Positions 1-64,000 of a stretch of 64,000 bases of DNA are shown here, in pieces (positions within the stretch are counted from its first letter, which is position 1; each line of letters starts with the position of its first letter). The stretch spans positions 20,243,666 through 20,307,665 of the forward strand of contig OX485807.1 of assembly GCA_950295325.1 (NCBI GenBank), in the 5' to 3' direction. Made by a program: the position numbers and the translations under genes. This stretch comes from Polytrichum commune. Its lineage: Eukaryota > Streptophyta > Polytrichopsida > Polytrichales > Polytrichaceae. The notes beneath the pieces are model-generated. The model searched no databases, had not been told where the DNA came from, and saw only the letters and a program-made list of their open reading frames with translations.

Positions 1-338
1 TCGGCCACCAGAGCTCCTTCCAGCGTTCCCCCTCAGCCCAGCTTCCGGCACAGGCGACGAGTGGTCGCCTCCACCACCTCCGGGAGCGAATGCATTCCCA
101 CCTCCTGCCTCTCGTGCCGAACCGGAGGCCAGCATACCTCTACACACTCCAGCACCCCAACAGTCAATCCCAGCAAGCATACTTGCCGCCATGGTTCCGA
201 TGATTGTGGCAATCATCGACATGGCAGTTGTTATATTGAACATACACAGTGCGTCATTGGAGGGCAGCAGAGCTCAAATTTCATCCAGAAAAAAAATCAA
301 AGTGTGTGGGTGGCGACGTGTGCGTCGACGCGGCGCAC

Positions 339-1617
339 ATGGCAACCCAGGAGCATGAAGCCGAGAGCGACGATTTGCCTCACCCCCATGAGAAACAACT
401 GCATGACCTCATAGCTTGGCACTCACAAGTCCTAAATGCAAAATGGTATGTGAAGCCCCGTTCCACATGTTGGTTCGACGAATACTTGTTCAACATCTAC
501 ACACCGGATATGTTCTACGACATTCTAAGGATGCGGCGGGTGACATTTGACAGGTTGGTCCAAGATTTACGGCCCTTTATACAAGGGCAACACACACATT
601 GGCGGGAACCAATTGCAGTGGAAAAGAAGGTGGTCGTGACATTGTTTAAGCTCATGCATGGTGTGTCCATACCTCTAGTCGCCGACAAAGCCGCACTAGG
701 GAAATCAACCGTGCATGGAATCCTCCGCCAAGTGTGCTCCACAATAAGCCTCCACTTTGGCCACCTCATAGCTTGGCCTGTTGGACGGAGGCTGGCAAGG
801 GTGACGGCCGCATTCCAGGCGAAACAGTGGATGCCAAACTGCATTGGTGCAATTGATGGCACGCACGTGTACATTGCAGCTCCACCCAATAGCATCGTGG
901 CGGCCGATCATCGCAACCGCAACAAGTCATTCAACATTTTACTATAGGGGGTCGTGGACAGCAAGTGCTACTTCACCTCCGTGAACGTGGGGCCCCCGGG
1001 CTCATTACATGACAATGCGCACTTCAAGTCTACTGAGCTATACCGGAAGGTTGAGCTGGGTGTCATGGGAGGTTTTCATGACGATCCCATGACATGGCCT
1101 ACGGCGCTACCCTTCCCTCCCTACATAGTAGCTGATCGTGGGTACCCCCTTCTCAGCTGGTGCATCACACCTTACAAGATGGGGCCCATGGGGATGCCCA
1201 TCACAAACGAGGAAACTTGGTTCAACCGCAAGCACTCCTCCACCCATGCATATGAGCGTGGAGAGAGGTTTTGGTATATTGAAGGCGAGATTCAAAGAGA
1301 TTGGAGGGAAGTCATCTTTGAAACTCGACTTCTTGCCAATTGTTGTGCACACATGCTGTGTGTTGCACAACATACTTCTAGCAAGCAAAGACCGCACACT
1401 TGACCAAATACTTGCCGAGTGTAGTCTCCCGCCAATGGATGCGGAGGACTACTCTCAAGGGGATGAAGGTGAAGTATTTCGACCACCAAGGCCAATGGGC
1501 TTGGTGAGCGAGGAGCGAGCATTGCTTGAAGGCAAGATGGCAAGAGATGACCTATTGGACTATCTAGTACGCATGCAGAACTTTGATTACATAGGACGAC
1601 ATACACGAAGAGCATGA
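339..1617 (+). pseudogene. PIF/Harbinger DDE_4 (HARBI1-like) transposase, broken
   Basis: Cut-and-paste transposase of the PIF/Harbinger superfamily, expected to nick element ends with an RNase-H-fold DDE site. The frame from ATG 339 carries the N-terminal region and the first Asp context AIDGTHV (codon near 855). The second Asp lies in VADRGYP (near 1134) and the Glu in VERGFG (near 1261), followed by the usual CCVLHN block. An in-frame TAG at 945-947 interrupts the frame where a Gln (CAG) would fit. The frame then shifts by one base between about 1245 and 1252, before the ERGFG block. The gene is therefore dead in this copy. A Myb-like partner lies immediately downstream on the opposite strand, the usual two-gene PIF/Harbinger set. 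The left end of the element is outside the window. Confidence 0.88.
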
Positions 1618-1648
1618 AGTCCAAGACAACAAAAGGAAATAAAGTTAA

Positions 1649-2872
1649 AGAGTTCATACACAACCTTGTAAGCGAGTCCATGGATGATGCAAGCATTAGC
1701 AACGCACTCGTCATGTTGCCTAAGTTTCTAGTCCTCTCCACCTCCAAGTCATAGAGTTTGTTGTCCATGTGGAATGCTTCCGCTCCTTTGTTTGCAATCC
1801 TCACCTCACGGGCCTTGTCCAAAGCCATGACTTCTGTTCTCCAAGACCGCTTGTCTTTATCTTGCGCCTCCACTCGAGAGAGGTACTCAAAGTTGAAGTC
1901 TTTGACGAAATCCACAAGGTTGTCGGTGCCGACTGCTTTGCGCTTTCGCCCAGTGGAGCCTGGCATGTCGTCTCCGGGTGTTGCACCCACTGGAGGGCTA
2001 GGTGCGGTTGTAGAGCTTGTGGCTGGGCTGCCCACACCCACAAAGGAAGCTGCACGTGGTGAGGGTGGGGAGCGGCTGAACTGCTTGGCGGGAGGTGAAG
2101 AAATGCGGTCAGAGTCCACTATGTCTGATGCACGTCCAAAAATCTGACGCTTCCCCACAGAGTTTTCCATTTCATTGTACATGGACTCGCTAAACTCTAG
2201 AGGCAATTTCCGGGTCCTACACAAATCTCTCTTCTCCTCTCTATTCATACCCCACCAATTTGCAGACCCAGTCCCCTCTATGTAATCCTTCAGCTTCTTG
2301 TAGTCCTTGATGAGACCATCCCACTTGTTTGTGAGTTGATCCGCATCCCTCTCCCGGAACCCCACCACAGACATGCATCCCGCAAACACCAATTTCCACG
2401 CAGTTGTGCCATAGACAAACTTCGCCAAAGAAGGTTGGCTACAGTTGTGTCTTCCATCCCACTCAATTCACTTTTGACTTATGAGAACGAGCATCTCGGC
2501 CTCAGTCCAGTTTGGACCTCGCACTTTGTGCGGGGCAGCACTCTGGGATTGCGAAGGTCCTGACAAAGACCGTGTGCCAGACGCTCTGCCCTTTGAACGA
2601 CCTCGTCCAGGACCTGCAGATGGGGAAGGCAGCGACTGGCTGCCTGGAAACCCTGCAACATGCTCGACATCCACCTGCACTGGAATTTGAGTTGATGGGT
2701 ACAGTGAGTCGGCACCCAAATCGGCGATGTCCTCCATCGCCTCTGAGATGGTCTGCACATTGCGCAGGGGGCGTCCAAAGTCAGAAAGGGAGGGGCAGTC
2801 TACACAGACTGTCGACCAATAAACAAAGGAAAAACATAGCAATGCTGCAAAAGGCACAGTCGACATCAACAC
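1649..2872 (-). pseudogene. Myb/SANT-like partner protein of the PIF/Harbinger element, broken
   Basis: Second protein of a PIF/Harbinger element; in this family it binds DNA and assists the transposase. Read on the minus strand from about 2872 (Met candidate at 2737), a Ser/Pro-rich leader is followed by a trihelix start (RGPNWTEAEMLVLISQK), then KFVYGTTAWKLV and the DQLTNKWDGLIKDYKKLKDY helix. After that come a Ser/Pro linker with a basic RKRK patch and a C-terminal helical segment ending near 1650. An in-frame TGA at 2468-2470 cuts the domain inside the first helix region; CGA to TGA would explain it. The open frame continues to 1292 antisense to the transposase, but I think the real C-terminus is near 1650. 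A splice acceptor (CTGTGTAG) near 2800 suggests an upstream exon. Confidence 0.75.
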
Positions 2873-4274
2873 ATGGACGCATATACGGATGTCTGTTCAG
2901 CTTGCATTACGAACACATTGATGAAAACAACAGTGCCATTGGGCGAGAAGGGAAACCGCAGGCAATAAATGACGAGAAGTTTGTTCTGGGCACCGGGAAA
3001 AAATGGGTGGCCGCCTTCCTGTTGTGGTCTTGGTCTGCCGCGCGGGCCGAATTGAATGTTGCGGCATTCATCAGCCTGGGGGCACACAGTTCCAATGCTC
3101 ACGGAACGTGTTGAGAGAAATGGGCAGACGTGCGGAGGACGCCCATACTGCTGCACACTCGGAGACAGAATCGGCCCAAAATCAACGGCTGCATACCGAT
3201 TGTTGCAGGGACACCTCCAAGAGCAGGTGGATGAGACCTGGGAGCTGGGGCAATGATCCGCGAGCACCGTCAACACGCGCAGGAGCGCGGAGGTGGATTA
3301 AAAAAAAAACCTGCAAGCATGGAATTCCATGCAGGCCAACTTGAACATCGCATGGCAACACGAATTGAACGAGGAAGGCACAGTGCAGCCCGGAGTGCGG
3401 CAGCCTGTGCTATGCAGGTGGCGGCAACACACACCGAATGACCATGGAGACCAGGAGAATGCGGCACAAGACAACCACAAACGACCAGGATACATAACCA
3501 TGAAGGACCCCATTCAATATCGCCATGCCTGCAAAGTGCGAAAACCAACAGAGAGAGTACACAGCACGCACCGCATATCCCCGACGACCAAATTGGTGCA
3601 AGCAAATGCAGAGAATCTAGGGGCGCCAATAACAGTGGTGAAGGTAGATTAAACCCGGAACAGGGCCACCCAGAGCACGAGAAGGAACGCAAGAGAGAGG
3701 GCGGAAAGCGTGTGAACCGAGTCTGTGGCAGCAACAACCCAGAAAGGCGATAGCTTCTGTGACAAGGGCAGGTGCCAACGGGGGGAAGGCGAGAAGGGAA
3801 ACTCGGAGGTTGGGGTTCAGGTTGTGCACGCGCACAGAGCCCTGGACCTGGGGCGGGGCAGCGCGCCCCGCATGCAGTGTTTGCTGCGACACTGGGGAGC
3901 CGTATAACAACGACTGCGGAGTTGAACACACGGAGGCGCCGGCAGAGGGTGGAAAGAGCAACATATATCCGGGGGCTACTGGTGCCGAAGCGGAAAAAAA
4001 AGCAGGCGTGTAGGAGCACAGACCCGTCAATGCGACTGTATGCAACCTTGGCGGAGGCCCAGCGACCATGCCCGTAGGCAGCCACACAGCATGTGCATCA
4101 AAAAGCGAAGAGAGCAACCCCATAACCACTAACCAGAATGGGTCGAAGTGCAAATCTCTGACACCCCTACCTCAGGCCCGGTTTGGACCCGGCAGCTGAG
4201 GCCCCCGGTATGCCATTTTTGCCGGTCATAGCACCGTTTCCGGGCTGGGACCCCTGGGTGCGGCCCCCCCCCCC
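2873..4274. mobile_element. Right flank of the first PIF/Harbinger element, with candidate terminus
   Basis: GC-rich stretch with long overlapping frames in both directions, none resembling a known protein. It ends in a GC-rich block (4160-4274) finishing in a C-run, followed directly by TAA at 4275-4277. Base composition then drops abruptly to AT-rich. PIF/Harbinger elements end in G/C-rich inverted repeats and duplicate TAA or TTA, so 4274 is my candidate right end. The matching left end is outside the window. Confidence 0.45.
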
Positions 4275-4277
4275 TAA

Positions 4278-6160
4278 GACCGGTTGAAAACTCAAGAGAA
4301 CCAATGTTGGTCTAAAACTCCATCCTTGGTACCATGAGGAGGAGGTTAGTAAGCATGTTAGGATTTGAGAAGATACCTACACTAAATATGATATTTAGTG
4401 TCACCAATTCTAATTGTCTTGTTCAATATTAATTGTAAACCGTGGATAGTGTCACCACCACTAAATGTTAACCCAACATTATTTGTCATTCCTTGACAAT
4501 TTTTTGGTGGATTATAGATTTACAATGTCGCAATTATTGTCACTTACCAAGTGATTTTTCATCCAAATTTCAATCATCCATGACAATATTTCATCACGAG
4601 TTGTTGACAAGACAAGGTAGGGTTTTGGCCAATGGATCAATTTAATGTAATTTTATCATATTCTAAGAAAATTTTAGACAATTATGTGTTCAATATACCT
4701 ACTCGCACATTACTTGCACCATCTTCTAAATTATGTATATTTTTTGCGAATCTTATTTTTGTCAACATGAACACTTTAAAAACTATGAAAGGTAATTAAG
4801 TTGTGTACTTGACCGTGCTTACTCCTATTAAGGTGATACAAGTAGTGAAGGTTTTGCTAAGAGGATGGTGTGTAGCAGGATTTCATGATACCAAAATGTA
4901 TAAGAAACATTTTACAAGAGAGTATTATGCACAAGTTACATCTAAAACTTAAATGGATAGTCCCTTAATATCAATCATTGGCTAAATCACTATGTTAAGA
5001 TTCAATCTTACAAAATGAAGTAATAACGATTTGGATGACGCCTCAATGATGCATTGTCATTGCACTAGTGCCCCACCCAAAAATAGGGGTGGGAGTTGTA
5101 GTCCATACCAATAGCCTCTTGCTCTATCCCATAATGCAAAAAAATGAACTCAATTAAATCTATAAAGACTTGTATTTGGAAAGGAATTTTCCATATATTT
5201 GTGTCAATAGCATGTTTTGGAGTTGGAAAGCAAACGCTTTGGCAAAGATGAAATTGGATGAGGAATCTCGGAATTGGGTTTACTATAGCTTGCGGAAGGT
5301 GATGTATATGGACATTAGATGGAAAGAAACTGAAAATGATTTCATTGAGCGAGCAAAAACAAATGAAAATTTTATATTTAATATGACAAAAGACTATCAG
5401 AGACCTCCGATTGTATCGTCGTTGGATGTTCGCGGAACTCAACGAATAGCTTAAAAATTGGAAAAATACCTACATAATATTGATGTATTTCAAGCATATT
5501 TTAAGGGATGATATGGAAATTCTGGTAAGTATTAACACTTTACAATGAAATAACTTTGAATGATAAGGTATAGTAAATTGATAAATTCATGGATATTAAT
5601 ATTAAATAAGGTGTCGTTTAGATTCTAAGTATGAGCATATGGGCTGCAAGTAAGAAAAATTCCTCATGTGGGATAAAACACGAATTCATCTATAAAATCT
5701 TAGCATGGAGCAATGAAGAGATGGTTAGGTTTCACAACGAATGGATAACAATTATCCATAAAATATCGTTGCTTTGCATTTTTAAGATAATATGAAAACA
5801 ACAATGATAAGGTATACTCAGAAAATGAATAGAATCTGATTATAGCCTACCATAGAACCTAAACCATATCATTATTATCTACGATATTTATCCATAAACT
5901 TATCTTCGAAAGTGTTAAATGATGATAATTGTACATAAGGTATTATATATTGGCATTTTAAAGATAATATGAAAATAACAATGATAAGGTATATTAAAAA
6001 AATGTATAGAATCTGACTATAACCTATCGTAGAATCTAAAACATATGATTATTGTATACAATATCTTATAAATATGCTAGAAAAATGTTAAAAAATATAA
6101 ATATTTTATTATTTATATTTTGAAAAAATATACATTTCAAAAAGTAATACGAATATTAAA
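4278..6160. other. AT-rich intergenic stretch
   Basis: No supported gene. A 5170-5454 plus-strand open frame has no recognisable motif. Direct repeats of the type GATAATATGAAAA-CAATGATAAGGTATA occur near 5790 and 5965, with diverged surroundings, so this looks like old repeat DNA. Confidence 0.5.
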
Positions 6161-6162
6161 TT

Positions 6163-6571
6163 TCAAATGATATTTATTTCTTCTTCTTCTTCGTCGTCGT
6201 CTATCGAATTAGCTTCGATATTATTCTCGGGACTAGGCGCCTTCCACTCGATGTCATGATCGCTTGTTCGGGATTGTGTTTTCCGAGCCAATGTCATAGC
6301 TCGCTCAGCTCTGAGGGCACGAATGCTTAAAGAAGATGCACGAAGACGAGATTTCAACTTAATGTAATGATCAAGAATAGTCTCAAATTTTTTTATAAAC
6401 ATACGCTATGATATTATATTCCGCAGAATTACAAAAAAGAACATCGCGGATATTCGCGGATTCTTTCAATTCGTATCGTTCACGAAAAAAAGCAGGCGCA
6501 AGCGCAAACATATATGACAACTTTGATTTCGCTATCCAGTCTTGAAATGGTTTACTTCGCTTGAAGGCCAT
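6163..6571 (-). pseudogene. Unrecognised acidic-tailed coding remnant with frameshift
   Basis: Minus-strand reading from ATG 6571 gives about 60 residues (MAFKRSKPFQDWIAKS...) and then stops near 6383. An overlapping frame continues from about 6402 with KKFETILDHYIKLKSRLRASS, an Arg/Ala-rich helix, and an acidic tail DDDEEEEE. The switch falls at a run of A residues, which suggests a one-base slippage. I do not recognise the family. It lies on the same strand as the remnants at 6809-7180 and 7678-8168, so all three may be parts of one decayed gene. Confidence 0.35.
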
Positions 6572-6808
6572 TCATGTGGCGAGATAAAAAATAACATCAC
6601 ACCACGCCACAAAGTCAAAATTATTTTTAATTGACCAGATAAAAAACAAGGCGAAGGGAGGCATTTTGTCTAGTATAGGATTTTCGATTGTGTCGCGAAG
6701 CATATTATCCTACTGTCGCTCACTGATAATGGCCCACTTTGATTTCACCTTCACGTCTTCTCATTTTAGCCATGCAATTGGATTGGATAAAACACAAAGA
6801 TTGTTCCT

Positions 6809-7180
6809 TTAGATCTTCCCCACCGTGGTAGAACATGTTTTCGTAAGGTCTGCCATCCGCGACCTACCTCTTTTATCATTGTCTTCTACATCAATAAAAT
6901 AATGATCATTTATTAAATTTTCTTCTTTAGTCTTTCTTATGTAATTTCTTCACACACTTCTACGGGAGTTTGACCTTATTTTATCAATATTGGCAGGGTG
7001 TTTTCCACGTGAAGGTGCGCTTGTCATTTTTTCCACTGTGATACTAAGCTTGGTCATCATCGCATCTAGCGAGCTCCGCATTGTGTTGAATTTTTCATCT
7101 AAGGCTCTTACCTATACCTTCACCTCCTCAAGTTTTGCATATTCGTACGGCTTACGTGCGGAGATATCCCGAATCCGCAT
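6809..7180 (-). pseudogene. Unrecognised coiled-coil coding remnant with two stop codons
   Basis: From ATG at 7180 on the minus strand a frame of 124 codons runs to TAA at 6809-6811, interrupted only by TAG at 7112-7114 and TGA at 6950-6952. Both stops are one C-to-T change from Gln (CAG) or Arg (CGA). Between them is a helical, heptad-like segment (VRALDEKFNTMRSSLDAMMT). The C-terminal part is basic and polar. No family recognised. Conservation of the frame around the two stops argues that it was once a protein, probably of a mobile element. Confidence 0.4.
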
Positions 7181-7677
7181 TCATATCAAGCATCGCTAAC
7201 CCTTCCCTCGACATAGTGAAAGACATAGTGAAAGACATAGTGAAAGACATTAAACAGACATAGGGTTTGCATACATGTAGCTTCTGAGCAAAAAACCTCC
7301 GTCAAGCATATATCCTTATATACTGTAGTTCAATGAAACAACAAATAGATGATAACTTATCAACCAATCTCAAAAGGTACGCCACTATATATAAAGAATT
7401 TTTTTATTTTCTATATCAAACTAATCTCGTAATAATGATAAATAATTGGTGAATAATAAAATATTAGATGAATTTAATAAGTTTAGATTTAAAGTTATCT
7501 TACTAAATAAATTCCTAAAAATAAAAGTGACAATAGATTATAAGATGATTTTTTTAGAATTTACTAAACTAAAGTTAATAAATGACTAGTTGATAATATA
7601 TCTAAGATCCGAACACGACTAAACACTGATATAATTAAAGAAGTGGAATTAAAAATCCTCACTATCGAATATGTCAT

Positions 7678-8168
7678 TTAATTTAACATATTTGACTTGA
7701 CAATGTTCCATTCATTTTTACAAATGTAATTTGACTCTACGAAATAAAAAATAAACAACAATATTCGATGATCGCTAAGACAATCTTTTGCAAAGGGGTA
7801 CATTGCAAAGCGAAAGTCAACAACATCGCGTGACACAACCCTATTTAAGTGGTGTCCAAGGTACATTGAGACATTTATTATTTGTTCTTCAACTTCTACT
7901 CGATTTTGTATTTTTTGAGGTTCAAATTTCATAAAGCCTAATATTTTCATTTCCAACCCCAACCACTTCTGTTTTGATTGACCTTACATTTCAACAAAAA
8001 CTTATTGTAAGTTACTAAATCGTTCTCTGAATGATTATTTCTTCGAATGGATTGAATATTTCTTAATAATTCTTGTTCTTTTTGTTGAAGTAACACTCTT
8101 ATTATATAATGATATATTAGATCATGATTCAGAAATTTAAAAAAAAACAAATTTAGAAAATTCACCAT
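7678..8168 (-). pseudogene. Unrecognised AT-rich coding remnant
   Basis: Two overlapping minus-strand frames (8168-7947 and 7962-7678) join across a frameshift near 7950. The second reads QNRVEVEEQIINVSMYLGHH and VVDFRFAMYPFAKDCLSDHR, which looks protein-like rather than random AT-rich translation. I cannot assign a family. It could belong with the two remnants downstream on the same strand. Equally it may be a chance open frame, so confidence is low. Confidence 0.25.
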
Positions 8169-9550
8169 AACTTTAGGTAAAATCTAATTCTTACATATTT
8201 CAAAAACAATAAATAGCTTATAAATTTTTCATTTCAACATAATTGGTCTTATAAAAATTCATTACTATGTCTAGAAGTTAAAGAATTTCCGTAACTAATA
8301 TTTTATTTTGGTACGACTGACTTTGTAGCTTCACCTTGACTTACTACAGAGTTCATTTGCTGTTATTTTTATAATGATAGTGAGATATTAAAGTTATCAT
8401 TCTTTTTCAATAAGTTTTTTTTCATTCTAAAAATTTGACTCGAAATTATAAATATTTTCGGGAGACAACTTAAAAATATCTTCTTTCGTATTCTATTTTT
8501 TAAGAATTTTTTTTTTGAAGGTCATCTGAACTTATAAGCCATATTTCATTGAATTTGGTAAAAAATAACTGTATAAAAATCACGTAACCTATTCCACAAG
8601 AATCACGTTTGTGTTGGACTAATTATTGATTTTTAAAAAAATTATTAGAATATTTTTATTTATAAGGCTTTCGAATCTACATCATGTTATTTGTCAACTA
8701 AAGGTAAGCGTAAAATGAAAATGAAGGTCATAAAATTTTTTTAATACAAAAATTTTGATTGGAATTACAAACAACAAAAATGTAAGGAGGTAACACCATG
8801 AAGGAAAAAAAATGAAATTAAAATTTGATTTACTATATCAGTAAAAATTAATATTATGAAGTATAAATACACTATAGAATAGTTGATATAGATATAACAA
8901 ATAGGATTAAACTATTTTTCTAATTTAATAACATAGATAATGCATAAGTAATAGAACAAGTTATGAAAAGGCTTTTTATAACAACTTTAAAGACAAAAAA
9001 AATATAGTATGAATATCAAGTCTATTTGCTACAATTAAGAAACTTAAATGCATGTCATATTATCTATATCTCTTCATTTTGATTTAATTTTTTTCAGGTT
9101 GAATTCTATTTAATTTATTTAAATAATATATTTGTCAGTATATAAATGTCTGGTCTTATATAACTTCAAGATAAAATCTTATGCAGTTAATCTATTTTAT
9201 ATTTATTATTTTAGTAAGTTTTGTATTATTTAGTGAAACACAAATACATAGTTTTAAAAAAGAATGAAAAACTAATATTTTTTTAATTGCTATGAAATGT
9301 GTGAATAACAAAGTCTAAAGAATTGATAATTTTTAATAAATTTGTGGTAGAAATATATTATTATTTTATATTAAATAATTCAATTGATATTCTACATTTT
9401 TGAGTTATAATATTCTAAATTTTATTTATCATATTCAAAGCCTAAACCCTAAAGCCCAACTTCACATGGTATGTTAGGATTTGATTTGGCATAGTCTTCT
9501 TATTTTGCATTGTTGCGTTTAAGTGCGCATTGTTCATTCTTGCTTCAATA
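8169..9550. other. Very AT-rich stretch without a visible gene
   Basis: Strongly AT-rich with A and T homopolymers and no frame above the size expected by chance. A short TAAACCCTAAAG motif lies near 9443. I see nothing else to annotate. Confidence 0.5.
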
Positions 9551-10720
9551 ATGAACTTGAGAAGCGTTGTAATGCGGAAGGATGGACAGGAGCGCATCGA
9601 TAATGGGGAGGCGGACATGAGCGTGTTGATGGTAAAAAAAATTATACATTTTTTTAATATTTATCAATGCTCAATGCTCTAGTTTCTTGCTCCCTGCTCA
9701 TACTTTAGCTACCCTGCCCACCGGCCGAGAGGAGGATAAGGAGCTGGAGACGAACTTGAGGCACATGAGATGCTTCAGGTTATTGGAAAAATCTTGGAGA
9801 AAAGGATGTGAGGAGATAATGAGAGAGTTGGTCACCGAGGAGGTGAATAAGGTTTATGCTTCCACCAACCCAGTTCGACCAGATAGGGAGAATGCGGAAC
9901 TATGGAGTAGGGTTTATGAGTTCAAGCAGGAAAAAAAAGGTATGGCCATAAAGAAGGACGATTGTACTCGGGACAAGTTCTCCCAGAAATTAGACCCAAA
10001 ATATGATTACTATGTAAGGGATTGCAAAGGCACGAGGGAGAAGAGAGTGTTGGATTTCTTGGTGCCCATTTTGAGTCCGGAAAAGCCCTACAGTGTTACT
10101 CTTACCCTTGCCACCACCTTGCTTCTAGCCTACTCCGAAAAGAAGGTGATAGATTGGAGAAGTATCATTGGGGAGTTGGTGCACAGGTTGGCAGCCAACA
10201 CCAAGCGCGGACAACCCTCCTACATCGGACCTTTCGTCTTCCACCTTTATGAACACGAAAACTTGCTCACAGATGAGAGGAGACCGAATGGACCGGGTAT
10301 CAGATCATGCGAGAGCTCCAGACCACGGACTCAGAACCAGAAATGGGCCAGGAGGACTTAAAGGAGGAAGATGCGGTGGAACTCAGTGATGAGGAGCGGC
10401 CCGTGTTCAAAAGGAGGAAACTGATAGGGAAAAATCCAGCGACGCGGACTAGGTACGTCGTCAAAGCCGCAGGTTGAAGAACATCCACCTTCACCTTAGA
10501 GGACAATCCGGTGGATTTCATTATCCGCGACCTCGAGGGAGTGCGGTCCCGGATCGTGAAGTATGAATTACAAATGTAACAGGTAGGGGGAAATGGTGGG
10601 CAATCCTCCGCGGGAGAATTTAATTGCCGTGGTACAAGAGGCCATACAAGATCCACGCCGATTGCGGGAGTTAGAAAGTAAGGTGAACTGCCTTACTGCG
10701 GAAAATCAGAAGACTGCGGA
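9551..10720 (+). pseudogene. Repeat-associated plant gene relic of unknown function
   Basis: An ATG at 9551 opens a short candidate exon (MNLRSVVMRKDGQERIDNGE) ending before a GTAAAA donor near 9630. The main block, about 9700-10361, reads TGREEDKELETNLRHM, a Trp-containing EEIMRELVTEEVNKVYAS helix, YYVRDCKGTREKRVLDFLVP and GELVHRLAANTKRGQPSYIG. Near 10290 the frame is lost, and a shifted frame continues with acidic text and a basic KRRKL patch to about 10480. The style is that of a multi-copy transposon-borne gene. I cannot name an enzyme domain. The frameshift suggests a dead copy. Confidence 0.4.
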
Positions 10721-11659
10721 AAATCAAACCTAAATTTAAAAGCTTCACCATTTTTATCTTTTGCACATTCAATTTAAATCCAAAGCATACGGTCTTAATG
10801 GTTCTTAAGATTAGAAACACATATGGACACCATATTGGGCTCACAGATGGCAACAATGCTATCGTCCCTGAGTGGCTTCGAAAAATTGACTACATGGTCG
10901 CAACTATTAGGAGAGAGACAAAAAATTATTTCACGGTGTGATAGGGCCCCTTTACAGAGTCCTAAAGGCTTAAACATGGGGAGGAGGCTCTACCAACCGA
11001 TCTTACTATTGTAGTATCATAATGGATCCTAATGCGGGAGGAAGGCTTTTGCTTTGTGTTTATTATAAGATCTGAAGAGTTAAAGATGTGTTCAATAAAA
11101 TTTGGTGAGATTGTACTTTTTATTTTAAGTTAAATCATATGATAGTGAATTACTTATTTTTCTTCGGTTTTACTATAATGGGATTGAAGACTCTTATATT
11201 GTATAGAATGGATTGGGTAGTGGTGAGTGTGCCTCTTCTGGACCAGTCTTTGATTAATGGAATGGGTCTAATGTTTATGTTTGCAGTTGATAAATGTGCA
11301 ACTCTTGCCATGTTACTGGGCGTAGTGGCGATCTTAGGTTTGAGCTGAAAGATGTAATATTTGGGTATTTTTCTTAGCAATGTAATATCCATCCTTCTCA
11401 TAGTTCATAAATTTTACAATAACGACCTCTTAAATTTGCATACTTAGCAAAGATTGTGTAACAATCAATTCAATCAGCTCAAATCTACTACAAATTAAAT
11501 AATTGATATAAATATATCTTGAATAATTCTGAATAGAAGTAGTGATAACATTTAACTTTATGTGTAAATTCTAGACATATGTATACATAAATGTAAATGT
11601 TTGAAATAAAATTTAAAGAATGAAAGTTATTATTTTTTCTATCTAGATATTTAATAATA

Positions 11660-13017
11660 ATCATAAAGCTGGAGAAAATAGCCTTTAGCAATTCAACAAC
11701 TTTTGCCAAATTCTCCTCCATAACAATGTCTAAAGACACTTCAACGTTTGTCTCTTCGTTGCACCTTGTGTTGTATGCTTGAACATCCTCTTCAGCTGTT
11801 CTGAATAATGACGTTTTCATGTTGTCCAAGATAGCTTGTTAATGAAATTCTTTATCAAACGCACATAGGAGTCCAATCTGCTCTCTACTCATAAGGACCA
11901 TAATAATCCGGCTTGAAATATTTGCCGATGCAATATAAAGCCACTCACATTTTGAATTTTATGTATCCATCCTCACATGTCTCCTTAGTATACTTGTTAA
12001 ATGTTTGTCGAAACGTATGTTTGAAAGTCGTTGAATAATAACATCCGTGGGTTCATAGATACTTGTTTCACTTATGAATCCTTGTACGGTAGCAATATCT
12101 TTTCCACAAACTCTTTACATGTGTCCAAAATAGACAAATGGTTATGGCTAAAAGTGAGATTCCACCTTGCATGCTCACAATCATACATCGCCCCTTCTAA
12201 CTTTGATAGACTTTTATTAATTGTCCTTTAGAGAAGTGCCTGAAAAGATAGGCATGTTGCATTGGCTACAAAATATATTGCCACAGTAATATATTGTTTG
12301 TCATGTTGTCCATGTACTTTAATATGCTTAGCACCCTTTGTTTCTTATGTTCTACTACCACTTATAGGAACAAAATGTATCCTGGTTTAGTCAGTGTTCA
12401 CAACTAATTCCGAATGAATATTGTGAACACTCACAAAGTATGTACATCTTTGAGCCATAGCATTTTTTTTGTTCCTTTTAATCTTTTGGTAGTTTTCGTG
12501 CTACTCGGTAATACCAATTCAGTTCACTTTTTATAAAGTTCTTAGTCCAAGCATAGGAACATTAAATGAGGTTTTGTGCATGCCTTCTAAGAAATTTGGG
12601 TTTCTTTTGGATTGTGGCTTTCATAGGTGGTTGAATGCAAACTACATACAAAGGTTGGCATGCCTTTCTTTGATTCCTAAGAATGGCACAAATCTATTTC
12701 TTCAAAACTGAATGACATTGCAAGATTGAGTGGCGTTGTGCGGATTTGGCAAAGTAAATGTCAAAATTGACACAACGTTTACATGTCTCCTTCAAATCCC
12801 CATTCCAATGAAACCATTTCCACATAGAGTTCTTAGATAAATTATCATAGGCACATGAAAAATCTCCCAATTTTCTATAAATTGTCTTAAAAAAACTCCA
12901 CGCCTCTATAATATTACGATGTTGTTTTATAGCCTTGTAATTAGGAAGCCAAAGAGTAGGGGTGAACCAATTGGTGTATGAACCTCTAACCTTGTTTGGC
13001 TTGATAATTGGGTTCAT
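11660..13017 (-). pseudogene. Pogo/Tigger-like (DDE_1) transposase relic
   Basis: Read on the minus strand from 13017, frames patch together into a transposase-like order. First come a helical N-terminal part with an FFKTIYRKLGDFSCAYDNLS segment and a WKWFHWNGDLKE block. Then follow a tract near 12690-12560 (ICAILRNQRKACQPL, then KSELNWYYR) and a VVNTD-stop-TRIHFVP tract near 12395, where DDE_1 proteins have NTDQTG with the first catalytic Asp. After that are KGAKHIKV, ARWNLTFSHNH (near 12160), FKHTFRQTFNKYTKE (near 12010) and a C-terminal acidic segment (11829-11660). Many stops and shifts separate the pieces, so it is inactive. Superfamily assignment is from motif order, not a search. The MITE at 13086 lies just beyond its 5' end. 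Confidence 0.55.
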
Positions 13018-13085
13018 CCTCTCAACCTATGGCTACAACAACATTGTTTGTCTCTCCTTCCTTGGTCTTCCTATTGGCCGCTTGA

Positions 13086-13679
13086 GGGGCGGTTTACACT
13101 ATGGACCATGAAGTTGGACCAGGGCTCTGCAAGGCAGCTGATTGGCTGTTGAAGTTCTCCCGGGACAACTTTGGTTTACACTAAGGAAAAAATGGCAGAG
13201 GGACCATGGAGGTCGAGGTCCCCAAAATATAAATTTTAAGGCCTAATAAATGCACTGACATGGTCCAACGGGTTTTGCGTTGAGAGAGGCAAGAGAGGTG
13301 GTCTGGTAGGAAAAGGCAACGGCCCATGTTAGAGAAATACCATTTCAATAAATTTTTAATGAATCTACCTTTTAAGCACCTTAATTATACCATAGCCCAT
13401 GAAACATACCAGCACTACCTTGCCCTACCCCTTAAACCGGCTCACACGTGTTTCACCAAACAACGCAGGACATCTAGAACTCAAGAATTCAAGTGCAGAT
13501 TTGTTTTTTTGTCTACCAAATGTAATGTTTGGAATTTTGGGGCTTGTAATATACCGTTGGAAAGGTCTTGAAAATACCTTTCCAACGGTATATTACACAC
13601 CCCAATATGCTTACAATATTTGTTTTGCAATAGGCCTCTTACGTGGGACGACTTCATGGTCCATAGTGTAAACCGCCCC
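13086..13679. mobile_element. MITE, Tourist-like, 594 bp, TGA duplication
   Basis: Both ends carry the same 29-bp inverted repeat, beginning GGGGCGGTTTACACTATGG at the left and perfectly complementary at the right. TGA flanks the element on both sides (13083-13085 and 13680-13682), a 3-bp target duplication. No transposase is encoded. A large internal hairpin lies at about 13536-13607. Perfect termini suggest fairly recent movement. Confidence 0.85.
13536..13607. repeat. Internal hairpin of the MITE
   Basis: Arms of about 29 bases (containing ATATACCGTTGGAAAGG and its complement) flank an 11-base loop. One arm has a small mismatch or gap. Transcribed RNA would fold into a strong stem, a configuration that can yield small RNAs. 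Confidence 0.75.
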
Positions 13680-13682
13680 TGA

Positions 13683-14784
13683 ACGTCTCATTTTTGGATT
13701 TTGTATTCTATGTTCATCTCTCTCTCCTCCTTATTAATAGGGATAAAATCAACCCATCGTTGTTTTGGTGCTATTTCTAACACTTTTCTCACACATGTCA
13801 AAGTGCAAATACATTCAAAAGACCTAACACATTCACTGTGCAAAGACAAACAAGAGCCGCACTAAGTAAGGTTAAGGTGGATACTTAGGTTTGAGGCCAA
13901 GAAGCCGCCACGAAAGAATGAAAAAATTAACAACCTACTTGAAATACTGTTGGACCTTACCGAGAAAAGAAAATTAATATATTATTATCATGAGGCAGAC
14001 GTAATTTCAAAAATTATATTTTTAGTTAACAAGCCTTATTTCTCAAAAAAATTTGAGGTGCATAAACCAGCTATGGTGCTACGGTACAAAGCTATTGTAA
14101 TCTGATTGTTAGCTTTGTCTTTGTACTTTGTTTGTGCAAAAATTTAAGGTCATCCACTTTGGTCAATGAGATGTTCCACTTTTCATCCAACCTAAATCAT
14201 CCTAACTTCATCTAAAATTCATTCATCATACCTAGTATTTGCTACCGCAAGGGGGGGGGGGGGTTGGCTCAAGGTACATAACTTCCACTAATTTTCACAC
14301 TAGCCACTTTTGGTTGGGTTGGCCGAGTAATAGAAGGATTGAGGGTCAAGCCACTATTCCGAGAAATGGTACTTGGATGAGTGACCCTTTTGTCACCTTC
14401 CAAGCCAATACTCCAATCAAAATTAAAGCTAGAGCATTAGTTATTAACTTTATTACTAAATACTAATTTTATCTCTACATCATGCCTCAAATGGCGCAAA
14501 ACTCTTAACAACCACCAATGAAACCATATTAATGCAACCAAAAGCAATACAACCATAAACAATACATCAGAATACAACAACCAGATGCCTTACAATAGAA
14601 GCAATACAACATGTAGAACCTCAAACGGAAACTAGCTGCGGTCTTTACTCCAACAACCACATGTCTATATAGATTTCACTCCATTAACCACATATCCATA
14701 CAATAATTCTCCAACATGGTTTTCAAACCTTTTTTATTAACATTAATTTTTCTAGCATTCTAAGAGCTTTGCACTGCTACGTAC

Positions 14785-14836
<52 letters not shown>

Positions 14837-15560
14837 TTAACCGAGGAGGAGAGTGAGAGTGAGCCTAACGCTAACATTTGCAGACCACCTCCTTCCACCC
14901 ACAAGGCCTACCGGCTATAGATCTGGCCATACCTAAATCTAACAATGAGTATGTGCAGCCGACTCCACACCACTTAAATGTCTAAATCCTAAGGTCTTTA
15001 TTCACTGCACTCTCGATCCAACAACCTTTGCTTTCACTTATACATGTTGTCAATACATAAACCAAGCCAAAGGGTTAGGGTAAGACGACACACTAGAAGC
15101 TTGCACAAACAATACACAACAATAACGTCTACAGCTAGAGCGAAGGTGGTGGGACTAGTTGGTAGCTGAAGATGCGAGAGAATTCACAAGATGGAGAGTG
15201 CACGGAGAACTAAAAGCCTCCCCAGAATTAAAAGATGTCATTGAGTTGGAAGGAAGGTGTGCAACAATAGGATACTCAACCCAAGGGGATAGGGTAGGTA
15301 GAGTGATTTTAGAGATCAATGCCATCATTTTGAAAGAAAAAATATCAATAAAAGAAGATTTTAGAGATCAAAGCTATCATTTTGAAAGAACAAAGTATGA
15401 GGATAAAATCTAGTAAACACTATATTCGTTAAATTGAGACTTTTTGGGCATTTTGAGACATTCACAGAAATAAGAACAAGGATAAATGGAACACGTATTG
15501 GAGAAAGTTGTAAGATGCAAACACTTTGAAGCGGGTGTTTAGAACAAGAACCCCATTAAT
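13683..15560. other. Intergenic stretch with simple repeats
   Basis: No supported gene. It holds a G-run near 14251-14264, an (AG)n microsatellite at 14789-14834, and several short open frames without recognisable motifs. Confidence 0.5.
14789..14834 (+). repeat. (AG)n microsatellite
   Basis: About 23 uninterrupted AG dinucleotides, visible directly. Confidence 0.97.
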
Positions 15561-15564
15561 AACT

Positions 15565-15825
15565 CATATTTGGGATTGTTTAGGGCGGGCAATCCAAACC
15601 TTAGGCCAAGTTGAAGGGGAAATCTTAAAACATTCATATTATCGCACAAAAACTTGTATGAATATGGTTTAGGTAGGGCAATCCAAACCATAGATCATAT
15701 TGAAGGGGAAATATGTGAACCAATATAATATAACATACAAAATATTCCAAACTCATATTTGTGATGGTTTAGGTAGGGCAATCCAAACCTTAGACCATAT
15801 GGAAGGGGAAATCATGTGACACTTA
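15565..15825. repeat. Three-copy tandem repeat, unit about 90-100 bp
   Basis: The text GGGCAATCCAAACC followed by a short spacer and GAAGGGGAAAT recurs at 15587, 15676 and 15776, with similar surroundings (TCATATTTGTGATGGTTTAGG) before each copy. Confidence 0.8.
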
Positions 15826-15954
15826 TATTATTGCAAAAAAAAACATACAAAGTGTGGCATGTAAAATGCATAGCATGCTAACACCACACATCCATTGGAT
15901 AGTGCGACCCAAAATGTTCTTGCCTATGGCCCAAAACCCTACGCCTACTATGGC

Positions 15955-16773
15955 CTATCTAGCCTCGGAGACTACCTCTTTTTCTTTTGCTTCATTTTCT
16001 TTTGCTTTTTTTACTTTTGCCTCTTTTTCTTTTGCCTCTTTTTCTTTTGCTGCGGCTTCTTTTGCTCGCATTGCTTCAACATTCCTGAAAATCTCCGCCC
16101 CGCGACTATAGCCATTCTTGGGGTGACCGCCATCAAAAACACATTTTGGATTCCGTCGGCCGCCCGAATTATACGACGGAGAATTCGAATACGATGAAGT
16201 GGACTGTCTTGCATTTCTGGTCATGGAGTAGAAACGCTCCAACTCGACGGACGCACTAGCCCGCATAGGTTTACGGGTGGGAGCAACCTGCAACGCGTCA
16301 ATGCAAGAACACATGTGTTAGTTTAGGGAGGAAGACCCAAACGTGTCACACGTTCAATTTTTAAGTGCGGGATGATTGTAATGCGCGGTTAACCATGTTT
16401 TGGGGGGGGGGGGGTTCACCTTGTCACCGGGGGCGTTCCCGTCGGAGTTGGCGAGGAGGGGCAAGGCGTCCCGCAAAGGGATAGGAAGGGTGCCACTCTT
16501 CGTGGGCCGAGCGTCCATCCGCAGCCGCCGTTGAGGTGTAATACTGCCGCCGGGCCGAGAGGGGGACGTCCGGACGCATTTGCGATTTATGCCCTTGAGC
16601 GGCGACGGGGACGGAGATGGCCGGAAGATTTGCTTGGGTGGGGGGCTATCGACGACGCCGGCGTCGATAGGCTCCTTGGAGTAGTCGATGGTGGACGCGG
16701 CATCGTAGACGGTCTCGTAGAAGAAGCTCCCCAAGTTTGATTCGTTGACGATCTCAATCAAGGGCTCCAAACG
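15955..16773 (-). CDS. Lys/Glu/Ala-rich protein, two visible exons, function unknown
   Basis: Two minus-strand exons fit together. One runs 16773-16420 between an acceptor (GCGCCAG) and a donor (GTGAAC). The second runs 16287-15955 after an acceptor (GCGTTGCAG) and ends at a stop. The first codes a helical start (RLEPLIEIVNESNLGSFFYE), a Pro/Ser-rich linker and a basic region. The second has an Arg/Ser-rich part, a short NPKCVFDGGHPKNGYSRG stretch and a C-terminal repeat of AKEKEAKEKE type, likely a single helix or coiled coil. No enzyme domain recognised. The 5' exon is not certain: a Met at 16857 opens the same frame but reads through what looks like intron. A G-run sits just inside the intron at about 16401-16414. 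Confidence 0.45.
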
Positions 16774-16892
16774 CTGGCGCAAAAAAGGAAACAAAACAAA
16801 ACCCAAGGGGAGGGGGGGAGGGGGGAGCATGTGAAAATCGATATACAATTGAGGCATAATATATCACACACAATGGCACACCATGTAGTATC

Positions 16893-17657
16893 TCAAATGA
16901 GTTTATTATATTTCGCGTGAGCGTACAACTCTCTGTACATATAGTCCTTCGGATCCATGTATCTTTCGCCTATCGGATTACAACTAAGGAACCGGGGCAC
17001 GGGTAGTCCGCTCCCCACGAGCGTTTGAATGTACTTAAGTAGGTCTAACAAAAAGCGGTCTCGGACCTTCTCGACCGTCCACGTGGGGCAAACTATGAAG
17101 TTCGAGGTCGGGTTCAAAATGTTTTTGGAAGCGTTGTCGTCCACCATCAACGTGTTGTCACGGGTGGGGCGAACGTCGTAGGGACAGCCGACCATGGTCG
17201 GACGCTGGTCCCATACGACTGGCTTCAAGACCTTAAGAAATTGGTTTACGGCGGGGTTGTTGGGCTTTTTCACAACCCTGCCCTCAGGGGTGTATAACGT
17301 TCTACAAGAGTCCTGTCCTAGGACCAAGCACGGGGGTTGGAGTCCCTTGAAGATGAACTCCACGACGGCCTGGGTGTTCTCGGACTTCATGGAGCTCCAC
17401 ACGATCACCCACCATTTGGATAGGGCGACCTGCAGGAAGCGCCGAAGCCACGGGCGGAGGTACACTAGCTTGCTTTTGATGTACGCGGGGGGACCATCGT
17501 AGTTGGCGTCCTCGGGCTTGCAGAAAGGCACCGTGGGGACCCTCGGACAATGCACGCACTGGACAAGGACCCCGTTGAGGTCTAGCACCAGGAACCGGGT
17601 CTTGGGAGGCGAAGGTGGCGAGGGCAAAATCGGGGGGACCACCGCGCTGTCCTCCAC
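16893..17657 (-). CDS. FCP1-like HAD-superfamily protein with DLNG motif
   Basis: Single-exon frame of 254 codons from ATG 17657 to a stop at 16893. After a Pro-rich leader, residues 21-31 read RFLVLDLNGVL. This is HAD motif I as in FCP1/NIF-type phosphatases, but with Asn where the second catalytic Asp (DxDx) is expected. The motif II region is VIVWSSM (84-90). Lys residues lie near 130, and LMVDDN at 170-175 matches the terminal VDD acidic motif. The FCP1 family dephosphorylates serine in proteins such as the RNA polymerase II tail. Plant relatives with DLNG exist, and their activity is unclear to me; loss of the second Asp suggests weak or no phosphatase activity. It sits downstream of the ParB/methyltransferase-like gene on the same strand. 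Confidence 0.75.
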   Translation of the reverse strand: MEDSAVVPPILPSPPSPPKTRFLVLDLNGVLVQCVHCPRVPTVPFCKPEDANYDGPPAYIKSKLVYLRPWLRRFLQVALSKWWVIVWSSMKSENTQAVVEFIFKGLQPPCLVLGQDSCRTLYTPEGRVVKKPNNPAVNQFLKVLKPVVWDQRPTMVGCPYDVRPTRDNTLMVDDNASKNILNPTSNFIVCPTWTVEKVRDRFLLDLLKYIQTLVGSGLPVPRFLSCNPIGERYMDPKDYMYRELYAHAKYNKLI

Positions 17658-18155
17658 ACTCCTCGGAGAGGATCGGTGGGGAGCTGCGACGCTATGCTCC
17701 GAACCCTGCGGCGACGAGCGAGAGAAGGCGGACGAGGACTATGTTATGCTATGTCCATCTCAAGCAAAACGGAAATTTTGTGCAAACACAAGAAGAATTG
17801 GACCATTGGTGGCAACAAAAACATACAAGGGGAACAACATACATTGGGACACGGATGCAAACATATGGGCGCCAAAAATAATAATTTTATTTTTACAAAT
17901 CTCTATGTACAATTTGATTGGGGGGGGGGGGGGACCGCGGTGAACGAGGGCATTCACACTATCCTAATTCTACATCTACAAAATTGGTTGCGCGCCGCCA
18001 AGGTCGAGCATAGTCGAGTGCAGGTGAGACGAAGGGGATCGCGGGGGGGCACGTTGGGGGAAGGGGGAGCAAGTGTAGAGCATGGGGGGCAGGGGGTGTG
18101 CATTTCCTCCTAGCAAGGGGGACACGACCACGCCAACAAGACAATGACCCAGGAA
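17658..18155. other. Interval between the FCP1-like gene and the large minus-strand gene
   Basis: Contains a G-run at about 17921-17933, a GC-rich tract at 17980-18120 and no supported coding frame. It probably includes the 5' region of the FCP1-like gene and the 3' flank of the gene ending at 18188. Confidence 0.4.
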
Positions 18156-18177
18156 GTTTGGGTCGGTCGACCCAAAC
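18156..18177. repeat. 22-bp palindrome, 3' flank copy
   Basis: Arms GTTTGGGTCG and CGACCCAAAC around a 2-bp centre (GT). It lies 11 bp beyond the stop codon of the gene at 18188-22736. Confidence 0.95.
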
Positions 18178-18187
18178 TGGGGAGGGC

Positions 18188-21100
18188 TCAGTGTATTACC
18201 TCGCCCTGGTCATGTCTCGACGATGTGGAAGCCTCCACCGTCCCCGCTGCCCCGCCTCTCTCGCCACCGCCTTCTCCGACGACGTCAGGAACCTTCTCCT
18301 GCAAACGATCGGCATCAGGCCCTTGTCCTAAACCAATCTCCGCATTTGCATCATGCATGGGTTCATCGATTTGGTTAGGAGTAGAGGTATCACCAGGCCC
18401 TTGCAAGCCTTCAACATCTAGCATGGCCGTGTCTAGTTGACACCCATGTTGGTCAAGGGAGGACTGCGCTGCAACGGGGTTTGGGTCGGGCGACCCAAAC
18501 TGTCCTGCATCTGGAGAGGGCCCTTCGGACACTCCAGTGGATGGTGGGTTTGGGTCGGTCGACCCAAACATCCTGGGGTCGTCCGATTGGTGAGGGGGGG
18601 CCATGACTATCGGGGGCCGAAGTGGTGGAGGGCCCAAAGGGGAGGAGGCTCCAGAGACGCGCCAGATGTTGGGGTCATCCACTTGCTGGACCGGCGCGTA
18701 CGGAACTTGGTGGGGCCGCATCAAGTGCTGGAAGCTGAAAGACGATTGCGGCACAGGCTGCTGAGGGATGCTCTGCGGAGGGAAGCCGGGGGGCAAGTGC
18801 GGGAAGGAGCTGGAGGGAGCCACCACCAAACCTTGCGCCCACATTCCTTGTATCACTTGTGATATCAATTCGGCGTGGGACGGAGGTTGGGCCATCGCCC
18901 TCTGTCGTTCCTGCTCCAACAGGAGAGCCCTTAGCTCTGCTACCTCGTTCCGCATTGAGGGTTCTTCCGCGGCAGCCTTCTGCAGGCGGACTCGCTGCTC
19001 CTCGTCCCTCCTCATCTTCTCGTTCGCCTCCTCCACAGTCAGGACCTCGGGCTTCACCCTAACCATGCCAGCGAACGCTGTCGGGGACGGGGGATCTGAT
19101 CTTAGCCGTTTGGCGAGCTCAATGTCATCGTCGTCCTCGCTGCTTATGGCAATGGTCTCCTCCACGGAGTAGTCGCCATACAGCTTCTTCCCCTTCATCT
19201 TCCTCCTCTCCCTGAACGTGGCGGTCGCGTCCCTGGAGTACATGTCCCGTGCATCGTCCACCGTCAGGACGGGCACGAGCTTACTCTGCGGGGTTGCCGC
19301 CCGCATCGCCTTCTTCCGTTGAGGGGCTTCGGATTCTTGCGTGAAGCCCGTTGCCCCTTCCTCCACGTCGCCTTCCTTCTCCGCCTCCTCGTGCTCCTCT
19401 TCTTCCTCCTCCTCCTCGACATCGCCACCTTCTGTGCGGGACGGATTGCCCGGATGCAACCCGACAAGAGGTTCGGGTTCTTGGGTTGTGGCCCTCATGG
19501 CCATTTCTTCCGGGTTGATCCGCCTCACCCTATCAAGAGGGTTTTCGCCCCCCTGAACAACCTCGTCGACGTAGCTACCCGGGATCCAATCGAGGATGTC
19601 CATCTTCTTCGCCAACGATCTCTGCGTCCTGTAAAATGGCAGATCGCCATCCTCTATGTAGGAGTATATACTCAGCCCCGACATCTACACAATCCAAGTT
19701 ATATAGACATTAGAATTAGGCGAGGGACATAAACAAGACCAAGTACAATGTGTAGTTTGGGTCGATCGACCCAAACCAACAAAGAGCCTAGTTTGGGTCG
19801 ATCGACCCAAACCAACAAAGAGACTAGTTTGGGTCGATCGACCCAAACCAACAAAGAGCCTAGTTTGGGTCGATCGACCCAAACTGTGCACGAGTTATAG
19901 AAAGTCGCTTACCATGGCAGCATAGATAGGTTTAGAGCCTCCGAAGACGTTGAAGATGCAATCCCCTCTCCTCCTCAGCGTCCTCATCATTCTCACGTAA
20001 AATTCCATCCGCAGCTCATCTAAAGGATAGTTCGCGTATTTAGCCTCGTCGTAGAGGCATTTGTTGACACCCAACCCTTCTGGAACTTGGAAGAGTTTGT
20101 CCATCCGGGATATAGGGTGGTTCGGCACCTTCAGCAACTCCGCTTTGTACACGAAGTACAAACACAAGACGTTGACGAACTTGGTCTTCTTGTCCCTCAA
20201 CGTCGTGTAAGCTCCCTCCGCCGGTGCGGCGATGTAGTGAGACTTGGAGACTGCATACTCCGGCTGCAGTTTCCGGACAAGCTCGTACACCTGCTCCGCC
20301 CTCCTATCCTCGACTATCCAAAGCTAGATATCTACCTCCCTGAACTTAGGGCTTGCATAATCGACGAACTTAGATAGGAAGGGGTCATAGAAGAGGGTGC
20401 TCATCGTGCCCTCAAATGAGCTTCCAGGAATATTCCTAAAATCAATCATCCCAAAAGGAAAGCGGTCCCTTGCTTTCGTCCTTATCGCCATTCTGGCGTC
20501 TTGACCTGGCCAGCCCTGAATTTTCAACGGGTCGGCGGTGACAAGGTTGAAGTACGCTTCCCCTTCAAACTGGACAATCTTCTTCTCCTTGATGAAGTTT
20601 GAGAACGCACGCGCTGTGTGATCCGGAAGCGCCCGGTTCTTCCCACCCTTCACCATCTTGGCCCGCAAGAAGTCGTCCCCCGCTTCCCTTATTAGAGCCG
20701 CCATGGAGGCACTGGTGAACTTATATTCAGCTTTGAATGCTCTCCAGTTAGCCTCATGGACCTCGCCGTCCACGACAATATTCCTCTCTGGCACTAGTTT
20801 ATGCAGCTCCTGCACGATAGTCGTCTTCTTTTTCCTGTTATCCGTCCATTCCTTCATGGTGTAGCATGAAGGAACGAAGGATTTGGGCTTTTGGAAGACA
20901 ATCTTCGGGTGCACCCAACACCTCTTCGCCGTGGGTGCCACGTGCAGGATGTGAGATGCCGCCTTCTCCACCTCCGTCTCTGACAGCCCTTGAAGAGTTC
21001 TAAAGAACTCTCTCACGAGAGGCTTCATCTGCTTGAAGCGCGAGGTTTGGCTGAAGAAAATGCCAGTGTCGGGGTCGATCAAATCCCCCGTCTCGTGCTT

Positions 21101-22736
21101 TTCAAACACGGTTTTCCACTTCCTCCAAACTGAGTCAGATGCTGTAATCAAGTAAATCTCCCCCTTGAGGTCGCTGTATTTCTTCTGCTTGTGGCTCGAA
21201 TTATCAATGGAGGAGAATTTGTTGATCATTTGGTATTTGAAATCCTGCACGTCCACAAAACAGAACATTTGAATGCGTGTTAGATATGTACATGTGATTT
21301 CCAACCCATATCATGACCAACATCTGCAACAACAGTTTGGGTCGATCGACCCAAACTAAATAAACTAGCTGCATCAGGAGTTTGGGTCGGTCGACCTAAA
21401 CAATACTCACCTCCCATTTGGGATTCTTGTCCTTCGCATTCTCCCTCTCCTTGGGAGGCCTACCATAGAACTCCCACACCTCCCGCGAGGCCATGATATT
21501 CCTTATCCAGGAAGCTTGGTAGGCCCTCTTCTTATTTCCCATATTGAAGTACCGGGAGATGTCGCTGAGCTTGGTCTCGTCGTCAGACCACACCACCAGT
21601 GCCTTCCAAACCTTCAGCTTTTCCTTCTGATTGTTCGGATCATCCCACTCATTCATGAGTTGGATTTTCTTGGATGCCTCCACGCTGTGCTGGCCGTCTA
21701 TGAGCCAAAAATCGCCCTTCTGAATTGTGGGCCACATTTCAGGTGTAGGCATTTTCTTGAGACCCTGTGGCATCACTACTATCGTTTGCCTGTCGTCTTT
21801 AAACTGCTCGCAAACGATATGCGCGATTATCCAGTCAACGTAGGCGTCCTCCTTTGCCCGGACACACTTCTCCGGTGGCGCTAGATGGCACTGGCTGATG
21901 TTCACGTCGAACTTAAAATCCCTGCCCATGAAAAAACAGTGGGAGCATTTCGTCGTGAAATTGTTCACGATTTTCTGCAGCTCCCATGCATCCACCTCTT
22001 CGCCGGGCTTCGGCATGCGCAACTCCGGTGAGACTGGCTCGTCAGTCATCACAGATGACTCTCTCCCCCTCTTGGATGGAGTTGTTTGACGGCTCCCAGA
22101 AGGTGTAGGCGTCTCGCTATCCGCAGGTGTTTGGGAGGGAGTGGTCCTCCGCGAGTCAGCCGGTACTGGTCGCGGCTTCCTCACCGATTGAGGTCTTGAC
22201 GACCCTGCTCCTTCCTCTGTGGTTGCTTTCCGCCTCATGGGTTGCTGAGACTTGGTTTTGCTCTGCAGGGCTTTGTTGAGCACGCTGATTGCATGCTTTA
22301 GTTTCGTGAATCTGCTCGACACCTTTGTGTTCGATGTACTGTTATCGATGAATATGGACTCCGGTTTGATGACGTCTGGTTCTACACATGTTTCTTTTGC
22401 ATAGATAGCGTCAAAGGGTTCGGAGAACTGGTGCATAAACATATGCGCGTTCTGGACAGCGTTGTTCTCGAGGATGACATCCACGTAGTCTCCAAGAGAC
22501 TGAACCGATGCCACCTCCCACCCCGTAAGAGTAGCCCATGTGTGTTTCTCCACGGTCCCAACCTTCACAACAAAAATCATTTTGTATTGCGAACCCTTAA
22601 CCACTTGTATAGACCACGCGAGGACAAGCCCGTCCTTAGGGGAATAGGAGTCATCCTGCGGGGTTTCGTGCTCCTGCCACAACATGTCCGGCGCAGGCAT
22701 GAACCACCTTTCGCCGGGTCTTTTCTTTGGAGCCAT
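18188..22736 (-). CDS. ParB/DGQH-domain and N4/N6 DNA-methyltransferase-like protein
   Basis: Three minus-strand exons join in phase: 22736-21411, 21244-19913 and 19684-18188, about 1384 codons. The start ATG directly follows an acceptor (TTCTTACAG), so a 5' UTR intron is likely. Exon 1 has a Ser/Thr/Pro linker and, near residue 346, FWLIDGQHSVEASKKI, the core of ParB/sulfiredoxin-fold or DGQHR proteins. Exon 2 has LFYDPFL (near 727), where beta-class DNA methyltransferases have DPPY. About 145 residues on it has LDELRMEFYVRMMRTLRRRGD then FNVFGGSK (near 873), the position of the C-terminal FxGxG AdoMet motif. Both motifs are degenerate, so catalysis is doubtful. Exon 3 is acidic, Pro/Gln-rich and coiled-coil-like. 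An in-frame TAG at 20324-20326 (likely CAG originally) interrupts exon 2, unless a 45-nt intron removes it. ParB-methyltransferase fusions are known in phages; the homology here is from motif reading only. Confidence 0.6.
18479..18500. repeat. 22-bp palindrome inside coding exon 3 (copy 1)
   Basis: Arms match the family; the centre is GG, so symmetry is broken only there. On the minus strand it codes FGSPDPN within the Pro-rich tail of the large protein. Confidence 0.92.
18548..18569. repeat. 22-bp palindrome inside coding exon 3 (copy 2)
   Basis: Arms match the family with centre GT. On the minus strand it codes FGSTDPN, 48 bp from the next palindrome at 18479-18500. Confidence 0.93.
19755..19884. 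repeat. Four tandem palindromes, 36-bp period, in intron 2
   Basis: Perfect 22-bp palindromes with centre AT start at 19755, 19791, 19827 and 19863, separated by a 14-base spacer (CAACAAAGAGCCTA, one variant). The cluster lies in the intron between exons 2 and 3 of the ParB/methyltransferase-like gene. Confidence 0.97.
21335..21401. repeat. Two palindromes in intron 1
   Basis: A perfect copy (centre AT) at 21335-21356 and a near-perfect copy at 21380-21401 (one mismatch in the right arm). Both lie in the 166-nt intron between exons 1 and 2. Confidence 0.95.
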
Positions 22737-22763
22737 CTGTAAGAAAATAATGTGCAATGTTAG

Positions 22764-22785
22764 TTTCGGTCGTTCGACCCAAACA
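22764..22785. repeat. Palindrome upstream of the ATG
   Basis: A copy with one mismatch in the left arm (GTTTCGGTCG) and centre TT. It is 28 bp upstream of the start codon, in what is probably the 5' UTR intron. Confidence 0.85.
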
Positions 22786-23033
22786 TCTACGACATGAATA
22801 GGTTTAGGTGGATTGTATATTTATATATTTCAGCATCATTTGTATTGATAATAAGAATGTTTTGATTATTGGGTGGATTTGCATTTTATATTGTTTGTGA
22901 CATGCAGGATTACTTGATATTTTTCCTTGATACATTCCTTGATTATTATTTTTTAGTGGATGTGAATTTTATATTGATGCAAAAATCATGGATTTCTTTA
23001 TGAGTTTATAATTAGAAGACGTTGTTTGGGTCG

Positions 23034-23219
23034 TTCGGCCCAAACATGATGCTTTCTTTTGTGTTTGGGTCGGTCGACCCAAACAAGAGGCTGTGTTTGG
23101 GTCGTTCGGCCCAAACATGATGCTTTGTTTTGTGTTTGGGTCGGTCGACCCAAACAAGAGGCTGTGTTTGGGTCGACCGACCCAAACCTGTGGCCGTGTT
23201 TGGGTCGTCTCCCCAAACT
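23034..23219. repeat. Six-copy palindrome cluster upstream of the ParB/methyltransferase-like gene
   Basis: Copies start at 23034, 23063, 23095, 23134, 23166 and 23198. Two distinct types alternate at first: one with centre GT, the other reading GTTTGGGTCGTTCGGCCC before AAAC. The last copy is degenerate. The block 23063-23094 plus 23095-23133 is repeated nearly exactly. Confidence 0.93.
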
Positions 23220-23472
23220 TTCCTATTTTAATGTAATTTTTAAAAGTTGGCACGTAGCATATACAATGCTTATGCGTTGTGTATGCTACAATACCTTCAA
23301 TTGACAAACACTTATTGCATATAATAAAAGAAAATACCTTTGTTGTATGTAGCAGTTGTTGTAAACAGTTGCTTTAGAACAGGTGTTCTTCTTCCAATAA
23401 CACAGAAACAGTTGAATGTAACCTCTCACACAAATCCACAATCTCTCATACAACTCCTAGATCTCTTTTGAA

Positions 23473-23790
23473 TCTCTCAAACAACAATTCAATACTTCAA
23501 ACAACCTCTGAATCTCTAAGAACAAGTGAATCTCTCAAAACAATAATTGACTCTCTCAAATGACTTAGATATCTCTCAAACAACAATTGAGTGTTTCAAA
23601 CAACCTCTGAATCCCTAAGAACAAGTGAATCTCTCAAAACAATGACTGACTCTCTCAAATAACTTTTGTATCTCTCAAACAACAATTGAGTGTTTCAAAC
23701 AACCTCTGAATCCCTAAGAACAAGTGAATCTCTCAAAACAATGACTGACTCTCTCAAATGACTTTTGTATCTCTCAAACACCTCCTGATT
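23473..23790. repeat. 99-bp tandem repeat, just over three copies
   Basis: TCTCTCAAACAACAATT recurs at 23473, 23572 and 23671, with a partial copy at 23770, exactly 99 bp apart each time. Within each unit TCTCTCAAA and GAATCTCT sub-repeats recur. No coding frame. Confidence 0.93.
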
Positions 23791-24347
23791 ATCTTATAGA
23801 ACTCCTAAATCTCACAAACTCTCCAACTACAATACAGCCTCCAAAACCCGCAAGCTTAGAATGTTGGAAAACCCTTCAACAATCTTCTACTTACTTCACT
23901 CTACAACAATCACTCTACTAACTCTCACGCACTCTAAAACTCTCTCCTTAGGTTTCTGTTCTATTGCAAACACTTCCTAACTTCTACAGCAAGAGAAGGG
24001 AGGGAAGGAGAAGAATCAGTAGGCGCCAAAGCAACAAGAAGGGAGGGAAGAGAAGAAAATCACCACCCTGAATCGCCACGGCGCTTCGCGAAAGCGGCGC
24101 TTCAGGAGAGGCGGCGCTTCCACAAGAGGCGCGGAGCGAATGCTTGGCGCGGAGAGAGAGAGAAAGAGCGAAAAGTTGTGACGGCTGGGGTTTTGTATGC
24201 CTCGGGAATTGGCCCCCAACCGCACGAATAGGGTGCCAACGGGATTAGGGCACCAACAGAATTAGGATTACGGGGAACCCTAAATCCTAAAGCCAAACTG
24301 TAAACCCTTAGCGGGCATTAGTATTTTCAAGACACTTTGGAGTACCC
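23791..24347. other. Interval between the 99-bp repeat and the MITE
   Basis: CT/CA-rich to 23990, then a purine-rich GC tract. It contains AACCCTAAATCCTAAAG (telomere-like) near 24275. No supported gene. Confidence 0.4.
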
Positions 24348-24350
24348 TAA

Positions 24351-24881
24351 TGGGGCATTCCCACTTGACTTTAGTTAAGACCCTCACTATTTTATAAAGA
24401 CCGGGTAAAGCTCCCTCGGTTATAGCGGAGGCATCCAACTATCCCAATGCACCTACAAGAACTTGCTCCGGAGATTTTCAAGTAGGTTTTAGTTAAGTAG
24501 CTTTCACACATGTTCATGGTTTTATCTACCAAGCAATGAATGTTGGGTAGTTTTTGTCCCATCCCCAAATGCCTTACTACTCACCTATCTTACCATCGGT
24601 TTTTGTTAATGAAGCTCCTCGTGCCCTCATAGCTAAGACTAAAAAGCAACCAATCACAAGGGTGGGAGGCGACACTTTTAAAATTCCTATATTCTTGCCT
24701 AATGTTTAGGTACCGATGGGAGCGTCGGTGGTTGAGGCTTAAAACCTCCACTTTTAAGCCATGCCACATCATTTGCCACCTAGGCTCAGCACTAAAAAGA
24801 GCCATATGTGTGAAACCTAGATAACTAAAACCGCATTTAGACTAATACTACTTCTAACTAATGTCAAGTGGGAATGCCCCA
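24351..24881. mobile_element. MITE, Tourist-like, 531 bp, TAA duplication
   Basis: Inverted ends start TGGGGCATTCCCACTTGAC and match over 27 of 28 bases. TAA flanks both sides (24348-24350 and 24882-24884). The TAA duplication is typical of PIF/Harbinger mobilisation. No coding capacity. Confidence 0.85.
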
Positions 24882-25328
24882 TAAGGTGCACATCAAATGC
24901 GGTATTCTACAAAATGAAACCATTTATACAACTAATGCATTTTTACAACGCAACGTTATGCTAAAACTAAGACTTAACCCCTACTCACATGACACCATAA
25001 CCTAAATTTCCCAAACAAGTTGAAATCATTGGTTTCTCTTTTGTTTGAGCAAGTTAGAAAAATAATACAATTGCGTGACATTTAACGATGTAATCGTTGA
25101 CATTTAGACTTTACCAATGATGCCAAGAACTCACACAATATGCAATGAATAAAAAATATAACCCCCGTCCCCCAACATGAAATTCGGAAATTTAGGATAT
25201 TTGAATGTGTTTGCTAAATGTATACCTTCCCCAAGAGCATTTTCTCAGGGTTTGGAATTGCATGATCCTTATGTCGAAATGCTAACATGCTCAAGTTTTT
25301 AGTAAATCCCTTACATACTCACTTGAAT

Positions 25329-26160
25329 GAATCACATAGTCGCCAATAAACCATGGATCGTGATATATGTACTTCGAATGTGATATAAAAGTAAATCGGA
25401 GAACCACAACATCAAATGAAGCCCTTTGACGCAATCATGTTGTTATTGAATGTTCCCTCCACGTATATTACATAATGGCGCAAGATAAAGTTCATGTTGT
25501 TTGTATGTGGAGGTAGCAGTGAACAACTACGAATTTTTCTATTTAGGGTTTAGGGTTTAGGGTTTAGGAGTTAGGTTTATAACATATTAATCTATCCAAT
25601 ATTAACATATAACATTGACTTACTGGTGAGAATAGGTTTTTACTGGAAGGTAATAGAAAAGACGATCTTGATTATGTTTATTTGTTATTACGGACGTTTA
25701 AACGTGATATAGTGAATGGTCTTGTGTTTATTCAAATAACATGAAATGTTGTGGATGTTATTAGGGGTAAGGGGTTCAACTTTGGATGTTTTGCTCACTT
25801 TAGGGAATCACATAGTCGCCAATAAACCATGGTTCATGATGTATTTAATATATGGAATGTGATGCAAAAGTAAATAAGAGAAGCACAACATCAAATGAAG
25901 CCATTCACGCAATCATGTTCTTATTCATTGTTCCCTCCACATGTATTGGATAATGGAGAAAGATATAACAGATATTGTTTGCATAATATGAAGAAGAGTC
26001 TAATAGGAAGGTTATAGTAAATACAATCTTGATCATGTTAATATGTTATTTGGGACGTTTAAACATGATATACTAATTGGTTTTGTATTTTGTCAATACG
26101 TATTTCATGTTGTGGATGTTATAAGGGTTTAGGGTCCAACTTTGGATGTTTTGGTCACAC
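25329..26160. repeat. Diverged tandem duplication, about 0.4-0.5 kb unit
   Basis: ATCACATAGTCGCCAATAAA recurs at 25331 and 25807. The AC(G/A)ATCTTGAT block recurs at 25662 and 26023, and the CAACTTTGGATGTTTTG block near 25779 and 26139. Offsets differ (476 and about 360 bp), so the two copies have indels. No gene. Confidence 0.8.
25542..25567 (+). repeat. Interstitial telomere-type repeat, TTTAGGG x3-4
   Basis: Three full TTTAGGG units plus a partial unit in the plant-type telomere sequence, placed inside the tandem duplication. Confidence 0.9.
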
Positions 26161-26315
26161 ACATTAGTAAACTTGAAGTGAACTTGAGGATGGATTGAAA
26201 TAACATTAAAAGATTGAACCAAAAAGCGACATTGCTAGTTAGTATCCCCTTAACAACGTCCACATACGTTTATCATTGCCACACTTCCATGCGAGATAAC
26301 AGAGCCGCAATGTTC

Positions 26316-26334
26316 TAGGGTTTAGGGTTTAGGG
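26316..26334 (+). repeat. Short TTTAGGG repeat
   Basis: About two and a half TTTAGGG units. Too short to show a chromosome end. Confidence 0.85.
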
Positions 26335-26339
26335 GAGAC

Positions 26340-27019
26340 AAATAAATAATTTTATTCATCATGACAATGGCCTCAAGCCTTGGAAACTCTCTCATAATTG
26401 CAACCTCCAAATGGCCCCAACCCCACCTAAATAGGTTTGCACTTGAAAGCATTGAATGGAGTTGTGTTTGGGTATACATATTGGTTAAAATATACCGTTG
26501 TGACACTTGAAAAAATTAATGTGGCCGCCACCCTTCCTCCCAATGTCGTATGTCATATACACACAAAACCAAAAAAAGATTAAATATCATAGACTAAGAC
26601 ATATGACGGCTGGGGTATGAGAGGGGCATTGAAAGATGCGCATTTTCTACAATAAACAGAAAACGGGGAATTCTGTCAGGAGGTTTGAAATAAGAAGGCG
26701 GGAAAGGCATCCAATGAGGAAGTCGGGCAAGTGGAGGTGGATAGTATAAAGGGGCGCACCCCCCAAAAGTTGGTTCTTTTTTGCTCTTCTCCCACTCCTG
26801 AATTCGTAGAGAGAACTCTTAGTCGGAGCTGTACTTCGAGGTTCGTTCACGCTGTTGTTCATGAGGACCTATTCACAGCATGCAAGTCCGCAGTGAACTT
26901 TGCAATGAGATGAAATTCCACACACCTCTCAATATCCGCTGCATTATACGCCGCATTATACGTTGTATTATACGTCGGTCGACACTAGTGTTGGCGGGTT
27001 TCAGTCTGACCCTTGTGAG
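26340..27019. other. Intergenic stretch before the palindrome array
   Basis: Contains a short GCATTATACG-type repeat at 26939-26976 (three units of 12 bp) just before the array. No supported coding frame. Confidence 0.4.
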
Positions 27020-28052
27020 GTTTGGGTCGGTCGACCCAAACCCCTCCACTAGTGTGGGCGGGTTCTAGTCTGACCATTCTGAGGTTTGGGTCGATCGACC
27101 CAAACCCCTCCACTAGTGTGGGCGGGTTCTAGTCTCACCCTTGTGAGGTTTGGGTCGGTCGACCCAAACCCCTTCACTAGTGTTGGGGGGGGGGGTCTAG
27201 CCTGACCCTTATGAGGTTTGGGTCGATCGACCCAAACCCCTTCACTAGTGTTGGGGGGGGGGGTCTAGTCTGACCCTTGTGAGGTTTGGGTCGGTCGACC
27301 CAAACCCCTTCACTAGTGTTGGGGGGGGGGGGTCTAGTCTGACCCTTCTGAGATTTGGGTCGGTCGACCCAAACCCCTACCCCACTATGGGCGTTTATCG
27401 TAAAACCTTTCAGAAGGTTTGGGTCGGTCGACCCAAACTTTTTCGCACATCGTGAACGAATTGTTAATGGCCCTTACCCAAGGTACTCAGAAGGTTTGGA
27501 CGGACAGAGTAGGAACCTTATCCCATCATATGTAATGTTTGGGTCGAGCGACCCAAACCTCATCCCAGTGTGGGTGGATTTACACTGTGAAAGTTTGGGT
27601 CGACCGACCCAAACCCTTTCCCAGTGTGGGTGGACTTACCCTGTGAAAGTTTGGGTCGACCGACCCAAACCCCTTCCGAGTGTGGTGGGTTTACCCTGTG
27701 AAAGTTTGGGTCGGTCGACCCAAACCCCTTCCCAGTGTGGATGGATTTAGCCTGTGAAAGTTTGGGTCGACCGACCCAAACCCCTATCCAGTGTGGGTGG
27801 ATTAACCCCGTCAAAGATTGGGTCGGTCGACCCAACCCCTTCCCCAATTTCGGAGGTTGTAGTTGACCATGACAAGGATTGGGTCGGTCGACCCAAAATT
27901 TTCCCCACAGCGTGATGGAATTCTAAATGGCCCTCAACCCATCATTGTACAAGGTTTGAGTCGGTCGACCGGAACCCGACCCTATCCCACGGGCAAGGTG
28001 TGGATGGCCCTCAATCCCTGGTGCCACAGGGTTTAGGTCGGCCGACCCAAAC
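27020..28052. repeat. Sixteen-copy palindrome minisatellite array
   Basis: Copies start at 27020, 27084, 27148, 27216, 27284, 27353, 27417, 27537, 27593, 27649, 27704, 27760, 27816, 27877, 27954 and 28031. The first block (to about 27374) has 64-69-bp units with the spacer CACTAGTGT...AGTCTGACCC and growing G-runs. The block 27537-27836 has about 56-bp units with spacer CCAGTGTGGGTGGA...CTGTGAAA. Copies from 27816 are progressively degenerate. Centres vary (GT, AT, AC, AG). It ends about 200 bp before the ATG of the DUF7869 gene. Confidence 0.95.
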
Positions 28053-28252
28053 TCCCACCCAAAATATTTTGTGGAACATTTTGTGGACTGGCGCATAGTA
28101 TTGGGAGCTCACATTGCATTTGTGTTGCAAATGTCTTGATCCTCAGTGTCCCCATTTATCGTGATGTTTTGCATTTTCCAATATTTGATTTTTTTGGACT
28201 CTTACGTTGTGTCCATGTTTGTTGAGGTTTCATGTGCATTTGTGTAGGCGCA

Positions 28253-31200
28253 ATGGAGGGAGTTGGTGGAAGAGGGGATTCCTTCTCTGAAGACATGGGC
28301 AGCACCCAATCTCTGTCTGGGGATGAGCTAGACATTGTCGGGGAGGATAGTTTTGATGACAGTGCAGATGAAGGTCATTTGGGGAGTCCTTCGCCATCTG
28401 ACCCTTTTTGCCCCATTGTGGAATGTGCGGGGCTTTCACGAGCTTCATGGGTGAATTTGGATGTGGTACTTGTTAATGACAGTGGAGTTGCTGTGGCGGA
28501 GGGTATTTGTCGTAACACACATCCACAAGATTGCATTGATGAACACTCCCTTGGCACCGAGGACGTTGGAGTTGTTATATTAGAATCACTTGTACATTCG
28601 GAAGTCAATCCAACTCATAGGTTCTCGTTGCGAAGGTGGCCGTTGAGGAATGTGACAATTGAGGGGGTTAGCTTGCGCGACCATGAGCGACGACACGTCC
28701 AAATCCAACAGGAGCTCCAAGCAAACATTCGGCCACGCAAAGGCCTTCGGAAGTACGAAACATTGACACGTCCTACTCCGTCTGCAAATAAGTGTAAACG
28801 TCAAAGGTTGCTCTGTGAGGAGTCTATTAGAGAAGTTGCTACGAAGGATTGTTGTGTACATCGTTGTTGCCAATTGTTCCCAAGAGATAAATTGAAGGCC
28901 ATCCGTGAAGAAATGTGGCTTGGAGATTTCCGTCTAAAATCCACCAAAAAACTTGATGTCCATAGGGCGATACATGTGAACGGAGCGGGTCGCAAGGTCA
29001 TCACCCTTGAGAGCATAGACGTGTGTTGTACGGCATAGTACACCATTCACGGTGTATCGAAAGCGGAATTTTATAGACAAGCCGCATATGCCAATGAAGG
29101 CCGCCGTGCCCGTCACCATGGGAACACGGGCTTAAAGAAACCAAGAGAAGCAACGAGACAAGCAACAGCCACTCTGGCAACCATCATTGTCCCCCTTGCC
29201 GATGCAATGCCGCACAAAACACGGACACTCGCAACCGGTGAAAAGGTTGTGGAGAAGGTTCTTCCTACAGGCACGAAATGGAAAGACATATTGTTGGACG
29301 TAAACGCAGTTGGCGAGAAGGCCGGGTTGGACCCTATTTCGTTGTCGAAACTGAGTGCTATAAAAAAATCTCACTTTAGCGAATACATCACAAAAAGACG
29401 AGGCGACAAATTTGCCCGTTGTTCCAAATGCGAGAAGTTGAAACGCCTTCGAGATGCACACACGATGGGGACAGAGTCCTATGCCGCACATCAAATGAAC
29501 TATTTCAAGCATGTGAACATGCAAGAGGCACACCGTAATGATTACTACACAAATAGAGCTTTGTCCATCTCCAGGCCTTTGGAAGTCCTTACAATCATCC
29601 ATGACAAAATGGACCATGCCAAAACAGCCTCACCATGTTTTGCAAATCGAATAAAAGCCACGGACGGCCTTTTTAAGCTTCCTGTTTCGGTTACAGGTGA
29701 TTTTGATAACAATTGCATTGCATTACCTAAACACAAATTTGTGCGTTTAGGTTTGTACTTGGGGCCATACATGTACACCATGTGAATTTTTTGGTGTTAT
29801 ACTTGAATATTAAACCATTGGGTTGCCTTTGCAGGAATGATTGCACATGGGCATGGAGATGTCAAGTATGCTCATTATGCTCTTGATTTGTATCCGGGGG
29901 ATTCAAACCACACGATAGGGTCATTTGCAAAGCTTTTACGTGATTTGGAGAAACCGCCGTCCTATTCATCAAGATTGCTATTTGAAAACTCGGGATCAAC
30001 ACCTCTATATGAAGCGGTCTTGGATGGAAGAGATGTATGCGTGCACTCATTGCCGGAGCCACCAAGTGAAGATGTGATTGCCAAGAATTTGCCCCCAACT
30101 CTACGTGTCCAATTGGACAATTGTGCGAAGGACAATAAAAGTAGATATGTTTTTGCATATTGGTCGTTGTTGGTTGCGAAAGGCATTTTCAAGGAGGTTT
30201 TTGTGTCCTTTCTATTGGTAGGCCACACGCACGATGATATTGATGCGTCCTTTGGGCGGTGGAGCATGAAGTTGCGCGAGGAGGATTTTCCGACAATCCC
30301 ATTGTTGATGAAGTCGTACATGGATTTGGAGAACATTCTCGTCATCCCACATATGATTGAGGAGGTTCCAGACTTCAAGGCATTTATAGAACCGTATATT
30401 CGAAGCGGAGCTCACCGATTGATCGGGCATACGAAGGCACAACAATTTCGGTTCTACGTGCGTGACGATGGTGTCCCCGCCATGCAATACAAGTTGTTGT
30501 GCACATCACAAGACTGGAGCCCGCCGGAGGGTCTCCTTGTATGGCGTGTTGATGGGGAAGGAAGGACGATGTTGCCTGACGGAGAGCCTAAGCCTTGCAA
30601 ACCAATACCCATGAAGAATTTGGAGGACATTTGTAAAGGCATATCAGGCTTCATACAATATTGGGAGAGTTTGAGGGTAGCGGATGTTGGTGGATCGTGT
30701 TGGCTTCGTTACGGAAGTTGGATACAATATTGGACACGTGTTCGTGGCGCTTTGGCAAACCTTCATCAAGATACACCCCTTACTTTAAGGCATGGGTTTT
30801 GGCCACAAACACGTGTCAATGTACAAGCTTCGGAGGCTAGTCTTTTGGAAAATGGAGAGGTTCGAGAGGAGTTTGATGTGGACGACCATTACGTGGGGCC
30901 TGCTAGTAGTCGTCCGCCACCATCTTTCCGCATTGCAGTGGATTGTCATGAAGGTTATATGCTCATTTTGCGTCCTGGAGATGAGACATATGCAAAGCCA
31001 GTGTGGGTGGCAAGAGCTTTGTCCAAACCAAATTTTGTAACTTCCAGCCCTCATTTTCGACAAATACAAGTAGAGTACTACCGACCGACATCACGGAATG
31101 AAGATGTTGTTCGGCATTATACAAGCTGGGATACAAACCCTAACTTTCGGTGGAAGGTGGATTCTGAGCATGGTCCATCTTGGATAGATACAGATTCCAT

Positions 31201-31321
31201 ATTCATAGCATGGAAACCACGGAAAAATCATAGTGGATCGGTGTCCATCCCTCAAAAGTACATAACTTTTGCAAAAGACAACCTTGCTCGGATCGCAGAA
31301 GAAGCAACCCACGTTAAATGA
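28253..31321 (+). pseudogene. DUF7869-type transposon protein, one stop codon in exon 1
   Basis: Two exons, 28253-29696 and 29835-31321, joined across a GT-AG intron in phase (VSVT-G-MIAHGHGD), give about 976 codons. The N-terminus is acidic. A middle part has the Cys/basic segment CCVHRCCQLFPRDKLKAIRE. A possible zinc-binding ARCSKCEKLKR lies near residue 390. Exon 2 carries LDNCAKDNKS (near 576) and VGHTHDDIDASFG (near 612), the signature of DUF7869 proteins, found in many repetitive eukaryotic genes and probably of RNase-H-like transposase fold (inference). An in-frame TAG at 29036-29038 follows CCTA, where the reading continues with protein-like text. A CAG to TAG change would explain it. 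It sits directly downstream of the palindrome array, which may be part of its promoter or element end. Confidence 0.7.
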
Positions 31322-33590
31322 GAAGTTGGTAGGATTGTGTTAGCATGATTATAGTGTAATATGTAATTCGACGAATATATATTACTCATATGTGTGCTCC
31401 TCAAACTTGGGGCAAAGTTTGGGTAGAACTTGCGAATGCTATATTGTTTGGGGTTGGATGAATATCCATTTACTATATTTCAATACAGTTGTGAAGTTCA
31501 TTTTTTTTATTAAGTTTGGGACTAAATTGTCCATTGAAGAAAAATGCATTTATTGCATGCACTTTGTATGTTGCAATGTCTATATTTTATTGACCATGCT
31601 AATAATATAAACCATTTTATATGTTTATTGGATGAAACTAGTTTGGAGTGCTCTACCCAAAGTGTTTTTGTTGATGAAGTTGGTGTTGAGTGCTCTACCA
31701 TATGTGCTTATGTCCACACATAATAGATTTGGGATATTAGAACATATAATATATTTGAGATTGTTCGCAATATAGTTTCGGAACACGGAATGTTGTTTGA
31801 TCCATATATTAATTTGAGACTAGAGAAAGTCTCAATTTAACGAATATAGTGTTACAGTATAAGAGATATAAAGTTACCACACATTAAGTAGGATTTTTTT
31901 ATCAAATCAATCAATTTTGAAACCACCTCACCTATATCTCACCTATATGTAACTACCAATTATGTTAGTAAAATGTATTGGTACATTTAAACTTATACGG
32001 AATTTGGAATATGTAGCAATAGTAAGGATGAAAGTAGAAATTTAGGATTATGATCATCCTAAAGGCTTATTGGATATAAGTGTTAGAAAAAAAAATCTCA
32101 TCTAAGAATGTTAGAAATAAAATAGGATTTAGAGTGAAAGAAGATGTATATTATTTGGAACATAAAATCTAGTTAGAAGAATTAAAAAATATATATAGGA
32201 AGATGTTTTTGGGAGGAAGACCTCTTTCCACAACAACGTAGTTATTTTAAGATTGAGTATTAAACGACATTTGAGCTTATCTTGTATCTCACCTCTTTCG
32301 AGGTATCCTTCTCAATACACATTCAATTTTTCTATACTCAAGAAATGTTAGTTTTTTTTTTTTCTCTCTCTCAATCCTTTGTGGATTGTTGGATGTTGTC
32401 AGACTTGAATGATTTGATAGTTGAGAAGATAGTAGCCTCTTTTAAGCAAACAATCAAAAAAGTAGTATAAGGGTGAGATTGAAGTGCTCAAGACTTTGAA
32501 GAATTTTGAGAAACAAAATGATGTTGAATTACATCTTAAAATCTCATCAGTGACTTGATATAATTGAATTCAAGTTTATTTAATTTTCACAAATAACAAC
32601 TTATGATTGAACTCCTTAAAAAGAATTGTTAAATTTAAATGATTATAGCTTGGAAAATTTAATTAAATATCTCGGAGAGTTCTTTTGTCATCAACAATTA
32701 ATAATATTGATTGAAATGATTCAGTTTTAAAAAATATGGATGAAACTTTATTATAATAACACAACTCTAAAAGCTCACTCCATCTTAATTGTCCCACGAT
32801 CAATGAGCCTTACATCGAGAGTGGATATAATTAAAATTGAGATCTTTTAGTTCCAAAGTAATCATATTTAAATCATAAGAAGAAAAACATGTTAATATTT
32901 TAAACAATAGTTTTCGGCCGAGCACATTAATGAGGCACTGTATTTTTCAAGCGATCATAAATTATCATAATGTTCTATTGAGAGTCTACCTAGCTTATTG
33001 CAAAGGAACAACTCACGGTGTTCATCACACGCCTTCATCCGCGCATGCCTTCATCCACATAAACCTTCATCCGCATACATCTTCGTCCACACACATCTTC
33101 ATCTACACAACATCGTGCCGGGTCTTTGTGTATTGCCTAATCGTCTACCAATGCTAACTAATTGATATTAATCTACTCCTAATAACCTCGGGGGGGACAC
33201 TTCACTATACTTTGTGTGAACACGTGCGTTAAAGGGGTATTTAAATGAGGCTATCACATAATTGGAATATTTGAGGTATATTCTCGATATATTCTCTAAT
33301 TATTCTCTAATTATTTCTTACTTGAATTTTAAGCATCCTATATTACATCTAAATTTTTCTAAATTTTATTGCTTATGAATAAAATACACCCTATATTTTA
33401 ACGCACCATGTTTACTAATTTTCCTAAGTGTCCTCACCGAGCTAATAACTAACTTCCGTTCTTAACTAGACAGTGAGCCTTAACTCAAACAGTGAGCCTT
33501 AACTCACATGTGTTAATTCCAATTTCATCATAAAAAATGTCCCATGCCACCTAATCATGTGACCAAAACACACCTTAGACAGTCCGAATG
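31322..33590. other. AT-rich intergenic stretch
   Basis: No supported gene. There is a T-run at 32349-32361, and an imperfect 14-15-bp minisatellite (CTTCATCCACATA type) at 33030-33112. Confidence 0.5.
33030..33112. repeat. Imperfect minisatellite, CTTCATCCACA-type unit
   Basis: Five to six imperfect units of CTTCATCCGCATA or CTTCATCCACACA with 14-15-bp spacing. Confidence 0.75.
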
Positions 33591-33599
33591 TCTCTGGTG

Positions 33600-34130
33600 C
33601 AAAGCATGAGCGGATTTGGGTGAAACATTGGGAGGATACTGGAGGATGCAGGGTTGGTTTCGGGCGAAAATGGAATTGGATTTGGGCAAGCATTGGAATG
33701 TAGCTAGAAGTGGGTTACTTCTATTTGTCCTATGAAGGTGGATCACATGCAAAAGTTATAAGGGCTCAAATTTTTATTGGGTGGAGTGTTGTTTTTAGTG
33801 TGGGGTTCTGGACAAAAAATCAGAGAAACCAAGGTTCGGTTTGGACAAAAAAACAAGGAGATGATCTTGGATGAGTAATGTGATGGTTGAGGAGCTGTTT
33901 GAAGCGAGAAAAATGTGGATCTAGGGAGGGTTCTAAGAACCTAAGGGTAAGTGACTCCAACATTTGGTATTATTTTCATATCTTGTATAATGTTTATTAC
34001 TTTTGTATCTATCATTTCCAAACCAACTTGCTAAGCCAATCATGCATACCACTAATCGAAATGGACTCCAAAATAGGCTAGATTGGCCAAAGGGTTGGTT
34101 TAAACCCCATTTGAGCACCCTCTAAGCTTA
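33600..34130. repeat. Dispersed repeat, copy 1 (related to 49550-50040)
   Basis: Shared blocks with 49550-50040 in the same order: GATTGGATTTGGGCAAG, GGGTGGA(G/A)TGTT, GGTTC(T)GTTTGGACAAAAA, CAAACCAACTTGCTAA-like, CAATCATG(C/A)ATACCACT, and AATGGACTCCAA. Diverged, with indels, so old. Confidence 0.7.
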
Positions 34131-35929
34131 CCTCCTTAAGAATTGAATCTATGTTTTCAAGAGTTCCTTGCATAATGGGCTTTAGTAGCATATGAGGTGA
34201 GAAGGTTTGTCCCTATGTGCTACATAATACACCAAGGATTTTAAACATGAATTTTCTCATCTCTCATATGGTCAGCGACTTCTGATCTCTACCCTGTCAT
34301 AGTTGATGCTCCACGCAATTTGTCCACATCCAAACCCCATTCCTTTATGTTCTTCGGTAGAGTATCAAAACGATAGCAACTTCTTTAAGCGTCATCTCTA
34401 TGCAACAAAACTGTAGGAAAGAAAATACAAGCAGGCATGCCCGGCCCTCTTCTCAAAAAGATGCAAAGACTACAAGATATATTAATGGACTTGTCTACCA
34501 TGATCTTATAGAACTTCAAATCCCTAACCCTGTAAAAACTTTGTTTCCAACAACCAAAAATATGCAAAAAAAGGATTCTTGAACATGAATCCTCATAATT
34601 TTTTGGTCAAGTTGGTTTTTACACTTCCAAACAGAATGCACAGCTCTCGAATCTTTGATCTCTTTTAGAGTTTGAGCTCCTCCCGTATTATGTTCCTTGG
34701 AACAAGTGATCGTATAGCGTCATTGCAAGACCTCATATTCACCTTAGCTACTCCTTATTATAGTTAGTTCTTCACACTGATGGGCTGAATTCAACCTCGC
34801 ACACTCTGCAGACTTTGCACGGTCCTGAAATGAAATGTGGATATTCGAATGTTGACATATCCATTGGTGGCAAGGATTGCCCGGCTCCTCCCCCTGGCTG
34901 GCTTGCGGCCGCAATTTACAGAGTCGATCGTAATTCCCTTAAACATCCAAGATTGCAGCAGTGTGTATAATTCAATGGTGGTGGATGAGTCTATGCACTG
35001 GAGAATGCTCGGTTTGATTGCCCATGCATGCACGTAACTGATCTTCACTCCGACAGAGGGTTTTCGTCGTGATATCTTGGGCGAATTCGGCGGCCCTTCC
35101 AAGGAGAGTGAGAAATTCTTTGCGATCACAGGGAGCACACTATATAGAAGACACTTAATTTGGAGAGGAAGATCTAAGAGTAGTTCGAGGTTTTGCAGTG
35201 AGCTGAACTGAAGCACTTTCAGATCGCTTATAGAGCATTTGGAGGAAGCCAACACTACTGGAATCCAGTGAATTCAATGTCACATTCGTTTGTCAACTTT
35301 GTGACATCCTTAGTTTCCTCTGAGAGAAAGTGTCATATTTGTGACATTATTGTGCTCAATGAGTTGACGTTGACACAATCAACACGCAGTAGTGCAAGGT
35401 TTGTTTTTGGATTTCAAGAGTGCAATATTTGCAGAGCCTTGCAGAAAAGGTTTAAGGAGCTTTGTTGGCAGTTAGATTGTTACAGATAGTCTGAGAACTT
35501 AAATTCTTGTAGGAACCACACAAAAGAAATCATCACAGGAGATCAAGTTCGTTCAAGTTCAGAGATCAATTAATCTATATAAAAGAATAAATTTTTTTTG
35601 GCCGGTCATTGAAGCCTTGCCAAGGTCCAAAATCGTTCAGAATCCTTGAGGGACTCTGGATTCTGGAAGCCGTGAGAAATCCAACAATCATTATTATAGA
35701 GGCACCAAGAACGTGCAGAAAGTCTAGCAAAGGGTTGTATACCAGCTCAAATTTTTGTATCGACAGGACCTGAACTGCATAATGCTGTCTCTATGCTTTT
35801 CTTTACGTCCCCAAGTCTCAATTTGCAAAGTCCCACGGAGAGTCTCAACTTCATGAGCTTTGAAGTCGATGTGCCTAATTCAGACACTTCTCTTATTCGG
35901 ACACCTATTTTTGAATGTTTAGTGGTTAG
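34131..35929. other. Intergenic stretch with weak coding-like fragments
   Basis: The region 34837-35037 reads YPLVARIARLLPLAGLRPQ in one plus frame, but nothing around it extends the reading. I cannot assign it. Remaining sequence shows no gene. Confidence 0.35.
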
Positions 35930-36185
35930 ATGTGGCACCAAGAACGGATACCTGAAAAAAAACAAGGGTTTGAAAGCGATTGGACTACATGCTCAAAATA
36001 CAATAACCATTATGGGATTAAAAGTAGATAGAATTGGGGGGAACTTATATGACCATTTAATGAGCATGAGAATCTTCAATTTGAGAATAAATAAGATTAT
36101 CGTAGGAGTTCCAAAATTTATGAGGAAAGTGGCTACAATCTCGATTTAGATTTGCTAACCATTTCATCCTAATCATGTGTTTCAA
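35930..36185. repeat. Dispersed repeat, copy 1 (related to 52770-53035)
   Basis: Shared blocks with 52770-53035: CAAGAACGGATACC, GATTGGACTA, ATGCTCAAAA, ATAATTGGGG-like, TATGACCAT, GAATCTTCA, and GGAAAGTGGCTACAA, in the same order and strand. Confidence 0.75.
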
Positions 36186-36838
36186 CAATGTACCAACAAT
36201 ATAGATGAATAGGGTGCAATAACCGAAGTTAAAGACGTAATTCAAGTCACTAACCCATGGTCAAAAAACAAGGTTACTAAAACTTCCATAGTGTAGTTCC
36301 CCAATACAAACCCTTAATGCTAAAGGAGTTTTCCTTTTTACCATTTATGCAAGTAAGAGAAGGATTAGAGGGCCACTTTAGTTTTTCTTAAATAATTCTT
36401 TTAATCTTCTTAGGCATGGTTATGAGCCTACTTGAATTTGTTCATTTTTATTCTTGCCTCTTCATGGTTGTGGAACATATCATCATCATCATCTTTTTTG
36501 CATTATATGAAAAGTGGTTTTTTTCATTAACAAGATTCCAAAATGACAATGGTGGTTGCCAATTTTGATCATTGTAGGAGGTAGAATCAACAAAGTTAGA
36601 ATAATGTGGTATTTTCCAAGTACATACTAAGTAGATTCGTGGGCCGGTTGCTTTCAGGTACATAGTCAAAATATTCGTTTGGAATTCACGTGAGGGAGAA
36701 CCTATCAACATTTGACCTTAAAGTTGGATGACAGAGATTGCAAATCCTAAGATATTTTATAAACATATATTTTCAAGGGTCTTATGAGAATTGTCACAAA
36801 AGAGAAGTCACAAGGTACCATTAAACGCCCCCCCCCCC

Positions 36839-36913
<75 letters not shown>

Positions 36914-38247
36914 ATGCTTAAAAATTGGAGAAATATCTTTGATCTTCCTATATTGAATTTAGAAATGATTGATTCAAAAATCCATCATAAACAATAGCCC
37001 ATCATAAATGTCATTGTTTTGATTGTTCAAGGCTAAATTTTCTTAATTCAAAGAAACACATTGTGATAGGAAGTCACATATGTGCTCTTCAAGTGGTAGA
37101 GTTGTCAAAACATTTGCTTAGATGTGAACTTCCACTAATATTTTTTGTGATTGAGCTTTTAGTGTGATAGTCAATGTTAATAGCTATGCATGAAAAACAA
37201 ATCCACTACTTATCTTGAGAAGTACCCATTTGAAACTGAGAGACCGTTGATATACCTTTAAGGGTCGAGAGCTTGTCAATTATTCTATGAGGACTTGGAA
37301 TCCAATCGCCATTTTTGGCCAACCCAACTCCAAGGCAAAGTCCCAACTTCTTAGCACCAAACTTGTTCCCAATGAACCACAAGTTTTGGTCTTAGAATAG
37401 AGATATGATAATCAATTGTCATTTCAACTGTATGATTATCCATTTACCTCTCACTATAACGCATGTGTGTATCCCATGTGCATATTATTGAATTGTGTAC
37501 TCACAACCCTCACAATGTGCAATCCAATGAAAAATTACTTTCACCCTAAAAGGCATATGGGCTTCAATTTGCGACCTATGAAGTGAGTGCACTTATCATG
37601 AATCGTGACCTATCTTGGATGTCAACATATAGGTACATATCCAATTTTGAAATGTATATATTTGTAAGAAAGCCAGTATAGGTCATGTATGTCTTTCACT
37701 TCAAGCATTCAACATACATGCAAATGGTATTAACCTCGACTCCAAACCGGGATAGCTCAGTTCTCATGCTCTTTATTTTGGGTTTGCTAACCATGCTTTG
37801 GCCCCAACCAGTCTAAAAACCGCACTTGACGAATGAGCTAAAATTAGACAGGGTCACAAAATGAGCCTAAAATGGAAGCACATAACTCAAATACACCACA
37901 TGTTTACGTACAGTATAGTCAAGATCATAGGGCCTCACATATCTTACGAAGCTAAACAAATCACAAATAACTCCTCAGTCTCAAAAGAGATCTTGCCTTG
38001 ACTCCGAAACAATCGTACATAGAACGCTCGTCATATTCCTCATTTCAATTTGCCAACATCCTTGTGGAATTGTTACTTTATTCTAGGATCTCTATATAAG
38101 CAGAATGGTAGGAGTCACCTTTATAGGCTCGTCTAGGTTACCTCCCCACAAAAGCAAACTGTTACCATCATGTATGGCTGAAAGGAGCTTGAGCCATAAA
38201 AAGGGCTCAATTGTTGTCCACCCTTTACACCTTTGATGCCCACTCAG
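36186..38247. other. Intergenic stretch
   Basis: Apart from the simple repeat at 36829-36910 I see no gene, RNA or element here. Confidence 0.45.
36829..36910. repeat. C-run followed by (CA)n(TA)n(TG)n self-complementary microsatellite
   Basis: A C-run of about ten, then about eleven CA, five TA and about twenty TG units. CA and TG halves are reverse complements, so the tract can fold into a long hairpin or cruciform. Confidence 0.97.
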
Positions 38248-38590
38248 GGCTGGGGTTTCTTCTGATGATTTGGCCCATTGTCCGGAGACATTCTTGGGTG
38301 CAGTAATTGAACAAGATCCTCATGCTTCCAAGTCCAACCGGTTACATGTTGACATCTGCCAGTTTTCCTTTGCTAATTTGAGGTATATTCCACAGATTCC
38401 TCTAAAACGATCGAAAATGTTTCTGGCGGCTGGGGTTTTTGCTCATGATTTGACCCATTGTCTGGAGAGATTCTTGGGTGCAGTAATGGAACAAGATCCT
38501 CATGTTTCCAAGTCCAACCGGTTACATGTTGACATCTTCCAGTTTTTCTTTGCTGAGAGCATTCCCACCCATGCGAGACTGAACTGAAAA
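38248..38590. repeat. 180-bp tandem repeat pair, related to 48060-48290
   Basis: GGCTGGGGTTT starts at 38248 and 38428, with the following text (CATTGTC(T/C)GGAGA, TTCTTGGGTGCAGTAAT, CATG(T/C)TTCCAAGTCCAACC) repeated at 180-bp spacing. The same text recurs at 48114. The unit leaves an open frame, but I treat this as repeat DNA. Confidence 0.88.
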
Positions 38591-38670
38591 CTGGATGTAG
38601 AGTAGTTCAGTTCAGTCTCGAATTGCCCCACCCATCGGCAAAGCTGACGACCTGAACTACTCTACATCCA
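38591..38670. repeat. 19-bp arm hairpin next to the 180-bp repeat
   Basis: TGGATGTAGAGTAGTTCAG (left arm, 38592-38610) pairs with 38652-38670 across a 41-base loop. CAGTTCAG and CTGAACTGAA sub-motifs flank it. Confidence 0.85.
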
Positions 38671-39172
38671 TTTTCGGAGTCAGTCCCTGCAAAACTGGGT
38701 GGTTTTCCAGGGAGCTTTCCTGCCCTGAACTGAATAGTTGGTAGAATGAGACAAGCGACGATGAGGGAGCGGAGGAGATTGCGGGCACTGTTTTTCCCCT
38801 TCAGGTGAAAGAGATTCACTCACTTTTACTACCTGCTCACTTTTACTTGTTTGATTTGTCTCCCGAAATTAGGGTTTAGGGTATGGAAGCGAAGTATCCA
38901 TGCCCTTCCATCTCAGGTACCTTCATACTTCCTCATATGAAATTATAATTACTGTATTTATAGTAAGCCAAGAGGTTTCTGTACAAATATTTTGAATGTC
39001 TTGAAATTTGTCTATAATGGGAGACATCATTCCTCAGAATGCACGAAGTCTCCATTCACTTCCAATGAAGTCAGGTAATTTGACCTTGATAAGACTCAAA
39101 AGAGCACATCACGATGTAATAGTTCTTGGACTTTCAGAGTGTAGTGTCTAATTTGGGTTTAGGGTTTGGCAG

Positions 39173-40554
39173 CCAGAGTTTAACCTCATCGACTTACCAC
39201 TTTTTGTCATCACAAGTGTTGGTGCTGGTGTAATTGGTGCGGTTCTTAACATTCTCCATGACCGGTTGGCACAATTTCGTCCAACCTCCAAGCATAAATC
39301 ACTCAGGTACAGTTCTAAACTTGAGCTTTACGTCCTTAGCTGCAAAATAGTTCCTTTAACTTTGTACACAGTAGTATTATATTTTGAAGTGAACATTGTA
39401 ACTTCTCACAGATGAGCAAGTCTGCTCTAGGACATGATGTTAAGTATCGGATTCTGTTGACATGTGCAGGGTGATTGAAGCATGCCTAGTGACATTAATA
39501 TGTGTTGCGGCCATTTTTATGCTGCCCCACTTATTTGGAAGTTGCCTGCCCATTCAGAAAATGTACGATGGAATCAATTCCTTTAAACCACAACGTTTTG
39601 CTTTTACTTGCGATTATGCTGCTTGAACTCAAAAAAATCTTCAAATGTTTTCAAATTTCAAATGTATTCGCATGGGACTTTGTCAAAGGGTCTTCAATTC
39701 ACATGATTTTGTGGCTTTGATTGGCTTTGGAGTTTGAGGAGCTTCAATTCACATGATTTTGAGGCTTGTTAGAACGTGGTAGCCGAATGGCATGAAATTT
39801 GACAACTTGTCTGTTCGATCTTAAAGTGTGAAGCTTCATGTGAAGATATGTGACGTTGCAACATTGTTATGCCCCATGATTCTTCAGGCAAGAAAATGAC
39901 GAGTACTGGTTCAGATACACATGTCCAGTGCATGATCCCAAAACGGATGTCCGCTATTATAACGATCTAGCCTCTCTCTACTTCGCTATCCCTAGTCAGG
40001 TACCTACAATTCCCTTACAAAATGGTGTAATGGCCTCTCACAGCAAATTTGATAGGACCAATATTAGTGCCTGTGTGCCTCCTGAAATCCTAAATTTCAA
40101 AAGTTATCAGGTTGCCAGTCTCGAGCACTAAATTGTCAACGCAGTATTTTTCTAACCAAAACCCACTATATTCACCATCACATAGATGAGAACATACTGA
40201 GGAAAAAAACAAACGAAGCGCTTTGTTTTCAATCATTTGGCTCTGAACCCCATGTTCTGTCTGAGCAGTAGTATGCTAAATCTTGACCTCCACAGCCACT
40301 TTCTCTTGGAATAAAATTAGGAACCACGTCCAGAGGATTATAATTGTGTTGAATTATGCACTATAAACAGCTGAGCTAATGGCCAGGAATTCTGCAATGC
40401 GCAGACTATTCAGAAGCTTCTAGCTCTAGGAGATGAAAAGATTTCTCCCTTCATGATTCCTAGTTTGGCCGTCCATTCGAGTTCCTTCCTTGTGCTGTTC
40501 ACCTTGGCTTATGGAATTGCTACTCCAGGTGGCATTTTTATGCCTTCCATCATG
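39173..40554 (+). pseudogene. CLC-type chloride channel/transporter gene fragment, four exons
   Basis: CLC proteins are dimeric chloride or nitrate channels or proton antiporters of plant endomembranes. Four exons keep one frame across GT-AG junctions: 39173-39306, 39470-39562, 39888-39999 and 40405-40554. They read LIDLPLFVITSVGAGVIGAV (mid-protein helix), then IEACLVTLICVAAIFMLP, then RYTCPVHDPKTDVRYYNDLA (the plant CLC loop with YNDLA), then LAYGIATPGGIFMPSIM, where GIFMP matches the conserved GxFxP chloride-pathway motif. The N-terminal GSGIPE and GKEGP helices and the C-terminal CBS domains are missing from the flanks I can read. Splice sites and frame are undamaged, so this is either a recent partial duplicate or a gene whose other exons I failed to see. 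TTAGGGTTTAGGG (telo-box) lies at 38871-38883. Confidence 0.7.
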
Positions 40555-41943
40555 GTAAGTGTCTCATTTTTTTTTTAAGGAATATTTGCACACGAGACAT
40601 TTTTTTTGGGGACACCAGTTTTGCATGTAATGTGAAGGTTAAAGAGGAAGCTATGCTCTTTCTGGCATATGTTATGTTGGAACAACACTGACTCTTTAAG
40701 ATTCTGGTGCAAATTATGTCAAGGTTTTCACAGTGCAACAAGGAAAATATCTGCTTTTGAAAGTGATCCTGTACAACAATCATCTACAGATGTAATTAGC
40801 TATTTGCAAGAGGTTTGGAATGAACCAAATATGGTCCACCTCACAGTCAATATGATACTTCTTCATCTCAACTTCGTCTCAAGACCAGCATAGTATCCAG
40901 CCTGCAAGTGCTTCTTGTCAACATAAGGAATTTTCTTCCACGCATTGTCCAATTCCTCCTGCTCTGCTTCATGCTCTGCTCGCTTCCTGGCTTCAATCTC
41001 TGCTGGTGTTCTTGTAGGTGGATTGAATTCCGGCTCTGGTTCCACTATGATCACCTTCTTGGGTTCAATTTTGGTCACCATGGATATGTCTCATTCACAG
41101 AAACCCTTGCTTCAATCCTCTCCTCCCTCTATGACACCAACACTGCATAGAACACAAGAGTTGACCCTAATGAGCAGTTCAATATTCAGAATTATCCCAC
41201 ACAGCTGTTGATGGCGAGAAAAGAGTCGCAAATACATTTGATTATCTGTTTAATACTTACTATTTAGAGTCCTCGATGTGGCATTCATGTTCTTGACAAC
41301 CTTTCAAGCAGATACCAAATCTGCCTGCCAAAATTACAACTGGCAAGACGAACCCTGTAGAAAATATTGGGGTAGTGATACCTCTCATAAGCACCCAATA
41401 CACGAAAGTTAAATATCTACACACTGCACATAGGAATTGTAATTAGGGCTTTACAGAAACTCTGCGTGGAGTTACATTGAAGGCAAATCATGATATTTTG
41501 AGAGCAGAGGGTATGTCTCTCACATTCACACGAGTAAAATAATATTATGGTGGATCATTATACAAAAGCAATTCAATGTTTGGAGGAATCCAAATCGAAC
41601 ACCTATGTTTAAAGGGTGCATGGAGAGGTTTGGATCTAAGAACACACACCATACGACACTTGTTTAAAAGAGACATCATCGCAAGTCAAGTCTGTAAGTG
41701 CATGATACATGCCTGCATTCCTGCAGCAAATTAAACAGCACAGAAACTTCTACCCCTTGTTTACATATTCATAGAGAAAAATCAATCACCATGTACATTC
41801 ATCCATTACAAATTTCTTAGATTAAAGCACTTATTCTACCTACACACAGTGTACAAAATTTAAATTGTTGTATTCCCGCAGCAAATTAAACAATACATAA
41901 ACTACGTAACTTTAGCCAAAACGAAACGAGCTACTCATGTATA
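40555..41943. other. Region between the CLC fragment and the Harbinger pair
   Basis: No further CLC exon found. A minus-strand frame 41081-40863 reads EPEFNPPTRTPAEIEARKRA and DKKHLQAGYYAGLE, charged and protein-like, possibly an exon or fragment of an unrelated gene that I do not recognise. CAGCAAATTAAACA recurs near 41725 and 41879. The left end of the PIF/Harbinger element should lie in or before this interval. Confidence 0.4.
40863..41081 (-). pseudogene. Unrecognised charged protein fragment
   Basis: Seventy-two codons on the minus strand: basic start, EPEPEFNPPTRTPAEIEARK, Glu-rich helix, then VDKKHLQAGYYAGLETKL. Its composition resembles a conserved cytosolic or nuclear protein exon rather than random AT-rich sequence. 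No domain recognised and no flanking exon seen, so it may be a gene fragment carried by a transposon. Confidence 0.3.
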
Positions 41944-43218
41944 TCACTTGTTCAAGTCCAAGTTTGTCTCATGGTCATGCATGCCATGATACAACAAATT
42001 TTCTGTAGCATATTCATATGCTTCATCTTCTCCTTCCTCTTCATCTTCTTCATCTTCTTCATCTTCTTCATCCTCTTCTCCTTCCTCCTCGTCACGTTGT
42101 TGGGTCAATGAACCTCCCTGTGGACCTTGGGGTGGTGGTGGGGATGCAGGTCGTTGTGGAGTCCCTCCTTGTTGATGAATTTGGCTTGCCATCCTCTGTG
42201 TTACTCGTAGTAGCTCTTCTTGCATACGTAATCGAAGATATGAACCACGAAACTCACTTGCCAAAGATGGGTCTGTTTTTTGAGCAAATTCAAATAGGTT
42301 GAGAGCTGTTTGATCAGCTAACCTATCGTTTTGCTCTTTGGCAATTGTGTTTCGATAAGCCAAATCGGAGGACAAGTTGTTGGCAGCCGCTGCAGTTCTT
42401 CTTAGCGTATATTCCCTAAGGTTTTCATCGGCCTTCGTCTTTTTTGCCTGTTTTGAACCCATTGGCCTATCCAGAAAACCTCCATGTGCAGGAGCAGAAG
42501 GAAACGGGGATTCATTGCCAAGTGATGAGGGCCCAAACCTAGCTTCACCCACACCTGTACTAGTTGAAGGAATATCTTCTAGTCTAGACTTCCTTTTTCC
42601 TAGTTTAGGAGTTGCAATCCTGTCCGTGTCAAAGAACCTAGGGTGATCCTTCACTATAGGGTAGCAATGCATGAATCCAAAATTGTGTTTCTTCTCATGC
42701 GTCCTTCTATACGCATCCATGGCCTTAGTCATCACATCAGCCTCATTCGACCCTGATTCATTCAATTTTTGAATATTTATAATATGTCCTTGGAACTTCA
42801 TAGTGTCCTTTCTTATTTGGGCAAACTTTGCTTCCAATGAACGACTAGTTCTTCCTGCAAACAAAATGACTTATATTATGGTAGTTTATTAGCAAAGGTT
42901 TTGAAAGTGACATAAATCAAATTAGCATAGCAACCAAATATTAAATATGTAAGATGGTATTGTCACAATATACGTATATATATAAAAAAAAGAAAAAAGA
43001 TGGATACCTTTTCCACGGGGCTGAATTGGCATTCCAAAGTTTTGGAACATAGCAGCTTTGAAGTGATCTTCAATCCTCTCCCAAAATTTTGATTTTTTTT
43101 GTTGCGCCCCAACAATCGGATCCTGGCTTATATGCATCCAACTTCGACAAAGTTGGATTTCCTCATGTTGGGAGAAATTTTTGGCTCTCCGAGAGCCACC
43201 CTCTTCCTCTTCTAACAT
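41944..43218 (-). CDS. Myb/SANT-like DNA-binding partner of PIF/Harbinger transposase
   Basis: Two exons, 43218-43008 and 42854-41944, join in phase across a GT-AG intron to give about 374 codons. Exon 1 opens with EEEEGG and a trihelix/Myb-like block (FSQHEEIQLCRSWMHISQD, then KSKFWERIEDHFKAA). Exon 2 continues RTSRSLEAKFAQIRKDTMKF, DAYRRTHEKKHNFGFMHCYP, and a C-terminal helical region (QTALNLFEFAQKTD), a Pro/Gln linker, then an acidic run of Asp/Glu (42030-42090). This is the usual companion protein of plant PIF/Harbinger elements, needed with the transposase for transposition. It is transcribed away from the transposase at 46268, both appear intact, and the pair probably shares one element. 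Confidence 0.85.
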
Positions 43219-46200
43219 GTTGACGTTTATTGTGAGTTTGAAAGGAAACTCACGGCAATGAAGTTCAAAGATGTTAGATGCGAAAGAAATAATTTGATTA
43301 ATACCTATACATATTTATAGGATGATTCAAAGAAAAATAGTCATGAAGTTTATTTTTAATACAAAAAAGGTGAAACTTAAGTTCTAAAAATTAAATATAA
43401 ACCCTAAAATTAAAAATAAAGAATAAAAATACAAAAGACAACAAATCATTGTTGAAGCTTGTAGGAGTATTTAGACCTTTACATGTTCCTAGAATGGCAG
43501 AGTGTTGGTTCCCTTTTTTTGAAATCGAATTTGGAATTGAATCCCAAACCTCGGAAATTTTCAAAATTAAGAAAAACAAAGAACATTAGTGTGCTTTATA
43601 ATGATGTGAATGTGAACTGTTTGCCCTATAATGTATGTGAGTAAGCCAAGTTTAGGATTGGGGGCTCTTTTTTGAGACTTGGGCATAAAGGAAGTAATTA
43701 CAATCCACCCTCTATGAATGTTAGGCTCAATAGTAAATTTTTCCTAACATGGATAGTGAGTTAACTAAATAACAGTTATGAAGGGAGCTTTTTGAATGCT
43801 CAACAAATATAAATTCACTACAATTATGGAGGGAGAGTTTACAAATTTATCGTATATAAAATATGTGTATCAAATCATCTTTTACTTTTAGGAAAAATAA
43901 AATAAGAATCAATAGTTATTTGGACTGATTTTGAAGCATTTACAATCTTCAAATGCTTGTCAATTCCCAACAACATGCTAGTTGACTTTGTAGTGTTAGG
44001 GTTTAGGGTGTGCGTCAACGTAATGGATGTCATCACACAATATTGGATGTATTTCGTAGGTTAACTTTTACAAGTGGCAAATTAACAAAGACGGGAGTAA
44101 ATTATTGTTAACATTTAACATAGTTAACATTCTAGTTAGCAATAAGAGGGGAGTACAATCTTGTTAACAAATATAATGAGTTAACGTTTATAAGTGTAAC
44201 TTTTATCGAGGGTGGAGTGTATGTTGATATATGCAATTAGGTTGTCTTCATGATGCAAGATGCATCCTTTATCCAATGTACAAACCACCTTGTAATAACT
44301 CACAAACACTTATATCTTTGTTTAATCAACTTGTAGCAGCCAAATTGCAACACACTTAATAAAGTAATTATTGTATATTTTTATTTTGTAAATAAATATT
44401 CAAATATTTTAATGTGACATGTTGGTAAATTAGGGCAAGGCAACCCAATTACAGATATTGGTGTACACACCGACCTAGTTTTTCGTTCGTTCGTTTATCA
44501 CAATGGTCTCATCCAGTGTATATGTTTGACAAAGTTTTTGCAAGTTTTTCTCTTTTGACACGCCTAAACTTGCACAAAAAATAAATGCACGTCAATTGAC
44601 ACGCACATTTTAGAAGTTAACACGTACTGTGACTTGTGAAGAAAAAAAAACATGTCAATTGACACACTAGAAATTCAAATGACACGTATTAGTAGGCAAC
44701 TTGAGTACTATAAACTGCTGCTCAAGTATCAAGTACCCATAACATTAGGAGAACTTCCTAAACTCACTTACATACTTAAGTTCAGCTTCGCTCTTGCAAT
44801 TTTCTTTTGTAACCGGGAGTTGAGACGGTGATAAGAGATAGCGAGACTAACTGGGAACAAGGAGAGGCAATGTGAAAGAGGATTTTCCAAACAAAATGCA
44901 ATCAAAAGCCAATTGCGCAATAGGTTGAACTTTAAGACCGTTGATGCTCTTATGCGGGTTTCTATTTGTGGGCTCGAAATTTATGCAATGGATTGGGCTA
45001 CCATCTTCAACATTTGGAGAAACATGCAAGACCGAACGATACTTACGCTCAATTGATAAGTTTTTTTTTTTTTGTTACAAATCAAGATTGCATATTGATT
45101 ATTCAAAATATTAGGTTTCCTAAAATTTTGTGTAAACCAAAATTGAGGTGACATTTTGGAATAAAATGTAGATGTCAAGGGACATTCATTTTTGTTTTTA
45201 AGAACGTCACGGACACTTTGGATTTGAAGTTGAACGTCAAGTTAAATCACTGTCATACTAAACCATAATAAATATATTAATAAATTTAGCAAACTAAATT
45301 TATTATTTCAAAACTAATTCGCTTGAAAGATTTTTTATTCAATTAAAGATTTAGTTACGACAGGTTCTTATCAAGCTGGTTTAGGGCATTTAATTACACA
45401 TGCTTATTCCAAACCTTTATTATCTCTTGGATCTGCTTAATAAATTCATACTTTAATAAATATTATAGAGGAAATGCTTTTTGATCCACATCAAGGTAAT
45501 TTGATTTGCACCAATAAAAACCATAAATTTCGATTGATTTATAAATAATTGATTCCCTAAAAATTGACTGATACCATTGGCTTGAAAAAATATTTTTTTA
45601 AAATATTTTATTTATTTACTGGAAAGGTATAATTAGACGAGATATTTTCAATAGCTTCTAATTGTGCCTTAGCTCTTTTTTGCGCTTCTTTTCTACATTT
45701 ATTACAATTTCTTTTTTGCAAAAATAAAATTTTTAGTTATTTTAGATACAAGTTCTTTTTTTTATGAAAAAGACATAACTGAATTATCTCTATTTTTATG
45801 GCATTCTCATATTTATGAATTAAAACTATTTTTAGCTACTTTATGGAAAGCTTTTAAGTATTTTAAATCATTATCTTATTTAACCTTACTTGAGCAACCT
45901 AATTGTACTAAAAGAATTCATCATGTTATAAATCCTTTATGGGTTAAATCTCAATTTTCTTTTGACAAAAAAAAGAGAGCTCTCGGTAGAAATTTTTTTA
46001 AAACAGCACCTTCGTCTACTTTAGCTTCACTTATAAATAAACTAGTTTTATTTATTTTTAGATAATGACCTGCATAATATAAAGTTAAGGTGAAACTTAA
46101 ACATATAAAAAAAAGGTGAAACTTAAGTTTTTCAATTAATTATAAACCCTAAACCTAAAGGTAAAGGATAAAAATACAAAATACAAGGATTTTTTTATTC

Positions 46201-46267
46201 ATATAAATAAACAATAAAACAAATGGACTTATAGCCACATTATTGACCAATTCATTATTCTAAGCAT
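43219..46267. other. Internal spacer of the PIF/Harbinger pair
   Basis: AT-rich, between the divergent partner and transposase genes, holding their two promoters. It includes TTAGGGTTTAGGG near 43998, a T-run at 45061-45073, and an organelle-like coding relic at about 45345-46065. No other gene seen. Three kilobases is long for this spacer, so insertion of other DNA is likely. Confidence 0.4.
45345..46065 (+). pseudogene. Possible organelle-derived coding relic (NdhF-like at its start)
   Basis: A plus frame at 45345-45415 reads [20 protein letters not shown], resembling the [20 protein letters not shown] segment of plastid NADH dehydrogenase subunit 5 (NdhF) or its mitochondrial homologue. 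Further on, about 45785-46065, another frame reads FLWHSHIYELKLFLATLWKA and then a Lys-rich segment that I cannot place. Stops separate the two. It could be a decayed plastid or mitochondrial insertion in the nuclear genome, but the match is short and diverged. Confidence 0.3.
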
Positions 46268-47587
46268 ATGATGGACAATAACTATTGGACTATGAGGAGG
46301 GAACAACATGAAGTAATTAGAACAATGTATGAAGAAGATGTACATATCTATGAAGTTGTTGTAGATGTAGTTAGAGATCTCCATAATCAAGTGTTGGAAC
46401 TTGGCGCTATTGATCCTCCTAGGCGTGGCGGTTCAAGACGTGGAAAAAAACCGAATATTGCACGGGGAAGAATTGAGGGGCATGAACGTTTGATGAGGGA
46501 TTATTTTGTGGAGGATCCAGTTTATGATGCAAGGATGTTTCGTCAAAGGTTTAGAATGTCCAAGCGTTTGTTTTTAAGAATTTTGGAAAGTGTGCAAAAC
46601 TATGACTCATATTTTGTGCAAAAACCAGACGCTACTGGACAATTGGGGTTGAGTGGCTTGCAAAAATGTACAGCAGCGATGCGTATTTTAGCTTACGGCA
46701 TTGCATCTGATGCTACAGATGAATATGTACGATTAGCATCGAGCACGTCAATGTTGGCATTAAAACGATTTGTGAGGGCTATTAGGGCTATATATGAGAG
46801 AACATATCTTAGACAACCTACCAGAGAGGATCTAGAAAAGCAAGTAGCAATTAATACAGAACGTGGATGGCCTGGTATGTTTGCATCATTAGATTGTATG
46901 CACTATGAGTGGAAGAATTGTCCCACTGCATGGCAAGGCACTTTTCAAGATAGAGAGGGGAAAAACTCCATAATATTGGAAGCTATTGCAGACCAAAGCT
47001 TGTGGATATGGCATGCCTTCTTTGGTTTGCCTGGGGGAAATAATGACATTAATGTACTTGATCGTAGTCCTTTGATCGCTAACTTTTTAGAGGGTCATGG
47101 CCAAGATATGAGTTTCGAAGTAAATGGTCATAGGTATCCACATTACTATTTGTTAGCAGATGGGATTTATCCCAAATGGACTATATTTGTACAAACAATT
47201 CATGATCCTCAAGGAGAGAAACGGCAATACTATGCGAAGATGCAAGAAGCTGCACGTAAAGATGTGGAGCGTTGTTTCGGTGTTTTGCAATCAAGATGGG
47301 GAATTATTCAAAATCCAAGTCGTCAGTGGGACTTGAATACCATCAAGGACATTCTTATGGCATGTGTAATCATGCATAACATGATCATTGAAGATGAAAG
47401 AGATCAAGAATTGGAGCCCATAATTGCAGATACCATTAATGTACCGTGGAGACATGGACCTATGAGAGGTGGATTAAACTTTGAAGATTATGTACGTGGA
47501 CATGAAATGATTCGAGATGAAAGGTCACACTACATGCTTAGAAATGACCTCATGGAACATTTGTGGGCATTAAAGGGAAGCTTATAG
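46268..47587 (+). CDS. PIF/Harbinger transposase, intact 439 residues
   Basis: Single frame from ATG 46268 to TAG 47585-47587, the usual length for plant PIF/Harbinger transposases (Plant_tran/DDE family). A helical N-terminal part (residues 80-130, RQRFRMSKRLFLRILESV) precedes the catalytic core. The presumed catalytic residues are Asp209 (ASLDCMHYEW), Asp298 (YLLADGIYP) and Glu334 (KDVERCFGVLQ), followed by the CVIMHNMIIEDE block. No stop or shift. The enzyme would cut element ends in the nucleus and insert at TWA sites, with the Myb-like protein at 41944-43218. Divergent orientation and intact frames of both suggest a potentially autonomous element. Its inverted ends were not found by eye. 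Confidence 0.93.
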   Translation: MMDNNYWTMRREQHEVIRTMYEEDVHIYEVVVDVVRDLHNQVLELGAIDPPRRGGSRRGKKPNIARGRIEGHERLMRDYFVEDPVYDARMFRQRFRMSKRLFLRILESVQNYDSYFVQKPDATGQLGLSGLQKCTAAMRILAYGIASDATDEYVRLASSTSMLALKRFVRAIRAIYERTYLRQPTREDLEKQVAINTERGWPGMFASLDCMHYEWKNCPTAWQGTFQDREGKNSIILEAIADQSLWIWHAFFGLPGGNNDINVLDRSPLIANFLEGHGQDMSFEVNGHRYPHYYLLADGIYPKWTIFVQTIHDPQGEKRQYYAKMQEAARKDVERCFGVLQSRWGIIQNPSRQWDLNTIKDILMACVIMHNMIIEDERDQELEPIIADTINVPWRHGPMRGGLNFEDYVRGHEMIRDERSHYMLRNDLMEHLWALKGSL

Positions 47588-48065
47588 TTTACTCATGTAT
47601 AGGTGGTGTTAGACACAATAGTGTAATAAGTTGATAGTATATTCTCATGAAAATGTATGTTTTATAGATTACTGACATTGTAAGTCCATTTATTTATATT
47701 TAATGAAGACCTTATTGTATTTTTGAGAGAACAACAAAAAAAAATTTATTTTGTATACTTATGTGCCTATACAACATGTAACCGGTTGGACTTGCAAACA
47801 CTAGGATGTCAACCAGTCAAGACCCTAAATAATAAATCTACCTGATCACTGAGGCGTACTGTAAACCCTAAATTATCTGTAAAGGAGAATTTTTACGTAA
47901 AGTGTAAAGTGAAATTTTCACCTGCTTTTTCAGGGCCCCCCACGACCCGGAACTCAATCACGAGTTCATGGGTGGGGCATCGTCCGTTACCCTGACTCTG
48001 ATAGTAGATGAACCAGCTTATTCAGTTTCGGATTTTGCAGTTCAGGGCCAAATGGGTGGTGATTT

Positions 48066-48290
48066 GAGGTATATTCCACAGATCCCTCTAAAACGATCGC
48101 TAATGTTTCTGGCGGCTGGGGTTTTTGCTGATGATTTGATCCATTGTCTGGAGAGGTTCTTGGGCATGGTAATTGGACACGATCCTCATGTTTCCAAGTC
48201 CAGCCGGTCACATCTTCCTGTTTTTCTTTGCTAATTTGAGGTATATTCCATAGATTTTTCAAAATCGATCGCTATTGTTCCTGGCGTCTT
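48066..48290. repeat. Diverged copies of the 180-bp repeat
   Basis: GAGGTATATTCCA(C/T)AGAT starts at 48066 and 48237 (about 171 bp apart), with the GGCTGGGGTTTTTGCT block at 48114 as at 38248 and 38428. The second copy is cut short after about 55 bp. Confidence 0.85.
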
Positions 48291-49549
48291 GAACTTCAAC
48301 TAGTTCATCTACAACTAGCTGTCTGTTCTCCCTGTTCATTGATTTGAACTTGGGAGTCAAGAATCGGGTGAGCTATGAATTGTGTACGACACCTCCACTG
48401 ATTTGAGGCAAAGGTGGCCCACACCATGTATTATTTGTGCACCATTATTTATTCACCAGAACATAAATTTGGATTCCGACTTCATTGTGATGGCACTTTG
48501 TGTTTTGTGGGTCCGAGGATTTTTGCACACTGATGCTCGAATAATGTGGGTGAGATCCTCATACTATTCTCTTATCTTTCAGTATGAATTTGTACTTCCT
48601 ATCCTTTCCTACGAATGAGGAGATCCGACCACTACACCGTTTATGGTCATTTGGGTCGTGTACGCTATTTGCAAAGGGCCTAAACTAGATGCTTGGTGGT
48701 CTCCAAGCTTCACGTCTGCAAATTACCGATATGATATTAGTTGTTAACAAAGTAAACTTTTCTTCAATGAGAAATTAAGATAAATTATGACATTAAAGTG
48801 TAGCAAATCGGGATGCTTGAGATGATAGTTTTGCAATTTAGTATCCAATGGGAAAATATTAGTGAGCATACTAATGGCAAGTGCCATGTGTTTACATTTT
48901 AGTCAATTTGTAGACCATTGTGTGACATGGACGTACACCTCATAACATTATTGAGCATACTCTTGCCAAGATATCCGTTTGCATAGTTGAACGCCAAGTG
49001 TCATCAGGTGATAGAAATGATGAAGTTGTTGATCATTAGTGTAACCTATCATAAACCTCAAAATAGGGTAAATTATGCTCAGTATCATAAAATGATGTAG
49101 TTATAGATGAGTTGGTTGAGTTTGAGAAATAACCGGTTCAAATTCAAGACTTCAGGTAAATGGTCGATTCTTTTAGAGTACATGGGATTTGTGTTAAATT
49201 GATTAAGAAAATTTTGAAAGAATTCAACACGTACCCAGTTCGACTTGGAAACACTAGGCTCTTGACCAATGTTCCACAAAATCTACCATTCACTGATATA
49301 TTTACAAATATAGCTTAAATTAACAAAGGTTAACCAAAAGATATTAACATGTGACTGTTGGATTTTAGGACACTTGGATCTCCATCGATTTTGCCCAAAA
49401 ATCTTCCCAAATTTTTTATGTTAACGTAGAATGTAATGATGTCAGCACACCCATATTATTAAGGTAGAGGGAGTGCTATAACCAACACCCCACCCACCAA
49501 GAATCATTCTAATCTCCACACACCAAGAATCGTTCGAAATTATGTCTCT
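48291..49549. other. Intergenic stretch
   Basis: No supported gene. Short frames only. CCGGTTCAAATTC and CAATTGGTCAAG-like fragments suggest old repeats. Confidence 0.45.
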
Positions 49550-50040
49550 AGTCCAAACGTGGGGCAAATTTGGGTGAAAAACGGGACAGTTTTGGAAGAA
49601 TGCAGGGTGAAAGAGGGATTGGATTTGGGCAAGTGCCAGAATGTAAGCATCAATGAGTTACTTATATGTTTCATTAAGACTTTGCATGCAAAGATTATAA
49701 TGTTTCAATTGTTTTGTTGGGTGGAATGTTCTTTTGTGCAGGTTCTGTTTGGACAAAAATGTGGGGCAGTTTGAGAGAAAGTAGGGTTGATTTCGGACAA
49801 AAAAACAAGGGCAGTTTTGGAAGTCATTTGCAATGGAAAAATGTGGGCCTAGGGAGAGATTTAGGAAGCTAGGGGTAAGTGACTTAAAATTTTGGTAGTA
49901 TATTAATATGATGTGCAATTCATTTTATTTTTTTTACCATGTCTAAGCCAATTTGCTAATCCAATCATGAATACCACTTATTCAAATGGACTCCAAGAGT
50001 AGGCTAAATTGAATGAAGTGTTTCCATTAAGCAACCTCTA
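49550..50040. repeat. Dispersed repeat, copy 2 (related to 33600-34130)
   Basis: Collinear with 33600-34130 over several hundred bases, same strand, including GATTGGATTTGGGCAAG and AATGGACTCCAA. About 16 kb apart. No coding function visible. Confidence 0.7.
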
Positions 50041-51056
50041 CCTAATTGTATTTGCATCTATCTTTTATGGTATGTCAACAATTATTGACCCTTTTGTGGT
50101 AGTGCTCTCAACTAATTCCCATAAATCCTTGTGTTCAAGAAGTGTTTTAACTTTAAATCGCCACATACTAAAATTGGTGGTTCTTGCTAATTTATGTCTA
50201 AATGTGATTCTCATCATCATCCAATAGGAAACAAACAAAATTGACCACTTTGACTTTGATCAACTTGTTGTAGTCTACTAGGTGAGCAGTACATCCTCTT
50301 CCAACACTTTGACATAGCGTGAGTTTCTCTAATACCATGTTGGATTTGTATAAATCAAATGCTTGAATATCCAAGTATTGTGTATCTTATTAATTATTTG
50401 TGGCTTAGGTGGCAACAACAAATAAAAAAATGTTTGCAAAAAGACACATCAATTGAGAGCACCCAACCATGTCACTTTTAGAAAAACAAAAAAATACATG
50501 CAAAGGCCTTAAAAGGCCTCTTCGACCTCCCATAGCCCTCTCATAGGGACATAGAGCAAGACATGCATGCTACCCGTGCTGTAGCTAAAAGTTGTTGCCA
50601 CGCCCACCAATCCGCATGCAAGGTCCATGGGACTTCGATTGACAATGCTAAGATGGAAAACCTTAACAACTCTAGCAATAGGTCGATTGGAGTAGCCACT
50701 AACTGCCTTTGCGACATCTTCCACCATCCACACGCGTTGCAATACCTCCAACTCCGGATTCACTCCATCACCATCCACAACAACATGTGTTTCCTCACAT
50801 TGAGCCTGATCAATTTCTTGCTCCTCCGCACGATGTTCAAGTGCAATTTGTTGGGCATTGAAGTATCTCATGGTTGAAACGCCAGTGATCGTATCAAAAA
50901 AGACATTGGATATGTCTTCCATCTCGATATCAGGTGGGTTCATCATGATCTTCCATGTTGAGGCCGCCAACATGACATCCATCCCCGGGCACCTCAATGG
51001 GATTGCTCATGTGGGATTTGGGTAAAATTGCCCACTCCTCCACATGTGGTACAAAG

Positions 51057-51423
51057 CAGAGCCCAACATTTTCCTTTCTAATTGCACCCATACCCAGACC
51101 ATGCCCATCATCAACGACCTATGCCCACCCATGCCCACCCATAGCATGACATGTGCCCACCCATACCCACCCATGCCCACCCATGCTATTCAAATTGCGC
51201 CCATGTATTAAAAAATTATGTAATGTGTATTGTGTAATTATGTAATTGTGTAATTATGCCCCACCCATGCCCACCCATGCCCGCCCATGAACAATAATAG
51301 CACAGCCATGCCCACCCATGCCCGCCCATGAACAATAATATTGCACCCATGCCCACCCAAAACCCATGGGCATGGGTGGGTATGGGCATGGGCATGGGTA
51401 TGGGCGCCCGATGTAGGGCTCTG
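51057..51423. mobile_element. hAT-type non-autonomous element, 367 bp, 8-bp duplication
   Basis: Ends CAGAGCCC-ACAT and its complement form a short inverted repeat with one mismatch (A/T). The 8-bp duplication GTACAAAG flanks it (51049-51056 and 51424-51431), as in hAT elements. The interior is mostly CCCATGCCCA-type minisatellite units (51110-51400). It interrupts the Rep-like gene, so it inserted later. Confidence 0.85.
51110..51400. repeat. CCCATGCCCA minisatellite inside the hAT-type element
   Basis: Repeats of CCCATGCCCA or CCCACCCATG, including a strong self-complementary part (51360-51400 reads GGGCATGGGTGGG and similar on the other strand). Confidence 0.9.
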
Positions 51424-51967
51424 GTACAAAGTGCCGGGAAGAGCAACACCCAAATGCCTCTTCATATGGAAATGTTGCTATGAGAGACTCATTCTGATTG
51501 CTCAAACCCATCTTTTCAAACTTCATGTACTCCATTTTGTTGTCATTCATGTCCTCTGCCGATACATGAACAAACTCAAAATGCTTCTCCCAAGTGTCCT
51601 TCATACAATACCCGATAATGTACTTGAAGATATGCAATCTCTCATTCCTCAACGTCTTGCATGAGACAACATGACCCATCGGCGGACTCTCATCCCATCC
51701 CAAACAAGCCTTGATTTTCTTGTTGAACACTGATAGACTAGTAAAATTCCTCTTGACCACCATTTGGAATTGCTTGTGCGTCAATGCCCCACCTCTCTCC
51801 ACGGAGCACAACCCAACAATACTATGCTCCTCTATGCTCCTCCTCAAATTCACAAGAAGACCGCCGTCCACATCCATCCCTTCCATGGCAATCATGACCG
51901 AAGCCTCAATACACTTCAAACAAACGCAGGTTTGTTCTTGCCTTTGAGAATGAGCAAGGGCTGGCAT

Positions 51968-52769
51968 CTAATTGGCTCCAAATGTTATTATTATTATTAT
52001 TATTTTGACACATGACTTTACCCTTTGCAACTAATTCATTTTTGAACTATGTTGAAATTTGGTAGGCATACACAACTAAGGGTCTCAATAGATATCTCAT
52101 GGCAACATTTCTACAAAGATTTTATTATCATATAATCGTCTCTTGGTCAAAGTCAATCACCTCCACTTTCATTCACCAAAATTGGGGGTTCCAACTAGTG
52201 TTGGACCATTGTTATATTTTCATTCGAGAATCTATGATGATGATTTTGGCATTCTTTGATACTCGGAGGGTATAAGTAATTAAGGATATTTTTAGTTTCA
52301 ATACCATTTGGGTCTATATATCATGCAAGAATCTTCATGCTTGGGCAAAACCACCATAGTACTGATATGGTTTAGAATATGGTATTGACTTGAAAAATAA
52401 TAACTTGGATATACAAAGAATCTCTTACCTTGATATGTCCATCAATTATCAATACTTGAGTGGTATTAAAAATTTGATACTTACGGGCAAGTTTTTTTAT
52501 ACCATTATTGATGTTTAGTACTAATACCATGTATTCATTATATACCAGTCCAACAATGCTTCCGACACCACTTTTTAACTCCTTAAACATTATAAATTAT
52601 CAAAAGTGGACGGAACTCCCTACCAAAACATTAAGTTTTGAGAGACATTATGGATAACTCTAATGTGCATGCTCATAGGTGCAAGAACTTACAAATACTG
52701 GTTTTATGGTAGATGTGCCTAATTTGATTACTTATCTTAATCAGATACATGCATTTGAGTGGTAATTAA
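51968..52769. other. Intergenic stretch
   Basis: A (TTA)n run at 51988-52008 and AT-rich DNA. No gene seen. Confidence 0.45.
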
Positions 52770-53035
52770 TTAGGTGTGACTCCAAGAACGGATACCAAAA
52801 GAACACGTATTTAAAAGTGATTGGACTATGTGCTCAAAACATGACAATCATTCTAGACTCAATAGTGAACATAATTGGGGGGGGGGGGGCTTTATGACCA
52901 TCTAATGTGCACAAGAATCTTCACTTTGATAGTAAATAGGATATTCACATGAGCTCTAAAAAATGTTAGGAAAGTGGCTACAACTTCCTCGATTTGGATT
53001 TGTTAATCATTGCATATAGATCACGTATTTCATAT
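52770..53035. repeat. Dispersed repeat, copy 2 (related to 35930-36185)
   Basis: Collinear with 35930-36185. A G-run of about thirteen (52870-52882) has grown in this copy at the ATAATTGGGG position. Confidence 0.75.
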
Positions 53036-53600
53036 CCTAGTAGAAGTGGGCTAGTGAACAAAAAAGAAGCAAACCATTCAAGACCCATCTATCTTATAAT
53101 ACATTGTGTGGAAATTGGAGAGAGAGAATTATCTCAAGTGAAAATTGGAGAGAGAGAGAATTATCATGTACGAGTGAACCTCTCATTCATCCAACATAAA
53201 AGCCATGAAATAGTATGCAACCCATAAGTTACTAATTATTTAAAAGTTGATTTTACGCGGGAATTAACCTTGAAAACCCTAAATTAGTCAAATAATCAAG
53301 GTCATTGGAGACGAATCGGCAACAAACCTACAAACGGACCAGGTTCAAGTTTTGATGTTGGATGAATGAGAGACATGCTCGCATACGAAAATTTCCTCTC
53401 TCTAATCTCAAATGAACTTGAATATTTGACTAATTCAAGATCTTCAAAACTAATTCCTGTGTCAAACCAACTAAAATAATAATACGCTTTGGGATGCATA
53501 CTATTCCATGGCTTTTATATTGAATGGATGAGGGGTGCACTCACATAAGATAATTCGATAATCCCTTGTCTCCGGAAACCCGTGTGAGCTTGAGCTCATT
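53036..53600. other. Intergenic stretch
   Basis: Duplicated GGAGAGAGAGAATTATC blocks near 53118 and 53148. No gene. Confidence 0.45.
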
Positions 53601-54928
53601 AGTTTGACTTCCATTTGAGGGAAGGAGGGAGGGTTGCAGAAGTAGCCATACTTGACGCCCAAGTGCCAGGAAAGTCACGCTTTCCGCCGCCCCCCGCGAC
53701 TCATTGCTGCTCCGGATTCAAGCTTTCCCTGCTCCTCGCTCGCAGCGATGGCTGGCCCACCCACCCACTCACCCGCCTCGCTCTTCCACAAGCCCCGCAT
53801 GGACCACCCGCCGCTCGCTTCTTCGCTGCCACTGGCCCAGGTTCCAACGCTCCTGGACCAAAGAATTAGACTTGTAGTTGCCTGCAGGACCCGCCTGGAG
53901 CGACTCCCAGTTCCAGGGATTCGGAATTCGGGAGGAGGAGGTGGCCAGGTCAGGTCAGGTGCACGCCAAGACCTGAGACGTCTCCGCTGCTGCCGGTGTC
54001 ATGCGTTCTCAGCTAACTGGGCTTAAGTTTAGTGGGAGTTGACTGTCTGGGGTCAGCTAGGCTGGGTGGAGTTCCAGGACTCGTAAGCAGCAGTAGGTGC
54101 ATGCAGGTTGTGGGAGAGGTAGAGGTAGAGGAAGAAGAAGAAGAAGAGCGAGTTTGGGAGTCAAAGGGCATAAATTCCAGGATCACTGGATTTGCATCGA
54201 GATCATTTTGGAACTGTGGTGGGTGTTGGAATTCAGCCCTTTTGGCAAGAAGAACAAGTGTAAGTTGGGGAAGTACAGGTCGCCGCGTCCTCACGCGACT
54301 TCTTACGGAAGGAAAGAAGGAAAGAAGCTTAATTGGAAGCAGGAAAATATTAGAGAAGTAGTTGTTGTTGTTCTCCTCCTCCCCGTGTGTTCCAAGGTGA
54401 GTTGTGCAATCTTTTGCCCAATCTTTGATCCTTGGTAAGTTCCCCGATTTTGTATTAGCGAGTGTTTGGTCCTGCAGTTTGGGGTTTGTTGTACGAGCGG
54501 AGGTATCGGCAGAGTTTGCAAAGGAAACATCGGCGTAATTCGTTTGGCAAACATCAAATTAGTACAGACATCGACATCTGTGCGTGTGCACTTGTACAGC
54601 TGCTTGTATTGTGGGCCGAAAATGCGGGGGCCTATTGTGAGCAATTGCGCGCGAATGTAACGTAACGACGAGGGTGGATTGTCTTGGTCTCGAATTGTTT
54701 GTTACTCAATATAGTCGCGATGAGTTTTCGCAGAACACACTTAGGATCACTTTCAAGATATCCTCAACTAACTGGCCAAGAACAGTTGCTTGCAATTGGC
54801 TGCAGTTTCTGCAGAAGGTTGAAGCATCACCAGCTGGTACCGCTCATTCCGCCATAGCTAAGGTCAATTTGTTCCTTTCTTGAATATACGAAACCCTGCA
54901 AGTGAGAGACCTGTCTGAACGGCTTTAA
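53601..54928. other. GC-rich possible 5' region of the HMG-CoA lyase gene
   Basis: GC-rich tract with several donor-like sites (AGGTGAGTT near 54400, GGTAAGTT near 54433). A Met at 53748 opens about 65 codons of Ser/Pro/Leu-rich text that could be a transit-type leader. I cannot show that this is transcribed with the gene at 56661. Confidence 0.3.
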
Positions 54929-55960
54929 CAGCTCTCTTGAGCTGCTTGGATGTCGATCTGATTCTGGAATTCATCTGAATTGGTAGCTTCGGTCGTAACC
55001 TGGACTGTATCCCCTCTATGGCGTTAACCTCGGGAGGCACGCCATGGCCGTGTTGTCAATCCAGATGGTGACCACACATTGACCGCCGTTGCCATATATT
55101 TTTTGGTTTCGAGAAAATTATGCTCCGAATGTGTAGGCATGTCGTAGTCAGAATGAATTCGTGTCCTTGAGGACGTCCCGCTGGATTCTGGACTGCCAAG
55201 AAGTTGACACTTACAGTTGAGTGGCTTTATCACCTGGTCTAAGGTCACAAAAAGAAATTTGCAAAACACTTGCTCCTCATTACTTACCAACTTTCTTAAG
55301 CTGCTTGGATGTCGATCCGAACCTTGAATGCTTCTGAATCGGTAGCTGCGGAGGTTAACCTGGACCGTATCACCTGAATGGCATTAACCTCCGGAAGCAC
55401 TCCATGGCCATGTCACCAATTCGAATCCCGATCACTCATGGACCGCCGTTGCTATAAAGTTTATTGAAGGGTTCGAGAAATTGTGCCCCGAACGTGAAGG
55501 CATTTCGTAATCACGACGAATTCGTGTCCCTGAGGATGCGAGGCTAAATTGAGGACTGCCAAAAAGTTGACATTCAAGGTTGAGTGGCTCTGTCATCTGA
55601 AGTAAGATCTCAAAATAGAAAATTTCAAAATATCTGCTCATTCCTCATTGCTCTTTACTCATCGGAAAGAGTGATGAGTAATTATACTCATTATTCACTT
55701 GAATGAGTAATGAGAAATTATACTCATTACTCATAGCCTCAGGAAGCATGCCATCGCCATGTCGCCAATGCAGATGCTGATCACCCATAGACCGCCATTA
55801 TCATAAAATTCTATGTACGGCTTGAGAAATTGTGCTCCGAACGTGAAGACATTTCGAAATCACGATGAATTCGTGTCCCTGAGGATGTGAGACTGAATTC
55901 AGGACTGCCAAAAATGTTGACACTCAAAACTGAGTGGGTTTGCAAAATACTTTCTTCTGA
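54929..55960. repeat. About 355-bp tandem repeat, three diverged units
   Basis: GACCGCCGTTGC recurs at 55081 and 55441, with a variant at 55791. GAGAAATTGTGC, CGTGTCC(C/T)TGAGGA and GTTGACA recur after each. The GCTGCTTGGATGTCGAT start recurs at about 54940 and 55300. The third unit has a different first half. Confidence 0.85.
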
Positions 55961-56286
55961 GTACTTACTACATGTGTATATGTTTTCAAAAGGATGGCGA
56001 GCGTTGGAGGTCTGTGTGAGCGAGATCTTTTGCCGCCACAAAGTGAGACCACGGGGCTGGGGATGTTCTTTCTACGTGCACGAAACTGTGGCGAAGCAAG
56101 CATTGCATCCTCCATGGCCGACGAAAGGGAACCTGAAGGGGGCTGCAAACCTAGGTTCGATCGAGACAGGTGAAAAATATAATTCTTGCTTTCGAAGAAT
56201 CTACACTCTCTATAAGATGGGCTACGATAATTCTTTTTATGCCTTGGTGAACATTAGTGTAAACCTATTCTAATTTAGACATAATT

Positions 56287-56480
56287 GCCCTCTTTCCAAA
56301 GATGTTGCTCCTCTTTGTGTTGTAACAAATCATCAAATCATTAGAAGCATCAGAATCAATTTAGAAACAAACGATCTAAATGGAGTAATGCCCTCTTTCC
56401 AAGAGTGTTGCTCCTCTTTGTTTAGTACCAAATTCTGAATTTATTAGAAGCATTAGAAATGATTTAGAAACAACTGATCT
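56287..56480. repeat. 103-bp tandem duplication
   Basis: GCCCTCTTTCCA, GTTGCTCCTCTTTG, AGAAGCAT and GATTTAGAAACAA recur at 103-bp offset (from 56287 and 56390), two units. Confidence 0.85.
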
Positions 56481-56660
56481 GAGAGTTGCCAGCCCGGGTC
56501 CACACTTGCTTGTACAATCCTTTTGTGGTTGATTATAATCTCTGCTCACATTGTGAGATCTGGCTCTGGAATTTATCTCAAAAATGATTTGTAATCCCTT
56601 AGATGCTAACAACATACATGGGGGTCTTGTGTGATTATTAGTGAGGAAAGAGCAGAAAGA

Positions 56661-59600
56661 ATGATGCAGCTTCGCAACCACATAGACACAAAGCCCTCGA
56701 TGGTAGAGCTGTCATGTGCTCGAGCACCAAGAAAAGGCGGCAAACAGCACCATAACATAGCAAATGGAGATCCAGGCCTGTGGGTACCACAAGGGGATTG
56801 TGAATCTGAGAGTCCTGACGCCTCAAAGCGCTTCCGACCCAAAGTAAGTTCACCTTTCTTCCTTCCCTCCAAAAAGATTGTAAGTTTACTCTGCAAGCAA
56901 GTATGGTCTTCCCTTTTTTCCCAGAATTTCCACCACAGGCTACCTTTTGTGCATGCCAACCACTGGGAACAAGCCATGAACTAGGGTTTTGTATATTGGA
57001 GAACCCTTTAAATTTCTGGATATGGAATTTTTGAACTGCTACCTTATGCTGCACATTACATTGTTGCTGGGACATCCGATTTCTCACTTTTTAAAGATCT
57101 TCCACCAGTTGCCCAGAGGAATGCCCAGTTATGTGAAGATAGTTGAAGTGGGGCCACGAGATGGCTTGCAGAATGAGAAATCAACAGTGCCAACCTACGT
57201 CAAAGTGGAGCTTATTCGGCGGCTTGCTGAGGCTGGCTTGCCGGTTGTTGAAGCTACAAGCTTTGTTTCTCCAAAGTGGGTGCCCCAGGTAAGGACTGGA
57301 AAGTCAATGTCTGTTGATGTTTTTGATAACCTCTCAGAAAGAATGTCAAACCATTCATTTTTTCACTCCTCTGTTGTGGCATCTTTTATCTCTGAATGAT
57401 GTATGATGAGTTAGATAAGGTTGCAAGTTTGGATAAATATTTTCTCCCTTTCTGGATCTTTTCAAAGGCTTGGAGAAGAATAGACCTAGAATCCTGAGGG
57501 TACGGATGAAACCAATCTATCTGATGTTCCATGTGTGCTACAAATGCATTTGTACTTTGAATAGTTGCAACTCGATTTACTGTAGCAACACCTGACTAAA
57601 TTTGTTCACATATTGAGAATGATGAACTCGATTTACTAGGATTGCAGCTGAGATTGTTCTATAAACTGTGGCAGCTTGCAGATGCAAAAGATGTGATGGC
57701 GGATGTGGCTAATTGTAAAAGTGGACGTCGTTTCCCAGTTTTGACTCCTAACATGAAGGTGAAATTGGACTTGATCGATTACCTTGCCCATGTCTGGGTA
57801 ATCCATTCATTGCGAGATGACTTACTAGATTGCTACATTCACACAACCTTTATGTTAAAAAGGTCCTGCAAGACCTGAGAAAGTCCTACAGGATCGCACA
57901 TTTCTCAAACAACTAAAGGAACATTCACATAGTTTCTCTTTCACTTGTTCTTATGTTATTTGATCCAAGTAAACAAGTCCAGATTCTCTGATGTTGTCAG
58001 GAACTCTTTGTCCAAGCCTCCTGTTTGTGCGGTCTTTGTGGAGAGGATAAACAAATGCGGCTGCTGTCTAGTTTGTGGCATGGGGACACAAAGGTCATGT
58101 AATAAAAGTTCAAAGGAGCAGGAGAAAATTAAATTGAGGTGTTGTTACTTGTTCATCAATCCCATCATCAAATTTTGCATTGGATGGTGGGTTGAACAGG
58201 GCTTTGAGGCAGCAATGGTAGCAGGGGCTAAAGAAGTCGCCTTTTTCACAGCTGCCTCAGAGTCATTTGTCAAGGCAAATATCAACTGTTCTATTGAGGA
58301 GAGCTTGGTCCGGTATCGTCAAGTTTGCAAGGCAGCCAAAGAGCGCAACATTCCTGTCCGAGGGTATGCTTTTGTGCCTCTTGTTTTGTTAATATTTTCG
58401 TGTCTATCACTGCAAAATGAATATAAGATATCTAAGTCAAACTTATGATGTGGATAAATTAGTGCTCTTTGTTTATTTATTTATTAATTTAAAGACACTC
58501 TTGTTAGTTTTTGATCACTAGATGAGAATCTTACACGAGTTTTGGTGTTTGGGAAATGAGCATATGATTGTGAGAGGCTGATTCTTAGTTTGGATTTTGT
58601 TTGTCTGCGCCAGGTATGTGTCATGTGCAATATCATGTCCCATAGAAGGGCCCATGTCAGCAGCAAAAGTTGCCCAAGTAGCCAAAGAGCTCTATGATAT
58701 GGGCTGTTATGAAATCTCCCTCGGTGACACCATTGGTGTGGGTACTCCAGGTGATTTTTCACGTTGCTCACCGCTACAAATGCTGGGTGCAAATTCCTGC
58801 AACTAGTATCTTGGTGAAGAATATCCCAGGCAATGAAGTGATTTGTCATATGTCCAGTCTAAGTGCTGCTAGAATAGTGAGACCCAAATACTTGGCCCTA
58901 GTGAAATGTTTCTGGCTTTAATTTCACTTTATTAGTGATTGAAACCCTCACAAAGTGGCAGTAGATACCTTAGAAGTGGTCTAATTATATGATCAAAAGA
59001 ATACCGCACAACTTATTCAGTATTATGGTCTCATGTACATGCAGGAACGGTGGTGCCAATGTTGGAAGCTGTGATGGCTGTGGTGCCAGTTGAGTGTCTT
59101 GCTGTGCATTTTCACGATACATATGGCCAGGCATTGGTCAACATTATGGTGGCCCTCCAGGTAAATTTTTGTTTGCCTCTGTTGACTGCTGATTTGGAAT
59201 ACAAATCTCTGGTAATTGGCCATCCAAATCATGCTTGCCAAAAATTCCTTCGACATGCTCCTTTACACATCTTTTTACCCTCCAAAAGCAATCCTACAAT
59301 ACAAGGGTGCAGTTTACTCTGCACAAGGATGTACTCAGTTCTTATGAAAATCTTATATAAGAGCCTGATAACCCTGACCTCAACCTCAACCCCAACCCCA
59401 ACCGGACAACCTCAATATTTGGATGGCTAAAATAGGGTGAGGAACGGCCACATTGAAGTAGGAGGGGGCTATTGAGTCCTGACCACAATCCTATTGAGGT
59501 TTTGAGGCTGGGGTGGTAATGTTTCTGACGTCAACCGCATGTAATTTCATCCAATATTGAGATGTAGGGATAGAGTGGAGGTTGGGGTGGGAATGTGCTC

Positions 59601-60361
59601 CTACCCAAACTTATATATAGTGTCAACCAAATATTGAGGTTCTGGGGTCCGGGTTGAGGATGGAGGTGGCCTTTCTCTACCCGTGTCAAATCACTACAAA
59701 TGAAGGATTTGTAAGAGGGCTGAGCAGATCAGTTCCGACAAGGAAAAATGAGGACATTCATGCTCGTGTTTCCTGGGGAGGTCACTCTTTGAAGATATTA
59801 AGAACCACATGCAAAAATAAAATATAAGGGTGGATATGAGGGTGGAATATAATTTAAAAGAGTAAAATTTATAAAACAACTAACATGAATATAGGGTACT
59901 AGAAAAGTGTTTTGAGAACATATCCATCGAATATATAGAACACCCTGTGAATATGCGCATCACTTCATAGCCCACCTGAAAATACCACATTCCTACAAGA
60001 GAGTAAACCACCCCGGGTCGTGTTGTGGTTGTTGCAAAATTGGTACATATCAAGATTGACTTCAAGGCAGAAGTGCATGATTGGCTGATAGTTTATGCAA
60101 TGTAATGAGCAGATGGGCGTAAGTGTGGTGGACTCATCAGTTGCGGGCCTCGGTGGCTGCCCATATGCAAAGGGTGCAACAGGGAATGTGGCCACTGAGG
60201 ATGTACTATACCTCTTGAACGGCCTTGGTATTCACCACAATGTGGACCTTGCCAAGGTTATGGCGGTTGGTGAATTCATTTGCGAGCAGCTAGGGCGTCC
60301 CTCCGCCTCCAAGACAGCAGTGGCCCTGTCCAAGCTCAATGCTGAGAGATCTAAGATGTAA
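56661..60361 (+). CDS. HMGCL: Hydroxymethylglutaryl-CoA lyase, seven exons
   Basis: Cleaves HMG-CoA to acetyl-CoA and acetoacetate, last step of leucine breakdown, in mitochondria in most eukaryotes. Exons with consistent phase: 56661-56843, 57109-57288, 57675-57758, 58200-58363, 58614-58750, 59045-59160, 60113-60361 (TAA), about 370 residues. Exon 2 has [17 protein letters not shown] with the catalytic Arg-Asp and [12 protein letters not shown]. Exon 4 has NINCSIEES. Exon 5 has [15 protein letters not shown]. Exon 6 has [13 protein letters not shown] with the metal-binding HxH. Exon 7 has [16 protein letters not shown] with the catalytic Cys. All key residues are present, so it looks functional. 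The N-terminal exon is plant-like in length but its start is uncertain; upstream exons may exist. Confidence 0.95.
59370..59685. repeat. Inverted-repeat (fold-back) element in HMGCL intron 6
   Basis: AACCTCAATATTTGG (59408-59422) is exactly complementary to 59627-59641, and flanking CCTCAACCC-like text continues the match imperfectly. Probably a small MITE or fold-back element. Target duplication not resolved. Confidence 0.6.
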
Positions 60362-62251
60362 AATTATTGCAATTTCTGGTGGCTTTTGGCTTGTGCAGAT
60401 CACGTCAACCACCGAACCATTAATTATTTTTAGTTACTTTTTCATTTGATGAACCAAATAGAGTCGATTATTCATGACATAAACATTCATAAAAGTAATT
60501 GATACTGAACTCATTGTTTACTAGTATCTTACACTGATCTTCTATCATTCCTGCTGCTTCTTGCATGCAATCGTTCTACTTTTATTTGAAGAAAAGACTT
60601 TTTGGAGCAGAAACAAACTTTCACAATGGTTAGAAGCGCTTGAAAGATCGTGAAGCATGCAGTGTTTGTGAATCCAATCAACCAGCAATAAAAGGAAAAT
60701 GTCCTGAAGGTTCTACAAGGCACCAGATTGCTTGTAGGAATATTTACCAGGTTGTTGTACTCTTCTCTGATACCTGATTACCTCAATCATCCAGATTAGA
60801 ACGTTTTTCTACAATGGTTCAGTTGATTCTATATTTCAGAAAATTGTATACTGTATATGATGAAGTAATTGGATAGCCTTCAAGTGCACGATGAGGGACA
60901 CCAACCTTTGAGGAAGTTTAAAAGCAATCACATGTATTGTTGGATTCAACTTTTTTTCTTTCTGAAGGCTCCTGCGCAAGGACTATAGGATATCCATCTG
61001 CTCAAACAAAGACAGACCTGCTTTCTGTGGGCTTCAATGTTGATCCTGTCATTTCTCCACTCCTCGGAGCCAAAAGGCCCCCCCCCCCCCCCCCCTTTAC
61101 ACTAGAGCTCGGACTAGAGTTGACAAGGTTTCATCCAAAGCTCAAACTATTGATACTTTCACCAATCCTCAAATCTTTAAGCTCTCAATTGAGCAAGTGT
61201 AAAGTGGCCATGCTCAAATTGAGATATCAAGGAAAGGGGATAATAATAACAAGCCAAAGGAACATTCATAACGAGGCAAAGGAATATTAATGACAAGCTA
61301 AAGAATGCTTGAATGCCCTTGGGCCCACAAAATGAGAGCTCAAACTCTCTATATTCTTAAGTTACCTCATCTAGGTAGCTTAGGATTTTGACCTAGAGCT
61401 TGTCAAAAATGATGGAGAGCTTGTTCTACATGAAACCATAAATGTGCCATGTAAACTTTGTAAGCACGGTAAAATTTTCAAGCTCTCAAGTTGAAAGCTC
61501 AAAAGTAAAGTGGTCACACATCAGTCGCCCTGAAATGAAGGAGATCCCCACATCCATATATCCATCCATCCGGATACTTCATTTCCAACACATCGATCGT
61601 TTACCAATTTCGGCTCCATGTCTGTCTCATTATCGTTCTTATCAGTTCACCAAGACTCATCCGTCATCGACCTTTGTGCATGTCCAGTCCATGTGTGGCT
61701 CACCAGGCGAAAGACGAGTCTGATCGATTGGCAACTAAACAACCACAATTCTCCATGTAAAAATCCTCCCTTAGCAAACGTCACCTTGAATTTTGAGGTG
61801 GAAAGTGGAGTTGCAGAGTCTGTCTGTGTGGCAAGCTCTGCGTTGGCCAAGTGAGCAGCACCATTTCCATTCCTACGGTACAGAACCTCCATTTGTGCAT
61901 GTTGATGATCCCTACCCTTTTGGGTGGGTAACCCAACTCCTACAAGTTTCACAAATTGAAAGATTAGGAGCTGGTTGGATGCTTCGAAAGATTGAGAGAT
62001 TGTGTAATATATATCCATTGCCACAAATCTCGAAGCTCAGACATTTTGCTTTAGTTTTCAGCACTCTCCTTTAAGGAATAACCATAGCCGCGGTTTATTC
62101 TTCAGTCCTGCATTCCCACACAACAATTGTATACTTTTTCCTTTATAATTCACTCTTTAGGTTGACTTGGACATAGCCTTCTCTAGACAGCTCGGGAATC
62201 CGAAAGAGGGAGAATTCTTTGTGTGTATACGTGTGTTTTGTTTTCGGAGCT
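60362..62251. other. Intergenic stretch between HMGCL and VTE1
   Basis: Contains a 19-base C-run at 61078-61096. The upstream part is the HMGCL 3' region; the last few hundred bases are the VTE1 promoter and 5' UTR (no clear TATA chosen). Confidence 0.45.
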
Positions 62252-64000
62252 ATGGCGTTGGCTATGGCGTGTACAGGAGTGTGGGGAAGAGCAATTTCGA
62301 TGAGCAATGTGATGGTGAGGTCCGACGCAGCTGGTGTAACGGATCCTCTAACTGGAACTTCCACTCCGGAGGGAGACGCCCTCCTGGACCGAGTGAAGGG
62401 CAAGATGGTGGTTCGCAAGAAAAGTGTTGGCGAGTACACGCCATCGGCGGTGCGAAGAGATACTCGCACTCCGCATAGTGGGTCAGTTTCTTCTCTCGCT
62501 GTTTCCAAATTCATCAATTATAGTATAGAACACGGGATTTTTTTTCATGGCAAGTTGACATTGTTGCAATGTTCAAATGGGTTTAAAAGCATTCATAAGC
62601 ATGTGTAGGACGTTCTCCTTCTAATATCCTAGCTTCAAGAAAAAATCCATTATTCAAGGTCTTTGATTAATACATGCATGAATGCCAAGGATTGTCAAGT
62701 GGCTTTAAGCTCCCATTAGTTGACGTAATCTCGTTGTTACTTGTCTTCGGAGAAGCCTTCTCCCATGTACCAAGATCCAACTTAAAGAACTCGCCAAAAG
62801 AATCTCACCGACTATTTACTCTCTAAGATGCTTATCTAGGGTGAACACTCACTACACCACTTAAGAATATTTGTTGATTGCACCAACTTTTCGGATGGTA
62901 GCCATCTTAGATAGTTAATATGTGCAAGATTCACTCAATTTGGCTCCAATGTTAAATTTCAATATAGGATTCACAATTGACGTGAAGAGTTCGTGAAGAG
63001 GTTCGGACTGCTTGGTTCGAGTATGATGGAGATCATAATACGAGTTGAATTGTTGAACCAGAGTTTGGATCGTGTTTTTAATCATGAACGCTCCATCTTG
63101 AATTGTCTAATTTCACAGGTACCATTTCGATGGCACGAGCCGGCGGTTCTTTGAAGGCTGGTATTTCAAGGTCTCTCTACCTGAGGAGAAGCAGAGCTTT
63201 GCATGGATGTATTCGGTGGAGGATCCTGGCGCCGCAAATGGCAGCCTCTCTGGGGTAGGAGACTTCTTTGAGGGAACCAAATTCCCTGGTGTGGGCGCCC
63301 AAATTATGGGCGCCGATGACAAATACTTGTGTCAATTCGACGAGAGCGTGAAATCTTTCTGGGGAAGTAAGTTCCTTCATTTTCACAGATTGTTTATCCA
63401 CCCATTTTCTTGTGTTGGTTTTCTTGGAAAAAATGTTCTGTTCCTAACTAGGGTTTTGCACTGCATTTCAAGACAAACTCACAACAAAAATCACGACCAT
63501 GGCCCAATAGAGTTATCCTCTTACTTAAACATGACTTTTGGTCGAGAGTTGGTTGTTTTGCATACGAAACCTGTCATATTAGGGAAGTTTTCGATGCATA
63601 CTTGGAAGTAAGTGGTGTGGAGGTCTGAACAAAGAACATTCTATTGGTTCATTGAGAGTTAAACTCTTTTTTGGCATCCCAAGAGGTCCTAAAATGAGTT
63701 TGTCACTCCATGAACTGAAATAGGTTGCTTTTCATTCAAATTCAAACACTACCTCCTAGCATGCACCACAAGTAGAAAGAAATTATTGATTTTGTATGCA
63801 AAACAACCTATGGAAAATCATTGGCAACCAACTCCCATCGAAAAGTTCCATTGAGGTAAAGGATAACTCTATGGCCTGGTCTCTACTTGAAGGTTTTCTC
63901 TGTACACTTACAGCAGTGATTGAAATAACATCAACTGATTCTCATTCAATGCGTGGATCAATTTTGTAGACTGAATACTCGAAAGCCTCATCAATCGATT
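62252..64000 (+). CDS. VTE1: Tocopherol cyclase, first two exons (cut by window end)
   Basis: Cyclises the phytyl side chain of quinol precursors to make the chroman ring of tocopherols, at plastoglobules of plastids. Exon 1 is 62252-62481, exon 2 is 63119-63366, joined in phase (HSG-YHFDG), with GT-AG sites; later exons lie beyond the window. Exon 1 ends with TPSAVRRDTRTPHSG. Exon 2 carries SRRFFEGWYFKVSLPEEKQS, FAWMYSVEDPGA and GVGAQIMGADDKYLCQF, the conserved N-terminal core of plant VTE1 proteins. The leader of exon 1 (about 70 residues, MALAMACTGVWGRAISMS) is Ser/Thr/Arg-rich, consistent with a plastid transit peptide but short. Intron 2 starts with GTAAGT at 63367. Confidence 0.93.
63367..64000 (+). 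other. VTE1 intron 2, partial
   Basis: Begins with GTAAGT donor. No exon seen before the window end. Confidence 0.7.

Follow-up and report, generated by a model that had tools for sequence, protein, structure and literature searches.

Family-specific palindromes that appear to track element-encoded proteins in transposons of Polytrichum commune

Introduction

In bacteria, the ParB-parS and Noc-NBS systems place a ParB-fold protein beside repeated palindromic sites. For plant transposons, the passages of PMC5735166 and PMC10398659 that we drew on describe how, in the VANDAL/VANC system of Arabidopsis, arrays of short motifs in one transposon family occupy introns along with other non-coding DNA, how related VANC proteins go with different motifs while the arrays expand as tandem repeats, and how VANC6 motifs are present also in the unrelated element AT9TSD1; the VANC21 motif is the 9-base YAGTATTAY. 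The portion of PMC10398659 on En/Spm presents TnpA as an element-encoded protein and relates activation of the element to demethylation. Algal transposons such as Sola1-1_Ec32 of Ectocarpus encode a ParB-like and DNA-methyltransferase accessory protein, and the passages of PMC12477816 suggest that proteins of this kind could act on the transposon that encodes them, binding and modifying it. No description of palindromic sites for ParB-like transposon proteins was found in the literature searched (titles and abstract openings, with few subscription papers). Here, we analysed a stretch of 64,000 nucleotides of Polytrichum commune (GCA_950295325.1, contig OX485807.1, positions 20,243,666 to 20,307,665; hereafter the window), in which an original prediction from the sequence had pointed to a family of palindromes.

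The palindromes and the transposon that carries them

The original prediction counted about 32 near-perfect palindromes within 10 kb and none elsewhere in the window, and the count holds: when up to 3 mismatches to GTTTGGGTCGNNCGACCCAAAC are allowed, 31 copies are found, every one inside 18156-28052 (0 in 100 shuffles), the rest of the window has none at that threshold, and a 32nd, degenerate copy can be read near 23198-23218. Their placement along a three-exon minus-strand gene, which rests on splice signals read by eye and without RNA evidence, likewise agrees with what had been described: one in the 3' flank (18156-18177), two in the coding part of exon 3 (18479-18500 and 18548-18569), four in intron 2 with a 36-bp period (19755-19884), two in intron 1 (21335-21401), six in the 5' flank (22763-23187) and 16 in an array just upstream of a divergent gene (27020-28052). 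Coding DNA makes up 47% of the element, yet just 2 of the 31 palindromes start there (binomial P = 1e-6, a few coding boundaries in this test being slightly off those given here). Several of the arrays are tandem repeats with a period of 36, 64-68 or 56 bp, so that palindrome copy number grows by duplication.

The idea that the palindrome marks a single locus has to be given up, as exact copies number 9,231 across the 408 Mb of the genome (0 for a reversed-pattern control) and the carrier is a high-copy mobile element; viral and prokaryote collections gave no exact match. All window palindromes lie inside a 16.4-kb transposon (15416-31853) with CACTA-type terminal inverted repeats (AACACTATATTCGTTAAATTGAGACTTT), the inverted repeat with its CACTA being read at both ends. 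Its limits are those at which copies B and C, both on C1, begin and cease to align with it, and copy D, in a comparison of the left end only, has that end in common with it. CACTA/EnSpm transposons make a 3 bp target-site duplication and carry a Transposase_21 domain. No such duplication is evident at the window copy, and ATAA/ATAA is possible at copy B; Transposase_21 was not found in the window element, where Pfam gives instead DUF7869 (PF25273, E 5.6e-40) in the last ORF (29837-31321) of the divergent plus-strand gene (28232-31321), the product of which is probably the transposase. A NIF/FCP1-like phosphatase ORF (16893-17657, minus strand; PF03031, E 9.9e-14) also lies within the transposon.

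The minus-strand accessory gene has splice sites placed by eye. Exon 1 (21411-22737) bears a DGQHS signature resembling ParB and has at least 93 genome matches at 91-100%. Exon 2 (19913-21244) has an in-frame TAG at 20324-20326 in the window copy and ends in FGGSK, which we take to resemble a methyltransferase motif; in two pieces of this exon, Pfam, NCBIfam and PHROGs gave no DNA methyltransferase domain beyond that motif resemblance. Exon 3 (18188-19684) has no Pfam match, and none of the window exons matches the VANC domains DUF1985 or DUF287 in Pfam. The product matches the ParB-like phrog_1033 weakly (E 0.069), and the predicted model of its ParB-like part (pLDDT 35) is too poor to show a fold. 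Homology to the ParB-fold family described below is not established by profile, the score of 21.2 falling within the range of shuffles (mean 13.6, maximum 25.0 of 100). The ParB/methyltransferase-like label of the original prediction amounts to a weak match for the window protein; a ParB fold is predicted for a protein of another element type with the same palindrome.

Constraint on the arms, centre and spacing

Between the window and the diverged copy D, compared at 15 gene-region sites outside the 16-copy array, the arms differ at 17 of 280 positions (6%), the 2-bp centre at 19 of 28 (68%) and the near flanks at 104 of 267 (39%), with 195 of 549 differing in other non-coding DNA and 914 of 4085 (22%) in coding DNA. 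The arms are therefore under strong constraint and the centre is free. Arms diverging far more slowly than spacers are what had been anticipated for selected binding sites, and the contrast with centre and near flanks is the reason why gene conversion alone, which had also been offered, fits poorly.

The spacing of the arms also shows a preference. Genome-wide, dyads with a 3-20 bp centre number 169 against the 9,231 with a 2-bp centre, and the 100 rows listed of these (50 places, both strands) comprise one 31-bp form and a few point variants of it; in the one region read (L010), this form sits at the apex of a foldback repeat about 400 bp long. Flexible spacing of the dyad over 3-20 bp was therefore rejected.

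Related transposons and a second element type

A homologue of the window protein (35% identical, E 1.9e-67) is encoded at L051/L053, where TTTACGAACG-NN-CGTTCGTAAA is found at places corresponding to the window sites, and where the GTTTGGGTCG palindrome is absent from L051 (up to 3 mismatches) and has no exact copy in L053; the homologue in L053 includes the last part of exon 2. Another DUF7869 group, L049/L050, carries CCCACGGGTG-NN-CACCCGTGGG. The window family, L049/L050 and L051 have the same layout of 10-bp arms around a free 2-bp centre. Related transposons thus bear different palindromes, which appear to track their own protein; this is our main finding.

Every one of the 7 palindrome clusters sampled lies within the 16.4-kb CACTA-type transposon or within a second, unrelated element type. 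Of the possibility of a common dispersed repeat with no link to such genes, half is borne out: copies are scattered through the genome, yet they remain in the company of these genes. No convincing Pfam match was obtained in the transposase-like ORFs of the second type, which is therefore left unclassified; a motif in it, judged by eye, resembles MULE. Its loci L008/L009/L011 carry the window palindrome as GTTTGGGTCG-NN-CGACCCAAAC, and L022 carries the CCCACGGGTG-NN-CACCCGTGGG of the other DUF7869 group. A nested insertion as the source of CCCACGGGTG in L022 was rejected, its matches to L049/L050 being 21-33 bp long.

Within the second type, subfamilies have their own palindromes next to a gene for a protein with a predicted ParB fold. 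AlphaFold2 models this protein with a pLDDT mostly of 70-94 over residues 95-240; Foldseek gives a probability of up to 1.00 to Noc/ParB (best E 0.008), and VIA a Z of 9.1 to ParB with an rmsd of 2.0 over 92 residues. A ParB/Srx fold is supported by these predictions, and Pfam and PDB sequence searches returned no ParB relative. VANC domains were absent from the two exons scanned, the ParB-like one and a later one of L008.

Among 26 loci of the second type (the stop-rich L012 and L013 being set aside), an automated search restricted to even-length palindromes picked one present three or more times in 17 and none in the other 9; it picked none in 11 control pieces, two of which overlap one another, or in 104 Markov shuffles. 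CG-4bp-CG centres are found in most elements of the ParB-fold type. Near-palindromes of 23 bp recur at 360 bp in L018, L030 and L032, and L028 has a single one. Palindrome and protein are associated (Mantel r 0.63, 0 of 20,000 permutations), owing partly to common descent; the palindrome of L019 is alike at 19 of 22 positions to those of L015 and L034, though the proteins are 39% identical. The L016-type palindrome has 35 copies in 16 clusters, 13 of them having a listed L016-type protein no more than 5 kb away, two more lying in DNA with a gene remnant and one without a protein, while 5 of the 18 listed proteins lack an exact-copy cluster; the genome protein searches scored 93-150 of 899-1,491 candidates, so that a protein missing from these lists carries little weight.

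Discussion

We consider it reasonably probable that each element makes a DNA-binding dimer that uses the element's palindromes as its sites and, most likely, keeps the element active in the manner of VANC. Under this reading a transposon-encoded protein, sequence-specific and probably a dimer, would recognise the palindromes; in the window element the three-exon minus-strand gene, with its ParB-like signature, is the likeliest to encode it. Docked on palindromes in the genes of the element, in introns and flanks as well as promoters, the protein would alter the chromatin or DNA modification of these genes and so maintain expression of the element, as VANC does for VANDAL; as its specificity drifted, the element would exchange its sites as a set, and each family would come to have a palindrome of its own. 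The arm constraint, the preference for 2-bp over 3-20 bp spacing, the mostly non-coding position and the association of palindrome with protein family are observed directly, the ParB fold of the second type's protein is predicted, and it is the binding, the dimeric state and the anti-silencing effect that we infer.

The GTTTGGGTCG palindrome common to two unrelated element types counts against a strict one-protein-one-site model. Tentatively, and with somewhat more doubt than confidence, several families may each have their own protein and palindromic 'address', the second type having also taken the address of a DUF7869/CACTA-type transposon twice (L008/L009/L011 and L022) and so tapping the anti-silencing of another transposon, the protein of which it would use besides its own.

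The same sharing, together with the clustering of sites in promoters, introns and the 5' flank, could suit sites for a host transcription factor exploited by the transposon for its expression. A single host factor would, however, keep the sequence constant, and families of the same genome differ in palindrome at corresponding positions, following the protein of the element; we regard this reading as unlikely. Even less probable is a role in transposition, in which the transposase or a partner similar to TnpA would bind the sites for synapsis or excision. CACTA elements of flowering plants do carry TnpA-bound arrays near their ends, and one protein may do both jobs, but the palindromes here are all internal, in introns and gene flanks, leaving 2.7 kb at the start and 3.8 kb at the end of the window element free of them. 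That the sites are functionless repeats spread passively by tandem duplication and gene conversion, as the tandem arrays might suggest, is very improbable given arms 94% identical to those of copy D beside a centre at 32% and near flanks at 61%, the same arms kept across separate gene contexts and the dominance of the 2-bp spacing. Weakest of all are RNA hairpins in transcripts, for although both arms change jointly between families with pairing preserved, the arm letters themselves are kept over many sites within an element, 16 copies lie upstream of a gene, and a full hairpin needs a wider loop than 2 nt.

Should recognition by the element's own protein hold, one genome would offer a natural series of proteins paired with palindromic targets of about 20-22 bp, readable from sequence, and the evolution of transposon self-recognition would become directly testable. 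ParB-fold transposon proteins would also gain candidate binding sites, and with them programmable-looking DNA-binding pairs.

Comparison with known systems

Like ParB-parS and Noc-NBS, the second element type pairs a predicted ParB-fold protein with repeated palindromes; unlike ParB-parS, the sites here are many and family-specific and lie in transposons of a photosynthetic eukaryote, and the ParA ATPase of ParABS was not matched by Pfam among the 9 ORFs scanned of the window element. As with TnpA of En/Spm, so far as described, a candidate element-encoded activator is present, the sites here being internal palindromes. The window element resembles Sola1-1_Ec32 in that an accessory protein, here with a putative ParB-like part, is encoded on the other strand from the probable transposase gene; it differs in that candidate sites are visible and diversifying, the passages of PMC12477816 describing none, and in that its methyltransferase part is a motif resemblance.

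The likeness to VANDAL/VANC, as far as the cited passages go, is broader: motif arrays are mainly non-coding, related proteins go by association with different motifs, the arrays are tandem, and a palindrome is common to an unrelated element, as for VANC6 and AT9TSD1. The sites here are palindromes of about 22 bp and not a 9-base motif as for VANC21, the window protein is without DUF1985 and DUF287, and a ParB fold is predicted for the protein of just one element type; VANC hypomethylates its element, and an anti-silencing role here is proposed by analogy with it. If the analogy is sound, VANC-like self-recognition would have evolved a second time, on another protein fold that may have come from bacteria.

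A palindrome-bearing transposon

The palindrome-bearing stretch of the window is a 16.4-kb transposon with CACTA-type ends (15416-31853). Alignment to two further genomic copies, B and C (contig C1), spans about 15416-31854 and ends there, the left end is common to a third copy, D (whose right end lies outside the DNA compared), and the inverted repeat AACACTATATTCGTTAAATTGAGACTTT is found at both ends of the window copy, where no target-site duplication is evident. The element carries a three-exon minus-strand gene with splice signals, opposite it a divergent gene with a DUF7869 domain (E 5.6e-40), and an ORF for a NIF/FCP1-like phosphatase (16893-17657, minus strand). Exon 2 of the window copy contains an in-frame TAG (20324-20326). 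Contigs C1 to C7 hold at least 93 matches to the exon-1 protein (91-100% identity). With part of copy D as query, 24 of 150 scored matches (D counted) are identical across 161 residues; the family has therefore probably spread recently. A short plant-telomere-like TTTAGGG tract (25542-25579) also lies within the transposon.

Elsewhere in the window are an ORF with a Replitron HUH endonuclease domain (51254-51967, minus strand; PF21859, E 1.4e-8) and an ORF of 439 aa whose domains are Plant_tran (E 1.2e-86) and DDE_Tnp_4 (46268-47587, plus strand), which we take to be a Harbinger-type transposase. The genome also carries many light-harvesting genes, including a cluster at C5:1751760-1846160 (14 matches at equal top score). 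Once a long composite chain (9vfj) is set aside, one light-harvesting gene has the moss PDB chains 8htu and 7xqp as its best matches, which points to a moss or a related land plant as the probable source.

Number, placement and constraint of the palindromes

Within the window, GTTTGGGTCG-NN-CGACCCAAAC has 31 matches at up to three mismatches, all within 18156-28052 (0 in 100 shuffles), and none in the remaining window, as the original prediction had held. Its claim that the palindrome marks one locus does not survive the genome-wide search, which gave 9,231 exact copies (408 Mb, 64 contigs) and none of the backwards-read control pattern. The 2-bp spacing is strongly dominant, since arms spaced 3-20 bp apart give just 169 matches; the 100 rows listed of these (50 places, both strands) represent a single 31-bp form and a few point variants. 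In the sole region read for this form (C1:4668501-4675800), GTTTGGGTCGAGCATTTTGCTCGACCCAAAC sits at the hairpin tip of a foldback repeat of about 400 bp, and the 10-bp arm common to this tip and the palindrome may be a chance coincidence.

With exon bounds taken from splice signals rather than RNA, one palindrome lies in the 3' flank of the minus-strand gene, two in exon 3, four in intron 2, two in intron 1 and six in the 5' flank, and 16 form an array upstream of the DUF7869 gene. Of the 31, 2 fall in coding DNA, against a coding share of 47% in the element (P 1e-6), and there is no palindrome in the element's first 2.7 kb or its last 3.8 kb.

Constraint was assessed at the 15 gene-region sites against copies B, C and D, the 16-copy array being left out. 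Against D, the most diverged, the arms differ at 17/280 aligned positions, a figure that may be somewhat low because alignment tends to pair palindromes with each other, whereas the centre is changed at 19/28, non-coding flanks within 20 bp at 104/267, other non-coding DNA at 195/549 and coding DNA at 914/4,085. Arm differences number 5/260 against B and 12/219 against C, and other non-coding differences 49/707 and 76/632; with some sites missing, gapped arm positions amount to 20 (D), 40 (B) and 81 (C). The expectation that arms are kept while centre and spacers vary is thereby borne out.

Different palindromes in homologous elements

The strongest single result is that homologous elements bear different palindromes at corresponding positions. 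Four loci were read that represent other DUF7869 groups, as distinguished by the length of their open frames, and each has repeated palindromes. L049 and L050 both carry seven copies of CCCACGGGTG-NN-CACCCGTGGG, six of the seven upstream of DUF7869; L051 has 12 of TTTACGAACG-NN-CGTTCGTAAA and L052 an imperfect AGGTGAGGCATATGCCCCACCC, in both cases upstream. L053, which adjoins L051, contains a homologue of the window protein (the three-exon gene product) that is 35% identical to it (E 1.9e-67) and interrupted by an in-frame stop. Nine palindromes precede this homologue; where intron 1 would lie, directly behind exon 1, there are two, and a further two stand at the position of intron 2, past the stretch homologous to the final part of exon 2. 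GTTTGGGTCG palindromes are missing: L051 has none at up to three mismatches and L053 no exact one.

A second element type with the same palindrome

The first 100 genome copies listed form seven clusters on C1, all of which were read: the window element accounts for three of them and an unrelated second element type for the other four (L008, L009, and the fragments L039 and L040, assigned by eye through sequence common with L009). The protein of this type bears a DGNHR motif and is predicted to adopt a ParB fold. Its AlphaFold model (pLDDT mostly 70-94 over residues 95-240) gave Noc, ParB, sulfiredoxin, PadC and KorB as best Foldseek matches in the PDB (probability up to 1.00, E-values 0.008 at best) and aligned to ParB in VIA-align with Z 9.1 and 2.0 A over 92 residues. 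At the sequence level, searches of Pfam and the PDB with this family found no ParB relative. The window protein has a DGQHS signature and a weak ParB-like PHROGs match (E 0.069), its profile score falling within the shuffle range.

Pairing of palindrome and protein

An automated picker requiring at least three copies of a 22-bp palindrome was run on 26 second-type loci (L008, L009, L011, L014-L036) and returned one in 17, compared with 0/11 control pieces (two overlapping each other) and 0/104 Markov shuffles. Examples are GGGGTTTCGGTACCGAAACCCC (L016), GAGGCCTCGGATCCGAGGCCTC (L022, L033, L035 and, one base off, L036), GGCATCTCGGATCCGAGATGCC (L014, L029), AATCCCACGGATCCGTGGGATT (L024) and GGTGTCTCGGGACCGAGACACA (L020). 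Among locus pairs whose proteins reach 80% identity or more, 10/12 have at least 18/22 palindrome letters in common; for the other two (L008-L009, L008-L011) the picker chose different ones of the element type's two palindromes. A common palindrome is found in 0/66 pairs at 45-80% protein identity and in 2/58 below 45%, and this sharing by L019 with L015 and L034 counts against a strict pairing. Palindrome and protein similarity are correlated (Mantel r 0.63, 0/20,000 permutations as high), an association to which common descent contributes. Two further observations concern the palindromes themselves: CCCTGTGCGTTAACGCACAGGG is a second, arrayed 22-bp palindrome in L009 (4670-5830) and L011, of the same element type, and CpG occurs in the arms of most family palindromes of the loci read, being absent from GAATTCTGCANNTGCAGAATTC (L025) and the L052 palindrome.

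Genome-wide, the 35 copies of GGGTTTCGGTACCGAAACCC group into 16 clusters. For 13 of these, a listed protein with 71% or more identity to that of L016 lies no more than 5 kb away; two (L043, L045) have an L016-type gene remnant in adjoining DNA and one (L044) has neither protein nor remnant of this type. Conversely, 13 of the 18 listed L016-type proteins (at least 71% identity) have a GGGTTTCGGTACCGAAACCC cluster. Among the places listed, CCTGTGCGTTAACGCACAGG (490 copies) forms 11 clusters, all on C1, ten of which have a match to an L008-type protein no farther than 2 kb away, and GAGGCCTCGGATCCGAGGCCTC (1,903 copies) forms four, three adjoining a family protein (the DNA of the fourth was not read).

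Proposed working and comparison with known systems

A palindrome with fixed spacing suggests reading by a symmetric dimer, and the pairing of site with element family suggests that the reader would be the element's own protein, for which the palindromes are visible as candidate sites. We infer that this protein, as a dimer, binds the palindromes and counters silencing; its docking in promoters, introns and flanks would lead to a VANC21-like anti-silencing.

Elements of one type may also use the putative reader of another. L008-type elements have an own-looking palindrome (CCTGTG...) and that of the window family, and L022 adds to its own palindrome three L049/L050-type sites, of which two are exact and the third differs by one base per arm; the stretches of L022 that match L049/L050 are just 21-33 bp. 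VANC21 binds arrays of YAGTATTAY in the non-coding parts of VANDAL21 and strips methylation, and VANC6 uses other motifs, which are present also in the unrelated AT9TSD1 (PMC5735166). The placement of the palindromes described here, in the promoters, introns and flanks of the element, resembles that of the VANC21 sites.
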